Below are positions 1 to 47,748 of a DNA stretch of 47,748 nucleotides, piece after piece. Position numbers and translations under genes: made by a program. Each line of letters opens with the position of its first letter. The stretch's first letter is position 1. The stretch covers positions 1 to 47,748 of the forward strand of contig CAMEJG010000010.1 in NCBI GenBank assembly GCA_945919465.1, given 5' to 3'. The DNA is from an uncultured Anaeroplasma sp. Its GTDB lineage: Bacteria > Bacillota_I > Bacilli_A > Acholeplasmatales > Anaeroplasmataceae. The notes beneath the pieces were generated by a model. It searched no databases, was not told where the DNA came from, and saw only the letters and a list, made by a program, of their open reading frames with translations.

Positions 1-39
1 TATTATCCTTAAATAATTTGATAATTATGCCCTGAAATA

Positions 40-324
40 AAGTGCTGTTCTATATGTTATAATATAAATAAGCAAGAATATGATGAAGAAATAAATGAGA
101 TAAATAATAAAATATCTTCATTATATGAAGTAAAATCTGAAGAAAAAGATATAGAGCTAAGTATTAATAGATTTAAAGCACTTATTAGCAAATATGACCA
201 CTTAGAGACTCTAACAAGAGAAGTATTGAATGATCTGATACTTAATATAAATGTATATCAGTATGAGATGATTGATAAGAAAAGAGTACAAAGGATAGAA
301 ATTAACTATAATTTCTTACCTTAG
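40..324 (+). pseudogene. C-terminal remnant of a large serine recombinase
   Basis: The frame is open from about base 40 to a TAG at 322-324 and encodes roughly 94 residues rich in Glu, Lys and Ile. The tail, with LTREVLNDLI then NINVYQYE and RIEINYNF, matches the ending of large serine site-specific recombinases (a coiled coil followed by an 'I.I.V...q.I.I.Y.F' strand). An in-frame TAA at 37-39 and another early stop at 10-12 in frame 1 separate it from any upstream catalytic domain within the window. I see no start codon with a ribosome site. It directly abuts an orphan Rhs tip, so it probably records a recombination event. Family recognition is by pattern memory, not by a search. Confidence 0.6.
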
Positions 325-351
325 TTTCCTTTAGAATACTTCACACCGATT

Positions 352-990
352 ATGTATTATGATCCTACAGGACACTTCTTCGTTTCTGCTTTACTAATTG
401 GAACATTAGTCGGTGGAATCATTGGAGCGGGTGTTAGCGTTATATCACAAGGTATAACAAATGGATGGGATAACATTAACGGTTGGCAAGTGCTACTTGA
501 TGGTACGATTGGTGCTGCAAGTGGATTATTATCTGCAACTGGAATAGGTACAGTAGGGGCTGCGCTGATTTCTGGAGGATTATGTTTTGTTGGAAGCGTT
601 GGTGGCGATCTTATCTCTTCAAATGGCGATTGGTCATCAATAAATTGGGCCAATGCTGTTATTATGGGTATTGTAAATGTTGGTTTGGGTGCTTGGGCTG
701 GTGCGGGATCACAAAATTCAGCCGCATTAGGAAAAGGTTTGCTTAGGAATGGCAATGTAAATAAAACATTTGGAATTATTTATAATGCAGCTAATAATTA
801 TTTATTAGGTAATATTTCAAAACGTAGTTTTTCTGGTGTATTTAATTTATATGGAAATCAGTTCATTAATGCTGTTTCAAAGGTTCTTCCAGGAACTATA
901 GCACGATTAACAGCATTTAATTTAGGAAAATTAGGAATTACATCAATTATTTCTGGTAGTGCATCTATTGGATTAAATTATTTGTTTTAG
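352..990 (+). CDS. Orphan Rhs toxin tip, glycine-rich (tip 1)
   Basis: The frame begins at the YDPTGH motif that closes Rhs core domains but carries none of the YD-repeat core upstream. The following 200 residues are a hydrophobic, Gly/Ala-rich helical region (residues about 10-125, for example GTLVGGIIGAGVS and GTVGAALISGG), then a more polar C-terminal part. No Shine-Dalgarno sequence precedes the ATG and the in-frame upstream codons are not Rhs-like. It is therefore probably a silent cassette that would be expressed only after recombining onto an Rhs core. Gly-rich membrane-like tips can be pore-forming or merely pre-toxin domains, and the sequence does not decide. Codon use (GCG, GGC, CTA) is richer in G and C than the neighbouring Rhs core, which suggests separate ancestry. 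A gene for a small membrane protein follows after 10 nt. Confidence 0.6.
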   Translation: MYYDPTGHFFVSALLIGTLVGGIIGAGVSVISQGITNGWDNINGWQVLLDGTIGAASGLLSATGIGTVGAALISGGLCFVGSVGGDLISSNGDWSSINWANAVIMGIVNVGLGAWAGAGSQNSAALGKGLLRNGNVNKTFGIIYNAANNYLLGNISKRSFSGVFNLYGNQFINAVSKVLPGTIARLTAFNLGKLGITSIISGSASIGLNYLF

Positions 991-1000
991 TTAGGAGGCA

Positions 1001-1282
1001 ATGTTTAATAGGATAAATGACAAAACTTTAAATCATCAACGTATTTCTAACGATTCTAAATTAAGATACATTTATATCAATAAAAAAGCAGATCCTCAAC
1101 TTAAATGCATTGCTATTCAAGCGATAGTCTTCTTATTAAATGTAATATATACAATTGCAGCTTTTATTTTATTTGCGATTTTGGAAAAGCATTTGATTAT
1201 TGAATATATTTCATTCGGATATTTTTTTCTATCTATGATTATTAAAGGTAGTACGATTCTTATTATTAATTTAAAAAAATAA
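1001..1282 (+). CDS. Small two-TM protein, putative immunity partner of tip 1
   Basis: This 93-residue protein has a basic N-terminal third and two hydrophobic segments, about residues 40-63 and 70-91. It starts 10 nt after the tip 1 stop codon. An AGGAGG sits only 2 nt before the ATG, which is unusually tight spacing. Placement directly behind a polymorphic toxin tip is the usual position of an immunity gene, and a membrane-embedded immunity protein would suit a membrane-targeting tip. No family was recognised, and the immunity role rests on position only. Confidence 0.55.
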   Translation: MFNRINDKTLNHQRISNDSKLRYIYINKKADPQLKCIAIQAIVFLLNVIYTIAAFILFAILEKHLIIEYISFGYFFLSMIIKGSTILIINLKK

Positions 1283-1442
1283 CAAAACTAACCATAAGAG
1301 TTGAAGTATGGTGATTTCTATAGTTTACTATACTTTTTGTTACGGCTACTATTCATTCGGAAAAGTTTCTTGCACAATTACTAAGAAAAAAGAATGTATT
1401 TAGATTCTTTCGTCATTGGTTATTTTAAAGGAGTGAGCAATT

Positions 1443-1805
1443 ATGGTTTATGGATTAAATGAGTATAATCAATTGAAATTTTTAGAACAGTATAATTTTA
1501 AGATAGAAAACCATTCAAATGGATGATACACTGAAATTTGTCTAGTTAATGATGACGCTTGCATAGCTTATCATGAATGGTCGCAATTTGGAGATTACAT
1601 TGTTTTTGTTTCAAATAGTTTACAAGATTACCAAAATCATAAATATTTAAGAATTTATAATTTAAATTGGTTTGTTAATAATGTAGAACCAAACCTTAAA
1701 ATTATAAATCCAAAAAAAAGATATAGTTTTTTAGAATTGGTTAAGTTTTATTTAGAAAATCAATTAGAGAATAATAATACAATTTTCGAAGTGAAAATAA
1801 AATAA
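1443..1805 (+). pseudogene. Immunity-like gene interrupted by one in-frame TGA
   Basis: An ATG with good ribosome site (AAGGAG, spacing about 9) opens a frame that would encode about 120 residues but meets TGA at 1524-1526 after about 27 codons. Reading through it gives a protein ending FEVKIK, very like the FGVKIK end of the gene at 5050, and with similar length and aromatic-rich middle. The two are probably paralogues, and the TGA sits where the paralogue has Trp-Trp. TGA acts as a stop elsewhere in the window, so this is most simply a nonsense mutation (TGG to TGA). A sequencing error cannot be excluded. Confidence 0.6.
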
Positions 1806-1847
1806 TTTAAGTATTAACACAAACTTGTAGGAGTGTAGCTGTCATAA

Positions 1848-2005
1848 TATGGTTCTTTCCAAAATGAGGTAGTTCGGTAGGTAGCTATCTAAGATTTTAA
1901 GATAATGAAAAAATGATTATATACCCACCTCACTTTGGAAGAGGATATATAATCATTTTTTGCTTTGTCAGCTACAAATTTAATCATTTATGAAATCTTA
2001 CTTCT
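1848..2005 (+). repeat. Intergenic cassette repeat, copy 1
   Basis: This 158-nt element is repeated at 5620-5781. It contains a GGTA-rich stretch and then a perfect 16-bp inverted repeat (arms 1908-1923 and 1946-1961) around a 22-nt loop (1924-1945), and the right arm ends in six T. It sits between the end of an immunity-type gene and the start of Rhs coding sequence, as copy 2 does. Compared with copy 2 it lacks one GGTA unit, and its loop lies in the opposite orientation. The AT-rich hairpin plus T-run could also terminate transcription. Confidence 0.9.
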
Positions 2006-2128
2006 ATCAACCATTTTAAAAACATATTCAGAATTAATCATATACATAATTCTATTTCTAAAACAAATAATACTAATTCTAATAAGCTAAGAGGTTTATT
2101 TAATGATAATAATAAATATGTAGGAAGT

Positions 2129-5038
2129 ATGTGTATTAATGATAATAACCTAAGAGGTAATTATCAAGGAAATACCTATATTTATTTATCTTCATTAACT
2201 AAGGATGCCTTAACAATAGATAATGGAATATCATGTGTTAAGCTTGATAATACTACTTCATTAAGCTATATATTACAATCACCTAAAAATAGCTATTCAG
2301 GTAGTATAGGAATGTGGATTAAGATTAGAAAAGATAATTCTAATTATACTGGTAAATATACTTTATTTAGTAGATATAATAAGAATAAGACTAATAAACT
2401 AGAATTAGTATATAATAATAATTCATTAATCTTATATTTAAATAATACTAGTATAAGAACATTATCAAATAAATCATTAAATGAATATACGTTTATAGCA
2501 TTATCATTTAATATATATGAAGATAATGGTTATAAATTAGATTATAATATTCAATATAATGCATATAATTATTCATCTACATATTCATTATCAAATAATA
2601 TAGAATTAAATGATTATAATTATTATATTGGAGAAGCAATTAATGATATTGATGTATATCAAACAGGAATAATAATGTCATTAGATGAAATGTTAAATAT
2701 AAGTGATCTTAATGATTATTATAATATAACAAGCTTTTATTTAATAAATGATCCAGAGAGAGAATTTAAAGACAATGGAGTAGATTTCTTAAGCTCAATG
2801 ACATATCAAAATATTTCTGGTTATGAATTATATCCACTTCATGGAAGCTTATTGTCATTAAATGGTAAAAAAGAAAAGAATATTATAATTAAAAATAGAA
2901 GTATTTGTGATAAAGAATACTTCAATTATAATTATAAAAATAATAGATATTGTTTTGAATGTAATGGTAATTTATTAGAATATAATTTAGGAAATAATAA
3001 TCGTTATACAGTATCATTAAATGTATATGTTCATGAATTAAAAGAAGGACAAATCATATTAGAGGAATATGATAATAATGGAAATAGATTAATATTATAT
3101 ATTTTCTCTAGTGGAAGATTAGTATATGAAATAGGAACTTCTATTCATACTACAACACTTATATTAACAGCTAAAACCTGGAATAGAGTATCTATTTCAT
3201 ATAGTCATCTAAGCTCTAATTCTTATATGTGTTATATTAGGTGTAATAATAATCAGGATTCATTTACATTGAATTTTAGTAAAGCATTAGGTGATGTCAA
3301 TTTAGTATTAGGTGGTAGCTATACTACTAATAATCCATTAATTGGACAAATAGAAATGCTTCTAATTTCTAATACATATTTTTTAGATAATAATAATTAT
3401 AATAATATAAAGAATATGTTTTTTATGAATAAATATTCAGAAATAGATGATTTAGGTAGATTAATTAAAAGTGGAGTAAAGAATAAAGATAATAATATTA
3501 TTACTAATGAATTAGAATATCAAATAATTAATTCAACTCCAACTTATAATGTATCAAAAGAAATTATTAAATATGGTAATAATACTATTAATAGAAGCTA
3601 TTCATATGGAAGTAATAATAAGAAGAATAATATTACTAATATTAGTGATTCTATATTTGGAAATAAATCATATGGATATAATTATAGAGGATATTTAGTA
3701 GATGATAATGGGATTAGTATTACATATGATAGTAATGGTAATATATTAACATATGGAAGTAAGAGTTTTATATATGATTCTATAGTTAAGGATAAATTAA
3801 TTAAAGTAGGAAATAATAGTATTTCTTATGGTAGTAATACATTATTACCAAGCTATTATAAAGATAAGAATTTTATATATGAAGGAAATAGATTAAAAAG
3901 AATAATTATTTCAGGAGCTGATGAAACTACCTTTATAGATTATTATTATGATTTAAATGGATTAAGAATCAAAAAAGAAGTTATTACTGAATATAATGAT
4001 GATAGAATTAATGAGTTTGAAATAATTAAATATTATTATGAAGGAAATAGATTAATTACTGAATATAAGGATGAAAATAAGAGATTAGATTTCTTATATG
4101 ATAATAATGGTATATTATATGGATTTATAGAAAATAAGACTAATATATATTATTATGTAAGAGATTGTATGCAAAATATATTAGGAATTATTGACAGTAA
4201 TAAAACAATAGTCGTAAAATATAATTACAATGCTTATGGAGAAATATTAAGTACTACAGGTAATCCTTATATAGGTTCTAAAAATCCATTTAGATATAAG
4301 GGATATTATTATGATGATGAGACTAATTTATATTATTGTAATAGTAGATATTATGTAGCAGAGTGGTGTAGATGGTTAACACCTGATAGTGTTGAATATT
4401 TAGAGCCAGAAAGTATCAATGGACTAAATTTATACTGCTACTGCGAAAATGATCCTGTAAATCGATATGATCCATCAGGTCATTTCTGGGATTATGTATT
4501 TGATGCGGCATTTATTGCTTGGGGAATATATGATTTAGTTAATGGTGGTTATAAGGATTGGAAAAACTGGGTTGCTTTAGGTGTTGATATTGTGTTTGCT
4601 GTATTACCTTTTGTTCCATCTGGTGTTGGTCAAGTAATTAAGGTAGGTAATAAAATTGATAATGCTGTAGATGTAGCTAGTGCCATCAATAAAATTGATA
4701 ATATACAAGATATGTCAAAAGTTACTATGATTGGTAGAAGTATGGATCGTGTAACCGATACGGCAACATTAATTGGGAAAGCGGATAATTTATATGATGC
4801 TTGGAAAGGGTATGACGCTACTGCGACTGGTTTAAAAAGAGTTGCACATAATGGTATTTCTATGTTACATGATGCTGGATGGATGTTTGGTAAACTAAGA
4901 AGTGGCTACACGGTTATTGATATCGGCATGACTACTTTACATAGAGGTCGAGGATTATATTATGGCGCAGAACGCTTTGTAATAGGATTGTGGAAGACAA
5001 GAAACCTTTGGAAATTACCAATTAACTATTATTTTTAG
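2129..5038 (+). CDS. N-terminally truncated Rhs/YD-repeat protein with toxin tip 2
   Basis: Two LamG/concanavalin-like segments lie at about residues 30-190 and 275-435. YD-type repeats follow (YDSNGN, YNYNAYGE and similar), then the RHS-associated core (NPFRYKGYYYDDET, YYCNSRYYVAEWCRWLTPDS) ending in DPVNRYDPSGH near residue 786. The last about 180 residues are the variable tip: a hydrophobic pre-toxin part, then a polar domain with RSMDRV, YDAWKGY, KLRSGYTVIDIG and YYGAERF, a candidate nuclease-like toxin that I cannot assign firmly. The frame is open upstream to 1994 in Rhs-like sequence (NKLRGLFNDNN). The ATG at 2129 is therefore probably internal, and no secretion signal or proper ribosome site is visible. 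The core is extremely Asn/Tyr-rich while the tip has more balanced codons. The stop overlaps the ribosome site of the next gene. Confidence 0.8.
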   Translation: MCINDNNLRGNYQGNTYIYLSSLTKDALTIDNGISCVKLDNTTSLSYILQSPKNSYSGSIGMWIKIRKDNSNYTGKYTLFSRYNKNKTNKLELVYNNNSLILYLNNTSIRTLSNKSLNEYTFIALSFNIYEDNGYKLDYNIQYNAYNYSSTYSLSNNIELNDYNYYIGEAINDIDVYQTGIIMSLDEMLNISDLNDYYNITSFYLINDPEREFKDNGVDFLSSMTYQNISGYELYPLHGSLLSLNGKKEKNIIIKNRSICDKEYFNYNYKNNRYCFECNGNLLEYNLGNNNRYTVSLNVYVHELKEGQIILEEYDNNGNRLILYIFSSGRLVYEIGTSIHTTTLILTAKTWNRVSISYSHLSSNSYMCYIRCNNNQDSFTLNFSKALGDVNLVLGGSYTTNNPLIGQIEMLLISNTYFLDNNNYNNIKNMFFMNKYSEIDDLGRLIKSGVKNKDNNIITNELEYQIINSTPTYNVSKEIIKYGNNTINRSYSYGSNNKKNNITNISDSIFGNKSYGYNYRGYLVDDNGISITYDSNGNILTYGSKSFIYDSIVKDKLIKVGNNSISYGSNTLLPSYYKDKNFIYEGNRLKRIIISGADETTFIDYYYDLNGLRIKKEVITEYNDDRINEFEIIKYYYEGNRLITEYKDENKRLDFLYDNNGILYGFIENKTNIYYYVRDCMQNILGIIDSNKTIVVKYNYNAYGEILSTTGNPYIGSKNPFRYKGYYYDDETNLYYCNSRYYVAEWCRWLTPDSVEYLEPESINGLNLYCYCENDPVNRYDPSGHFWDYVFDAAFIAWGIYDLVNGGYKDWKNWVALGVDIVFAVLPFVPSGVGQVIKVGNKIDNAVDVASAINKIDNIQDMSKVTMIGRSMDRVTDTATLIGKADNLYDAWKGYDATATGLKRVAHNGISMLHDAGWMFGKLRSGYTVIDIGMTTLHRGRGLYYGAERFVIGLWKTRNLWKLPINYYF
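3194..4404 (+). repeat. 1.2-kb Rhs core direct repeat, copy 1
   Basis: This 1211-nt block reappears at 5885-7095 with a constant offset of 2691 nt and no indel. The encoded protein sequences appear identical throughout. It covers the second LamG-like segment, the YD repeats and the RHS core up to EYL, and stops just before the variable tip. Such identity implies a recent duplication or ongoing gene conversion. Confidence 0.92.
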
Positions 5039-5049
5039 GAGGCCTTTAA

Positions 5050-5445
5050 ATGGATTATAAGAAAGAATTTACTGATTTAGCAAAAAAGTACAATTTAAAT
5101 TATCAATATCAAGATTTCAAAAATTGCTTTGGAGGTAATTGGTGGGTTTATACACATAGTTTATACAATGATTCTGGTTGTTTTACAATTCACGTTCTAC
5201 CCCAAAGAGGAGAGGTAGATTGTTATTTTACAGAGAAGTTTAGTACTGATAGAAAAGAATTATGTGGTAATCCAATAAATGTATATGAAGTTGAAAAAGA
5301 AATCTGGAATAAGAATGCAAAAATATGGTTCTTTAAAAATCCATTTTATTACTGGAATCAAGAAAAAATAATTAAAACTCTAATAGAAATAATCAATGTA
5401 CTAATAGAAAAGGATAATGAATTCTTTGGAGTAAAAATTAAATAA
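5050..5445 (+). CDS. Putative immunity protein of tip 2
   Basis: A 131-residue soluble protein, aromatic-rich (GGNWWVYTH, WFFKNPFYYW), with no membrane segment. A strong AGGAGG overlapping the stop codon of the Rhs gene lies 8 nt before the ATG, so the two are co-translated. Position and size fit a cognate immunity protein for a polymorphic toxin. It resembles the TGA-broken gene at 1443, especially at the C-terminus (VKIK). The family was not otherwise recognised. Confidence 0.65.
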   Translation: MDYKKEFTDLAKKYNLNYQYQDFKNCFGGNWWVYTHSLYNDSGCFTIHVLPQRGEVDCYFTEKFSTDRKELCGNPINVYEVEKEIWNKNAKIWFFKNPFYYWNQEKIIKTLIEIINVLIEKDNEFFGVKIK

Positions 5446-5590
5446 TTGAATATTACGAAGTTTAAGAGCCACCTAATATTCTCTTTTTGAGCTACCAATA
5501 TTTATGAACTGAGCCAGACATTATATACTCGAATATTTTCAAAGTGATTTATCAATATTTGTTAATTGAGCCCTCCTATTATAAAATCTA

Positions 5591-5619
5591 TTTGAGACAT
5601 TAACACAGTCTCAAAATTT
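5591..5619 (+). terminator. Hairpin downstream of immunity gene
   Basis: TTTGAGAC (5591-5598) and GTCTCAAA (5608-5615) form an 8-bp stem with a 9-nt loop, followed by ATTTT. It may terminate the tip 2/immunity transcript. The stretch before it, 5446-5590, holds no gene, only loosely related GAGCC-headed segments. Confidence 0.5.
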
Positions 5620-5781
5620 TATGGTTCTTTCCAAATTGAGGTAGTTTGGTAGGTAGGTAGCTATCTAAGATTTTAAGATAATGCAAAAATGATTATATAT
5701 CCTCTTCCAAAGTGAGGTAGGTATATAATCATTTTTTGCTTTGTCAGCTACAAATTTAATCATTTATGAAATTTTACTTCT
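5620..5781 (+). repeat. Intergenic cassette repeat, copy 2 (loop inverted)
   Basis: The second copy of the 1848-2005 element is 162 nt long because of one extra GGTA unit. Hairpin arms at 5685-5699 and 5722-5736 match copy 1. The loop (5700-5721) matches the reverse complement of copy 1's loop at 21 of 22 positions. It lies between the tip 2 immunity gene and the second Rhs copy. Confidence 0.9.
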
Positions 5782-7798
5782 GATTCCTTTTTCGTCTAGA
5801 AATCTTACTTACCTTATCCTTCTCATGCCAGTTTATCTTATAAAGATATTCATCAATATTTGCCTGGATCCTATCAGGCAAAACATTTCATATAGTCATC
5901 TAAGCTCTAATTCTTATATGTGTTATATTAGGTGTAATAATAATCAGGATTCATTTACATTGAATTTTAGTAAAGCATTAGGTGATGTCAATTTAGTATT
6001 AGGTGGTAGCTATACTACTAATAATCCATTAATTGGACAAATAGAAATGCTTCTAATTTCTAATACATATTTTTTAGATAATAATAATTATAATAATATA
6101 AAGAATATGTTTTTTATGAATAAATATTCAGAAATAGATGATTTAGGTAGATTAATTAAAAGTGGAGTAAAGAATAAAGATAATAATATTATTACTAATG
6201 AATTAGAATATCAAATAATTAATTCAACTCCAACTTATAATGTATCAAAAGAAATTATTAAATATGGTAATAATACTATTAATAGAAGCTATTCATATGG
6301 AAGTAATAATAAGAAGAATAATATTACTAATATTAGTGATTCTATATTTGGAAATAAATCATATGGATATAATTATAGAGGATATTTAGTAGATGATAAT
6401 GGGATTAGTATTACATATGATAGTAATGGTAATATATTAACATATGGAAGTAAGAGTTTTATATATGATTCTATAGTTAAGGATAAATTAATTAAAGTAG
6501 GAAATAATAGTATTTCTTATGGTAGTAATACATTATTACCAAGCTATTATAAAGATAAGAATTTTATATATGAAGGAAATAGATTAAAAAGAATAATTAT
6601 TTCAGGAGCTGATGAAACTACCTTTATAGATTATTATTATGATTTAAATGGATTAAGAATCAAAAAAGAAGTTATTACTGAATATAATGATGATAGAATT
6701 AATGAGTTTGAAATAATTAAATATTATTATGAAGGAAATAGATTAATTACTGAATATAAGGATGAAAATAAGAGATTAGATTTCTTATATGATAATAATG
6801 GTATATTATATGGATTTATAGAAAATAAGACTAATATATATTATTATGTAAGAGATTGTATGCAAAATATATTAGGAATTATTGACAGTAATAAAACAAT
6901 AGTCGTAAAATATAATTACAATGCTTATGGAGAAATATTAAGTACTACAGGTAATCCTTATATAGGTTCTAAAAATCCATTTAGATATAAGGGATATTAT
7001 TATGATGATGAGACTAATTTATATTATTGTAATAGTAGATATTATGTAGCAGAGTGGTGTAGATGGTTAACACCTGATAGTGTTGAATATTTAGATTCAA
7101 GTAATATTAATGTATTGAATTTGTTTAGTTATTGTGGTAATGATCCTGTAAACATGTATGATCCAGATGGGAATAGTGCAGTGTTGGCCTTGATTCTTGC
7201 TGGAACATTTGCAGTTGGTTTCGGATCAAGTTTGCTTATTAATGCTGCACATAATGATTGGCAACTGGATTGGAGAGGCTTTGCACAAGCCGGTGTTGAT
7301 GGATTGTTTGCAATGGGATCTACACTGTTAGCGATGATAGGAATAGGTTTTTGGGCCTCTGTTGGTATAGGCGCAGCAATGGGGTGGTCTCAGTATGCAC
7401 TAGGTACTACTATTCAAGATGATGATATTACTTGGCTTGATTCATTAACTGCAATTGGATTTGGAGCTCTTGGAGGTGCGATAAGTGGAGCTGGAGCTGC
7501 TAACACAAGAAATATTGCTAATAATATGGTAGGGTTAAGTGATGATGGGGCAAGAGCGCTTGGTGCTATTACAAAAGCAGCAAATAGAAGGTTTCTTAAT
7601 CAAATTTCACCAAAAGGAATGCAAGCAACTTTAAATAGATGGGGCAAAATTGCTTTTGAAGCAGTACAATCTGCAACGCCAGGGACAATGAAAATGCTAT
7701 TTATGCAATCAGCAAGAAATATTGTGATTTATACTCCATTAGCAAATATTGTCACTGGAGGATTAAATCATGGATATAAAGTTTGGAGGTGGATCTAA
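5741..7798 (+). CDS. Second truncated Rhs protein with Gly-rich tip 3
   Basis: From 5885 the frame carries the same Rhs block as the upstream copy (second LamG-like part, YD repeats, RHS core). It then diverges after EYL into SNINVLNLFSYCGNDP and MYDPDGN. The last about 205 residues are a different tip, with Gly/Ala-rich hydrophobic helices (ALILAGTFAVGFGSS, AIGFGALGGAISGAGAA) followed by an amphipathic C-terminal part ending in YKVWRWI. The first about 48 codons are not Rhs: they read through the intergenic repeat and a foreign junction from a TTG with no ribosome site. The protein is therefore N-terminally truncated and probably silent unless recombined. It is paired with a membrane protein gene 13 nt downstream. 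Tip chemistry resembles tip 1, but toxicity is unproven. Confidence 0.75.
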   Translation: MSATNLIIYEILLLIPFSSRNLTYLILLMPVYLIKIFINICLDPIRQNISYSHLSSNSYMCYIRCNNNQDSFTLNFSKALGDVNLVLGGSYTTNNPLIGQIEMLLISNTYFLDNNNYNNIKNMFFMNKYSEIDDLGRLIKSGVKNKDNNIITNELEYQIINSTPTYNVSKEIIKYGNNTINRSYSYGSNNKKNNITNISDSIFGNKSYGYNYRGYLVDDNGISITYDSNGNILTYGSKSFIYDSIVKDKLIKVGNNSISYGSNTLLPSYYKDKNFIYEGNRLKRIIISGADETTFIDYYYDLNGLRIKKEVITEYNDDRINEFEIIKYYYEGNRLITEYKDENKRLDFLYDNNGILYGFIENKTNIYYYVRDCMQNILGIIDSNKTIVVKYNYNAYGEILSTTGNPYIGSKNPFRYKGYYYDDETNLYYCNSRYYVAEWCRWLTPDSVEYLDSSNINVLNLFSYCGNDPVNMYDPDGNSAVLALILAGTFAVGFGSSLLINAAHNDWQLDWRGFAQAGVDGLFAMGSTLLAMIGIGFWASVGIGAAMGWSQYALGTTIQDDDITWLDSLTAIGFGALGGAISGAGAANTRNIANNMVGLSDDGARALGAITKAANRRFLNQISPKGMQATLNRWGKIAFEAVQSATPGTMKMLFMQSARNIVIYTPLANIVTGGLNHGYKVWRWI
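5859..5882 (+). repeat. Hairpin at the 5' breakpoint of the second Rhs copy
   Basis: TTTGCCTG (5859-5866) and CAGGCAAA (5875-5882) form a perfect 8-bp stem with an 8-nt loop. The duplicated Rhs block begins 2 nt later at 5885. It has no T-run on the plus strand. A similar GC-containing hairpin lies at the breakpoint near 9698. Confidence 0.7.
5885..7095 (+). repeat. 1.2-kb Rhs core direct repeat, copy 2
   Basis: This is the partner of 3194-4404, 1211 nt with no indel. Upstream of 5885 and downstream of 7095 the two loci are unrelated, which defines both edges of the exchanged or duplicated segment. Confidence 0.92.
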
Positions 7799-7811
7799 TT
7801 GATTTGGTTAT

Positions 7812-8198
7812 ATGTTGGGGGGCCTAGTTATTCCTTGGATATTTTATTTCTTTGATTTGTTAGGGAATAATTTTGACAGCCACTTTTCTAGTAAAACTTT
7901 AAAAAGATTAACTGTGAGTAAAACTTCTTTTTTGAGAAGAGTTATTCCTTTACGAGAGGGAGATATTGTTAGGAAAGGCCAAATATGTGGACATAGATAT
8001 TATTTATATCCAAGAGTTTTGGCAGTGTTTATTCAATCGTTAATTATTTTAATAGGATTAATTATGATTGCTATACATTTGTTTTTAGTTCCATTTATCC
8101 CAAATTTGATTTTTGGAATTGTTGGAGGAGGATTACTTGGGTTATGGATTCTTTATACACTAATTATGTCTATCTTATCCCAAGGACTTCATATATAA
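7812..8198 (+). CDS. Membrane protein, putative immunity partner of tip 3
   Basis: A 128-residue protein with a short N-terminal hydrophobic segment (about 3-18), a basic soluble middle (about 25-68) and two strong membrane helices (about 70-95 and 98-122). It begins 13 nt after the Rhs stop codon. The only good ribosome site, GGAGGTGG near 7785-7792, lies inside the toxin gene about 20 nt upstream, so translation is probably coupled to the toxin. The immunity role is inferred from position. No family was recognised. Confidence 0.6.
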   Translation: MLGGLVIPWIFYFFDLLGNNFDSHFSSKTLKRLTVSKTSFLRRVIPLREGDIVRKGQICGHRYYLYPRVLAVFIQSLIILIGLIMIAIHLFLVPFIPNLIFGIVGGGLLGLWILYTLIMSILSQGLHI

Positions 8199-8323
8199 AC
8201 TAATAAATTAAAACAAACTTGCAGAGGTTGTGTATATTCAAGTGGGTGGATGCATCCTTTTTCTTCATAAATGAAATAAAGTTAATTATATGAATATATT
8301 TAATAGTTGAAGGTGGCGAAAGT

Positions 8324-9634
8324 ATGCTAATTAATAAAGAACTTACAAATAAGTATTATGAAAGTTATATTCCTTGCAATTGTGGAGACTGTAGATATTT
8401 CAAAAAGCATATTGAAACTGAAAAACCAGAACTATGCGAATATTTAAGAACACTAGGTATTAATCCATTAAAACCATTTGAGTTAATGTCTGTTTATTTT
8501 GAAAAAGATAAAAGAATAGAATATTTTAATTGTGCTTATGTTATTTTTGGAACAACAAATCAAAGTTTTGAAAAAGAAGTAAATGGATTAAAAATTTCGA
8601 CTTGCTCAAAAGAAAGATATCCTTTATTAGATACTGATGAAGAATACTTTTTAATTTCATTTGGACCTATCTCTATGAATTGTGCATATGTATATAATCG
8701 TCATTTTACTTTCGATGATAAAGTTCAAATTATCAAAAAAGCTATTGATGAAGTTGATCCAATTGGATTGTTAGCAATGCATTGTCCAAAAGATGAATAT
8801 ATTCAAGAAGCAATAATTATTGCTAAACAAATTAAAATTAAGAAAGCTAATTTTGTAAAGGGTAAATATATTCAAGAAGTATTTAAAAAACAATTTGATG
8901 AAGCTATTTCAATGAAAAAGTGCAATGATATTGCAAGTAGAATTATTATTTATCTTGATATGAAAGATTACTTTAAAGATTTTGAAGAAAACGAAACCTT
9001 AAAAGGAAAAGTTACTTTCAATAATTATGAAATTACTTTAAAAATTCATGATGATTTTATATTTAAATATAAAGGTTACAAAGCATATTTAAACGATAAA
9101 TTTTATTATGATATTGAAGAACAAGATTTATTAGATAGTTTATGTGGCTTTGTTGAAGATAATGATACTATTTATGTTCAATATAAGCATTATCATTTGG
9201 GGTTGAATTTTGTTCATTCTGGTTATTTTAAAAAAATAAAAAGATCTAAATACTCTTTTGAAAAGTTAAAACACAAAAAAGACATAGAATTAATTTTTGA
9301 TAATAAAGGAGTTATCTTTTCTAGAAAAATAAGTAATCTATCTAAAGAAGCAATAATTGAGCTAATGTTTAACGAGCCAATTAAAGAAAAATATGAAAAG
9401 GTATTTTATTCACCAGATAAGGTTAAAAGATTAATTGTTTCGAAAAATAATATAGGAAGTTATTCATATCATGTTGAAAAGCTAACAATATTAGAAGGGG
9501 AAGAAATATATTGGTGTGGCAACCATGCTCTTTGGGAACCTATATCTATCGGTGGTGGAGTATCTTTTTATGAAAATACTGAAGATTTACTAAAAGATAT
9601 TAATGCTGAAATAAGAGGTTGGATAGAGAAATAA
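8324..9634 (+). CDS. Multidomain immunity-type protein
   Basis: A 436-residue soluble protein with a good ribosome site (AGGTGG) before the ATG. The N-terminal part (1-110) has a cysteine cluster CNCGDCRYF and 'LGINPLKPFE', a module I associate with immunity genes near polymorphic toxins. Residues about 140-200 resemble the DUF1871 fold ('DPIGLL..HCPKDEY...A'). A beta-rich middle is unassigned. Residues about 350-436 (YSPDKVKRLIVS, YSYHVEKL, GGVSFYENTEDLL) resemble another small immunity domain. It looks like a fusion of several immunity modules and stands at the end of the tip 3 cassette. Domain assignments are from memory of motifs and are tentative. A hairpin with T-run follows. Confidence 0.55.
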   Translation: MLINKELTNKYYESYIPCNCGDCRYFKKHIETEKPELCEYLRTLGINPLKPFELMSVYFEKDKRIEYFNCAYVIFGTTNQSFEKEVNGLKISTCSKERYPLLDTDEEYFLISFGPISMNCAYVYNRHFTFDDKVQIIKKAIDEVDPIGLLAMHCPKDEYIQEAIIIAKQIKIKKANFVKGKYIQEVFKKQFDEAISMKKCNDIASRIIIYLDMKDYFKDFEENETLKGKVTFNNYEITLKIHDDFIFKYKGYKAYLNDKFYYDIEEQDLLDSLCGFVEDNDTIYVQYKHYHLGLNFVHSGYFKKIKRSKYSFEKLKHKKDIELIFDNKGVIFSRKISNLSKEAIIELMFNEPIKEKYEKVFYSPDKVKRLIVSKNNIGSYSYHVEKLTILEGEEIYWCGNHALWEPISIGGGVSFYENTEDLLKDINAEIRGWIEK

Positions 9635-9651
9635 GATTATTGCACAAAAAG

Positions 9652-9679
9652 TGAAGAGTAAAATCTTCATCTTTTTTTT
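9652..9679 (+). terminator. Terminator after the immunity-type gene
   Basis: TGAAGA (9652-9657) and TCTTCA (9664-9669) form a 6-bp stem with a GTAAAA loop, followed by a run of eight T at 9672-9679. Confidence 0.7.
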
Positions 9680-9681
9680 GT

Positions 9682-9697
9682 GTGCCGGGCATGGCAC
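9682..9697 (+). repeat. Hairpin at the breakpoint of the last Rhs tip
   Basis: GTGCC (9682-9686), a six-base loop, then GGCAC (9693-9697). This is an unusually GC-rich hairpin for the region. Homology to the Rhs core resumes one base later. The sequence also vaguely recalls the GUGYG 5' end of bacterial group II introns. Confidence 0.55.
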
Positions 9698-10013
9698 TAG
9701 ATATTATGTAGCAAAGTGGTGTAGATGGTTAACACCTGATAGTGTTAATAATCTAAATATAATAGATATTAATGGTACAAATTTATATCAATATTGTAGC
9801 AATAATCTAATTTTGTATTTTGATCCTGATGGGAATATTTTATAGATCATTATTGATATACTCATAGGGATTGTAGTTTTTACTTTAATTATTACTGATC
9901 CAGTTCTGTTGATAGAATCTGAAGTTGCTTCTTTTTGTATTAAATTTAAAAGATTTAATATGGCTATAAAATTAGGTAGTAAAGATTGGATAGATTGGAG
10001 TATAGGCATCTAA
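9698..10013 (+). pseudogene. Broken Rhs core end plus tip 4
   Basis: From 9698 the frame repeats the end of the RHS core (RYYVAKWCRWLTPDS) almost base for base with the two larger copies. It then runs through a diverged NLYQYC and FDPDGN motif. A TAG at 9843-9845 stops it four codons after DPDG. Reading through gives 55 more residues in frame, with a hydrophobic helix (ILIGIVVFTLIIT) and a short polar tail ending at 10013. The only upstream start is a GTG at 9651 inside the terminator, with no ribosome site. It is therefore a dead fragment of a fourth cassette. Confidence 0.7.
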
Positions 10014-10154
10014 AATAATTTACTTATTAGAGATATATTGATGAAAAAAATAATTACGCGAGATGGTTCATATATTTCAATATTCGATTTTCGACTATTC
10101 AGAAAAAATAAATAGTATGTAATTTTACAATTAAAATAATTAACTTATAAATAT

Positions 10155-10215
10155 AACACTAATAAACAAAGAATTAGGTATTAGATTTAATTCAATATTT
10201 ATTAGTGTTTTTTTT
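10155..10215 (+). terminator. Terminator closing the Rhs array
   Basis: AACACTAATAAA (10155-10166) pairs perfectly with TTTATTAGTGTT (10198-10209) around a 31-nt loop, followed by a T-run. It separates the Rhs array from the cardiolipin synthase gene. Bases 10014-10154 hold no convincing gene. Confidence 0.8.
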
Positions 10216-10304
10216 ATTTTAATAAAAATAATTTTTTTACAATTATTTATTAGTTTTAATAAAAATGGTATACTATACTAAATAATACTATTGGAGGATG
10301 TATA

Positions 10305-11858
10305 ATGACTCAAAATGAGAGAATAAGCTTACCATTATGGAAAAAGCTAATATTATTTTTGATTTCTTTTATTGTTTTTGTTATTCAACTTGTATTGTTT
10401 GTTTTACTATTTATATTTAATGCTAATTATAATGAAGGTTTTCAAGCAATTGGATATATTAATATAGTTGTTGAGACTATTGCATTATTATATGTTTTAT
10501 GGATTATGCATAAGCCTATTTCTACTAATTATAAATTAACATGGTCTATACTTATTTTAATAATGCCTATACCATTTATTGTATTATATACAATTAATTA
10601 TATTTCATTAAATTTATCAAAAAGAAAATTAACTAAAATATTAAATGAAATGCCTAAAAGAAAATATGATGATAATATTGATGAGTTAAAATTAATTGAT
10701 CAAACAGCATATAATTTTGTTACAGTTGTTCAACAAGAATCATTATATTCACCAGTATATAAAAATACTAAATTTACATATTTTAGTAATGTTTATGAAA
10801 AGCATGTAGATATGCTTGATTCTATTAGAAATGCTAATAAATATATATTCTTAGAATATTTCATTATTGCAGAAGGAGAACTAATGGATGAATTAATCCC
10901 TATATTGAAAATAAAGGGAGCTGAAGGTATAGAAATAAAAATATTATATGATGATATTGGTTCTTATGGAGTAATGAATAAAAAACTAATTAAAAGATTA
11001 ACTGAAATTCCTAATTTGAAACTAGTAAATTATGAACCTATTGGTGTGAATTTTAATATTTTAGTTAATTATAGAGATCATAGAAAGATAGCTATTATTG
11101 ATGGAAAAATAGCTTATTGTGGTGGAGATAATTTAGCTGATGAATATATTCATAAAAAGGAAAGATTTGGCTATTGGAGAGATAATTGTGCTAAATATGA
11201 AGGAAGAGCAGTTGAGACATTTGTAGTATTATTTTCTGAGATGTGGTATTTATCTACTCATGAAAAGCTAGAATTATCAAAATATATTGTTAAACATGAG
11301 GTAATGGATAATAGTTATATTATGCCATTTGGAGATGGTCCTAATAATCCAAATAACCCTGGATATGATTTATTTTTATCTATGATTAATTCAGCAAAAA
11401 AATATATTTATATTTCTACTCCATATTTTATTATTGATGATAAAATGCTTGAAATGTTAGCATTAAAGGCTAAAAGTGGAGTTTCTGTATATTTATTAAT
11501 GCCTCATATTCCAGATAAAAAATCAGCATTTTATATGGGTAGAGCTAATTATGGTATTATTCTTAGAGCTGGAGTTAAGGTTTATGAATTTGAAAAAGGA
11601 TTTAATCATGCTAAAAATGTCATAGTAGATGATATGTATGCTTTTATAGGTACAATAAATATGGACTATCGAAGCTTCTTTTTACATTATGAATGTGGTG
11701 CGTTTATATGTAATAGCTTAGAAATATATGAAATGAAAAATGATTTTTTAGATTCTATAAATGAATCTATTGAAATTACTTATGATATGTGGAAAAAAAG
11801 AAAATGGTATCAAAAGCTTATAGCATTTTTGATGAATATTTTTGCTCCATTATTTTAG
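10305..11858 (+). CDS. cls: Cardiolipin synthase
   Basis: A 517-residue phospholipase D superfamily enzyme that would condense phosphatidylglycerol molecules into cardiolipin at the membrane. Two N-terminal membrane segments (about 15-40 and 48-92 as a hydrophobic block) precede two HKD motifs: HRKIAIID starting at residue 259, and HAKNVIVD starting at 435. Each is followed by the expected Gly-Gly or Gly-Thr-Asn context (GGDN, GTINMDYRS). Length is normal for bacterial Cls. A clear GGAGG lies 9 nt before the ATG, and a TATACT box lies near 10270. The gene is 18 nt upstream of the first giant helicase, in the same direction, with no terminator between. Confidence 0.93.
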   Translation: MTQNERISLPLWKKLILFLISFIVFVIQLVLFVLLFIFNANYNEGFQAIGYINIVVETIALLYVLWIMHKPISTNYKLTWSILILIMPIPFIVLYTINYISLNLSKRKLTKILNEMPKRKYDDNIDELKLIDQTAYNFVTVVQQESLYSPVYKNTKFTYFSNVYEKHVDMLDSIRNANKYIFLEYFIIAEGELMDELIPILKIKGAEGIEIKILYDDIGSYGVMNKKLIKRLTEIPNLKLVNYEPIGVNFNILVNYRDHRKIAIIDGKIAYCGGDNLADEYIHKKERFGYWRDNCAKYEGRAVETFVVLFSEMWYLSTHEKLELSKYIVKHEVMDNSYIMPFGDGPNNPNNPGYDLFLSMINSAKKYIYISTPYFIIDDKMLEMLALKAKSGVSVYLLMPHIPDKKSAFYMGRANYGIILRAGVKVYEFEKGFNHAKNVIVDDMYAFIGTINMDYRSFFLHYECGAFICNSLEIYEMKNDFLDSINESIEITYDMWKKRKWYQKLIAFLMNIFAPLF

Positions 11859-11876
11859 TATTAAGGGGAGAGTATT

Positions 11877-14800
11877 ATGGTACAATATGAAGATATTTAT
11901 AAGCATTTATTAGATTTAGGAAAAAGAAATAGATTATTAAATTATAAAGAAACAGGATTAAGAAGTATTAATGTATTAAATAAAGATATTGAATATATAT
12001 TTAATTCTATAGATGATTATAAAGAATTTAGTATTTTACAATTAGATAAAATATTAAAAAAGTTTCATGATACAATAGATGATCCTTCTTGTGATATTGA
12101 AAGCTATTCAAAAGGAAAGGTTTATGATATAGCAAATGCTTCTATTAAAAAGACAGAGCTTATTTGTTATAAAGAGGGAAAGCCTTTAGATAGAGTAATG
12201 AAAAGATTATACCAAGAATATAAATTTTCAATTGATGAGAAAGGTGTTAATTCTTTATATTTTGCTTTTGGATTTATAAAATATAATGATTTAGGTCAAG
12301 ATTTTTTAGCACCTATTTTATTAATTGGAATAGATTTATATAAAAAAAATGATGTTTATAAGGTTAAGGCTTGTGAAGATGATGCTATATTAAATCCAAC
12401 TTTAGATTATTATTTTAGAGTAAATAAAAAAATAGAACTCCCTAAATATGAGGATGAAGGAATTTTAGCATATTTTGCTAAGCTTAGACAAAATTATTCT
12501 TTTGAAATTATTGAAGAAATGGGAATTGGAATTTTTTCTTTTCAAAAGATGAATATGTATATGGATTTAAAAATTAATAAGGATATTGCTTTAGAAAATA
12601 ATAATATAAAAAGATTATTAGGTGAAAATATACCAAATGATGATGATTTAAATTTAGATATTTATCCTGTTGTAGATTGTGATTCTACTCAGCTTGAGGC
12701 TATTAAACAGGTAGCTAAAGGGAAATCATTTATATTAGAGGGACCTCCTGGTAGTGGTAAGAGTCAAACTATTACTAACTTAATTGCGACACTTATTGGT
12801 AATGGAAAAAAAGTATTATTTGTATCAGAAAAACAAGCTGCATTAAATGTAGTATATGAAAACTTAAAAAGAGTAGGACTTAGTGAATTTGCATTAGAAC
12901 TTCACTCTAATAAGGCTAATAAAAAGAATTTTATAGATGAAGTATATAAGACTGCTATATTACCTAAATATAATGTTCAAATAGAATCTATTAATATTAA
13001 GGATAATTATGAAATTATTACTAATGAAATTTTAGATTATTATAGTGCTTTACATGAAAAATATATTGATGGTAAATATTCTATTTATGATTTATATAAT
13101 AGATATTTAAAATTAGATATTGAACCAATTGATTATAAAATTCATTGTGAAAACTATAAATTAGATAGTATTGATTCAATTTGTGAGGTATTAGACTCTT
13201 ATGCTAGAGAAATAAAAATATTTGAAACTAATGATTATATTACTATACCTTTATATGGATTAATAAATTTATCACGTAATTATTTAGAATATGATTTTGT
13301 TAATGATATTAATAAATCATTATTCTATTTGAATAAAATAAAAGAAATAATTAATAATATAGATTTTATTCATATAAATAATCATAAAATTAATTCTGTT
13401 ACAGATTTTTATTTCGCAATTGATTATTGTCATGTATTAAATAATTTAAATTATAATACAGATTCATATTTTGATAATGATGCTATTGCATTAATTGAGA
13501 AAACTGCAATTTCTTATATTGCTACTAATGGTAGTATTAAGAGTAATAAAATTATAGATAAATATGATTCATTAGTATTAGATTTAGATTTAGCTAATAT
13601 TTATTTGATATTAAAGGAAAAAGAGAATTCTTTTTTTAAATTTTTAAATAAAGATTATAAAAATACTTATAAAAAATTATTATGTTATCGTAAAGAAGTA
13701 ACTAAAGGAAAGTTATCTAGTGAAGTTAGAGAGTTAATAAGATATAAGGATTTATGTAAACAAAGAGATAAAGATTTAAATGAATTAAAAACATTTATTC
13801 CATCTTTAGATGAGGCTAATGTTGAAAAAATCTTAGATGATATTAAATCCTTAAAAGCGATTAATAAATGTTCATTACACACAAGCATCAACAATATTAA
13901 GGATAATATTCTAAATGCTTTAACAAGCTATCATAGATATGATAATGAATATTTAAGATTAGATGAAATTGCTAAGCATTATAATCCTGAAATACTAGAT
14001 GTAATCAATACTAATATTGATTTATTAATTAGTAAGCTTAATTCATTATTATCATATAGAGATCTTTTTGTTAATTACTTATATTTAGGTAATACTATTG
14101 AAAAAATAAAAGAATTGAAGCTTATAGATTATATTGATTATTGTTGTGAAATAGATTTAGATTTTAATAATTTAGGATTACAATTTAAAAAGAATTATTT
14201 ACATATTTATTTGATTAATGAAATTGATAAATCAAATATCTTATATAAATTTAGAGAAGCAAGCTTTAATGATAAAGTAAATAAATTCAAAGAATTAGAT
14301 ATAAAAATTCAAGATATTAATGTTTCTACAATAATATCTAAAAATTCAATGAAAAGACCAGATGATTTTGTATGTGAGGGAAGTAGCTTTAAGCTATTAG
14401 CTAAAGAATATAATAAAGCTAAAAAACAACTATCTATTAGAAAATTATTAGATGAAATATTTGATTTTATCGTAGATATTAAGCCGATATTCTTAATGTC
14501 TCCACTTTCTGTATCTACTTATTTAGATAACAAAAAGGATTTATTTGATTATGTTATATTTGATGAGGCCTCTCAGATTTTTGCTTGGGATGCGTTTGGT
14601 GCTATTTATCGTTCTAAGGAATGTGTAATTATTGGTGATTCTAAGCAGCTACCACCCACAAATTTCTTTAATGCTAGTGATACTGAAAATGAAGATGAGG
14701 ATAGTGATATTGGAGAATCTATATTATCACTTGCCTCAATGACATTTATTTCTCAAGCATTAAAATGGCATTATAGAAGTAGAAGTGAGGAATTAATTCA

Positions 14801-16265
14801 ATTTAGTAATAAAAACTTCTATAATAATTCATTAATTACTCTTCCAAGTGCGAATAAGCATCATAAAGGATTTGGTATTGATCATATTTATCTTAGTGAT
14901 GGAGCTTATGATTTAAAAACAAGAACTAATAGAAAAGAAGCAGAATATATTTCAGATTTAATTATTGAGCATTATAAAAATAGTACTCAATCATTAGGAG
15001 TTGTTGCCTTTAGTAAGGTTCAAGCTGAATTAATTAGTGATATGTTAGATGAGAAATTAACACATGAGGTTGAATTAAGAAGAACTATTGAAGCTATTAC
15101 ATATGAGCCATTATTTATAAAGAACCTTGAAAGTGTTCAGGGTGATGAAAGAGATAGAATAATATTTAGTATTTGTTATGGTCATAATGAATATAATAAA
15201 TTCTATCAAAGATTTGGACCTTTAAATAATTTAGGTGGAGAAAAGAGATTGAATGTTGCGATTACTCGTGCTAAATATAATATTACAGTAGTTACATCTA
15301 TACATTCTTATGAAATAAATACTAGTGATTCTTTAGGAGCTAATGCATTAAAGGATTATTTATATTTTTGTGAAAATGTATCTATTAATACAAATACAAA
15401 GCCTAGTGATAATGGTATTATTTTAAGTGTTAAAAAGGCTTTAGAGGATTTAGGATATATAGTTGATACTAATTATGGTTCTTCTTCAGTTAAAATTGAT
15501 TTAGCTGTAAAAGAGCCTAATAATGATAATTATATTTTAGCTATTATGCTTGATAAAAATGAAAATCCTCATGTATCTAGTGTTGCAAGATTAGAAGAAG
15601 CACTATTAAATAGATTAGGTTTTAAATATTTTAAGCTTTATACTTTAGCTTGGGTTAATGAAAGAAGCTTAGTATTAGAAGAAATATTAAATTTATTAAA
15701 AAGAAATACTAATGAGCATCATACGGATACTCATGTTAGTTTCTTAGAGGAAACTGAGGTAGAAATGACTGATTCTTTTATGAAATATGATTTTTATTCT
15801 ATTGAGGAGTGTAAAGATATTCTTAACCATAATAATATAGATTATTTGGTTTATAAAATAGTAGAAAGAGAACAACCAATTGTTAAGGATTATTTATATA
15901 AAAAGATAGCCTATACCTTAGATAAAACTAAAGTCACTAATGTAGTGAAAAATATGGTTAATCCTCTTATTAAGGATTTTTATTGTAGTAATAATGTTTT
16001 ATTTATTTCTAAGAAGGATTCCTCATTAAGAATATCTTCAGATAGAGGAATAGATGAAATACCTTTATGTGAGCTTGAAGATGGATTATATCAAATTATT
16101 AAAGCTAATTCTGGAATCACCATTATTGGAGCTTATAAGACTCTTATAAAGCTTTTAGATTTTAAGAGATTAACCGAAAATACTAAAAAAATTTTAGATG
16201 ATGCGATTGTAATGTTAAAATTAGATGGTAAAATAGTAGAAAGAGAAAATAAATTATTTGCTTAG
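11877..16265 (+). CDS. Giant SF1 helicase with DUF4011 and Vsr-like domains (copy A)
   Basis: 1462 residues. The N-terminal DUF4011-type region carries LLDLGKRNRLLNY near residue 12. The helicase core is split by a long helical insertion (about 350-850). Walker A GPPGSGKS is at about 289, DEAS at about 896, GDSKQLPP at about 921, VQGDERDR at about 1087 and RLNVAITRAK at about 1123, all intact Upf1-like SF1 motifs. At about 1190-1275 a degenerate Vsr/REase-like fold is visible (KIDLAV, ILAIMLD, LGFKYFKLYTLAWV), then a DUF3320-like tail beginning at EREQPI. A ribosome site GGGGAG precedes the ATG. This architecture is widespread and has been linked to phage defence in some surveys. The Vsr-like part lacks the common 'DG' after its second strand, so nuclease activity is doubtful. 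A paralogue follows after 11 nt. Confidence 0.85.
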   Translation: MVQYEDIYKHLLDLGKRNRLLNYKETGLRSINVLNKDIEYIFNSIDDYKEFSILQLDKILKKFHDTIDDPSCDIESYSKGKVYDIANASIKKTELICYKEGKPLDRVMKRLYQEYKFSIDEKGVNSLYFAFGFIKYNDLGQDFLAPILLIGIDLYKKNDVYKVKACEDDAILNPTLDYYFRVNKKIELPKYEDEGILAYFAKLRQNYSFEIIEEMGIGIFSFQKMNMYMDLKINKDIALENNNIKRLLGENIPNDDDLNLDIYPVVDCDSTQLEAIKQVAKGKSFILEGPPGSGKSQTITNLIATLIGNGKKVLFVSEKQAALNVVYENLKRVGLSEFALELHSNKANKKNFIDEVYKTAILPKYNVQIESINIKDNYEIITNEILDYYSALHEKYIDGKYSIYDLYNRYLKLDIEPIDYKIHCENYKLDSIDSICEVLDSYAREIKIFETNDYITIPLYGLINLSRNYLEYDFVNDINKSLFYLNKIKEIINNIDFIHINNHKINSVTDFYFAIDYCHVLNNLNYNTDSYFDNDAIALIEKTAISYIATNGSIKSNKIIDKYDSLVLDLDLANIYLILKEKENSFFKFLNKDYKNTYKKLLCYRKEVTKGKLSSEVRELIRYKDLCKQRDKDLNELKTFIPSLDEANVEKILDDIKSLKAINKCSLHTSINNIKDNILNALTSYHRYDNEYLRLDEIAKHYNPEILDVINTNIDLLISKLNSLLSYRDLFVNYLYLGNTIEKIKELKLIDYIDYCCEIDLDFNNLGLQFKKNYLHIYLINEIDKSNILYKFREASFNDKVNKFKELDIKIQDINVSTIISKNSMKRPDDFVCEGSSFKLLAKEYNKAKKQLSIRKLLDEIFDFIVDIKPIFLMSPLSVSTYLDNKKDLFDYVIFDEASQIFAWDAFGAIYRSKECVIIGDSKQLPPTNFFNASDTENEDEDSDIGESILSLASMTFISQALKWHYRSRSEELIQFSNKNFYNNSLITLPSANKHHKGFGIDHIYLSDGAYDLKTRTNRKEAEYISDLIIEHYKNSTQSLGVVAFSKVQAELISDMLDEKLTHEVELRRTIEAITYEPLFIKNLESVQGDERDRIIFSICYGHNEYNKFYQRFGPLNNLGGEKRLNVAITRAKYNITVVTSIHSYEINTSDSLGANALKDYLYFCENVSINTNTKPSDNGIILSVKKALEDLGYIVDTNYGSSSVKIDLAVKEPNNDNYILAIMLDKNENPHVSSVARLEEALLNRLGFKYFKLYTLAWVNERSLVLEEILNLLKRNTNEHHTDTHVSFLEETEVEMTDSFMKYDFYSIEECKDILNHNNIDYLVYKIVEREQPIVKDYLYKKIAYTLDKTKVTNVVKNMVNPLIKDFYCSNNVLFISKKDSSLRISSDRGIDEIPLCELEDGLYQIIKANSGITIIGAYKTLIKLLDFKRLTENTKKILDDAIVMLKLDGKIVERENKLFA

Positions 16266-16276
16266 GATGTGATTCT

Positions 16277-19200
16277 ATGACAGATCAAGAGGTATTAAAA
16301 AAATTATATGTTGTTACAAATCAGTTATTAGATTTAGGTAAACGTAATCGTTTATTAAATTTTAAGGATACTGGTTTAAAAACATTAATGCTTTTAAATA
16401 AAAATCTAGAAGAAATATTCCGTGCTATTAAAGGTGGAAGAGATTGTACAATTTTAGATATTGATCCTTATTTAAATGAATATCATAATCAAGAATTAAT
16501 AAATAATCCTAATGATAATATCTTAGAATATAGTAAAGAAAAGGTATATGAAATTACTAGAAAATATCTAGAAGTTAGACAATTATTATGCTATAAAGAG
16601 GGATTTAATCTTCAAAGAGTATTAAAATCTCTAAAAAAAGATTTTACTAATTCTATTATTGAAAAGGGTATTAATGCTTTATATTTATCATTTCAATTTA
16701 TTCATTATATAGAAGAAGAGGTAGATTATTACGCTCCATTAATGTTAATGCCTATTGAAATATCAAATGAATCAGGAGGTTTTGTTATTCATCAATATGA
16801 AGATGAAATAATAATAAATCCTACTTTAAAATATTATTTTAGTTCTGTTTATAATGTAGAATTTCCTCCATATCAGGATGAAGCTTTTTCTAATTATGTG
16901 GAAAAAGTAAGAACAATTCTTCCTCCTGAAATGGAAATGATAGATGGAGCTGCTTTAGGTATTTATTCATTTTATAAAATGAATATGTATAATGATTTAA
17001 TTTTTAATAAAGAAACAGTTATTAAAAATAGAAACATTAGATATTTATTAGGTGAAGAACAACGTGAATTTGACCCCGAGATAAATAATCCAGTATTCCC
17101 AGTAGTAAATTGTGATTCCTCTCAATTTGAGGCAATACAAATGGCAGCAGATGGAAAATCATTTTGTCTTGAGGGGCCTCCGGGTAGTGGTAAGAGTCAA
17201 ACAATCACTAATATTATTGCCTCTATGCTAGGAGTAGGAAAGAAAATACTATTTGTATCTGAAAAGATTTCAGCTTTAAATGTAGTATTTGAAAATTTAA
17301 GAAGAGTCAGACTATCTGATTTTGCGATAGAGCTTCATTCTAATAAGGCTAATAAGAAGGATTTTATTGCTCATTTATATAAGGCTGCTACTGCACCTAA
17401 ATATAATATGGATTTCAAATCTCAATTTATTGAATCTAAATATAAATTATTAAAATCAAGCTTAAGCTCATATGAAGCAGAAATTAATCATATTATTCCT
17501 AGCTTAGGTGTTTCTTTATTAGATATTTATTCTTTATATTTTAATATTAATTTAGAGCCAATTGAAAAGGATTTTAATTTTAGTGATTTAAATTTATATG
17601 ATTTAGAAAATATCTCTAAAACATTAAATGATTATATGGGCTATGCTAGAGATATTTATGATTATAGAAATAATCCCTTCTATTATTTTAATTTAGAAAA
17701 TGGATTGAATTTAGATAATATAAATAGAGTATTATATCATTTAAATACAATAATTGAATATAAGAATTCAATAAATTCAATACTAAAAATGAATTTAAAG
17801 GATTTAAAATCTATTTATAATATATTAAGCTTTTTTGATGTATTATTTTCTTTAAAAAGCTTCTCTCCATTTTATTTAATTAAGAAAGTAAGAATAAAAC
17901 TAATAGATTCTATTGAAAAATATCAAATAATATTAAAAATACTAAAAAATGAAACTTTAGCCTTATATGATCAAAAAATATTAAATGAACCAATTGAGGA
18001 TTTAGCTAATATATTAAATAGAGAGCTTCAAAACAAATCCTTATTTAAATCTAAGGAATTAAAGGAAGTATATAATAAATTAGTAAAATATCGTAAGGTA
18101 GCTATTAAGCCAGAAGAGCTTAGTAAAGAGCTAAAGGAATTAATTATAGTTAAAAAGAATCTTATTCTTTCTAAGGAATATATTAGTTTTATAACTAAAT
18201 ATTTAGGACCAATTAAGGATTTAAATTTAAAACAAATTATTTTAGATTTAAAGAAATTAGAAGGCTTTGATGATTATTTAATTAGTGAAGAGGCATATAC
18301 TCTCTTAAGAGAAAAAATACCTTTAGAAACAATATCAGCTGAGCCAATGAAAAGTGATATTATTTTCTTAGATAATATTATTAATAATATTGATATAAAA
18401 AAGCTTGATATTAAAGAATTATCATTAGAGGATTTATATGCCTTTTTAGTTCAAGTATCTGAAAATAGAAGCAATTTAAGTTTATATATGCATATTAATA
18501 ATATTGTTAATGATATTACTAAATATGGAGTAATAGATTTCTTAGATGAATATTTAGATTCTAAATATGAACTTGATCATATAGATCAAACATTCAAGAA
18601 AACTTATTATTACTATGTTATTAAAACCGCATTTTCTTCATCCTCTTCATTAGGTGAGTTTGATAGTCATAAAAGAGAAAGAATTGTTAATGATTTTAGA
18701 GCTCTAGATGAAGAAATGTTTCAGATTAATAGAGATATAATTATATCTAAAATGTCAAAGAAAAGACCTAATTTAAGCTTAGTAGAGGGTTCTAAATTTA
18801 AGATTCTAGATAAAGAATATAATAAGCTAAGAAGACAATTACCAATAAGAACCTTATTAGATCAAATCTTTGATTTTGTATTAGAAATTAAACCAGTATT
18901 TTTAATGTCACCTCTTTCAGTATCTACTTATTTAACTAGTACTCTTAATTTATTTGATTGTGTAATATTTGATGAAGCTTCTCAAATATTTGCCTCAGAT
19001 GCCTTAGGATCTATTTATAGAGGTAAACAATGTATTATTATTGGAGATACTAAGCAAATGCCACCTTCAAATTTCTTTATGGCTAGTGTTGATAGTGGAT
19101 TAGATGGAGAAGAGGAAAGAGAATATGATTTAGAATCGATTCTTGATAAGGCTATTCAGGTATTCCCTACAACCTCATTAAAGTGGCATTATAGAAGTAG

Positions 19201-20719
19201 AAGTGAAGAGCTAATTACTTTTTCGAATCATAGTTTTTATCATGATGGATTAATTACTATTCCCCAGGCTACGACTCATTCTACTGGTTTTGGAGTTGAT
19301 TTTTATTACTTTCCTGAGGGAAGATACGATATGACAACAAGAACTAATATTTATGAGGCTCAAAAGATTTGTAAAATGGTATTTGAGCATTATAAAAATA
19401 GTTCTCAATCTTTAGGTGTTGTAGCATTTAGTAATGTTCAGGCTGATTTAATTTCTTCATTAGTTGATAAGGAATTAAAGAAACATCCTAATTTAGCTAG
19501 ATTTTTTGATGGATCTACAGATGAGCCATTTTTTGTAAAGAATCTAGAAACAGTACAAGGTGATGAAAGAGATAGAATTATTTTTAGTATTTGTTATGCA
19601 TATAATAATGAAGGTAAATTTTATCAAAGATTTGGACCATTAAATAATGCTGGTGGTGAAAGAAGATTAAATGTTGCTGTAACAAGAGCTAAATATAATA
19701 TTAGTATTGTTTCTTCTGTAAGATATACAGATATAAATACTAAAACAAATTCAAAGGGAGCTTTATTATTAAGGGATTATTTAGAATTTGCTGAGCATAT
19801 TCTAAATAAAAAGAATTATGCACCTAGTAATGATGGTCTAATATTATCTATTAAGAAATATATTGAAAGCTTTGGCTATGAAGTATATACAGATTATGGT
19901 AATAGTGCCTTTAAAATTGATTTAGCAGTTAAAGATAAAGATAAATTTATTATGGCAATTATGTTAGATTCTTCTAGCAGCTACTCTTCAAACATAACAG
20001 ATAAATATCGTTTAGAAAAAATATTATTAAAGAGATTAGGCTGGCGTTATTTTAAACTATATACTACTGCTTGGGTACAGGATAATGGTGAAAAGGAAAG
20101 GTTATTAGAGGCATTGCGTTCTAATGAAGAGGAAGAAGAGATAAGCGAAGAGCTTAAGAGCTTCTTAGAGGAAGATGAATCATTAGATACTCTAGAAGCT
20201 AATTTCGATGTCTATGATCCAATTGGAGTACCTAGAGGAAAAAGAATTCTTAATGAATATGATTTAGAATATTTAATTCAAGAAATAATTTCTTATGAGG
20301 CTCCTATTCATGAAGATTTTTTAGCATTAGAAATAGCTAATATTTATGATAAGCCAAAGCCAAATAAGGAAATATTAGATATGATTCATGATAATATGCC
20401 GAAAAGAGTATTAAAGCTAGGTGAATTCTTTTATAACAAAAGAATTTCAGGTATAACTATGAGATTAGAATCTAATCGTGAGGCATATCAAATTCCACCA
20501 GAAGAATATGCAAATGGATTATTAGTTATTGTTGGTAAAAATAACGGTATTACTGTTGATGGAGCTTATCGTACTTTAGTTAAGCTTTTAGGCTTTGATA
20601 AGGTACTTGCGAATACAAGAGCGATACTAGATGATGTATTAAATGATTTAATAAGAGATTCTAAAATAATTAATAAAAATAACAATTTATATATCCCTGG
20701 AAGTTTTATTGAAAGATAA
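16277..20719 (+). CDS. Giant SF1 helicase with DUF4011 and Vsr-like domains (copy B)
   Basis: 1480 residues, colinear with the preceding gene. LLDLGKRNRLLNF lies near residue 16, Walker A GPPGSGKS at about 300, DEAS at about 899, GDTKQMPP at about 925, VQGDERDR at about 1093 and RLNVAVTRAK at about 1130. The Vsr-like segment (KIDLAV, FIMAIMLD, LGWRYFKLYTTAWV) starts at about 1214, and a DUF3320-like tail starts near SYEAPI. The helicase cores are strongly conserved between copies, but the central helical insertion is much more diverged. This suggests an old duplication with different partners or substrates rather than a recent one. It is almost certainly in one operon with copy A and ends at a strong terminator. 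Confidence 0.85.
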   Translation: MTDQEVLKKLYVVTNQLLDLGKRNRLLNFKDTGLKTLMLLNKNLEEIFRAIKGGRDCTILDIDPYLNEYHNQELINNPNDNILEYSKEKVYEITRKYLEVRQLLCYKEGFNLQRVLKSLKKDFTNSIIEKGINALYLSFQFIHYIEEEVDYYAPLMLMPIEISNESGGFVIHQYEDEIIINPTLKYYFSSVYNVEFPPYQDEAFSNYVEKVRTILPPEMEMIDGAALGIYSFYKMNMYNDLIFNKETVIKNRNIRYLLGEEQREFDPEINNPVFPVVNCDSSQFEAIQMAADGKSFCLEGPPGSGKSQTITNIIASMLGVGKKILFVSEKISALNVVFENLRRVRLSDFAIELHSNKANKKDFIAHLYKAATAPKYNMDFKSQFIESKYKLLKSSLSSYEAEINHIIPSLGVSLLDIYSLYFNINLEPIEKDFNFSDLNLYDLENISKTLNDYMGYARDIYDYRNNPFYYFNLENGLNLDNINRVLYHLNTIIEYKNSINSILKMNLKDLKSIYNILSFFDVLFSLKSFSPFYLIKKVRIKLIDSIEKYQIILKILKNETLALYDQKILNEPIEDLANILNRELQNKSLFKSKELKEVYNKLVKYRKVAIKPEELSKELKELIIVKKNLILSKEYISFITKYLGPIKDLNLKQIILDLKKLEGFDDYLISEEAYTLLREKIPLETISAEPMKSDIIFLDNIINNIDIKKLDIKELSLEDLYAFLVQVSENRSNLSLYMHINNIVNDITKYGVIDFLDEYLDSKYELDHIDQTFKKTYYYYVIKTAFSSSSSLGEFDSHKRERIVNDFRALDEEMFQINRDIIISKMSKKRPNLSLVEGSKFKILDKEYNKLRRQLPIRTLLDQIFDFVLEIKPVFLMSPLSVSTYLTSTLNLFDCVIFDEASQIFASDALGSIYRGKQCIIIGDTKQMPPSNFFMASVDSGLDGEEEREYDLESILDKAIQVFPTTSLKWHYRSRSEELITFSNHSFYHDGLITIPQATTHSTGFGVDFYYFPEGRYDMTTRTNIYEAQKICKMVFEHYKNSSQSLGVVAFSNVQADLISSLVDKELKKHPNLARFFDGSTDEPFFVKNLETVQGDERDRIIFSICYAYNNEGKFYQRFGPLNNAGGERRLNVAVTRAKYNISIVSSVRYTDINTKTNSKGALLLRDYLEFAEHILNKKNYAPSNDGLILSIKKYIESFGYEVYTDYGNSAFKIDLAVKDKDKFIMAIMLDSSSSYSSNITDKYRLEKILLKRLGWRYFKLYTTAWVQDNGEKERLLEALRSNEEEEEISEELKSFLEEDESLDTLEANFDVYDPIGVPRGKRILNEYDLEYLIQEIISYEAPIHEDFLALEIANIYDKPKPNKEILDMIHDNMPKRVLKLGEFFYNKRISGITMRLESNREAYQIPPEEYANGLLVIVGKNNGITVDGAYRTLVKLLGFDKVLANTRAILDDVLNDLIRDSKIINKNNNLYIPGSFIER

Positions 20720-20751
20720 AAAATTGTTATCTTGTTTTGATATTTAAACCT

Positions 20752-20785
20752 AAAACACCTTATTTTTTGAGGTGTTTTAATTTTT
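20752..20785 (+). terminator. Terminator after the helicase pair
   Basis: AAAACACCT (20752-20760) and AGGTGTTTT (20770-20778) form a perfect 9-bp stem with a 9-nt loop, followed by AATTTTT. Confidence 0.85.
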
Positions 20786-20925
20786 ATATAATTTTTTGAT
20801 AAAAAATATTAAAAAAAACCTTATATCTTTTTTATTTGAAATGGTTTTGAAACAAAATAAAAAAAATATTAAAAAATCCAAAAATTTTTGAAAAAACTTA
20901 CTATTATTATAGTGAGGTGAAAAAA

Positions 20926-22635
20926 ATGAAAAGAATATTTTTAATGTTTTTCTGTTTCTTAGAAACAGTAATTGTTTTAGGATTTGGTGGTATTATTAAT
21001 GCTAAATCTAATTATTTCTTTGAGAATCCTGATGATAATATTGGATCATTCTCATTGACTAATGATAGTGTTGGCGAGAGTAACAAATTTAATGTTATTT
21101 CAGCAATCGGTAACATAGATGATTTATTACAGAATCAATCTATTATTTATGCAATGAATGACATTGCAGAGGATGGATGGTCAACATTGACATTTAGGTA
21201 TTATATACAATCTAATGTACAAGATAGTATAGATACTAGCATAAAATGTGTGTTGACCTATGATAAAGGTGCATTGAAAAGTTTGAAGGTTTTTATTGAG
21301 ACATCAATAAAGCCTAATGATATGATTATGTTCTCTATGGAAATGATTAATGAGTTGCCTACAATAACATTGAATTTTGATTGCGATTTGGCTGATATTT
21401 ATGGTATTTATGATGCATATTTTTGGATATTATATACAGGCTTTGAGCCAGGAACAAAATATAATTCATTAAAAGATAAGGAATGCTATAAGAATTTTGA
21501 TTTATCATTCATTTATGCAATGATGTATAATCCTATTGTTAACGGTAATTCAGTTACTAAAGTAATATCTGATTATGATAATCCTTTATTATTAGAAGAA
21601 ATTGAATCTAAAATTCAGATTAGTGATGATAGCTGTGTACCCCAATTAAAGTTTTTATACAGTGAATATGCTGAAGATGGATTTTATGAATTAGGAGAAT
21701 ATGAAGCTGCTTATCTAGCAATAGATGATTGTGGAAATGTTACAAGATTATTATTAAAAATTACTATTAAAGATATAAGAGGACCTGTAATAATAGCTGA
21801 TAATATGTCTTATAGTTATAGAGAATTAATAGATAATGAAACTCTAGAAAGTCATTTTACTATAACTGATTCAAATGGTGTAAAGGAAACTACCTTTGAT
21901 TTTAGTAATTATACTAATAATTATAATATTGTTGGAGAACATGAAATAACTGTAACTAGTATTGATAATTATGATAATAAAAAAATATATTCAACATCAA
22001 TTAATGTTATTGATGATGTTGCCCCAATAATTACTATACCTAAAAATATTAATTCCTCTATTAGTAATGAATTATCACTAGAGGATATTAAAGCTAAGAT
22101 AAAGGTTACAGATACAATTGATGGAGATATTGTTGATTTTACATTAATTGATAATGATGATTACGCTAATAAGGCAAAGGGATATTCAAAATATAGTTTT
22201 ACTGTTGAAGCTAGTGATAGAAGTGGAAATACAACTAGTGTAGATTTTGTTGTAAAATATAATGATGCCGAATTCCCTGAATTTGATTTATCTGATTTAT
22301 TATTTGTACTTCCAAATAATGAAGTAGTATTTAAAAAGGATATTGAGAATTTATTAATTGATTTAGGTTATGCAACAAAAGAGGATAATATTAGTTTAAA
22401 TAGTGATTATTTTAATAATTATAATATTGATGGTAATTATCCTTTAGAAATAAGTATTAATAATGTTAAATATAATTCAGAAATTGTAGTATCAAGAGGT
22501 AAGGTTTCTATTAATGGAATTGATATAATAGAAGATGAAATAAATTACACTCCATTAATTATTGGAGGAATATCCTTATCTTGTCTAGTGATAATATCAT
22601 TAATGGGAATTGTTATTTATAAAAAACGTCATTAG
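20926..22635 (+). CDS. Surface protein with Ig-like domains and C-terminal membrane anchor
   Basis: I choose the ATG at 20926 rather than the in-frame GTG at 20917, because GAGGTG sits 6-7 nt upstream of the ATG. A signal peptide (KRIFLMFFCF...GFGG) is followed by a region of about 250 residues of unknown fold. Then come at least two Ig/cadherin-like modules (VKETTFDFSNYT...; DDVAPIITIP...DRSGNTTSVDF, DUF5011-like) and a final membrane helix (LIIGGISLSCLVIISLMGIVIY) with a short basic tail KKRH. It is probably a cell-surface adhesin or structural protein held by its C-terminal helix rather than by a sortase motif. No enzymatic motif is seen. A sigma-A promoter for mnmE begins one base after its stop. 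Confidence 0.75.
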   Translation: MKRIFLMFFCFLETVIVLGFGGIINAKSNYFFENPDDNIGSFSLTNDSVGESNKFNVISAIGNIDDLLQNQSIIYAMNDIAEDGWSTLTFRYYIQSNVQDSIDTSIKCVLTYDKGALKSLKVFIETSIKPNDMIMFSMEMINELPTITLNFDCDLADIYGIYDAYFWILYTGFEPGTKYNSLKDKECYKNFDLSFIYAMMYNPIVNGNSVTKVISDYDNPLLLEEIESKIQISDDSCVPQLKFLYSEYAEDGFYELGEYEAAYLAIDDCGNVTRLLLKITIKDIRGPVIIADNMSYSYRELIDNETLESHFTITDSNGVKETTFDFSNYTNNYNIVGEHEITVTSIDNYDNKKIYSTSINVIDDVAPIITIPKNINSSISNELSLEDIKAKIKVTDTIDGDIVDFTLIDNDDYANKAKGYSKYSFTVEASDRSGNTTSVDFVVKYNDAEFPEFDLSDLLFVLPNNEVVFKKDIENLLIDLGYATKEDNISLNSDYFNNYNIDGNYPLEISINNVKYNSEIVVSRGKVSINGIDIIEDEINYTPLIIGGISLSCLVIISLMGIVIYKKRH

Positions 22636-22664
22636 TTGAATAATATATAAAAATTAGGTATAAT
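22636..22664 (+). promoter_or_regulatory. Sigma-A promoter of mnmE
   Basis: TTGAAT (22636-22641), a 17-nt spacer, then TATAAT (22659-22664), 19 nt before the start codon. GAGGTG is the ribosome site. Confidence 0.8.
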
Positions 22665-22682
22665 TACACCCGAGGTGTTATT

Positions 22683-24023
22683 ATGGCTGATGATATTTGT
22701 GCAATTGCGACTCCATATGGAGTAGGGGCCATTTCTATTATTAGATGTAGTGGTGATAATGCAATTGAGCTAGTTAATAAAGTATTTAAAGGAAAAAATT
22801 TAAATAAGGTAAAATCACATAGTATTAATTATGGTTACATAATTGATAATAATGAAATTATTGATGAGGTTTTATGTAATGTATTTATAGCTCCAAATTC
22901 TTTTGATGGAGAAAATATGGTTGAAATAAACTGTCATGGTGGTATTTTTGTTACTAATCAGGTTTTACAGGTATTATTAAAAAATGGTTTTAGAATGGCA
23001 GAAAATGGTGAATTTACAAAAAGAGCCTTTTTAAATCATAAGCTTGATTTAACAGAAGCTGAATCTATTATGGATATAATATCATCAAGTAATAAAAGAG
23101 CTTTATCATCATCAGTATCCTCATTAAGAAAAAGTACATATAATTTAATTAAGAGCTTTAGAGATAGAATCTTAGATTCTTTAGCTAAGATTGAAGTAAA
23201 TATTGATTATCCTGAATATGAAGATATGGAAATAGTAACTAGAGAATCATTATTACCAGAACTTAAAAATATGATAGATGAAATGGACAAAATATTAGAT
23301 AATTCTAGTATTTCTACTCTAGCAATTCATGGAATTAAAACAGCTATCATTGGAAAGCCTAATGTAGGTAAATCAAGTTTATTAAATCTATTATTAGATG
23401 AAGAAAAGGCTATTGTTTCTGATATTGCAGGTACTACTAGAGATATAGTAGAAGGCTCATTAGTAATAAATGGAGTAACCCTACATTTAATTGATACTGC
23501 GGGCATTCATGAAAGTAGTGATAAGGTTGAGTCTATTGGTATATCTAAAAGTAAAGAAAAGCTTAATGAGGCTGATTTAGTTATTTTAGTTTTAGATACC
23601 TCACAAGAATTAGAACAAATTGATTATGATTTATTAGAATTAACTAATAATAAAAAGAGAATAATTGTTGTTAATAAAATAGATTTAGGTAATAAGCTAG
23701 ATATAAAGGATGCTATATTAATTTCAACTAAGAATAAAACAGGAATTGAAGAATTGGGTAAGGCTATATTAAATATTACTAGAATAAATGAAATGTCTGA
23801 ATTTAATGGTAATTATTTAAATAATCAAAGACAAATAGGCTTAATGAATAAAGCTAAAAAATCATTATTAAATGCTTATGATTCTTTATTAAATGGCAAT
23901 TATATCGATTTAGTAGAAATTGATATAAAGGATGCCTTTGACTATTTAGGTGAAATAACAGGTGAAAGCTATCCTGAAGAATTAATAACAGCATTATTTA
24001 CCAAATTTTGTCTTGGTAAATAG
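22683..24023 (+). CDS. mnmE: tRNA modification GTPase MnmE
   Basis: 446 residues, the normal family length. With MnmG it installs carboxymethylaminomethyl on U34 of certain tRNAs. The N-terminal folate-binding domain opens with DDICAIATPYGVGAI, and a helical domain follows. The inserted G domain has GKPNVGKSSLLN (about 224), AGTTRD, DTAG and NKID. The C-terminal CLGK matches the C-(I/L)-GK end needed for catalysis. The partner mnmG is not in the window. The gene has its own promoter just behind the upstream stop codon. Confidence 0.97.
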   Translation: MADDICAIATPYGVGAISIIRCSGDNAIELVNKVFKGKNLNKVKSHSINYGYIIDNNEIIDEVLCNVFIAPNSFDGENMVEINCHGGIFVTNQVLQVLLKNGFRMAENGEFTKRAFLNHKLDLTEAESIMDIISSSNKRALSSSVSSLRKSTYNLIKSFRDRILDSLAKIEVNIDYPEYEDMEIVTRESLLPELKNMIDEMDKILDNSSISTLAIHGIKTAIIGKPNVGKSSLLNLLLDEEKAIVSDIAGTTRDIVEGSLVINGVTLHLIDTAGIHESSDKVESIGISKSKEKLNEADLVILVLDTSQELEQIDYDLLELTNNKKRIIVVNKIDLGNKLDIKDAILISTKNKTGIEELGKAILNITRINEMSEFNGNYLNNQRQIGLMNKAKKSLLNAYDSLLNGNYIDLVEIDIKDAFDYLGEITGESYPEELITALFTKFCLGK

Positions 24024-24072
24024 TGGATATTAAAATAATAAATAATATTAAAAATAAAGATGGGTGAATGAA

Positions 24073-24714
24073 ATGAAAATTTTAATTTATTTGTCTTTAT
24101 TTTTTGTTTCTTTATTTTCCTTTAGAGGAAAAACTATTTATGAAGGAAAAGAAAATCATATTTATTTAACCTTCGATGATGGTTATTCAAGAAATAATAC
24201 TATTAAAATATTAGATATTTTGGATGAATATGATATTCCAGCAACCTTCTTTTTAGAAGGAGGCTTTATGAAGGATAATCAGGATGTAGTAAAAAGAATT
24301 AGTGATGAACAAATAGTTGGAAATCATACAATGCTACATAAGGATGTAACAAAATATACTAATCAAGAATTTATTAATGATATTAATGAATTTGAAGCTC
24401 TATATAAGAAAATAACTAATAAAGATTTAAAAAAGTATTTTAGACCTCCAATGGGTTATATGAATGATGAAAAAAGAAAAATCCTCTATGATAGAGGATA
24501 TACAATATTCATGTGGAATGCAAGAATCTATGATTATGTTCATACAGATGATCTAGGTAAAGATTATGTAATTAGTGAATTATTACCTCAGGTTAAATCA
24601 GGAACTATTATTTTATTGCATACACTTACAGATTCTATTCCTGAGGCTTTGCCTACTATTATTACAAGCTTAAAAGATAAATATCAATTTTCATCACTTG
24701 AAGAATTGGTATAG
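24073..24714 (+). CDS. Polysaccharide deacetylase (NodB/PdaA-like)
   Basis: I choose the ATG at 24073 (GGGTG six nt upstream) over the in-frame GTG at 24064. An N-terminal hydrophobic segment (KILIYLSLFFVSLFSF) is a signal peptide or membrane anchor, so the enzyme acts outside the cell. NodB motifs are intact: TFDDG near residue 33, HTMLH metal ligands near 84-88, RPPMGY, and LLHT near the end. These metal-dependent enzymes remove acetyl groups from peptidoglycan or other glycans. The size and the RPPMGY form resemble PdaA-type peptidoglycan deacetylases. Its last codons overlap the convergent LD-carboxypeptidase gene. Confidence 0.88.
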   Translation: MKILIYLSLFFVSLFSFRGKTIYEGKENHIYLTFDDGYSRNNTIKILDILDEYDIPATFFLEGGFMKDNQDVVKRISDEQIVGNHTMLHKDVTKYTNQEFINDINEFEALYKKITNKDLKKYFRPPMGYMNDEKRKILYDRGYTIFMWNARIYDYVHTDDLGKDYVISELLPQVKSGTIILLHTLTDSIPEALPTIITSLKDKYQFSSLEELV

Positions 24715-25694
24715 CTAATATGTAATCTATTATTAATTAATTTAATTGTAGCTAAAGCTCCACATCTAATTGGAAGTGCTGGAGATAGATGTCCTAAATC
24801 TACATCAAGTAGAATTGGGACATTTATTTCTTTTAGAGCTTTTAAATATGCTTCTTGTGGAGTAATTCCAAAGGATTTATCAAAATAATTATTACTTCTT
24901 CCAATAATAAAGCCTTTAACATTATTAAACCAATTAGCATTTTTTAATTGAAATAATGCTCTTCTAATTTGAATTGAATTTAAATCACAAGCTTCTAAAA
25001 AGAAGATTATTCCTTCATCCTTGTGGTTATTAATATAATTTACTGTATTATCAAACTTAGTACCACATAAAGTTATTAAGCAATCAAGACAACCGCCGAT
25101 TAATCTACCACTAAAGGATTCCTTATAATTATAGCTTATGATTTTAGATTCCATATTAAGAGTATATGAAGCTAAAGGATTTTCATCCTTATAGTATTGC
25201 CATTTTCCATAATCATCAAATTCTAATTCTCCCTTTAATAATCTAATGGCATCTAGGGTATCATATTCAAGAGGCAAATAAAAAGATGGAGCATGTGGCC
25301 CATATATTGTTTCAATATCACAAATTGTAGTTAATGTATAGGTTAAATTAGTATTATCTGAAAATCCCATAAACCATTTTGGTGGTAATTTTTTTATTTT
25401 ATTAAAAGGAATATATGGTAATATTTCACACATTACTTCACCGCCACCTACAGACATAACAACATCACATTCACTTTTGTAGGCCTTTATAAACTCTTTA
25501 GCTCTTAATTTTGGAGTGGTAGAAGCAATCCCTCTATTTTTAAATACGTAACTACCTAATTCTATTTTATATCCTAAGCCTGATAGATTATTTATAGCTG
25601 CTATTAATCTATCTTTATAAGGAGAGAAGCTGCATCCAAAGGATGTAGCCACAAAATAAAGCTTAGCATTTTCTTTAATAAATTTTGGTCTCAT
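24684..25694 (-). CDS. Peptidase S66, LD-carboxypeptidase/MccF-like
   Basis: 336 residues. The S66 triad is visible: Ser112 in GFSDNT, Glu in FFLEACD, and His in DLGHLSPALPIRCGA. The family cleaves the L-Lys/D-Ala bond of cytoplasmic muropeptides or detoxifies microcin C-like peptides. GGGEVMCEILPYIPF, followed by the long middle segment, is a little more like the MccF branch. The gene is convergent with the polysaccharide deacetylase and their 3' ends overlap by 31 bp. It ends in TGA, evidence that TGA is a stop here. Substrate cannot be decided from sequence. Confidence 0.88.
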   Translation of the reverse strand: MRPKFIKENAKLYFVATSFGCSFSPYKDRLIAAINNLSGLGYKIELGSYVFKNRGIASTTPKLRAKEFIKAYKSECDVVMSVGGGEVMCEILPYIPFNKIKKLPPKWFMGFSDNTNLTYTLTTICDIETIYGPHAPSFYLPLEYDTLDAIRLLKGELEFDDYGKWQYYKDENPLASYTLNMESKIISYNYKESFSGRLIGGCLDCLITLCGTKFDNTVNYINNHKDEGIIFFLEACDLNSIQIRRALFQLKNANWFNNVKGFIIGRSNNYFDKSFGITPQEAYLKALKEINVPILLDVDLGHLSPALPIRCGALATIKLINNRLHISYTNSSSDEN

Positions 25695-25805
25695 AAATAT
25701 AAAGCCTTTCTATATAATTCTATTATTATTTTATTATTTTTATAGAAAATTTCAATATTATTTGATATAATCAATTGTACAATATTATGTGAGGAGTTTT
25801 TATAT

Positions 25806-26327
25806 ATGAATAAAACATTAGCAATGATATTGGGAGTTAAAGTTAAAGAAAAAGAAGCACCAGGAGTATTAGGCCATTATGATTGCAAGCCATATCATAA
25901 TTTTAGATATGCCTTAATATATGCAAATGAAACTGAAATTTTATCTTCTCCTGAAATAGAAATTTTTTCTAGAGTATATCGAGGAGTAACTTTAGTGAAT
26001 GTATTAGTTAATGAGGAAATAGCAGTAACTGATTTATCATTATTTACTTATGAGGCATTAAAGCCAAAGTTGCTTGAAAAGGGAGTTCAAGCAACAGATA
26101 AAAGTATTGTTTTAATGCTATATCAGCATTATAATGATACTACTAAGGCATTATGTAAGAAATTTTGTAATTCTACTAAAACAAGCTTTGAGCAAGGTTG
26201 TATTTATAATCCTAGAGATGTAAGAATGGATTATTTTAAGCCAGTACCTAAATTTTATAAGCTATATGATTATTTATGCGAGGATTTGTATTTTGATTTA
26301 GGATTTATAGATCATACAAAAAAATAA
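25806..26327 (+). CDS. Uncharacterised soluble protein
   Basis: 173 residues with a ribosome site GAGGAG 10 nt before the ATG and a TATAAT at 25766-25771 upstream. I do not recognise a family. There is no signal peptide or membrane helix. Six cysteines occur, clustered as CKKFC and FEQGC plus singles. Codon use matches the neighbours. It heads a same-strand run of four genes (to 28090) with spacings of 4, 29 and -4 nt, the second gap holding a terminator-like hairpin. Confidence 0.6.
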   Translation: MNKTLAMILGVKVKEKEAPGVLGHYDCKPYHNFRYALIYANETEILSSPEIEIFSRVYRGVTLVNVLVNEEIAVTDLSLFTYEALKPKLLEKGVQATDKSIVLMLYQHYNDTTKALCKKFCNSTKTSFEQGCIYNPRDVRMDYFKPVPKFYKLYDYLCEDLYFDLGFIDHTKK

Positions 26328-26331
26328 AAAT

Positions 26332-26967
26332 ATGAAAAAACTAAAAACAAGAACAATATGGTTTATTACCATAGGATTATTTATATTTACAATAGGACTT
26401 GTAATAGCTGTTCCTTTTACAAGTGATGTATTAAATAAAATAGTAGTTGTGGGAATAGTAGTATGCTTTATAATATTAACATTTTTAGTTCAATATGCTT
26501 CCTTTAGAACATTTCAGCATAAACATAAGATTAAATATAAAGAAAAAGAATATTTGTTTAATGGAGATTTAACTAATATATTGAAAGAAAAAGGCTTTAA
26601 ATTAAGAAAAACTAATTATGGTGATAGCTATTTGTTAATATCTAATAAAGTAGCTTATAAAGTAGTATTAGTTTATGATATAAAAAAATATTTCGAACCA
26701 GTTGAAGAAAAAAACACTCCTAAAAATAAGGAATTAGATAGCTGTAAAAGCTTTATAGCATTTGAAATATTTTTTGATATGGATGATGATTTAAGACGTA
26801 AAATAGTAGAATTCTCTATTCAAGGAGAAAAGGTATATTATACAGCGTTTAGTAAAACAGATTCTGGATTTTATTGTTATAATTATTTAAAGCCAGAGGG
26901 GCTTCATGAGGCTGATTATAATGAGCTATTAAAATTATTAGAATTTAAGGAAAAAGAAGCTGTGTAA
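26332..26967 (+). CDS. Membrane protein with two N-terminal helices, unknown function
   Basis: 211 residues. Two membrane helices (about 8-29 and 35-56) are followed by a cytoplasmic domain of about 150 residues rich in charged and aromatic residues (IKYKEKEYLF, YDIKKYFEP). It starts 4 nt after the preceding stop with no clear ribosome site of its own, so it is probably translationally coupled. The stop codon lies inside the loop of a terminator-like hairpin. The family was not recognised. Confidence 0.6.
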   Translation: MKKLKTRTIWFITIGLFIFTIGLVIAVPFTSDVLNKIVVVGIVVCFIILTFLVQYASFRTFQHKHKIKYKEKEYLFNGDLTNILKEKGFKLRKTNYGDSYLLISNKVAYKVVLVYDIKKYFEPVEEKNTPKNKELDSCKSFIAFEIFFDMDDDLRRKIVEFSIQGEKVYYTAFSKTDSGFYCYNYLKPEGLHEADYNELLKLLEFKEKEAV

Positions 26968-26981
26968 AACCACAGCTTTTT
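26957..26981 (+). terminator. Hairpin spanning the stop codon of the 26332 gene
   Basis: AAGCTGTG (26957-26964) and CACAGCTT (26971-26978) form an 8-bp stem, and the 6-nt loop contains the TAA stop codon. A short T-run follows. Ribosomes finishing the gene would cover it, so termination may depend on translation. Confidence 0.65.
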
Positions 26982-26996
26982 AATTTGGAGGTAAAT

Positions 26997-27395
26997 ATGT
27001 GGAGTTATAAAAATCCAAGCTATGGAGATCAAATTAGAGTTAATAGAGGCTTATATTATCATCATGGTATTTATGAATCTGATGATTGTGTATATCAATT
27101 TGCAGCTGAGCATGGCAAAGAGGTTAGCGCTGAAAATGCAGTAGTATGTACTGTAACCCTAGACGAATTTTTAAAGGGAGGCTTAGTTGAGGTTAGAGAA
27201 TATACTGATGATGAGAAGAAGAAGCTAAGAGAAAAAAAAGATATTATTCAATATGCTAAAGACCATATCGGAGAAAGAGGCTATGATTTAATATCTAATA
27301 ATTGTGAACATTTTTCTAATAGATGTGCCTTTGGAGAGTCAACTAGTTCCCAAGTAGATACTATTTTTGAAACAATTTTAGGAATGTTTAAATGA
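26997..27395 (+). CDS. LRAT-like (NlpC/P60 superfamily) hydrolase or acyltransferase
   Basis: The start is the ATG at 26997, because GGAGG lies just upstream and the in-frame TTG at 26985 overlaps that site. The 132-residue protein has the circularly permuted papain-like layout of lecithin-retinol acyltransferase-type domains. GDQIRV and GLYYHHGIYE supply the His (22 or 23), and NNCEHFSNRC supplies Cys103 and His105. The catalytic set is complete. Bacterial members are little studied and may act on lipids or peptides. The domain is short and has no signal peptide. The last bases (ATGA) overlap the next gene, implying coupled translation. Confidence 0.75.
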   Translation: MWSYKNPSYGDQIRVNRGLYYHHGIYESDDCVYQFAAEHGKEVSAENAVVCTVTLDEFLKGGLVEVREYTDDEKKKLREKKDIIQYAKDHIGERGYDLISNNCEHFSNRCAFGESTSSQVDTIFETILGMFK

Positions 27396-28090
27396 CACAT
27401 AAAATTACACCTCGAGCCGCAAAAATATATAAGCCTGAAATATTAGTATGTCCTAAATGTAATTCTAATTTAAAATATTGTTATAGCGTATCTAATAAGG
27501 TAGTACAATTTACCTCTGGGAAATATTTTAGAATTAAGAATTTAGGATATAAGTGTCCTAAATGTAAGGATAATGTTTATTTTTCTCAAACTGCAAATAA
27601 GCTTAGCTTTAAGGGATATACCTATTCAGCTAAAATAGCATGTATGATTTTTTATTATAAGAAGCGTCATTATAGTAGAGAAAAAATATGTGATATGTTA
27701 ATCAATAAGAATATAGAAATATCTGATCGTAATATAGATGAAATATATAATCATATCTTAGATGTATATAATCAAGATTACGAGGAAATAATAAAAAAGA
27801 ATTATCAAGAAATGCTAGATGAATTTTATGAGATAAGATTATCAATTGATTTAATTACTATTGAAAATGAATATTTTATTATTTTATATAATTATTTTAA
27901 GGGTAATATAATGGCTATTTTTGATATTGATAGTCTTGATGATAGTATTCTTAATGAAAAATTAGGTAAATATTTAAATAATCCTAATATTAAATTAATT
28001 ATCTCAATTAGAAATATAGGAAGTTTTTTATCAAAAATAAAAAAGCTTACTCCTTCAGGAGTGCAATATATTTCTTATAGTAAATTTTAA
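27392..28090 (+). CDS. Zinc-ribbon, transposase-like protein
   Basis: 232 residues. A zinc ribbon is formed by CPKC at 20-23 and CPKC at 55-58. A helix-turn-helix-like stretch follows (YSREKICDML...ISDRNIDEIYNHIL), then a start of an RNase H-like fold (LSIDLITIENEYFIILYNY, MAIFDID). This order matches DDE transposases, but the protein ends before a complete catalytic core would be expected. It is therefore either a truncated relic or a domesticated DNA-binding protein. It overlaps the LRAT-like gene by ATGA. I saw no inverted repeats flanking it. Confidence 0.55.
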   Translation: MTHKITPRAAKIYKPEILVCPKCNSNLKYCYSVSNKVVQFTSGKYFRIKNLGYKCPKCKDNVYFSQTANKLSFKGYTYSAKIACMIFYYKKRHYSREKICDMLINKNIEISDRNIDEIYNHILDVYNQDYEEIIKKNYQEMLDEFYEIRLSIDLITIENEYFIILYNYFKGNIMAIFDIDSLDDSILNEKLGKYLNNPNIKLIISIRNIGSFLSKIKKLTPSGVQYISYSKF

Positions 28091-28138
28091 TATTTTTTGA
28101 ATAATTCACAAAAAATATTAAGTTTTTTTGAATATTAT

Positions 28139-28167
28139 TTGACAAAAGTATTTTTTTACATTATAAT
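28139..28167 (+). promoter_or_regulatory. Consensus sigma-A promoter of the Lrp gene
   Basis: A perfect TTGACA (28139-28144), a 17-nt spacer, then TATAAT (28162-28167), upstream of the regulator gene. Confidence 0.9.
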
Positions 28168-28210
28168 TATGTAGCAGTTGTGTAGTCAGCTGGAAAAGAG
28201 GGTTATATTT

Positions 28211-28678
28211 ATGTCAGGTTTTATGTTAGATGATTATGATAAGAAAATCATAAAATATATTCAAGAGGATTCATCCATTTCTAATATTGATTTATCAAGA
28301 AAAATTGGTCTTGCTCCATCATCATGTTTATTAAGAGTAAAAAATCTTAAGGAACAAGGAGTTATAAAACAATATACAGCACTTGTAGATGAAAAAAAGC
28401 TAGGTTATGAAATCACTTGTTTTTGCAGTGTTCGTATGCATCCATTAACTAGAGAAACCTCTACTGCATTTATAGAAGAGGCAAAAAAAATTCCAGAAAT
28501 TGTAGAATGCTATACAGTTACTGGTGATTCTGCTTTTATTTTAAAAATAGTTGCGAAAGACTTCCAATACTATAGAGATTTCGTATTTGATAAGCTTTTA
28601 GCAGTACCAAATGTTTCAAATATTGAAACTACGGTTATTGTAGGTGTTGAAAAGAAATCTTCTTGTGTACCATTATAG
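28211..28678 (+). CDS. Lrp/AsnC-family transcriptional regulator
   Basis: The start is the ATG at 28211 with GAGGG about 9 nt upstream. The in-frame TTG at 28178 lacks a site. The 155-residue protein has an N-terminal winged helix (LDDYDKKIIKYIQED...LAPSSCLLRVKNLKEQGVI) and a C-terminal ligand-binding RAM domain (YTVTGDSAFILKIVAKDFQYY, NVSNIETTVIVG). It is a likely amino-acid-responsive regulator. It is monocistronic between a consensus promoter and a strong terminator. Targets are not evident. Confidence 0.94.
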   Translation: MSGFMLDDYDKKIIKYIQEDSSISNIDLSRKIGLAPSSCLLRVKNLKEQGVIKQYTALVDEKKLGYEITCFCSVRMHPLTRETSTAFIEEAKKIPEIVECYTVTGDSAFILKIVAKDFQYYRDFVFDKLLAVPNVSNIETTVIVGVEKKSSCVPL

Positions 28679-28690
28679 AATAATTAAAAG

Positions 28691-28738
28691 ACTGTGAAAT
28701 ACTAACTTTTATTAGTTAAATATTTTCACAGTTTTTTT
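28691..28738 (+). terminator. Terminator after the Lrp gene
   Basis: ACTGTGAAA (28691-28699) pairs with TTTCACAGT (28724-28732), with a smaller internal hairpin, followed by a run of T. Confidence 0.85.
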
Positions 28739-28835
28739 TATACATTAATTTATAAAATTATATTATATAAGTATTTTAAACTTTTAAATCGTTATTTTAA
28801 TATTTAGTGATATAATTAGTATATAGGTGGTTAAT

Positions 28836-30140
28836 ATGGATAAATATATTTCATATCAAATTGATGATAAAACTAAATATATACAATTTAATAATGATAT
28901 AGATTTTTATGAATATTTAGGTGATTTTCCCATAATTAATCATTATGGATTAGCTATTGAAATAATTAAAGGTAAATATAATGAGATTTTAAGCTATCAA
29001 AAAATAGATTATGAAAATAAATCATTATTAGAAATAAAAGAATTATTAATTAATGATATAAAAAAACATCAAATATTATTTCCAGATTATAATAATTCCT
29101 CATTAAATATTATATCTTCAATTAGAAATAATTTTGGATATTCTTCAAAATATCCAATAATACCTAATCTATTTAATAAAAAATATAAGCATGTAGCTTT
29201 ATTATTATTAGATGGAATGGGAATTAATGTATTAAATGATAATTTATCTATTAATGGATTATTTAATAAAAATCTATTCACTAAGCTTAATTGTGTTTTC
29301 CCCTCAACTACTGCAGCATCAACCACCTCAATTATTAGTGGACTTACTCCACTTGAATCAGGATGGACTGGATGGGAAAACTATATAAAGGAATTTAATC
29401 GTAATATCGTTTTATTTAGTGGCGAGAATTATTATACAAAGGAAAAAACAGGTGTATCAGGTTATGATTTAATGCCTTATTCTCCATTTTTTAATGATAT
29501 GAATATATCATCAAGACTTATACTACCAGATTACAATAAAGATAATAATAGTCTTAATGATTTACTAAAAAGAAGTCTTGAAGGATTTAATAATAATGAT
29601 TCACTTCAATATATTTATTTTACAGAGCCTGATACTACTATGCATATTAATGGTGAAGATTCTAATTTAACTAAAGAAGTATTAAATAAAATAGAAAAGG
29701 ATGTAAGCTGGTATTATAATAATTTAAAAGAGGATACTATATTAATTATTACAGCTGATCATGGTCATATTAATACAAATATGTTAAATATGTATAAGAA
29801 TAAAAGATTATTTGATTTATTAGAAAGAAATCCTTCTAATGATTCTAGATGTCTAACATTTAAAGTAAAGAATAATAAAGATAAAGAATTTATTGAATTA
29901 TTCAATCATTTTTATAGTGAAATATATGATTTATATTCTAAAGATGAAGCTATCAATTTCTTTGGAGACATAAATGAAGATATTAATCCAAGAATAAATG
30001 ATTTTTTAGCTGATTATATTGCGATAGCTAAATCAAATTATTATTTTAATTATTCGAATAGTAATCATATATTTAAGAGTCATCATGCAGGCTACACTAA
30101 AGAAGAAATGGAAGTGCCTGTAATTGTATTAAGGAAGTAA
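28836..30140 (+). CDS. Alkaline phosphatase superfamily phosphodiesterase
   Basis: The start is the ATG at 28836 after AGGTGG. The 434-residue protein is a type I phosphodiesterase/nucleotide pyrophosphatase-like enzyme. LLLLDGMG supplies the first metal Asp, and STTAASTTSIISG contains the nucleophile Thr. TEPDTTMH, TADHGH and KSHHAGYT supply the remaining zinc ligands. No signal peptide or membrane segment is seen, so it is probably cytoplasmic, unusual for family members acting on extracellular substrates. The next gene, an enzyme I-like protein, starts 4 nt after its stop, so the two form an operon. Confidence 0.85.
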   Translation: MDKYISYQIDDKTKYIQFNNDIDFYEYLGDFPIINHYGLAIEIIKGKYNEILSYQKIDYENKSLLEIKELLINDIKKHQILFPDYNNSSLNIISSIRNNFGYSSKYPIIPNLFNKKYKHVALLLLDGMGINVLNDNLSINGLFNKNLFTKLNCVFPSTTAASTTSIISGLTPLESGWTGWENYIKEFNRNIVLFSGENYYTKEKTGVSGYDLMPYSPFFNDMNISSRLILPDYNKDNNSLNDLLKRSLEGFNNNDSLQYIYFTEPDTTMHINGEDSNLTKEVLNKIEKDVSWYYNNLKEDTILIITADHGHINTNMLNMYKNKRLFDLLERNPSNDSRCLTFKVKNNKDKEFIELFNHFYSEIYDLYSKDEAINFFGDINEDINPRINDFLADYIAIAKSNYYFNYSNSNHIFKSHHAGYTKEEMEVPVIVLRK

Positions 30141-30144
30141 AAAC

Positions 30145-31638
30145 ATGGAGTATTTAATAAGAGCTATTTTATCAGATGGAATAGCATATGGAAGAATAAA
30201 AAGAATCAATTTTAATTATAATGATATATTAGATAAATATACTATTTCTGATGTAAAAAATGCCATAGATTTAGCTATTAGTAATTTAGATGATATGAAA
30301 TCAGATAATGATAGCTTAAATAATTATCTTGAAATACAAAAAATGATTTTATCTGATAAATATTTAATTATGAATATATCTAATTTAATGAAGGATCATA
30401 AGGCTATTGATTCTATTAATATAGCAATAGATGAATATATTAATGAAATGGAAAAGTCAAGCTCTTTATATTTAAAGGAAAGAGTAATTGATTTAATAGA
30501 TATTAAAAATCATATTATTCATAATTTAATAGGTGATAATTTAAATCAAAATAATGATAATAAAGAGATTTTAGTATTAGATGAATTATTTCCAACAATA
30601 CTGATTCATAGACTAAAAAATGTAATAGGTGTAATAGCCAAAAAAGGAGGCTTTACTTCTCATTCTGCTATTTTATGTAGAGCAGAAGGAATCCCCTTTG
30701 TTTTAGTAGATGATGATATAAAAGAAAATGATGTTTTAATTGATACTAGAAGAAGGATTATTATTACAAAACCAAATGTATTAGAAATTAATAGAATAAA
30801 TGAAATAAAAGCTCTTGAAAAAAACTATATTAATAAAGCTATAGATCATCCTGGATATAAATTTTATGCTAATTGTAGCTCTAATAGCGATGTGAAAAAG
30901 GCAATGGATTATGGATTTGATGGAGTAGGATTATTTAGAACAGAATTTATTTTTATTAATAATGATAGACCATTAACTATTGAAGAACAATATAATATCT
31001 ATTCAAATGCTATTAAGCTTGTTAAGGATAAGCCTATTACGTTTAGAACCTTTGATATTGGTGATGATAAAAAAATAAGCTATATTGAAACAAATAAAAA
31101 AGGTGTAGAGAATTATTATAATAATCCAGATTTATTTATTTCTCAAATAAATGCTTTACTTAGTGCTTCAACTAATAATAATAAAAAAATTAAATTATTA
31201 TTTCCTATGATTAGAACAATTAATGAATTTAATTTATTAAAAAAATGGGTTTTAGATATATGTAATACTAATAATTATTTGATACCAAGTATAGGAATGA
31301 TGCTTGAAACTAAGGATGCTATAGAAAATATTAATGATTTTTCTAATGTTGATTTTATTTCAATCGGTACAAATGATTTAACAAAGGAATTATATAATTT
31401 TGATAGAATGACCGAGCTAAATAATCATCAATTATATATTGATGATTTATTAAATAGAATAACAAAAGTTATTAAATTTTCAAATGATAATAATATAGAT
31501 CTTTGTTTATGTGGTGAGCTTGCGACTATTAAAGAAGTAGCACTAAAACTATATAAAATTGGAATTAAGGATTTATCGGTTTCTCCACAATTAATTAAAC
31601 ATTTAAATATTTGTTATAAAGAATTTATAAGTGAATAA
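30145..31638 (+). CDS. PTS enzyme I-like PEP-utilising protein
   Basis: 497 residues against about 570 for typical PTS enzyme I. The phospho-histidine site GGFTSHSAIL (His173) is intact, as are GLFRTEF, FRTFDIGDDK, the Mg/PEP region GMMLET and SIGTNDLTKE, and the catalytic Cys456 in LCGELA. The expected 'AVDR' loop reads NFDR, the first helical (HPr-binding) domain is short, and the protein ends early. It could phosphorylate HPr or serve a dedicated phosphoryl chain such as a DhaM or nitrogen-type PTS. No HPr or EII gene is nearby. Pairing with a phosphodiesterase-superfamily enzyme is unusual. Confidence 0.8.
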   Translation: MEYLIRAILSDGIAYGRIKRINFNYNDILDKYTISDVKNAIDLAISNLDDMKSDNDSLNNYLEIQKMILSDKYLIMNISNLMKDHKAIDSINIAIDEYINEMEKSSSLYLKERVIDLIDIKNHIIHNLIGDNLNQNNDNKEILVLDELFPTILIHRLKNVIGVIAKKGGFTSHSAILCRAEGIPFVLVDDDIKENDVLIDTRRRIIITKPNVLEINRINEIKALEKNYINKAIDHPGYKFYANCSSNSDVKKAMDYGFDGVGLFRTEFIFINNDRPLTIEEQYNIYSNAIKLVKDKPITFRTFDIGDDKKISYIETNKKGVENYYNNPDLFISQINALLSASTNNNKKIKLLFPMIRTINEFNLLKKWVLDICNTNNYLIPSIGMMLETKDAIENINDFSNVDFISIGTNDLTKELYNFDRMTELNNHQLYIDDLLNRITKVIKFSNDNNIDLCLCGELATIKEVALKLYKIGIKDLSVSPQLIKHLNICYKEFISE

Positions 31639-31648
31639 ATATTATAAA

Positions 31649-31686
31649 AAAACTCATACTATTAATGTCAAAATATGAGTTTTTTT
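31649..31686 (+). terminator. Terminator after the enzyme I-like gene
   Basis: AAAACTCATA (31649-31658) and TATGAGTTTT (31674-31683) form a 10-bp stem with a 15-nt loop and T-run. An apparent ATG at 31665 lies inside this hairpin and is not used as a start. Confidence 0.82.
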
Positions 31687-31697
31687 GTGGTGATATA

Positions 31698-32210
31698 ATG
31701 AAAAATACAGGAATATCAAGAAGAATAGATGAATTAGGAAGAATAGTGATTCCTAAGGAAATAAGAGATAATTTAAATATTAATTCTTTAGATTCATTAG
31801 ATATTTATATTGATAACGGAAATATTATATTAACTAAAATGAAGAATAAGGATGATTATATTCATCCTGTTGTAGCCTTTATGAATACTATTAACACTAA
31901 AAATTATTCATTTTTAGTTGTTGATTTTCTAGAAATATTATATTCAAATAATAATAATTATCATAAGGGAATGAAACTAAATAAATATTTTAGTGATAAA
32001 TTGGATTCAATTAATAAAATAGAAACAAGTCATAGAACTATTAATGAATTAGTAGATAATATTAATCTTAATGATGATATTTATTCTATTAAGCTTGAAG
32101 CATTTAATGACAATAATATTTTTATAGTAATATTAGCTCCTATGATATCTAAAGAGCATAAGGACTTATTAGAATTAACTAATAATTTTATTAGTAATAT
32201 TTTTAATTAA
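31698..32210 (+). CDS. SpoVT/AbrB-type transcriptional regulator
   Basis: The start is the ATG at 31698 with GGTG upstream; the longer frame would begin inside a terminator. The 170-residue protein has an N-terminal swapped-hairpin AbrB domain (GISRRIDELGRIVIPKEIRDNL) followed by a GAF-like C-terminal domain of about 115 residues, the arrangement of SpoVT. In endospore formers SpoVT regulates late sporulation genes. Here only the family is certain, since no sporulation gene is visible nearby. Confidence 0.9.
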   Translation: MKNTGISRRIDELGRIVIPKEIRDNLNINSLDSLDIYIDNGNIILTKMKNKDDYIHPVVAFMNTINTKNYSFLVVDFLEILYSNNNNYHKGMKLNKYFSDKLDSINKIETSHRTINELVDNINLNDDIYSIKLEAFNDNNIFIVILAPMISKEHKDLLELTNNFISNIFN

Positions 32211-32224
32211 AAAACCTCATAATA

Positions 32225-32253
32225 TTGAAAATGATATTTTAATATAGTAAAAT
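32225..32253 (+). promoter_or_regulatory. Promoter of the M29 aminopeptidase gene
   Basis: TTGAAA (32225-32230), a 17-nt spacer, then TAAAAT (32248-32253), 23 nt before the start codon. AGGAGG is the ribosome site. Confidence 0.75.
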
Positions 32254-32276
32254 AATTTAAGATTAGGAGGTATTTT

Positions 32277-33506
32277 ATGAATAAGAAAACATTAAAAAGC
32301 TATGCAAAACTTATTGTTAGAGTTGGTGCAAATGTTCAAAAGAATCAAGATGTTATAATTAACGCTAATGTTGAGGATAGCTATTTTGTAAAATATTTAG
32401 TTGAAGAATGTTATAAGGCTAAGGCTCGTGAGGTTAGAGTTGAATGGAAATATGATGAATTAGTTAAATTGAATTATAAATATCAAACAGTTGATGCTTT
32501 AACTAATTATCCAAAGTGGAGACTTGAAAAGATGGCTCATCAGGTAGAAACATTACCAGCTGTAATTCATATTGATAGTAGTGATCCTGATGCATATAAT
32601 GAAATTGATCAAGATAAGATGACCGCTGTAAGAAGAAAAAATGGTCCTGTTGTAATGAAATATCGTGAACAAATGGATAATAAGTATCAATGGTGTATTG
32701 CAGGTATTCCAGGAGAAAAATGGGCTAAAAAGGTATTCCCAGATGTATCTGTTAAAAAGGCTGTTGAGCTTTTATGGGATGCAATATTAAAGGTTTCTAG
32801 AGCTTATGGTGATGGAGTTAAGAACTGGGAAGAGCATAATAAGAATTTATTAGAAAAATCATCTAAGCTTAATGATTTACATATTAAAAAGCTTACTTAT
32901 AAATCAAATAATGGTACTGACTTTACAGTTGAAATTCCAGAATGTATGAAATTTGAGGCTGGTGGAGAATATACTTTAGGTGGTGTATATTATAACCCTA
33001 ATATGCCTACAGAGGAATGCTTTACATCACCAGATAAGAATTCAGCTAATGGTGTTGTTATGGCAACAAAACCACTTTCAGTAATGGGAAGTGTTGTTAG
33101 TGATTTTGGATTTAGATTTAAAGATGGTAAAATAGTAGAGGTTATTTCTAATAAGCCTGAAGAAAAAGCATTATTAGAAAAGCTTATTTCTTTAGATGAG
33201 GGTGCTTCTAGATTAGGAGAAGTGGCTTTAGTTCCATTTGATTCCCCAATTAATCAAACAGGATTATTATTTTATTCTACATTATATGATGAGAATGCTT
33301 GTTGCCATTTAGCAATTGGTAGAGCCTTTAATGAATGTATTAGAGATTTTTCTTCTTTAACAGAAGAAGAAATCAAAAATGTTGGATTAAATACTTCAAT
33401 GATTCATGTTGATTTTATGATTGGTTCAGAAGATTTATCTATAAAGGCATTAACATATAATAATGAAGAAGTAGTAATATTTAAAGATGGCAATTGGGCA
33501 ATTTAG
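32277..33506 (+). CDS. Aminopeptidase, peptidase family M29
   Basis: 409 residues, typical for the AmpS/PepS/aminopeptidase T family of dizinc or dicobalt enzymes that trim N-terminal residues from peptides in the cytoplasm. Recognisable family segments include IPGEKWAKKVFPD, PTEECFTSPDKNSANG, LGEVALVPFDSPI, ENACCHLAIGRAF and HVDFMIGSEDL, which contain the metal-binding Glu, His and Asp residues. Strong ribosome site and a clear promoter. It is likely monocistronic, or followed only by a very small membrane peptide. Confidence 0.94.
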   Translation: MNKKTLKSYAKLIVRVGANVQKNQDVIINANVEDSYFVKYLVEECYKAKAREVRVEWKYDELVKLNYKYQTVDALTNYPKWRLEKMAHQVETLPAVIHIDSSDPDAYNEIDQDKMTAVRRKNGPVVMKYREQMDNKYQWCIAGIPGEKWAKKVFPDVSVKKAVELLWDAILKVSRAYGDGVKNWEEHNKNLLEKSSKLNDLHIKKLTYKSNNGTDFTVEIPECMKFEAGGEYTLGGVYYNPNMPTEECFTSPDKNSANGVVMATKPLSVMGSVVSDFGFRFKDGKIVEVISNKPEEKALLEKLISLDEGASRLGEVALVPFDSPINQTGLLFYSTLYDENACCHLAIGRAFNECIRDFSSLTEEEIKNVGLNTSMIHVDFMIGSEDLSIKALTYNNEEVVIFKDGNWAI

Positions 33507-33515
33507 GGTAGCCTT

Positions 33516-33590
33516 ATGAAAAAAGCATTAGTATTTATTCTTATCTTAGTAGGACTATTAACCTTAATAATATGTTCATTATTGTTATAA
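33516..33590 (+). CDS. 24-residue hydrophobic peptide
   Basis: A start ATG nine bases after the M29 stop codon opens MKKALVFILILVGLLTLIICSL, a single membrane helix with a basic start. Its TAA is immediately before a terminator hairpin. The ribosome site is weak (GGTAG). It could be a small membrane protein co-expressed with the aminopeptidase, or chance. Confidence 0.4.
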   Translation: MKKALVFILILVGLLTLIICSLLL

Positions 33591-33617
33591 AAAAAAGGAG
33601 GTCATTTGACCTCCTTT
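33590..33617 (-). terminator. Terminator of the hsp20 operon
   Basis: On the minus strand AAAGGAGGTC pairs with GACCTCCTTT across a 4-nt loop and is followed by eight T. It lies 6 nt after the hsp20 stop codon. Confidence 0.88.
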
Positions 33618-33623
33618 AAATTA

Positions 33624-34016
33624 TTATTCAATTGCGATAGTTTTTTTAGGCTCTTCAATAGGTTTAAGCTTATTAACTATAAGAGTTAAAATACCATTTT
33701 CGTATTTAGCTTTAATAGTATCCTCACAAATATCATTTAAATAAAAGCTACGGCTTACACTTCTAAGGCTACGTTCACGAATAATGTAGTTTTTATTTTT
33801 ATCCTCTTCATTTTTAGTTTTGTTTACACTAATAGTAACTGCACCATCTAAAACAGAAATGTCGATATCCTTTTTATCTACGCCAGGAATATCCATAGTA
33901 ATAAGATATTGATTATCATTCTCTTCAATATCTGTTCTCATTTCCTTAGCTAATGCCTCATTAAATAAAGAATTAAAGCTATCAAAAAAACCTAATTCAT
34001 TTTTTCTAGTAATCAT
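33624..34016 (-). CDS. Small heat shock protein, Hsp20 family (second gene)
   Basis: The start at 34016 is chosen because GGAGG lies just upstream of it (on the minus strand), and the longer frame from 34031 would overlap that site. The 130-residue protein is an ATP-independent holdase with an alpha-crystallin domain: DIEENDNQYLITMDIPGVDKKDIDI then the ENGILTLIVNKL strand near the C-terminus. The C-terminal KTIAIE supplies the I-x-I-like anchoring motif. It is 41 nt downstream of a paralogue in the same operon, behind a CIRCE-controlled promoter. Confidence 0.93.
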   Translation of the reverse strand: MITRKNELGFFDSFNSLFNEALAKEMRTDIEENDNQYLITMDIPGVDKKDIDISVLDGAVTISVNKTKNEEDKNKNYIIRERSLRSVSRSFYLNDICEDTIKAKYENGILTLIVNKLKPIEEPKKTIAIE

Positions 34017-34057
34017 AAAATTAACCTCCAATTATATCATTTTCATTTTTTCTATTA

Positions 34058-34438
34058 TTATTCAATAGTAATAGTTTTTTTCTCCTTCTTTTCAGGAGCC
34101 TTAGTAAGAATAGTTATATATAATAAACCATTCTCATATTTTGCAGACATTTTTTCTTCATCAATTTCACCAAAGCTTACAGTACGCTTTAATGTCATAG
34201 GATGTCTTTCGCGAATAAGATATTTCTTATTCTTTTCTACATTTTGCTTTGCGGTAATAGTCATTTCACCTTCATCAAATGTAATATGGATATCCTCTTT
34301 ATTTACACCTGGGATTTCTGCAATAACTAGATAAGAGTTTTCTCCTTCAATAATATCAATAGGGAAACTCTTATATCCTCCATCATTATAGAATAAATTA
34401 TTCATTTCATTTACTAAATCATAAAAATCATTTCTCAT
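34058..34438 (-). CDS. Small heat shock protein, Hsp20 family (first gene)
   Basis: 126 residues with a ribosome site AAGGAAGG. The alpha-crystallin domain includes GENSYLVIAEIPGVNKEDIHI, REREHP-like RERHPMTLKRTVSFGE and ENGLLYITI. The C-terminal KTITIE gives an I-x-I motif. Paired Hsp20 proteins often form mixed oligomers, which is a plausible reason for keeping both here. Transcribed from the promoter at 34507-34534 under two CIRCE-like operators. Confidence 0.93.
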   Translation of the reverse strand: MRNDFYDLVNEMNNLFYNDGGYKSFPIDIIEGENSYLVIAEIPGVNKEDIHITFDEGEMTITAKQNVEKNKKYLIRERHPMTLKRTVSFGEIDEEKMSAKYENGLLYITILTKAPEKKEKKTITIE

Positions 34439-34469
34439 TTTAAATTACCTTCCTTTTCTTTCTTTATAA

Positions 34470-34496
34470 TTGGCACTCTATATGTCTAACTGCCAA
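34470..34496 (-). promoter_or_regulatory. CIRCE-like operator, downstream copy
   Basis: TTGGCACTC (34470-34478), exactly 9 nt, then AACTGCCAA (34488-34496) on the plus strand. This is the spacing and near-consensus of the HrcA target (TTAGCACTC-N9-GAGTGCTAA). It lies just after the -10 box, in the 5' leader of hsp20. Confidence 0.75.
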
Positions 34497-34506
34497 TTAC
34501 ACTTAT

Positions 34507-34534
34507 AGTATACCACTATTTTTGGCAATGTCAA
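34507..34534 (-). promoter_or_regulatory. Sigma-A promoter of the hsp20 pair
   Basis: On the minus strand TTGACA (34534-34529), a 16-nt spacer, then TATACT (34512-34507). It is bracketed by two CIRCE-like sites. Confidence 0.85.
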
Positions 34535-34548
34535 CACTAGAGTGCTAA
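34522..34548 (-). promoter_or_regulatory. CIRCE-like operator, upstream copy overlapping -35
   Basis: On the plus strand TTGGCAATG (34522-34530), exactly 9 nt, then GAGTGCTAA (34540-34548). One half-site is a perfect CIRCE half and the other is degenerate. It covers the -35 box, so bound HrcA would exclude RNA polymerase. Confidence 0.7.
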
Positions 34549-34575
34549 TTTTTTTTTAATTTTTTTTTAAAATAA

Positions 34576-34601
34576 TAAAAAATAGAGCCATTAAGCTCTA
34601 T
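34576..34601 (-). terminator. Terminator of the U32 gene
   Basis: On the minus strand ATAGAGC and GCTCTAT (34601-34595 and 34588-34582) form a 7-bp stem with a 6-nt loop followed by a T-rich run. The stem overlaps the stop codon. Confidence 0.75.
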
Positions 34602-36841
34602 TATAATATCTCCTTCATAAAGTGACCTCTAGTATCAGTCTCTTTATTAAATAGATTAGTTTTATTCATATTTTTAATTTTTTCTAAAAACATTTCAACA
34701 ATATTTCTAGCCTCACTTCCAGATTCTTTAGTTAAATCTATTCTAAAGGTATTTATATGTTTAATGTTTTCTAAATCATCAATAAGGTTTAGTATTTTTC
34801 CATTTAATATCGTAGTAGTACAATCTTGATGTGATACTATTGGAAATATTCCATATTCGTCCTTAAGAATATATTCATTCTTTTTGCATTTACCACATTG
34901 ATTCATTACCTTTAAAGGACAATAATGAGTAAACATCATTTCCGCTTTTCCATATACAATCATCTCTAGATTAGGATAAAATCCATATTCATCATAAAAA
35001 GAAGAATTAAGCTCATTAATATGATCTAAATTCATCTCATGAGAAATACATATTCTTTTAGCTTTTAAATGATGTAATAAAGCTACAGTTTTATGATTTA
35101 CTACATTTAATGAGAAATCGGTATTATATTCATTAGTATTTTTATAATATTCAATTCCTCCATAGCCTCCAATTAATAGCTTTCCTTCCCTATTTTTAAA
35201 TTCATTTTCATTTCGTCTAATAATATTATTAAAATAAATATCTTTTACTTTTAGATCTTTTATAGCATTATATTGTTCTAAAGTTCTACATTTAACTGAT
35301 AGTCCTAAATCTTCTTTTATTTCAGTTAAATCATATTTGTAATCTTTAATAGAAGGACAGACTCTATTAATTAATCTCATTTTATTTAGATTATCGATAG
35401 CCAATCTTCTAATTTCATTTAATTTACTATTAGGAATAAAGGCATTATCAACATAATAATTAAATTCATTAATAAAATAAGGAGTATCATTTATTTTATT
35501 AAATTGTTTAAATACCATATCAGTTGTTAAGGGATTATTGATAGCCTTATCAATATTCCATTCTGATTCAGTATATGAAGTAATTCCATCACATTCAATT
35601 TCTACATGAAGCTTATTATTTATTTCTCCATAAATATTAATATTAATAGGAATTCTATTATATTCTTTTGGGTAAGATTTATTTAATTCATTAGTATATT
35701 TAATATCCTTCGTTTTGTAAATATCATTACCTACTTTAGCATCCTCTTTAAATTTAATAATACATTTATTATTAATAGAATTTACTAAATTATCATTTAA
35801 ATCATAGATTCTTTGTAAGGCAATATTAATATCAATTCCATCATTATCAATTCTAATAATATCTCCTTGATTAATTTCTTCATTTAGTTTTATTTCATAA
35901 CGATTATTCTTAAGCTTTTTACTAATATAACCTATTTTATATCCATAATTATTTGGTCTTGAAATATTAGAAATATCCTTTTTATCCTCATGAAAAATAT
36001 ATCCTTTAGTAAAGGTTCTATTAAAGGTTCTATTAAGCTTAATATCCTTTTTATCAAGCTTATTATCTAATGCTAATCTATAATGCTTAATTACATTCGC
36101 AACATATTCAGGTTCTTTCATTCTGCCTTCTATTTTTAAAGAATCTATCTCTTTTAATTCATTAATATAATCTATAGTATTTAAATCCTTCATAGATAAA
36201 ATATAAGAATTAGTTAATACTTCATTAGTTGTAGTATTAATTAGCTCATATTTTTTTCTACAAGAACCCACGCATCTACCTCTATTTCCACTTCTATAGC
36301 CAATAAGTCCGCTCATAAGACAATTTCCACTATATGAAACACATAAAGCTCCATGAACAAAGATTTCAATAGGTAAATTTATTCTTTTTTTAATATCTTT
36401 TATTTTTTCTATTGGAACTTCTCTAGATAATACTATTCTTTTAGCTCCTAAATCCTTAAATAGCTTAGCGCCATAATAATCATCTATTCCCATTTGAGTA
36501 GAACAATGAGCTTCCATAGGACTTAAATTTTTAACAATATAATTAAATAAAGCTAAGTCCTCTACAATGACACCATCAACACCTAATTCATATAAGGTAT
36601 TTAATTGTAAGTAAGCATCATTCAATTCATTATTATAAACAATAGTGTTCATAGTAACATATATTTTAACATTTCTTAAATGAGCATATTCTAATGCTTC
36701 CTTTAATTCTTCATAATTAAAATTATTCGCATAAGCTCTCGCACCAAATCTATTCATTCCTAAATAAATAGCATTACAACCGTTTGATATTGCAGCCTTT
36801 AATGCAGTCATATTTCCTGCTGGAGCTAGTAATTCTGTCAT
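34601..36841 (-). CDS. Peptidase U32-family RNA hydroxylation protein (RlhA/TrhP-like)
   Basis: 746 residues. The N-terminal U32 barrel starts ELLAPAGNMTALKAAISNGCNAIYLG. A four-cysteine cluster (HGALCVSYSGNCLMSG, then RGRCVGSCRKKY) fits the iron-sulphur site of RlhA/TrhP, enzymes that use prephenate-derived chemistry to hydroxylate 23S rRNA or tRNA wobble uridine. Residues about 370-480 form a DUF3656-like segment. A second barrel-like half with EMIVYGKAEMMFTHYCPL and CGKC follows. Such long single-chain forms are common in Bacillota. The old annotation 'collagenase-like protease' is probably wrong for this group. The gene is divergent from the hydrolase-kinase gene. Confidence 0.88.
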   Translation of the reverse strand: MTELLAPAGNMTALKAAISNGCNAIYLGMNRFGARAYANNFNYEELKEALEYAHLRNVKIYVTMNTIVYNNELNDAYLQLNTLYELGVDGVIVEDLALFNYIVKNLSPMEAHCSTQMGIDDYYGAKLFKDLGAKRIVLSREVPIEKIKDIKKRINLPIEIFVHGALCVSYSGNCLMSGLIGYRSGNRGRCVGSCRKKYELINTTTNEVLTNSYILSMKDLNTIDYINELKEIDSLKIEGRMKEPEYVANVIKHYRLALDNKLDKKDIKLNRTFNRTFTKGYIFHEDKKDISNISRPNNYGYKIGYISKKLKNNRYEIKLNEEINQGDIIRIDNDGIDINIALQRIYDLNDNLVNSINNKCIIKFKEDAKVGNDIYKTKDIKYTNELNKSYPKEYNRIPININIYGEINNKLHVEIECDGITSYTESEWNIDKAINNPLTTDMVFKQFNKINDTPYFINEFNYYVDNAFIPNSKLNEIRRLAIDNLNKMRLINRVCPSIKDYKYDLTEIKEDLGLSVKCRTLEQYNAIKDLKVKDIYFNNIIRRNENEFKNREGKLLIGGYGGIEYYKNTNEYNTDFSLNVVNHKTVALLHHLKAKRICISHEMNLDHINELNSSFYDEYGFYPNLEMIVYGKAEMMFTHYCPLKVMNQCGKCKKNEYILKDEYGIFPIVSHQDCTTTILNGKILNLIDDLENIKHINTFRIDLTKESGSEARNIVEMFLEKIKNMNKTNLFNKETDTRGHFMKEIL

Positions 36842-36941
36842 TTTATCACCTTTTTTCGCTACCTATTATAACTTATATTTTAATATAAAGGAAATATTTT
36901 TATTTATTTTATTAATTAATATTTCATCTGATTGTTGCTTA

Positions 36942-36971
36942 TTGACTTTTCACATATTAATATGTTAGTAT
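36942..36971 (+). promoter_or_regulatory. Probable promoter of the hydrolase-phosphatase-TIR unit
   Basis: TTGACT (36942-36947), an 18-nt spacer, then TAGTAT (36966-36971). It lies in the gap between the divergent U32 gene and the unit. The -10 box matches 4 of 6 positions. Confidence 0.5.
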
Positions 36972-37031
36972 TTAAGTAAACATATGTATTCAATACTAAT
37001 TCAATATATCAAATTAATAATGGAGATAATT

Positions 37032-38405
37032 ATGCTCACTTTATATATAACAATCTCTTTGTTTTTTTTCTTATTTATTTTTATGAGAAAAAAAGAAAAT
37101 TTTATCACTGAAAAGATAAATAAATTACCTAAAATAGATTCAATAAGGCAGCAAAATATTTTTTTATATAAAAAAAATAATATAGAAAAAAAATTATTAA
37201 ATACAAAATATGAAAAAATTTATTGTGAATTTGTTTATTCAAATAAGTATACAACTAAAACAATTATTTGTTTTCATGGATATAAATCAAATGGTAAAAA
37301 CTTTATTTCAGGATTTTATGAATGTTATTGTAATAAAGAATTAGAGTATAATCTTTGTCTTTTTGATTTATTGGGATGTGGTTTAAGTAGTGGGAAACTG
37401 ATTTCAATAGGGAAAAAGAGTAATGTAATTATTAAACAAATTATAGAAGAATCGCGTAAAATGTTTGGCAATAATATTGAAATATATTTTCATGGAGTAT
37501 CATTTGGCGCATATAATGCTTTAAGATACGCAATAGATAATGATGATATAAATGGTTTGATTTTTGACAGCGGATTCATAGATGTTTATTCTCAAATAAA
37601 ACATATGCTACACTATAAAATTTATAAGATTTTTATACCTTTATTTAAATTATGGTATTTAGTATTTTATAGAGAAAATTATAAAAAATTAAATCTCACT
37701 AATAAAATAGAAACACTTAATATTCCTATATTAATTTTTCATAGTACAAAAGATAATATTGTACCATTTGAGAATTCAAAGTTGTTATTTAATAATTGTA
37801 AAAGTAAGAAAAAATTAGAAATATTTAATGAATCTGAACATTCATTAATGTGTTTTGACGACCCTTATAGATATAGAATTAATATTAAAAGATTTATAGA
37901 TAATAATCAGTATAAAAGAATAGCATTAATAGGATTTATGAGCTCGGGGAAAACAACCTTAGGGAAAATGATTTCAAATAAATATAATATAGATTATTTA
38001 GACATTGATGAAGAAATTGTAAAAGATACAAAAAAATCTTTGGATGAATTATTTAATGAATCTGAAGCTGATTTTAGAAAATTGGAATTGAAAAAATTAA
38101 TTCAATTATCTAATAATAACTGTGTTGTTTTATCTTGCGGAGGAGGTACTCCTCAAATAGTTGGTAGTTATGATTATTTAAAAAAATGGACCATTATATA
38201 TTTAGATATTTCAATTGAAACAGCATATATAAGGAGTCATGGTATAAAAAAATTTGCTCGTTCTTGGAATGGTTTTGAAGAACTATGTAAAAGTAGAAAA
38301 GAATTATATTTAGAAATGAGTGATTATGTATGTTCTACAGAAGGAGATTTGCATGAATCTTTTGAAAGACTTTGTAAAATAATAAATGAAAATAATTTAT
38401 TGTAG
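37032..38405 (+). CDS. Membrane-anchored alpha/beta-hydrolase fused to a shikimate-kinase-like domain
   Basis: The start at 37032 is preferred because GGAGA lies 5 nt upstream; the in-frame ATG at 36984 has no site. The 457-residue protein has one N-terminal membrane helix (LYITISLFFFLFIF). An alpha/beta-hydrolase domain (about 60-290) follows, with CFHGYKSNG as oxyanion region, nucleophile Ser157 in HGVSFGAYN, Asp in STKDNIVP, and His in ESEHSLMC. A kinase domain (about 298-457) has P-loop GFMSSGKTTLGK, LDIDEE, FRKLE and SCGGGTP. All shikimate-contact motifs are recognisable. This fusion is new to me. No other aromatic-pathway gene is nearby, so the kinase may use another small hydroxylated substrate. 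The next gene overlaps or abuts directly. Confidence 0.8.
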   Translation: MLTLYITISLFFFLFIFMRKKENFITEKINKLPKIDSIRQQNIFLYKKNNIEKKLLNTKYEKIYCEFVYSNKYTTKTIICFHGYKSNGKNFISGFYECYCNKELEYNLCLFDLLGCGLSSGKLISIGKKSNVIIKQIIEESRKMFGNNIEIYFHGVSFGAYNALRYAIDNDDINGLIFDSGFIDVYSQIKHMLHYKIYKIFIPLFKLWYLVFYRENYKKLNLTNKIETLNIPILIFHSTKDNIVPFENSKLLFNNCKSKKKLEIFNESEHSLMCFDDPYRYRINIKRFIDNNQYKRIALIGFMSSGKTTLGKMISNKYNIDYLDIDEEIVKDTKKSLDELFNESEADFRKLELKKLIQLSNNNCVVLSCGGGTPQIVGSYDYLKKWTIIYLDISIETAYIRSHGIKKFARSWNGFEELCKSRKELYLEMSDYVCSTEGDLHESFERLCKIINENNLL

Positions 38406-38420
38406 GTGATGGTTGTGAAT

Positions 38421-39197
38421 ATGGATATTAATATAATGCTAAATAATATAGAAGGTATTATTTATTCAGCATGTGATTTATTTTTAACTAACGGAATAAA
38501 TTCTTTTAAACATAAATCTACTAATGATATATTAACTGATACAGATATAAATATGCAGAGTTATTTAATAATGGAAATAAAAAAGCTATATCCTACAATT
38601 AGTTTTATTTCAGAAGAAAAAGACAACCAAGAATTGAGTGATGAATTAACTATATGTATAGATCCATTAGACGGAACTTGTAATTTTAGCTTAGGTCTTA
38701 CTATGTTTGGAGTTCAAATGGCTATATTTGAAAATAAGAATATTATTGCTTCAATAATATATTTGCCATATTATAAGAAATTATTTAAAACCATTAAAGG
38801 AAATGGAGTGACTTTAAATGGAAAAAGGATATTTCTTAATAAAGATATAAAACAAACAGAATCAATTTTATTATTATCTGATTTTTATCCAAAAATAGAT
38901 ATTAGTTTTGAAAAACAATTAAAATTAGTTCATAATTTACAGAGTCATTTTTTAAAAATAAGATTATTTGGTGCTGCTTGTTTTGATTTTGCTACTCTTG
39001 CTACATCAAAAGCCCAAGCTTATATTTGTTATTATAATGAAATATGGGATATTGCTCCAGGATTATTAATGATTGAAGAGCTGGGTATGAAATATAGTGG
39101 TTTTTATAAACCATATAAACTCAATGATTCTGCTCTAATAGTTGCTTTAAATGATGAAATATTAAATGATATAAAAAATACATTTTTTAAAATATAA
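38421..39197 (+). CDS. Inositol-monophosphatase-family phosphatase
   Basis: About 258 residues. Metal-binding motifs are intact: ISEEKD (Glu), IDPLDGTCNFSLG, and WDIAPGLLMIEELG near the C-terminus. The family dephosphorylates inositol phosphate, fructose bisphosphate, PAP or NADP. Substrate is not readable here. Several in-frame starts (GTG 38406, ATG 38409, ATG 38421) crowd the junction with the preceding stop. The ATG at 38421 has GGTGAT about 10 nt upstream and matches family N-termini best. Zero-gap coupling to the hydrolase-kinase gene and a 15-nt gap to the TIR gene indicate one operon. Confidence 0.85.
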   Translation: MDINIMLNNIEGIIYSACDLFLTNGINSFKHKSTNDILTDTDINMQSYLIMEIKKLYPTISFISEEKDNQELSDELTICIDPLDGTCNFSLGLTMFGVQMAIFENKNIIASIIYLPYYKKLFKTIKGNGVTLNGKRIFLNKDIKQTESILLLSDFYPKIDISFEKQLKLVHNLQSHFLKIRLFGAACFDFATLATSKAQAYICYYNEIWDIAPGLLMIEELGMKYSGFYKPYKLNDSALIVALNDEILNDIKNTFFKI

Positions 39198-39212
39198 AAG
39201 GAGGGGAAGAAA

Positions 39213-42041
39213 ATGAATAAAAAATTATTTATTAGTTATTCTCATAAATGTTTTACTGATGAGGTGTTTACTTTAGTAAAGGATTTAGAAATGAAGGGAT
39301 ACCAAGTATTTTATGATAAGGATGTATTAAAAAAAGGTGACTGGGAAAAAACTATAGATAATCATATTCGTGCTTGTGATTATTTTATTTATATGTCTTC
39401 ATTTGCTTCAAATTCTAATGAAGGATTTTGTTTAAATGAATTATGTAGAGCTGGTGAATTTGGAAAAAAGATTATACCTGTTTTACTAGATGAAAGCTTA
39501 TTACCATTGAGTATAAACAAATATCAACGATTATTCTTTTATAAATGTTTTACTAATAATGGAATTGATTCAATTAATTATGAAAAATTTTTTAATGAAT
39601 TAATAGATGCATTGAGTGATAAAGAATGGGGATATACTAATGATGATTTGAGATTAAGAAAAATTTTAGCCTTAGTTTCTAATCGCGTTGAACTTTATAA
39701 TCATTATTCTTCCTTTTGTGGAAGAAAAAAAGCTTTTAGTGATTTTGAAAAATTTATGAACTCTGATAATAATTTATTATGGATTCCATCCGGCCCTGGT
39801 TCTGGTAAAACTGCATTTGCTAGTATGCTATGCTGGAAATATCCCGAAAAAATAAAGGCTATTCATTTTTGTAAATTTAATAATTCAGATAAAATGGATC
39901 CTAAAAAAATTTTTGCATCAATCGCATATCAACTATCAGATGCTATTCCTGCATATAAAAGAAAATTATTAGATTTACCTGAATTAGATAAGATATTTGA
40001 AAAGAATGCTACTAGAATTTTTGAATATTTAATTTTAGATCCTTTGTATGATATTAGCTATAATGAAAATATAGGAGTAGTAATTGATGCATTAGATGAA
40101 TGTACTTGGGGTGGAAAAAATGATATGGCGAATGTTTTACAACGAGCTCTATCTAATAAATCACTTCCAAAATGGTTAAAATTTATTGTGACTAGTAGAG
40201 ATTCAATTGAGATAAGTAATCCTCTAAAAAATTATGCTACAATATCTTATTCATTAGAGGCTAATAATAATGAAGATATTTTAGAATATTATAAAAAAGA
40301 AATAGAAGGATTGACAGATGAAAAGGCTGAAATATTACTGGCAAAATCAGAAGGTTCTTTCTTATATGCTGCAGAGATTTGTAAAAAAATTAAAGAAAAT
40401 GAACTAGACCTTAATGAATTAGATTTGTTTCCTATAGGTATTTATGGATTCTTCTATGATTGTTTTTCTAGAATTTTTGAGAATAATACTACAAAGGATA
40501 TTTCCTTTGAAATAGCAAGACCTTACCTTGAAATATTATGTGTATCAAATATATCAATGAACATTGAAACTGTAGCTAATATTTTGGATTATGATTTATA
40601 TAAAGCTAGAAATATTGTTTCAACCTTAGCTAGCTTGTTTCCTTTGAAAAATAACTTAATACAACCACTTCATAAATCATTAGTAGATTGGCTGACTAGT
40701 GATGATATTTTACAAGTGTATTATATAGATAAGAAGAATGGATATTTTAGAATTTATAAATATATGAAAAATATCTATGATAATAAGAAGTATTATAACA
40801 ATTTATATGTTTTGGAAAATTTTGCATCAATTTTAATAGAATTAGAAAAATATGATGAATTAGAGAACCTATTGAATGATTTAGATTATCAAAAGAATGT
40901 TATCCAGACTATGCATTTTGATTCGGGATTAAGAAGATATTTAGAACAAATTCAAGCTTTAGATAATTATTCTCATGATAAAACAATTGAAGTGTTTAAT
41001 AATAATTCATTTATTCAAATATTTTCTTTATATCGAAGATTATTGTATAACTCTGGAATGTTTTTTGATTTAAGAAATCTTGGATTAACAAATGTTTTAG
41101 CAAGATCTATCGATTATGGTATGGAAGGCGAAATAGGAAAAGCATTTTATTACTATATTGTAGAAGAGTTTGAAAAGGCTATAAAGAAAATAAAAAATAT
41201 TGTTAAAACAGAAGAAATTAACAAATATCCTTATTATTTAGCTGAATTATATAATGTAAAAGGATTATCAGAAAGAAAACTCGCTTTATTTGATGATGCT
41301 ATTGAATCATTTGAAAAAGCTATTGATTACGCTAAAGAAGACAATTTTTCTTGTCCAAATAGTGAACCTAATTTTGAACTTTGCATGTCAAATCTTATTT
41401 TAGGTAAAATATACACTACAAAATGCAATTTTGCAAAAGCTAATCGTTATTATAGAAATTCTTTGAAAGCTATTGAACATCAAATAGAAGATACTGTTGA
41501 TAGAGATAGAAAAATTTCAGACATATTATTTACAGCAGAAATATATCGTGTATATGCATATTCTAAAATATGGGAAAATGAAATAGATGATGCTATAGAT
41601 TTATTAGAACAAGCAGATAAAATATATACTAATAATAAATCCACTTTAGATAGATATTTTGTGAGATTTCAATATACTTCAATCCTATTAAAAATTATGC
41701 AAAAGGATAAATTAGGAAATAAAGAAGCATTATTACTATTGTTAAATAATGGATTAAATGGAAAATATGATATAGGAATGGTTAATTATCTTTTAGCTTT
41801 AAATATCTTAATTAATTTCAATGATGATAAAGATGAAATTCGTGAGGGAATGAAATATGCTAATCTAGCATCAGATACTTTCTTTAGAATTGAAGCTTTA
41901 TTAGAAGATAATGAATCTAGATTAATACTAAACCTATTGAGTAAGAAACTTGGAATATCTAAAAAGCTTGATATTGATGATGTTGAAGAAATAGAAAACT
42001 GGATTGAATATATTAAAAATAGAATAGAAAATTTAGATTAA
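39213..42041 (+). CDS. TIR-NACHT-TPR STAND NTPase
   Basis: 942 residues with a strong ribosome site (AGGAGGGG). The TIR domain (1-135) begins KKLFISYSHK and retains the putative NAD-cleaving Glu76 in CLNELCRAGE. The NACHT-type NTPase follows, with Walker A GPGSGKT at 194-200, Walker B VVIDALDEC at about 290-298 and sensor FIVTSRDS. A winged-helix-like segment contains QPLHKSLVDWL. The C-terminal half is helical with TPR-like repeats (LYNVKGLSERKLALFDDAIESFEKAI; AKANRYYRNSLKAIE), a likely sensor. This is the layout of bacterial NLR-like antiphage proteins that oligomerise on sensing a phage component and deplete NAD. Its partners here are unusual. The operon ends at a strong terminator. Confidence 0.88.
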   Translation: MNKKLFISYSHKCFTDEVFTLVKDLEMKGYQVFYDKDVLKKGDWEKTIDNHIRACDYFIYMSSFASNSNEGFCLNELCRAGEFGKKIIPVLLDESLLPLSINKYQRLFFYKCFTNNGIDSINYEKFFNELIDALSDKEWGYTNDDLRLRKILALVSNRVELYNHYSSFCGRKKAFSDFEKFMNSDNNLLWIPSGPGSGKTAFASMLCWKYPEKIKAIHFCKFNNSDKMDPKKIFASIAYQLSDAIPAYKRKLLDLPELDKIFEKNATRIFEYLILDPLYDISYNENIGVVIDALDECTWGGKNDMANVLQRALSNKSLPKWLKFIVTSRDSIEISNPLKNYATISYSLEANNNEDILEYYKKEIEGLTDEKAEILLAKSEGSFLYAAEICKKIKENELDLNELDLFPIGIYGFFYDCFSRIFENNTTKDISFEIARPYLEILCVSNISMNIETVANILDYDLYKARNIVSTLASLFPLKNNLIQPLHKSLVDWLTSDDILQVYYIDKKNGYFRIYKYMKNIYDNKKYYNNLYVLENFASILIELEKYDELENLLNDLDYQKNVIQTMHFDSGLRRYLEQIQALDNYSHDKTIEVFNNNSFIQIFSLYRRLLYNSGMFFDLRNLGLTNVLARSIDYGMEGEIGKAFYYYIVEEFEKAIKKIKNIVKTEEINKYPYYLAELYNVKGLSERKLALFDDAIESFEKAIDYAKEDNFSCPNSEPNFELCMSNLILGKIYTTKCNFAKANRYYRNSLKAIEHQIEDTVDRDRKISDILFTAEIYRVYAYSKIWENEIDDAIDLLEQADKIYTNNKSTLDRYFVRFQYTSILLKIMQKDKLGNKEALLLLLNNGLNGKYDIGMVNYLLALNILINFNDDKDEIREGMKYANLASDTFFRIEALLEDNESRLILNLLSKKLGISKKLDIDDVEEIENWIEYIKNRIENLD

Positions 42042-42114
42042 ATAATAGTTCCTCAAATATTCCTTTAATAGAGAATAATAAGAGACTTAATATAATTTTA
42101 TAAAAAAATAATAT

Positions 42115-42156
42115 AAGTGATACATAAAATAAAAAAATGTATCACTTTTCCTTTTT
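42115..42156 (+). terminator. Terminator after the TIR-NACHT gene
   Basis: AAGTGATACAT (42115-42125) and ATGTATCACTT (42137-42147) form a perfect 11-bp stem with an 11-nt loop followed by a T-rich run. Confidence 0.88.
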
Positions 42157-42163
42157 AAAATAT

Positions 42164-42192
42164 TTGACTAAAATATAAAATATTGATAAAAT
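42164..42192 (+). promoter_or_regulatory. Promoter of the pectin lipoprotein operon
   Basis: TTGACT (42164-42169), a 17-nt spacer, then TAAAAT (42187-42192). A short inverted repeat CGTTT (42204-42208) / AAACG (42214-42218) just downstream of the -10 box could be a LacI/CcpA-type operator. That part is weak. Confidence 0.7.
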
Positions 42193-42242
42193 AAGTAATA
42201 AAGCGTTTCCAAAAAACGATTTAAACTTTTAGGAGGAATAAT

Positions 42243-43811
42243 ATGAAGATAAAGAAAAAAATTGGTATTATTTCAATGGCACTTGGATGTATTTTAGCAG
42301 TTGCATCCTGTGGAAATACTACCCCTACTGATGTAAGTAGTACTACTCAAGGGACATCAGTACCAAGTCAAACAACTTCTACAAAACCAAGTACACCTAG
42401 CTCCTCAACCACTCAAGGGGTTAAGCTATTATCAACAAGATTTAGTAGTATCTCTGTTGATTATTCTAATGTAAAAACATTGTATTATTTTGGTGAAGAG
42501 TTTTCATCAGAAGGTTTGGTTGTTAAAAATAACTTTGTTAAAAGCTATTCAAATGGAAAAAGAGAAAGCTATTCAGAAGAAACTGAATTATATTCAATAG
42601 ATACAAGTGAGGTTGATTTTAATACTGTTGGTGTTTACCCTGTAACTATTTCATCTAGAGTAGGCTCAGTAATTAATATGAGATCATATAATGTTGTTGT
42701 TAAGGCAAATCCTTTTGACGATGTGAAGAATTTATCATATTTTGGTGGATTAAATATTGAATACATTGCTGGAGATAGTTTTAATAAAACTTACAAGGTT
42801 CAAGATAAATTTAATTTTTCTAGTTCATTAGTAAAAGCATCTATTCATGTTGTAAAAATTGATGCAGAAGGAAATAAAACAGAAAATGATGCAACAACTA
42901 ATCCTCAAGCATTAACTATTGATACTTCTAATGTACCAGTTGATAGTAATGGTTATTTAACTACAAGAGGAACCTTTATAATAAAATATAGTTTTACTCA
43001 AAAGCTTACTATTGACGGAATTGAGGTTGAAAATAAGATTGAATCATTTACATACGTAACAGTAGATAATCCTGTTACTAACATTGAAAAGATTTCTGTA
43101 GATGATACAACCTTTGAAGCAACTATTACAAGTCTGGATTTATCAAAATGGAAATTTAGAGTAACTAGAGAAATTGGTGAACCAGAAGAAATTTATTATA
43201 GTAAAGATTTATTTACTGTTACTGGTTTAAATCAATACATACCAATGGAGCAAGAGGCTCAAATCACATTAAATGAAAGTCCAGAACAAATTGTTAAGGT
43301 TAAGGTTACTATTACTCCTTCTTCATTATATAATATTTTCTTACAATTAGATTTAAATAAGGGTATGGAAAAAGTAGATGTTAATGGAGATCCTGTATTA
43401 GATACTGAAGGCAATCCTACATATAATACACCATTTACTAATACTACAAGAACTCAAGTTGATTCTGATGGCTATTGTTATGGTACTAATATTGTAAGAG
43501 AAATTAAACCAAGAAATTGTGATGGTATTGGCTTTAGCGTTCGTGTTAAAGTAGAGTTATCATCAAAGAGTGGTGCCTTTGAGGTTGTAATGCCAAAGGC
43601 TGGTAAAATTTTAATTTTCGTAGCTTCAACAGGTGATGATGCAAGACCAGTTAATGTTTCATTAAATGATGAATCAATTACTGAAATTGTAGCAAAAACA
43701 AAGGATGTTCCAACTCGTTATGAAATTGATATTAAGGAAGCTGGTACTATAAGCTTTACTGGCGAAAAGCAATTCTATGTTTATGGTGCAATTATTGTAA
43801 CAGAGAGGTAA
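42243..43811 (+). CDS. Lipoprotein with Ig-like and carbohydrate-binding-like domains
   Basis: 522 residues with ribosome site AGGAGG. A signal peptide ends in lipobox AVASC (lipidated Cys23), followed by a Ser/Thr/Pro linker (about 25-60). A bacterial Ig-like module (YYFGEEFSSEGLVV...VGVYPVTIS) and a second related module follow. The C-terminal jelly-roll-like domain (about 410-522: GIGFSVRVKVEL, FEVVMPKAGKILIFVAS, GTISFTGEKQFYVYGAIIV) resembles carbohydrate-binding segments found beside polysaccharide lyases. No catalytic motif is seen. It is 5 nt upstream of the PL9-type lyase gene and most likely binds the same polysaccharide at the cell surface. Confidence 0.75.
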   Translation: MKIKKKIGIISMALGCILAVASCGNTTPTDVSSTTQGTSVPSQTTSTKPSTPSSSTTQGVKLLSTRFSSISVDYSNVKTLYYFGEEFSSEGLVVKNNFVKSYSNGKRESYSEETELYSIDTSEVDFNTVGVYPVTISSRVGSVINMRSYNVVVKANPFDDVKNLSYFGGLNIEYIAGDSFNKTYKVQDKFNFSSSLVKASIHVVKIDAEGNKTENDATTNPQALTIDTSNVPVDSNGYLTTRGTFIIKYSFTQKLTIDGIEVENKIESFTYVTVDNPVTNIEKISVDDTTFEATITSLDLSKWKFRVTREIGEPEEIYYSKDLFTVTGLNQYIPMEQEAQITLNESPEQIVKVKVTITPSSLYNIFLQLDLNKGMEKVDVNGDPVLDTEGNPTYNTPFTNTTRTQVDSDGYCYGTNIVREIKPRNCDGIGFSVRVKVELSSKSGAFEVVMPKAGKILIFVASTGDDARPVNVSLNDESITEIVAKTKDVPTRYEIDIKEAGTISFTGEKQFYVYGAIIVTER

Positions 43812-43816
43812 TTAAG

Positions 43817-46800
43817 ATGAAAAATAAAAAGAAATTATTAGGCTTAGGCCTATCATTAACAATATTAGTATTAGCTTCTTGTTCTCAAGCAGGTAATACT
43901 AGTACTACTTTACAATCTCCTACATCAACAGTTAGCCCAAGTACAACAACAAGTGTCCCTAATACAACAACAAGTATTCCTACAAGTGCACCTACAACAA
44001 ATGTAGAAGTTCATGTACCTACAACAATTTATGCTGCACCAGGGGCTAAAGATGGTGATGGTTCTAAGGAACATCCATATGATTTTTTTATGGCAACATA
44101 TAAGGCTCTTCCAGGTGATACAATTCTTCTAAAGGAAGGAGTATATGATGATTATAGCTATCGTATAGAGCTTCATGGAAGTGGTGCTCAGGGTAATTAT
44201 ATTACTATTAAACCTGAGGTTCCTGGTTCGAGAGTTGTTTTTGATTTTCATAAAATGAGATTTGATGGAACTAATAGAGGTATTCAAATTTATGGTGATT
44301 TCTGGCATATTCAAGATATTGAAGTATGTAATGCTGGAGATAATGGTATATATATTGCTGGATCTCATAATATAATTGAAAATTGTCAATTTTATAATAA
44401 TAAAGATACTGGTTTACAATTAGGACGTGGTTATAGTAATGAGACTCATATTGATGAGTGGCCTAGCTATAATTTAATTAAAAACTGTACATCATTTGCA
44501 AATTATGATGATGAAACTTTAGGTGAAAATGCCGATGGTTTTGCTGCTAAGCTTACTGTTGGTGTTGGTAATGTCTTTGATGGCTGTATCGCATTTAGAA
44601 ATTCTGATGATGGTTGGGATTTATTTGCTAAATCAGATTCAGGTAATATTGGTACTGTAATTCTATATAACTGTGTATCATTTGAAAATGGTTATCTACC
44701 ATACCAAATTGATAAACAAAATACTGATGGTACAACAACAAGAACCTATGATACTATTAATGGTGATGGTATCGGATTTAAATTGGGTGGTTCTGTTATG
44801 GAGGGTGATGTTATTGTAAATAACTGTGCTGCTTTTGATAATAAGCTTCATGGTGTTGGAGATAACTCAAATCCTGGTACATTACAGGTAACGAATTTCA
44901 CAGCATTTAATAATTGCTCAGGCTTAAATGCAGATGGTACTATTTCAACAAAACGTGGAATAGAGGATGCAGTTAATAAATCAAATAATATTGATTTAGC
45001 TCGTTCAACAAATAGCTATAATAGTTATTATGGTATTTTATCTTATATAAACAATCAAAGTGAATTTAAAGCAACAGGAGATTCAAATTATAATACTGAT
45101 GCTTATAGAGGCTCTACAGCTTATTCAATTTTCCAAACAGAATATGATAACGGTGAAATATATAGAGCATTTACTGGTTGGGAGGATGCATCAAGCTATG
45201 CTTCATTAACAGTAGATTCTGCATATTCTCGTGGAGAAATATATGAAGGATTAACTGATGATTCATTTGTTGATTTGAAATCAATTAATGCAATTTGTGA
45301 TTCAAAAGATAAATTAATAGATTTATTATCAATTCATACTAAATATAGAAATAGTGATAATTCTGTTAATTTAGGTAACTTATTAAAGCTTAAGGATGAA
45401 AAACTATTAACATATTGTGATGGAAATCCAATTGGTGCTGTATTAGATAGAACATCTTATGATTCATATCCACATTATACTATGAATATGTATGAAGATG
45501 AATCATATCAATCTATGTCTGATGATGAAATTTTAGTTTCATCAACTAAGGATGTTTTAGAGGTAATTACAAGAGAAGAAGCAACATTCCAAACATTTGA
45601 TTTACCTAAACTAATTAATGGCTGTGAAATTACATGGACTTCTTCAAATAATGATGTAATTGAGATTTCTAAAAATGAGGATGTTTCTTTATCTATTTCA
45701 GTATTTTCACAAGCAATAGTACATACTCAAGATACTGATACTAAGGTTACTTTAACTGCAACAATTTCTCATAATGATGTTGTTGATACAAAGACATTTG
45801 AAATTAATGTATTATCTAGAAAACAAGATGTAGGTTCATTAACTACCATTAAAAACAATTCATTAAGAATAGATTTATATGGTAAATATGTTGCTCCAAA
45901 CATCTATCCTATTGATGCATCAAGTATTACTCCTACAGAATTACCAAATAGCAAATATGATTTAGTTTATACTTATCAATATGCACCAGATGGAAATTCT
46001 AAGTTTAATTATATAGATGGTGTTTATACTTCAGTTGCAGGTGTATATCGTGTTACTGTTACAGCAAATTCAAAAATATCTTCAAATACTGCAAGCTATA
46101 CATACAATGTATATGTAGTAGACCCAGATTGTAATATTGATTTTATTGATAATATATCTAGCGTATATTTAACAAAAGATGGATTTAATATTTCTGGTAG
46201 ATTATCAAATATTGAAGGTGGAATTTATACTATAGTATCTGAAACTTCTATTGATGATATTACTCCAGAACAAGTAGTAAATAATGAAAATGCTCAATAT
46301 TATCATATTACTGAAGATAATATTATTGCGCCATTTAATGCAAATAATGATACATTAGTTGATAGTTCTGTTCAATATTATGTATATTATGTTGTTGCAA
46401 ATGCTAAGAAGAATTTATCAAAATTATCTTCTGTTTATTCATTTAGTACTACATTAAAGGAAGTAAACACAAAAGAAGATTTCTATAGTTTAGCAACTAC
46501 TGGTAAAATTGGTGCTGAAAAGGCTAAAACTCCTACAATTTATTATTTATCACAAGATTTAGATTTTGAAGGCTTCAACTGGCCAATTTTAAATAAAGCA
46601 AATGTTGATTCATTCAATCAATTATTTAATGGCAATAATCATACAATCTCAAATGTTACAATTGAGGGTGCTGCAGATGGTGAAAAGACATTAACTTTAA
46701 ATTTATTCTATAAGATTTCTTATGGAACTCTAATGAATTTCAAGTTCGATAACATTTCTATTACAAGTACTGATAATGAATCTACTAATTATGGTAAGCA

Positions 46801-47650
46801 AGTTGGTGTTGTTGGTGATTTACAAAATGGTTATCTTCATAACATTAGAATTACAAGATTTAAAGGTTCTGCAAAAGAGTCAGTTGGTGCTTTAGTTGGT
46901 CAAGTTACTGGTGGTAAGAATTATATTTCTAATTGTTCACTAGTTAACCCTATTCCAGAGGATGTAAATAATAATCCATATACAATTTCATGTACAAACA
47001 AGTATGCTGCAGGTTTAGTTGGTAACGCTCAAATGAATTCTGATCAATCATTACTTGAATTAACAATGACAAATTGTTTTGTAAATGCAGTAATTGGTGA
47101 TGGTAAGGATGTTGCCGGAAACTTCGGTGGTATCTTAGGTCGTGCTAAGAATGATAGCGTAAATTATTTAATCGATATTTCAAAATGTGTATTTATTGGT
47201 ACTGTTATTGCTAAGGGTCAATATAATGCTGGTATTGTTGGTGATTTTGACAATGGTGCTGGTTTAATTAGAATTAATAATTGTTTATCAGATGTAGTAT
47301 TTATTTATAATGGCTTAGTATTAGATGCTGAGACTGCTTTTGAAGAAAATACATCTCAATATTATGCACATAAGAATTCTAATCCTATTATTGGACGCGC
47401 AGTTAAGGGCGAAACTGGAATTTATCAATGTGGAAGTAATATAGGCTCATGGAGTGAATATTATGCAGATAGTGTTTATTCAATCTCTTTAGTGTTTGAT
47501 ATGAGAGATGATGAGACAAATGAACAAGAAATTCTATCAAAATCATATGTATCAGGAATATTAAAGCTTGACATTGAAAATGTATGGGTATTTAATCAAG
47601 TTTTAGATGAAGCTAAAAATCCTGTTGGATATGAATTATATTTAAAATAA
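43817..47650 (+). CDS. Pectate lyase lipoprotein, PL9-like, with Ig-like and GLUG-like modules
   Basis: 1277 residues. Lipobox LVLASC gives lipidated Cys22, followed by a Thr/Ser linker to about residue 70. A right-handed beta-helix (about 72-450) begins TIYAAPGAKDGDGSKEHPY and carries the PL9 signature ENADGFAAKL with candidate catalytic Lys245, plus DDGWDLFAK and the Asp cluster expected to bind calcium. Ig-like modules (about 575-860) follow, then a C-terminal GLUG-like beta-helix (about 900-1277: LFNGNNHTISNVTIEG, SVGALVGQVTGG, AGNFGGILGRA). It should cleave pectate or related galacturonan by beta-elimination outside the cell. It ends at a strong terminator, and its operon partner is the preceding lipoprotein. 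Confidence 0.85.
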   Translation: MKNKKKLLGLGLSLTILVLASCSQAGNTSTTLQSPTSTVSPSTTTSVPNTTTSIPTSAPTTNVEVHVPTTIYAAPGAKDGDGSKEHPYDFFMATYKALPGDTILLKEGVYDDYSYRIELHGSGAQGNYITIKPEVPGSRVVFDFHKMRFDGTNRGIQIYGDFWHIQDIEVCNAGDNGIYIAGSHNIIENCQFYNNKDTGLQLGRGYSNETHIDEWPSYNLIKNCTSFANYDDETLGENADGFAAKLTVGVGNVFDGCIAFRNSDDGWDLFAKSDSGNIGTVILYNCVSFENGYLPYQIDKQNTDGTTTRTYDTINGDGIGFKLGGSVMEGDVIVNNCAAFDNKLHGVGDNSNPGTLQVTNFTAFNNCSGLNADGTISTKRGIEDAVNKSNNIDLARSTNSYNSYYGILSYINNQSEFKATGDSNYNTDAYRGSTAYSIFQTEYDNGEIYRAFTGWEDASSYASLTVDSAYSRGEIYEGLTDDSFVDLKSINAICDSKDKLIDLLSIHTKYRNSDNSVNLGNLLKLKDEKLLTYCDGNPIGAVLDRTSYDSYPHYTMNMYEDESYQSMSDDEILVSSTKDVLEVITREEATFQTFDLPKLINGCEITWTSSNNDVIEISKNEDVSLSISVFSQAIVHTQDTDTKVTLTATISHNDVVDTKTFEINVLSRKQDVGSLTTIKNNSLRIDLYGKYVAPNIYPIDASSITPTELPNSKYDLVYTYQYAPDGNSKFNYIDGVYTSVAGVYRVTVTANSKISSNTASYTYNVYVVDPDCNIDFIDNISSVYLTKDGFNISGRLSNIEGGIYTIVSETSIDDITPEQVVNNENAQYYHITEDNIIAPFNANNDTLVDSSVQYYVYYVVANAKKNLSKLSSVYSFSTTLKEVNTKEDFYSLATTGKIGAEKAKTPTIYYLSQDLDFEGFNWPILNKANVDSFNQLFNGNNHTISNVTIEGAADGEKTLTLNLFYKISYGTLMNFKFDNISITSTDNESTNYGKQVGVVGDLQNGYLHNIRITRFKGSAKESVGALVGQVTGGKNYISNCSLVNPIPEDVNNNPYTISCTNKYAAGLVGNAQMNSDQSLLELTMTNCFVNAVIGDGKDVAGNFGGILGRAKNDSVNYLIDISKCVFIGTVIAKGQYNAGIVGDFDNGAGLIRINNCLSDVVFIYNGLVLDAETAFEENTSQYYAHKNSNPIIGRAVKGETGIYQCGSNIGSWSEYYADSVYSISLVFDMRDDETNEQEILSKSYVSGILKLDIENVWVFNQVLDEAKNPVGYELYLK

Positions 47651-47664
47651 TTTTTAAAGAAATT

Positions 47665-47696
47665 GAGTGAATTTATGAAAAATTCACTCTTTTTTA
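47665..47696 (+). terminator. Terminator after the pectate lyase gene
   Basis: GAGTGAATTT (47665-47674) and AAATTCACTC (47680-47689) form a 10-bp stem with a 5-nt loop followed by TTTTTT. The remaining 50 bases hold nothing recognisable. Confidence 0.88.
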
Positions 47697-47748
47697 TTTA
47701 TTAGTAAATTTGAAAATTTTGGTTGGAATAAAGTCAAGACTAAAAAGC

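Follow-up and report, generated by a model that had tools for sequence, protein, structure and literature searches.

The stretch of DNA analyzed here, which we call the window, is 47,748 nucleotides long and constitutes an entire contig of a metagenome-assembled genome (MAG; 2.1 Mb in 89 contigs). Three abutting, intact open reading frames (ORFs) on its plus strand span positions 36984-42041. They encode an apparently membrane-anchored fusion of an alpha/beta-hydrolase with a domain of the shikimate-kinase type (36984-38405; 473 aa), an inositol monophosphatase (IMPase)-family phosphatase (38406-39197; 263 aa) and a TIR-NACHT(STAND)-TPR protein (39213-42041; 942 aa). A first-pass annotation had described the same three adjacent genes, and its domain calls are confirmed by Pfam. 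It had also placed them between a promoter of their own and a strong terminator. The intrinsic terminator of the unit (42115-42156, plus strand) is convincing: an 11-bp stem at 42115-42147 (-11.4 kcal/mol; z = -5.5 against shuffles) is followed by a T-rich tail. A possible TG-extended sigma-70 promoter does lie upstream on the plus strand (36942-36971; TTGACT, an 18-nt spacer and TAGTAT), although this A+T-rich DNA holds no more matches of that kind than shuffled sequence does (48 found versus 53 expected).

The 5.2-kb unit sits at a variable chromosomal site, because the same flanking genes in a congener (G002, locus L137) enclose different DNA. The variable segment (36842-42242) is bounded on the left by a U32 peptidase gene and on the right by a lipoprotein/beta-helix gene pair (42243-43811 and 43817-47650). 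In the congener, which lacks the unit, two unrelated lipoprotein genes lie between orthologues of the U32 gene (61%) and of both right-hand genes (32% and 48%). The G+C content of the unit resembles that of the remainder of the window (0.237 versus 0.254), and therefore composition carries no mark of foreign origin. Phage and plasmid origins were considered and set aside, as no relatives were found among viral contigs or among plasmids. Elsewhere on the same contig, the genes at 10305-20719 look like a second defence locus. Two giant tandem genes (11877-16265, 1462 aa; 16277-20719, 1480 aa) match the PADLOC phage-defence candidate PDC-S37 with E-values of 5e-276 and 1e-288, and also match Hhe. 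The ORFs of the window include members of the DUF4011, AAA_11/AAA_12 helicase and MTES_1575 nuclease families, and a DrmC/PLD-like gene lies beside the giant pair at 10305-11858.

The TIR-NACHT-TPR protein, whose start codon is preceded by a strong ribosome-binding site, carries a TIR domain (residues about 4-135; 39222-39617), a NACHT/STAND NTPase domain (39690-40412) and, in the AlphaFold2 model, a C-terminal region of TPR-like helical repeats that is a candidate sensor (residues about 529-942; 40797-42038). Pfam recognizes TIR_2 (E = 7e-13) and NPHP3_N/NACHT (E = 3e-24), and the TPR match is weak. The earlier reading that Glu76 and both Walker motifs are intact holds for the window protein and extends to its relatives. 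Glu76, the catalytic glutamate (39438-39440), and its neighbors G71, C73, N75 and L77 are invariant among 17 TIR-NACHT sequences. The same is true of G196, G198 and K199 in Walker A (GPGSGKT, residues 194-200; K199-T200 at 39807-39812) and of I291, D292, L294, D295 and E296 in Walker B (VIDALDE, residues 290-296). When compared with the PDB as a profile, the TIR domain matches TIR-1, SARM1, AbTIR and TIR-APAZ, with E76 in the same alignment column as the conserved glutamate of TIR-1; by these matches it is closest to NAD+ hydrolases. Foldseek relates the whole AlphaFold2 model to the STAND-TPR protein 6mfv, to Avs3 and Avs5, and to the plant TIR-NLR RPP1. A fold search with the entire 942-aa model returned a list taken up by TPR matches, and the absence of TIR and NACHT matches from it is uninformative. 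The TPR part resembles domain III of MalT and the Rap TPR sensors (Z about 23-24), although matches between helical repeats call for caution.

The IMPase gene has an uncertain start. GTG at 38406 is merely the first start codon in frame, and GTG at 38415 or ATG at 38421 could serve instead. The protein matches Pfam Inositol_P (PF00459; E = 4e-38) and contains the EE, DPxDGT and WDxAPG-type motifs of this family, whose members are typically lithium-sensitive. The catalytic residues E70, E71, D86, D89 and D215 are intact in the window protein, and these five together with G90, T91 and W214 are invariant over 13 sequences. Since catalytic residues are invariant in the IMPase and in the TIR-NACHT protein alike, both are expected to be active enzymes. 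Among PDB structures, IMPases and SuhB resemble its AlphaFold2 model (pLDDT 92.5) at Z about 31, and 5eyh, an NADP-bound dual IMPase/NADP phosphatase, at Z 30. Such near-ties mean that structure does not discriminate among substrates; nor is the substrate given by sequence, because the fold is common to inositol, histidinol, nucleotide and NADP phosphatases. The protein scores below the NCBIfam equivalog cut-offs for IMPase (85.5 bits versus 332), HisN (82 versus 275) and CysQ (61 versus 229).

A profile search of genome contigs returned 28 loci, of which about 17 hold full-length or contig-end-truncated relatives of the TIR-NACHT protein. A search of the family of one further genome, G326, added two loci, one of which is L049 itself. 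All members come from MAGs, the relatives being Bacilli and Clostridia of gut origin, and TIR-NACHT identity falls as low as 29%. Fifteen loci are assessable (the window, L033, L036-L042, L044, L046-L049 and L063, with L046 and L047 near-identical); L043, L045, L050 and L051 stand outside the count because contigs end inside the gene. In every one of the 15 the IMPase gene directly adjoins the TIR-NACHT gene, either overlapping it or separated by no more than 16 bp, while the other neighbors differ. It lies downstream in 14, where the two genes often overlap by 4 or 8 bases, and the window alone has it upstream, ending 15 bp ahead of the TIR-NACHT start. G326, which holds the sole full-length relative in the class sample (31-33% identical), has an IMPase 49% identical to that of the window that begins directly past the TIR-NACHT stop codon. 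As controls we used 16 loci whose TIR-STAND proteins share the N-terminal part only (L026-L028, L034, L035 and L052-L062; L026 and L034 mark a single place, and five have flanks of just 1.5 kb). A profile search of the DNA available around them found the IMPase gene and the MBL-fold gene (see below) in none. Chance adjacency is ruled out by this linkage amid varying neighbors and by its absence from the controls. That the conserved core consists of two genes, those for the TIR-NACHT-TPR protein and the IMPase, is strongly supported.

The linked phosphatases are also distinct from other members of their family. When compared with 19 other IMPases from the same and related genomes, they form one exclusive clade (support 100/99), which rules out the idea that the gene is a housekeeping copy that happens to lie here. 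Across 12 genomes tested, matches to the linked IMPase have E-values of 1e-112 to 1e-127 and those to other IMPases 2e-40 or weaker; five of the 12, including that of the window, give no second IMPase match at E 1e-8. Across 336 genomes of the class and 166 from one Clostridia family, every clade member detected was accompanied by a TIR-NACHT gene. Moreover, distances among the TIR-NACHT proteins correlate with those among the IMPases (15 loci; r = 0.84, Mantel p = 5e-5), in part because the organisms themselves share descent. Linkage, exclusivity and co-divergence together bear out the association of this phosphatase with the TIR-NACHT protein that the first-pass annotation had proposed from a single locus. 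In the trees, the two window proteins are placed differently, the TIR-NACHT protein with Clostridia (support 97/99) and the IMPase with Bacilli (87/77). A tidy exchange of partners in the window was considered and not adopted, as the support for the IMPase placement (87/77) is too weak to claim recombination. The pair at 38406-42041, with its unique gene order and its discordant groupings, weakly supported for the IMPase, is perhaps a re-assembled one.

Two genes so strictly paired, so tightly coupled and diverging together would also suit a physical complex, in which the IMPase is a bound partner of the TPR/NACHT protein, acting as a guard, an inhibitor or an antitoxin-like cofactor, with catalysis secondary. 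There is precedent in SuhB, a NusA-binding protein that functions in transcription complexes according to PDB entries. Nonetheless, the catalytic residues of the IMPase are invariant at about 40% identity, which would be unusual for a purely structural role, and we regard this explanation as improbable.

The distribution of the pair is patchy. It is present in three of 246 genomes of one Clostridia family, and a full-length TIR-NACHT protein was found in the window genome and G326 only within the class sample of 395. Patchy presence and a variable site are as expected of defence genes. The protein might instead be a MalT-like metabolic or stress sensor that controls NAD turnover, the IMPase being its metabolic output or input. 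The resemblance of its TPR part to MalT domain III and the Rap ligand sensors accords with such a function, as does the location of most loci outside defence islands and known defence-gene surroundings, a point that weighs against an immune module in general. In addition, the nearest outsiders to the IMPase clade (E about 1e-65) are IMPase-HAD fusions beside a TrpB-like gene, to which those at L119 (297-1739) and L120 (835-2277) are translationally coupled. Against a non-defence role stand the retained catalytic glutamate of the TIR domain, the Avs/NLR-like architecture and the patchy, variable-site distribution just described, and we consider such a role unlikely.

The gene upstream of the core varies from locus to locus. 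In six loci, drawn from both clades, TIR-NACHT is immediately preceded by an MBL-fold gene of the same orientation (L036 7296-7970; L039 7318-7995; L043 7308-7985; L044 7318-7995; L045 96-770; L049 7319-8008). Its HxHxDH zinc motif is invariant in these loci, and in ten genomes tested the gene occurs only where it adjoins TIR-NACHT. The best PDB match is 7fct ("metal beta-lactamase"), followed by Apyc1 (7u2r/7u2s), and the nearest named families are Apyc1, a cyclic-nucleotide phosphodiesterase, and RNase Z. Like Apyc1, the product has an MBL fold and the HxHxDH motif, with the Apyc1 family (PF23023) as its best Pfam match; it differs in scoring below the Pfam cut-off (43-47 bits versus 50) and in being encoded by the host beside TIR-NACHT. 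Apyc1 degrades cyclic nucleotides, and host copies possibly regulate such signaling (Hobbs et al., PMC9117128). Other loci have a HAD phosphatase gene, two ATP-grasp genes, a ZIP-like transporter gene (by eye), or an unrelated gene or none in this position. At L040 (6303-8002), the two consecutive ATP-grasp genes are of the RimK-like ligase type and run directly into the TIR-NACHT gene. In the window, which contains no MBL-fold gene, the position is taken by the hydrolase-kinase fusion and then the IMPase.

The fusion protein has a hydrophobic N-terminus, a hydrolase part (Hydrolase_4/Abhydrolase_1, E = 3e-13, residues about 90-290) and a kinase part (SKI, E = 2e-25, residues 319-465; 90 bits versus a cut-off of 22). 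By eye, the protein retains a GxSxG-type nucleophile (GVSFGA) with candidate Asp and His residues further on; the P-loop GFMSSGKTT, the motif DID, and FR and GGG are also present. Its PDB matches are shikimate kinases (to E = 5e-17), and it falls below the NCBIfam shikimate kinase equivalog cut-off (68 bits versus 180). A separate shikimate-kinase-type gene lies elsewhere in the source genome (G000:C5). The fusion is absent from 54 further genomes of the family and from the class sample of 395, and no other TIR-NACHT/IMPase locus has it, or any kinase, in that place. It is therefore a private accessory gene of the window genome among the genomes searched, and conservation of all three genes as a unit was rejected on the same grounds. 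Of the two genes ahead of TIR-NACHT in the window, relatives thus lack the first and keep the second, normally downstream.

These findings bear on the original proposal of a kinase/phosphatase cycle, run by the fusion and the IMPase, through which the threshold for TIR-NACHT activation is set. The three genes do abut in one apparent transcription unit with a good terminator, and they form a block within the variable site. However, the varying upstream gene and the restriction of the fusion to a single genome leave a three-gene system of this kind very improbable, and a threshold cycle that depends on such a private kinase is unlikely to operate generally. The accompanying suggestion that a phosphorylated metabolite is processed fares better. 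It loses its kinase and gains from the putative Apyc1-like phosphodiesterase in six loci.

We propose a two-gene immune module in which NAD+ hydrolysis by the TIR domain is gated by the STAND protein and restrained by the IMPase acting on a phosphorylated nucleotide, and we give this reading about an even chance of being right. The module would have been acquired at a variable chromosomal site, where in the window a private accessory gene precedes it. The TPR region would recognize a sign of infection, whereupon the NACHT ATPase, like its STAND relatives, would oligomerize. The oligomer might then activate the N-terminal TIR domain, with NAD+ hydrolysis and aborted infection as the outcome suggested by Glu76 and the homology to SARM1. 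The IMPase would clear a phosphorylated signal or product enzymatically, such that the TIR domain fires only if formation outruns removal. Where the MBL-fold gene is present, its putative phosphodiesterase would act one step ahead of the phosphomonoesterase; the gene is missing from more than half of the loci, so such a two-step eraser is not general. The antiphage role, NAD+ cleavage by the TIR domain, and both the substrate of the IMPase and the direction in which it acts are predictions that we draw from sequence. We favor the direction of a brake or eraser because the recurring partners are a putative phosphodiesterase and a phosphomonoesterase, and because other defence systems offer a parallel, some reportedly being held in check by inhibitory nucleotide signals. 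Conversely, a TIR domain fused in cis to its own sensor needs no diffusible signal.

The main rival to a brake is conversion of NADP+ to NAD+. Here the IMPase would remove the 2'-phosphate of NADP(H) and so supply the TIR domain with substrate until both pools are exhausted, which would make it a part of the attack. The TIR domain is of the NAD+ hydrolase type and the IMPase active site is intact; furthermore, dual IMPase/NADP phosphatases of a Firmicute in complex with NADP (5eyh, 5eyg) match at Z about 28-30, and relatives match an NADP-phosphatase/NAD-kinase model (E = 1e-9 to 2e-11). Inositol-specific IMPases and SuhB match equally well or better, however, and a feeder leaves the MBL-fold phosphodiesterase of six loci unexplained. 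Other NADase defences are also generally known to function without such a helper. We judge this alternative unlikely.

Set against known systems, the unit fits the broad Avs/bNACHT-like kind of TIR-STAND defence by analogy of architecture. With Avs3 and Avs5 it shares an N-terminal effector, a STAND NTPase with both Walker motifs and a presumed C-terminal helical-repeat sensor; it differs in its TIR effector, its NPHP3_N-type NACHT domain and its obligate IMPase gene. Avs proteins are not known to have a partner of the IMPase type. Bacterial TIR NADases (AbTIR, TIR-APAZ, SpbK) and SARM1/TIR-1 have the same fold, with the catalytic glutamate in the same column, whereas here the TIR domain is in cis with NACHT-TPR and paired with a phosphatase. 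Plant TIR-NLRs such as RPP1 share the TIR-NB-repeat layout and a Foldseek match, but the window protein has TPRs in place of LRRs, a bacterial NACHT domain and no sign of a diffusible signal. As for Thoeris, PADLOC finds no ThsA-type effector, whether SIR2-SLOG or macro, among the three genes or the 25 other ORFs of the window, and the TIR domain is fused to NACHT-TPR. The IMPase itself has the full fold and catalytic motifs of 5eyh and of SuhB/IMPase, yet the linked IMPases are a separate clade seen only beside this TIR-NACHT family.

Swarozyc systems comprise DUF4062 TIR-like NADases, some reportedly in operons with diverse enzymes (PMC13174449). They too join a TIR-like NADase to a sensing domain, while the window protein is a canonical TIR_2 plus STAND protein in which Pfam detects no DUF4062. 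A different TIR-like/IMPase pairing occurs in the genome that holds L044: at L077 (1480-3288; G586:C12; also L115), a second IMPase, of another subfamily, lies 10 bp downstream of a DUF4062 gene and is followed by an RlaP nucleotidyltransferase gene. At L087 (854-3332; G269:C25), a gene for a DUF5919 protein overlaps an IMPase gene, which in turn overlaps a HAD gene; the DUF5919 N-terminus is possibly TIR-like, profile comparison giving a probability of just 20%.

Neither core protein is convincingly recognized by any PADLOC model, TIR-NACHT receiving weak TIR hits only, and neither the obligate IMPase nor the optional MBL-fold gene features in the PADLOC models tested. We likewise found no description in the open-access literature of an IMPase paired with a TIR domain, a STAND protein or an antiphage function. 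It is possible rather than probable that the pair represents an undescribed form of NAD+-targeting immunity, in which a TIR-STAND protein is obligately coupled to an IMPase and sometimes to a phosphodiesterase resembling Apyc1. The immune operon would then contain signal-eraser enzymes of the host's own, which would remove a phosphorylated nucleotide and so restrain the TIR domain or steer its product.

TIR and STAND immune proteins occur in bacteria, plants and animals alike, yet little is known of how the products that they derive from NAD are limited or processed. In the loci seen here, a phosphatase is always and exclusively inherited with one TIR-STAND family. It may therefore offer a direct handle on the control of NAD products, with one enzyme, one partner and two candidate substrates, namely NADP(H) or a phosphorylated product of the TIR domain.
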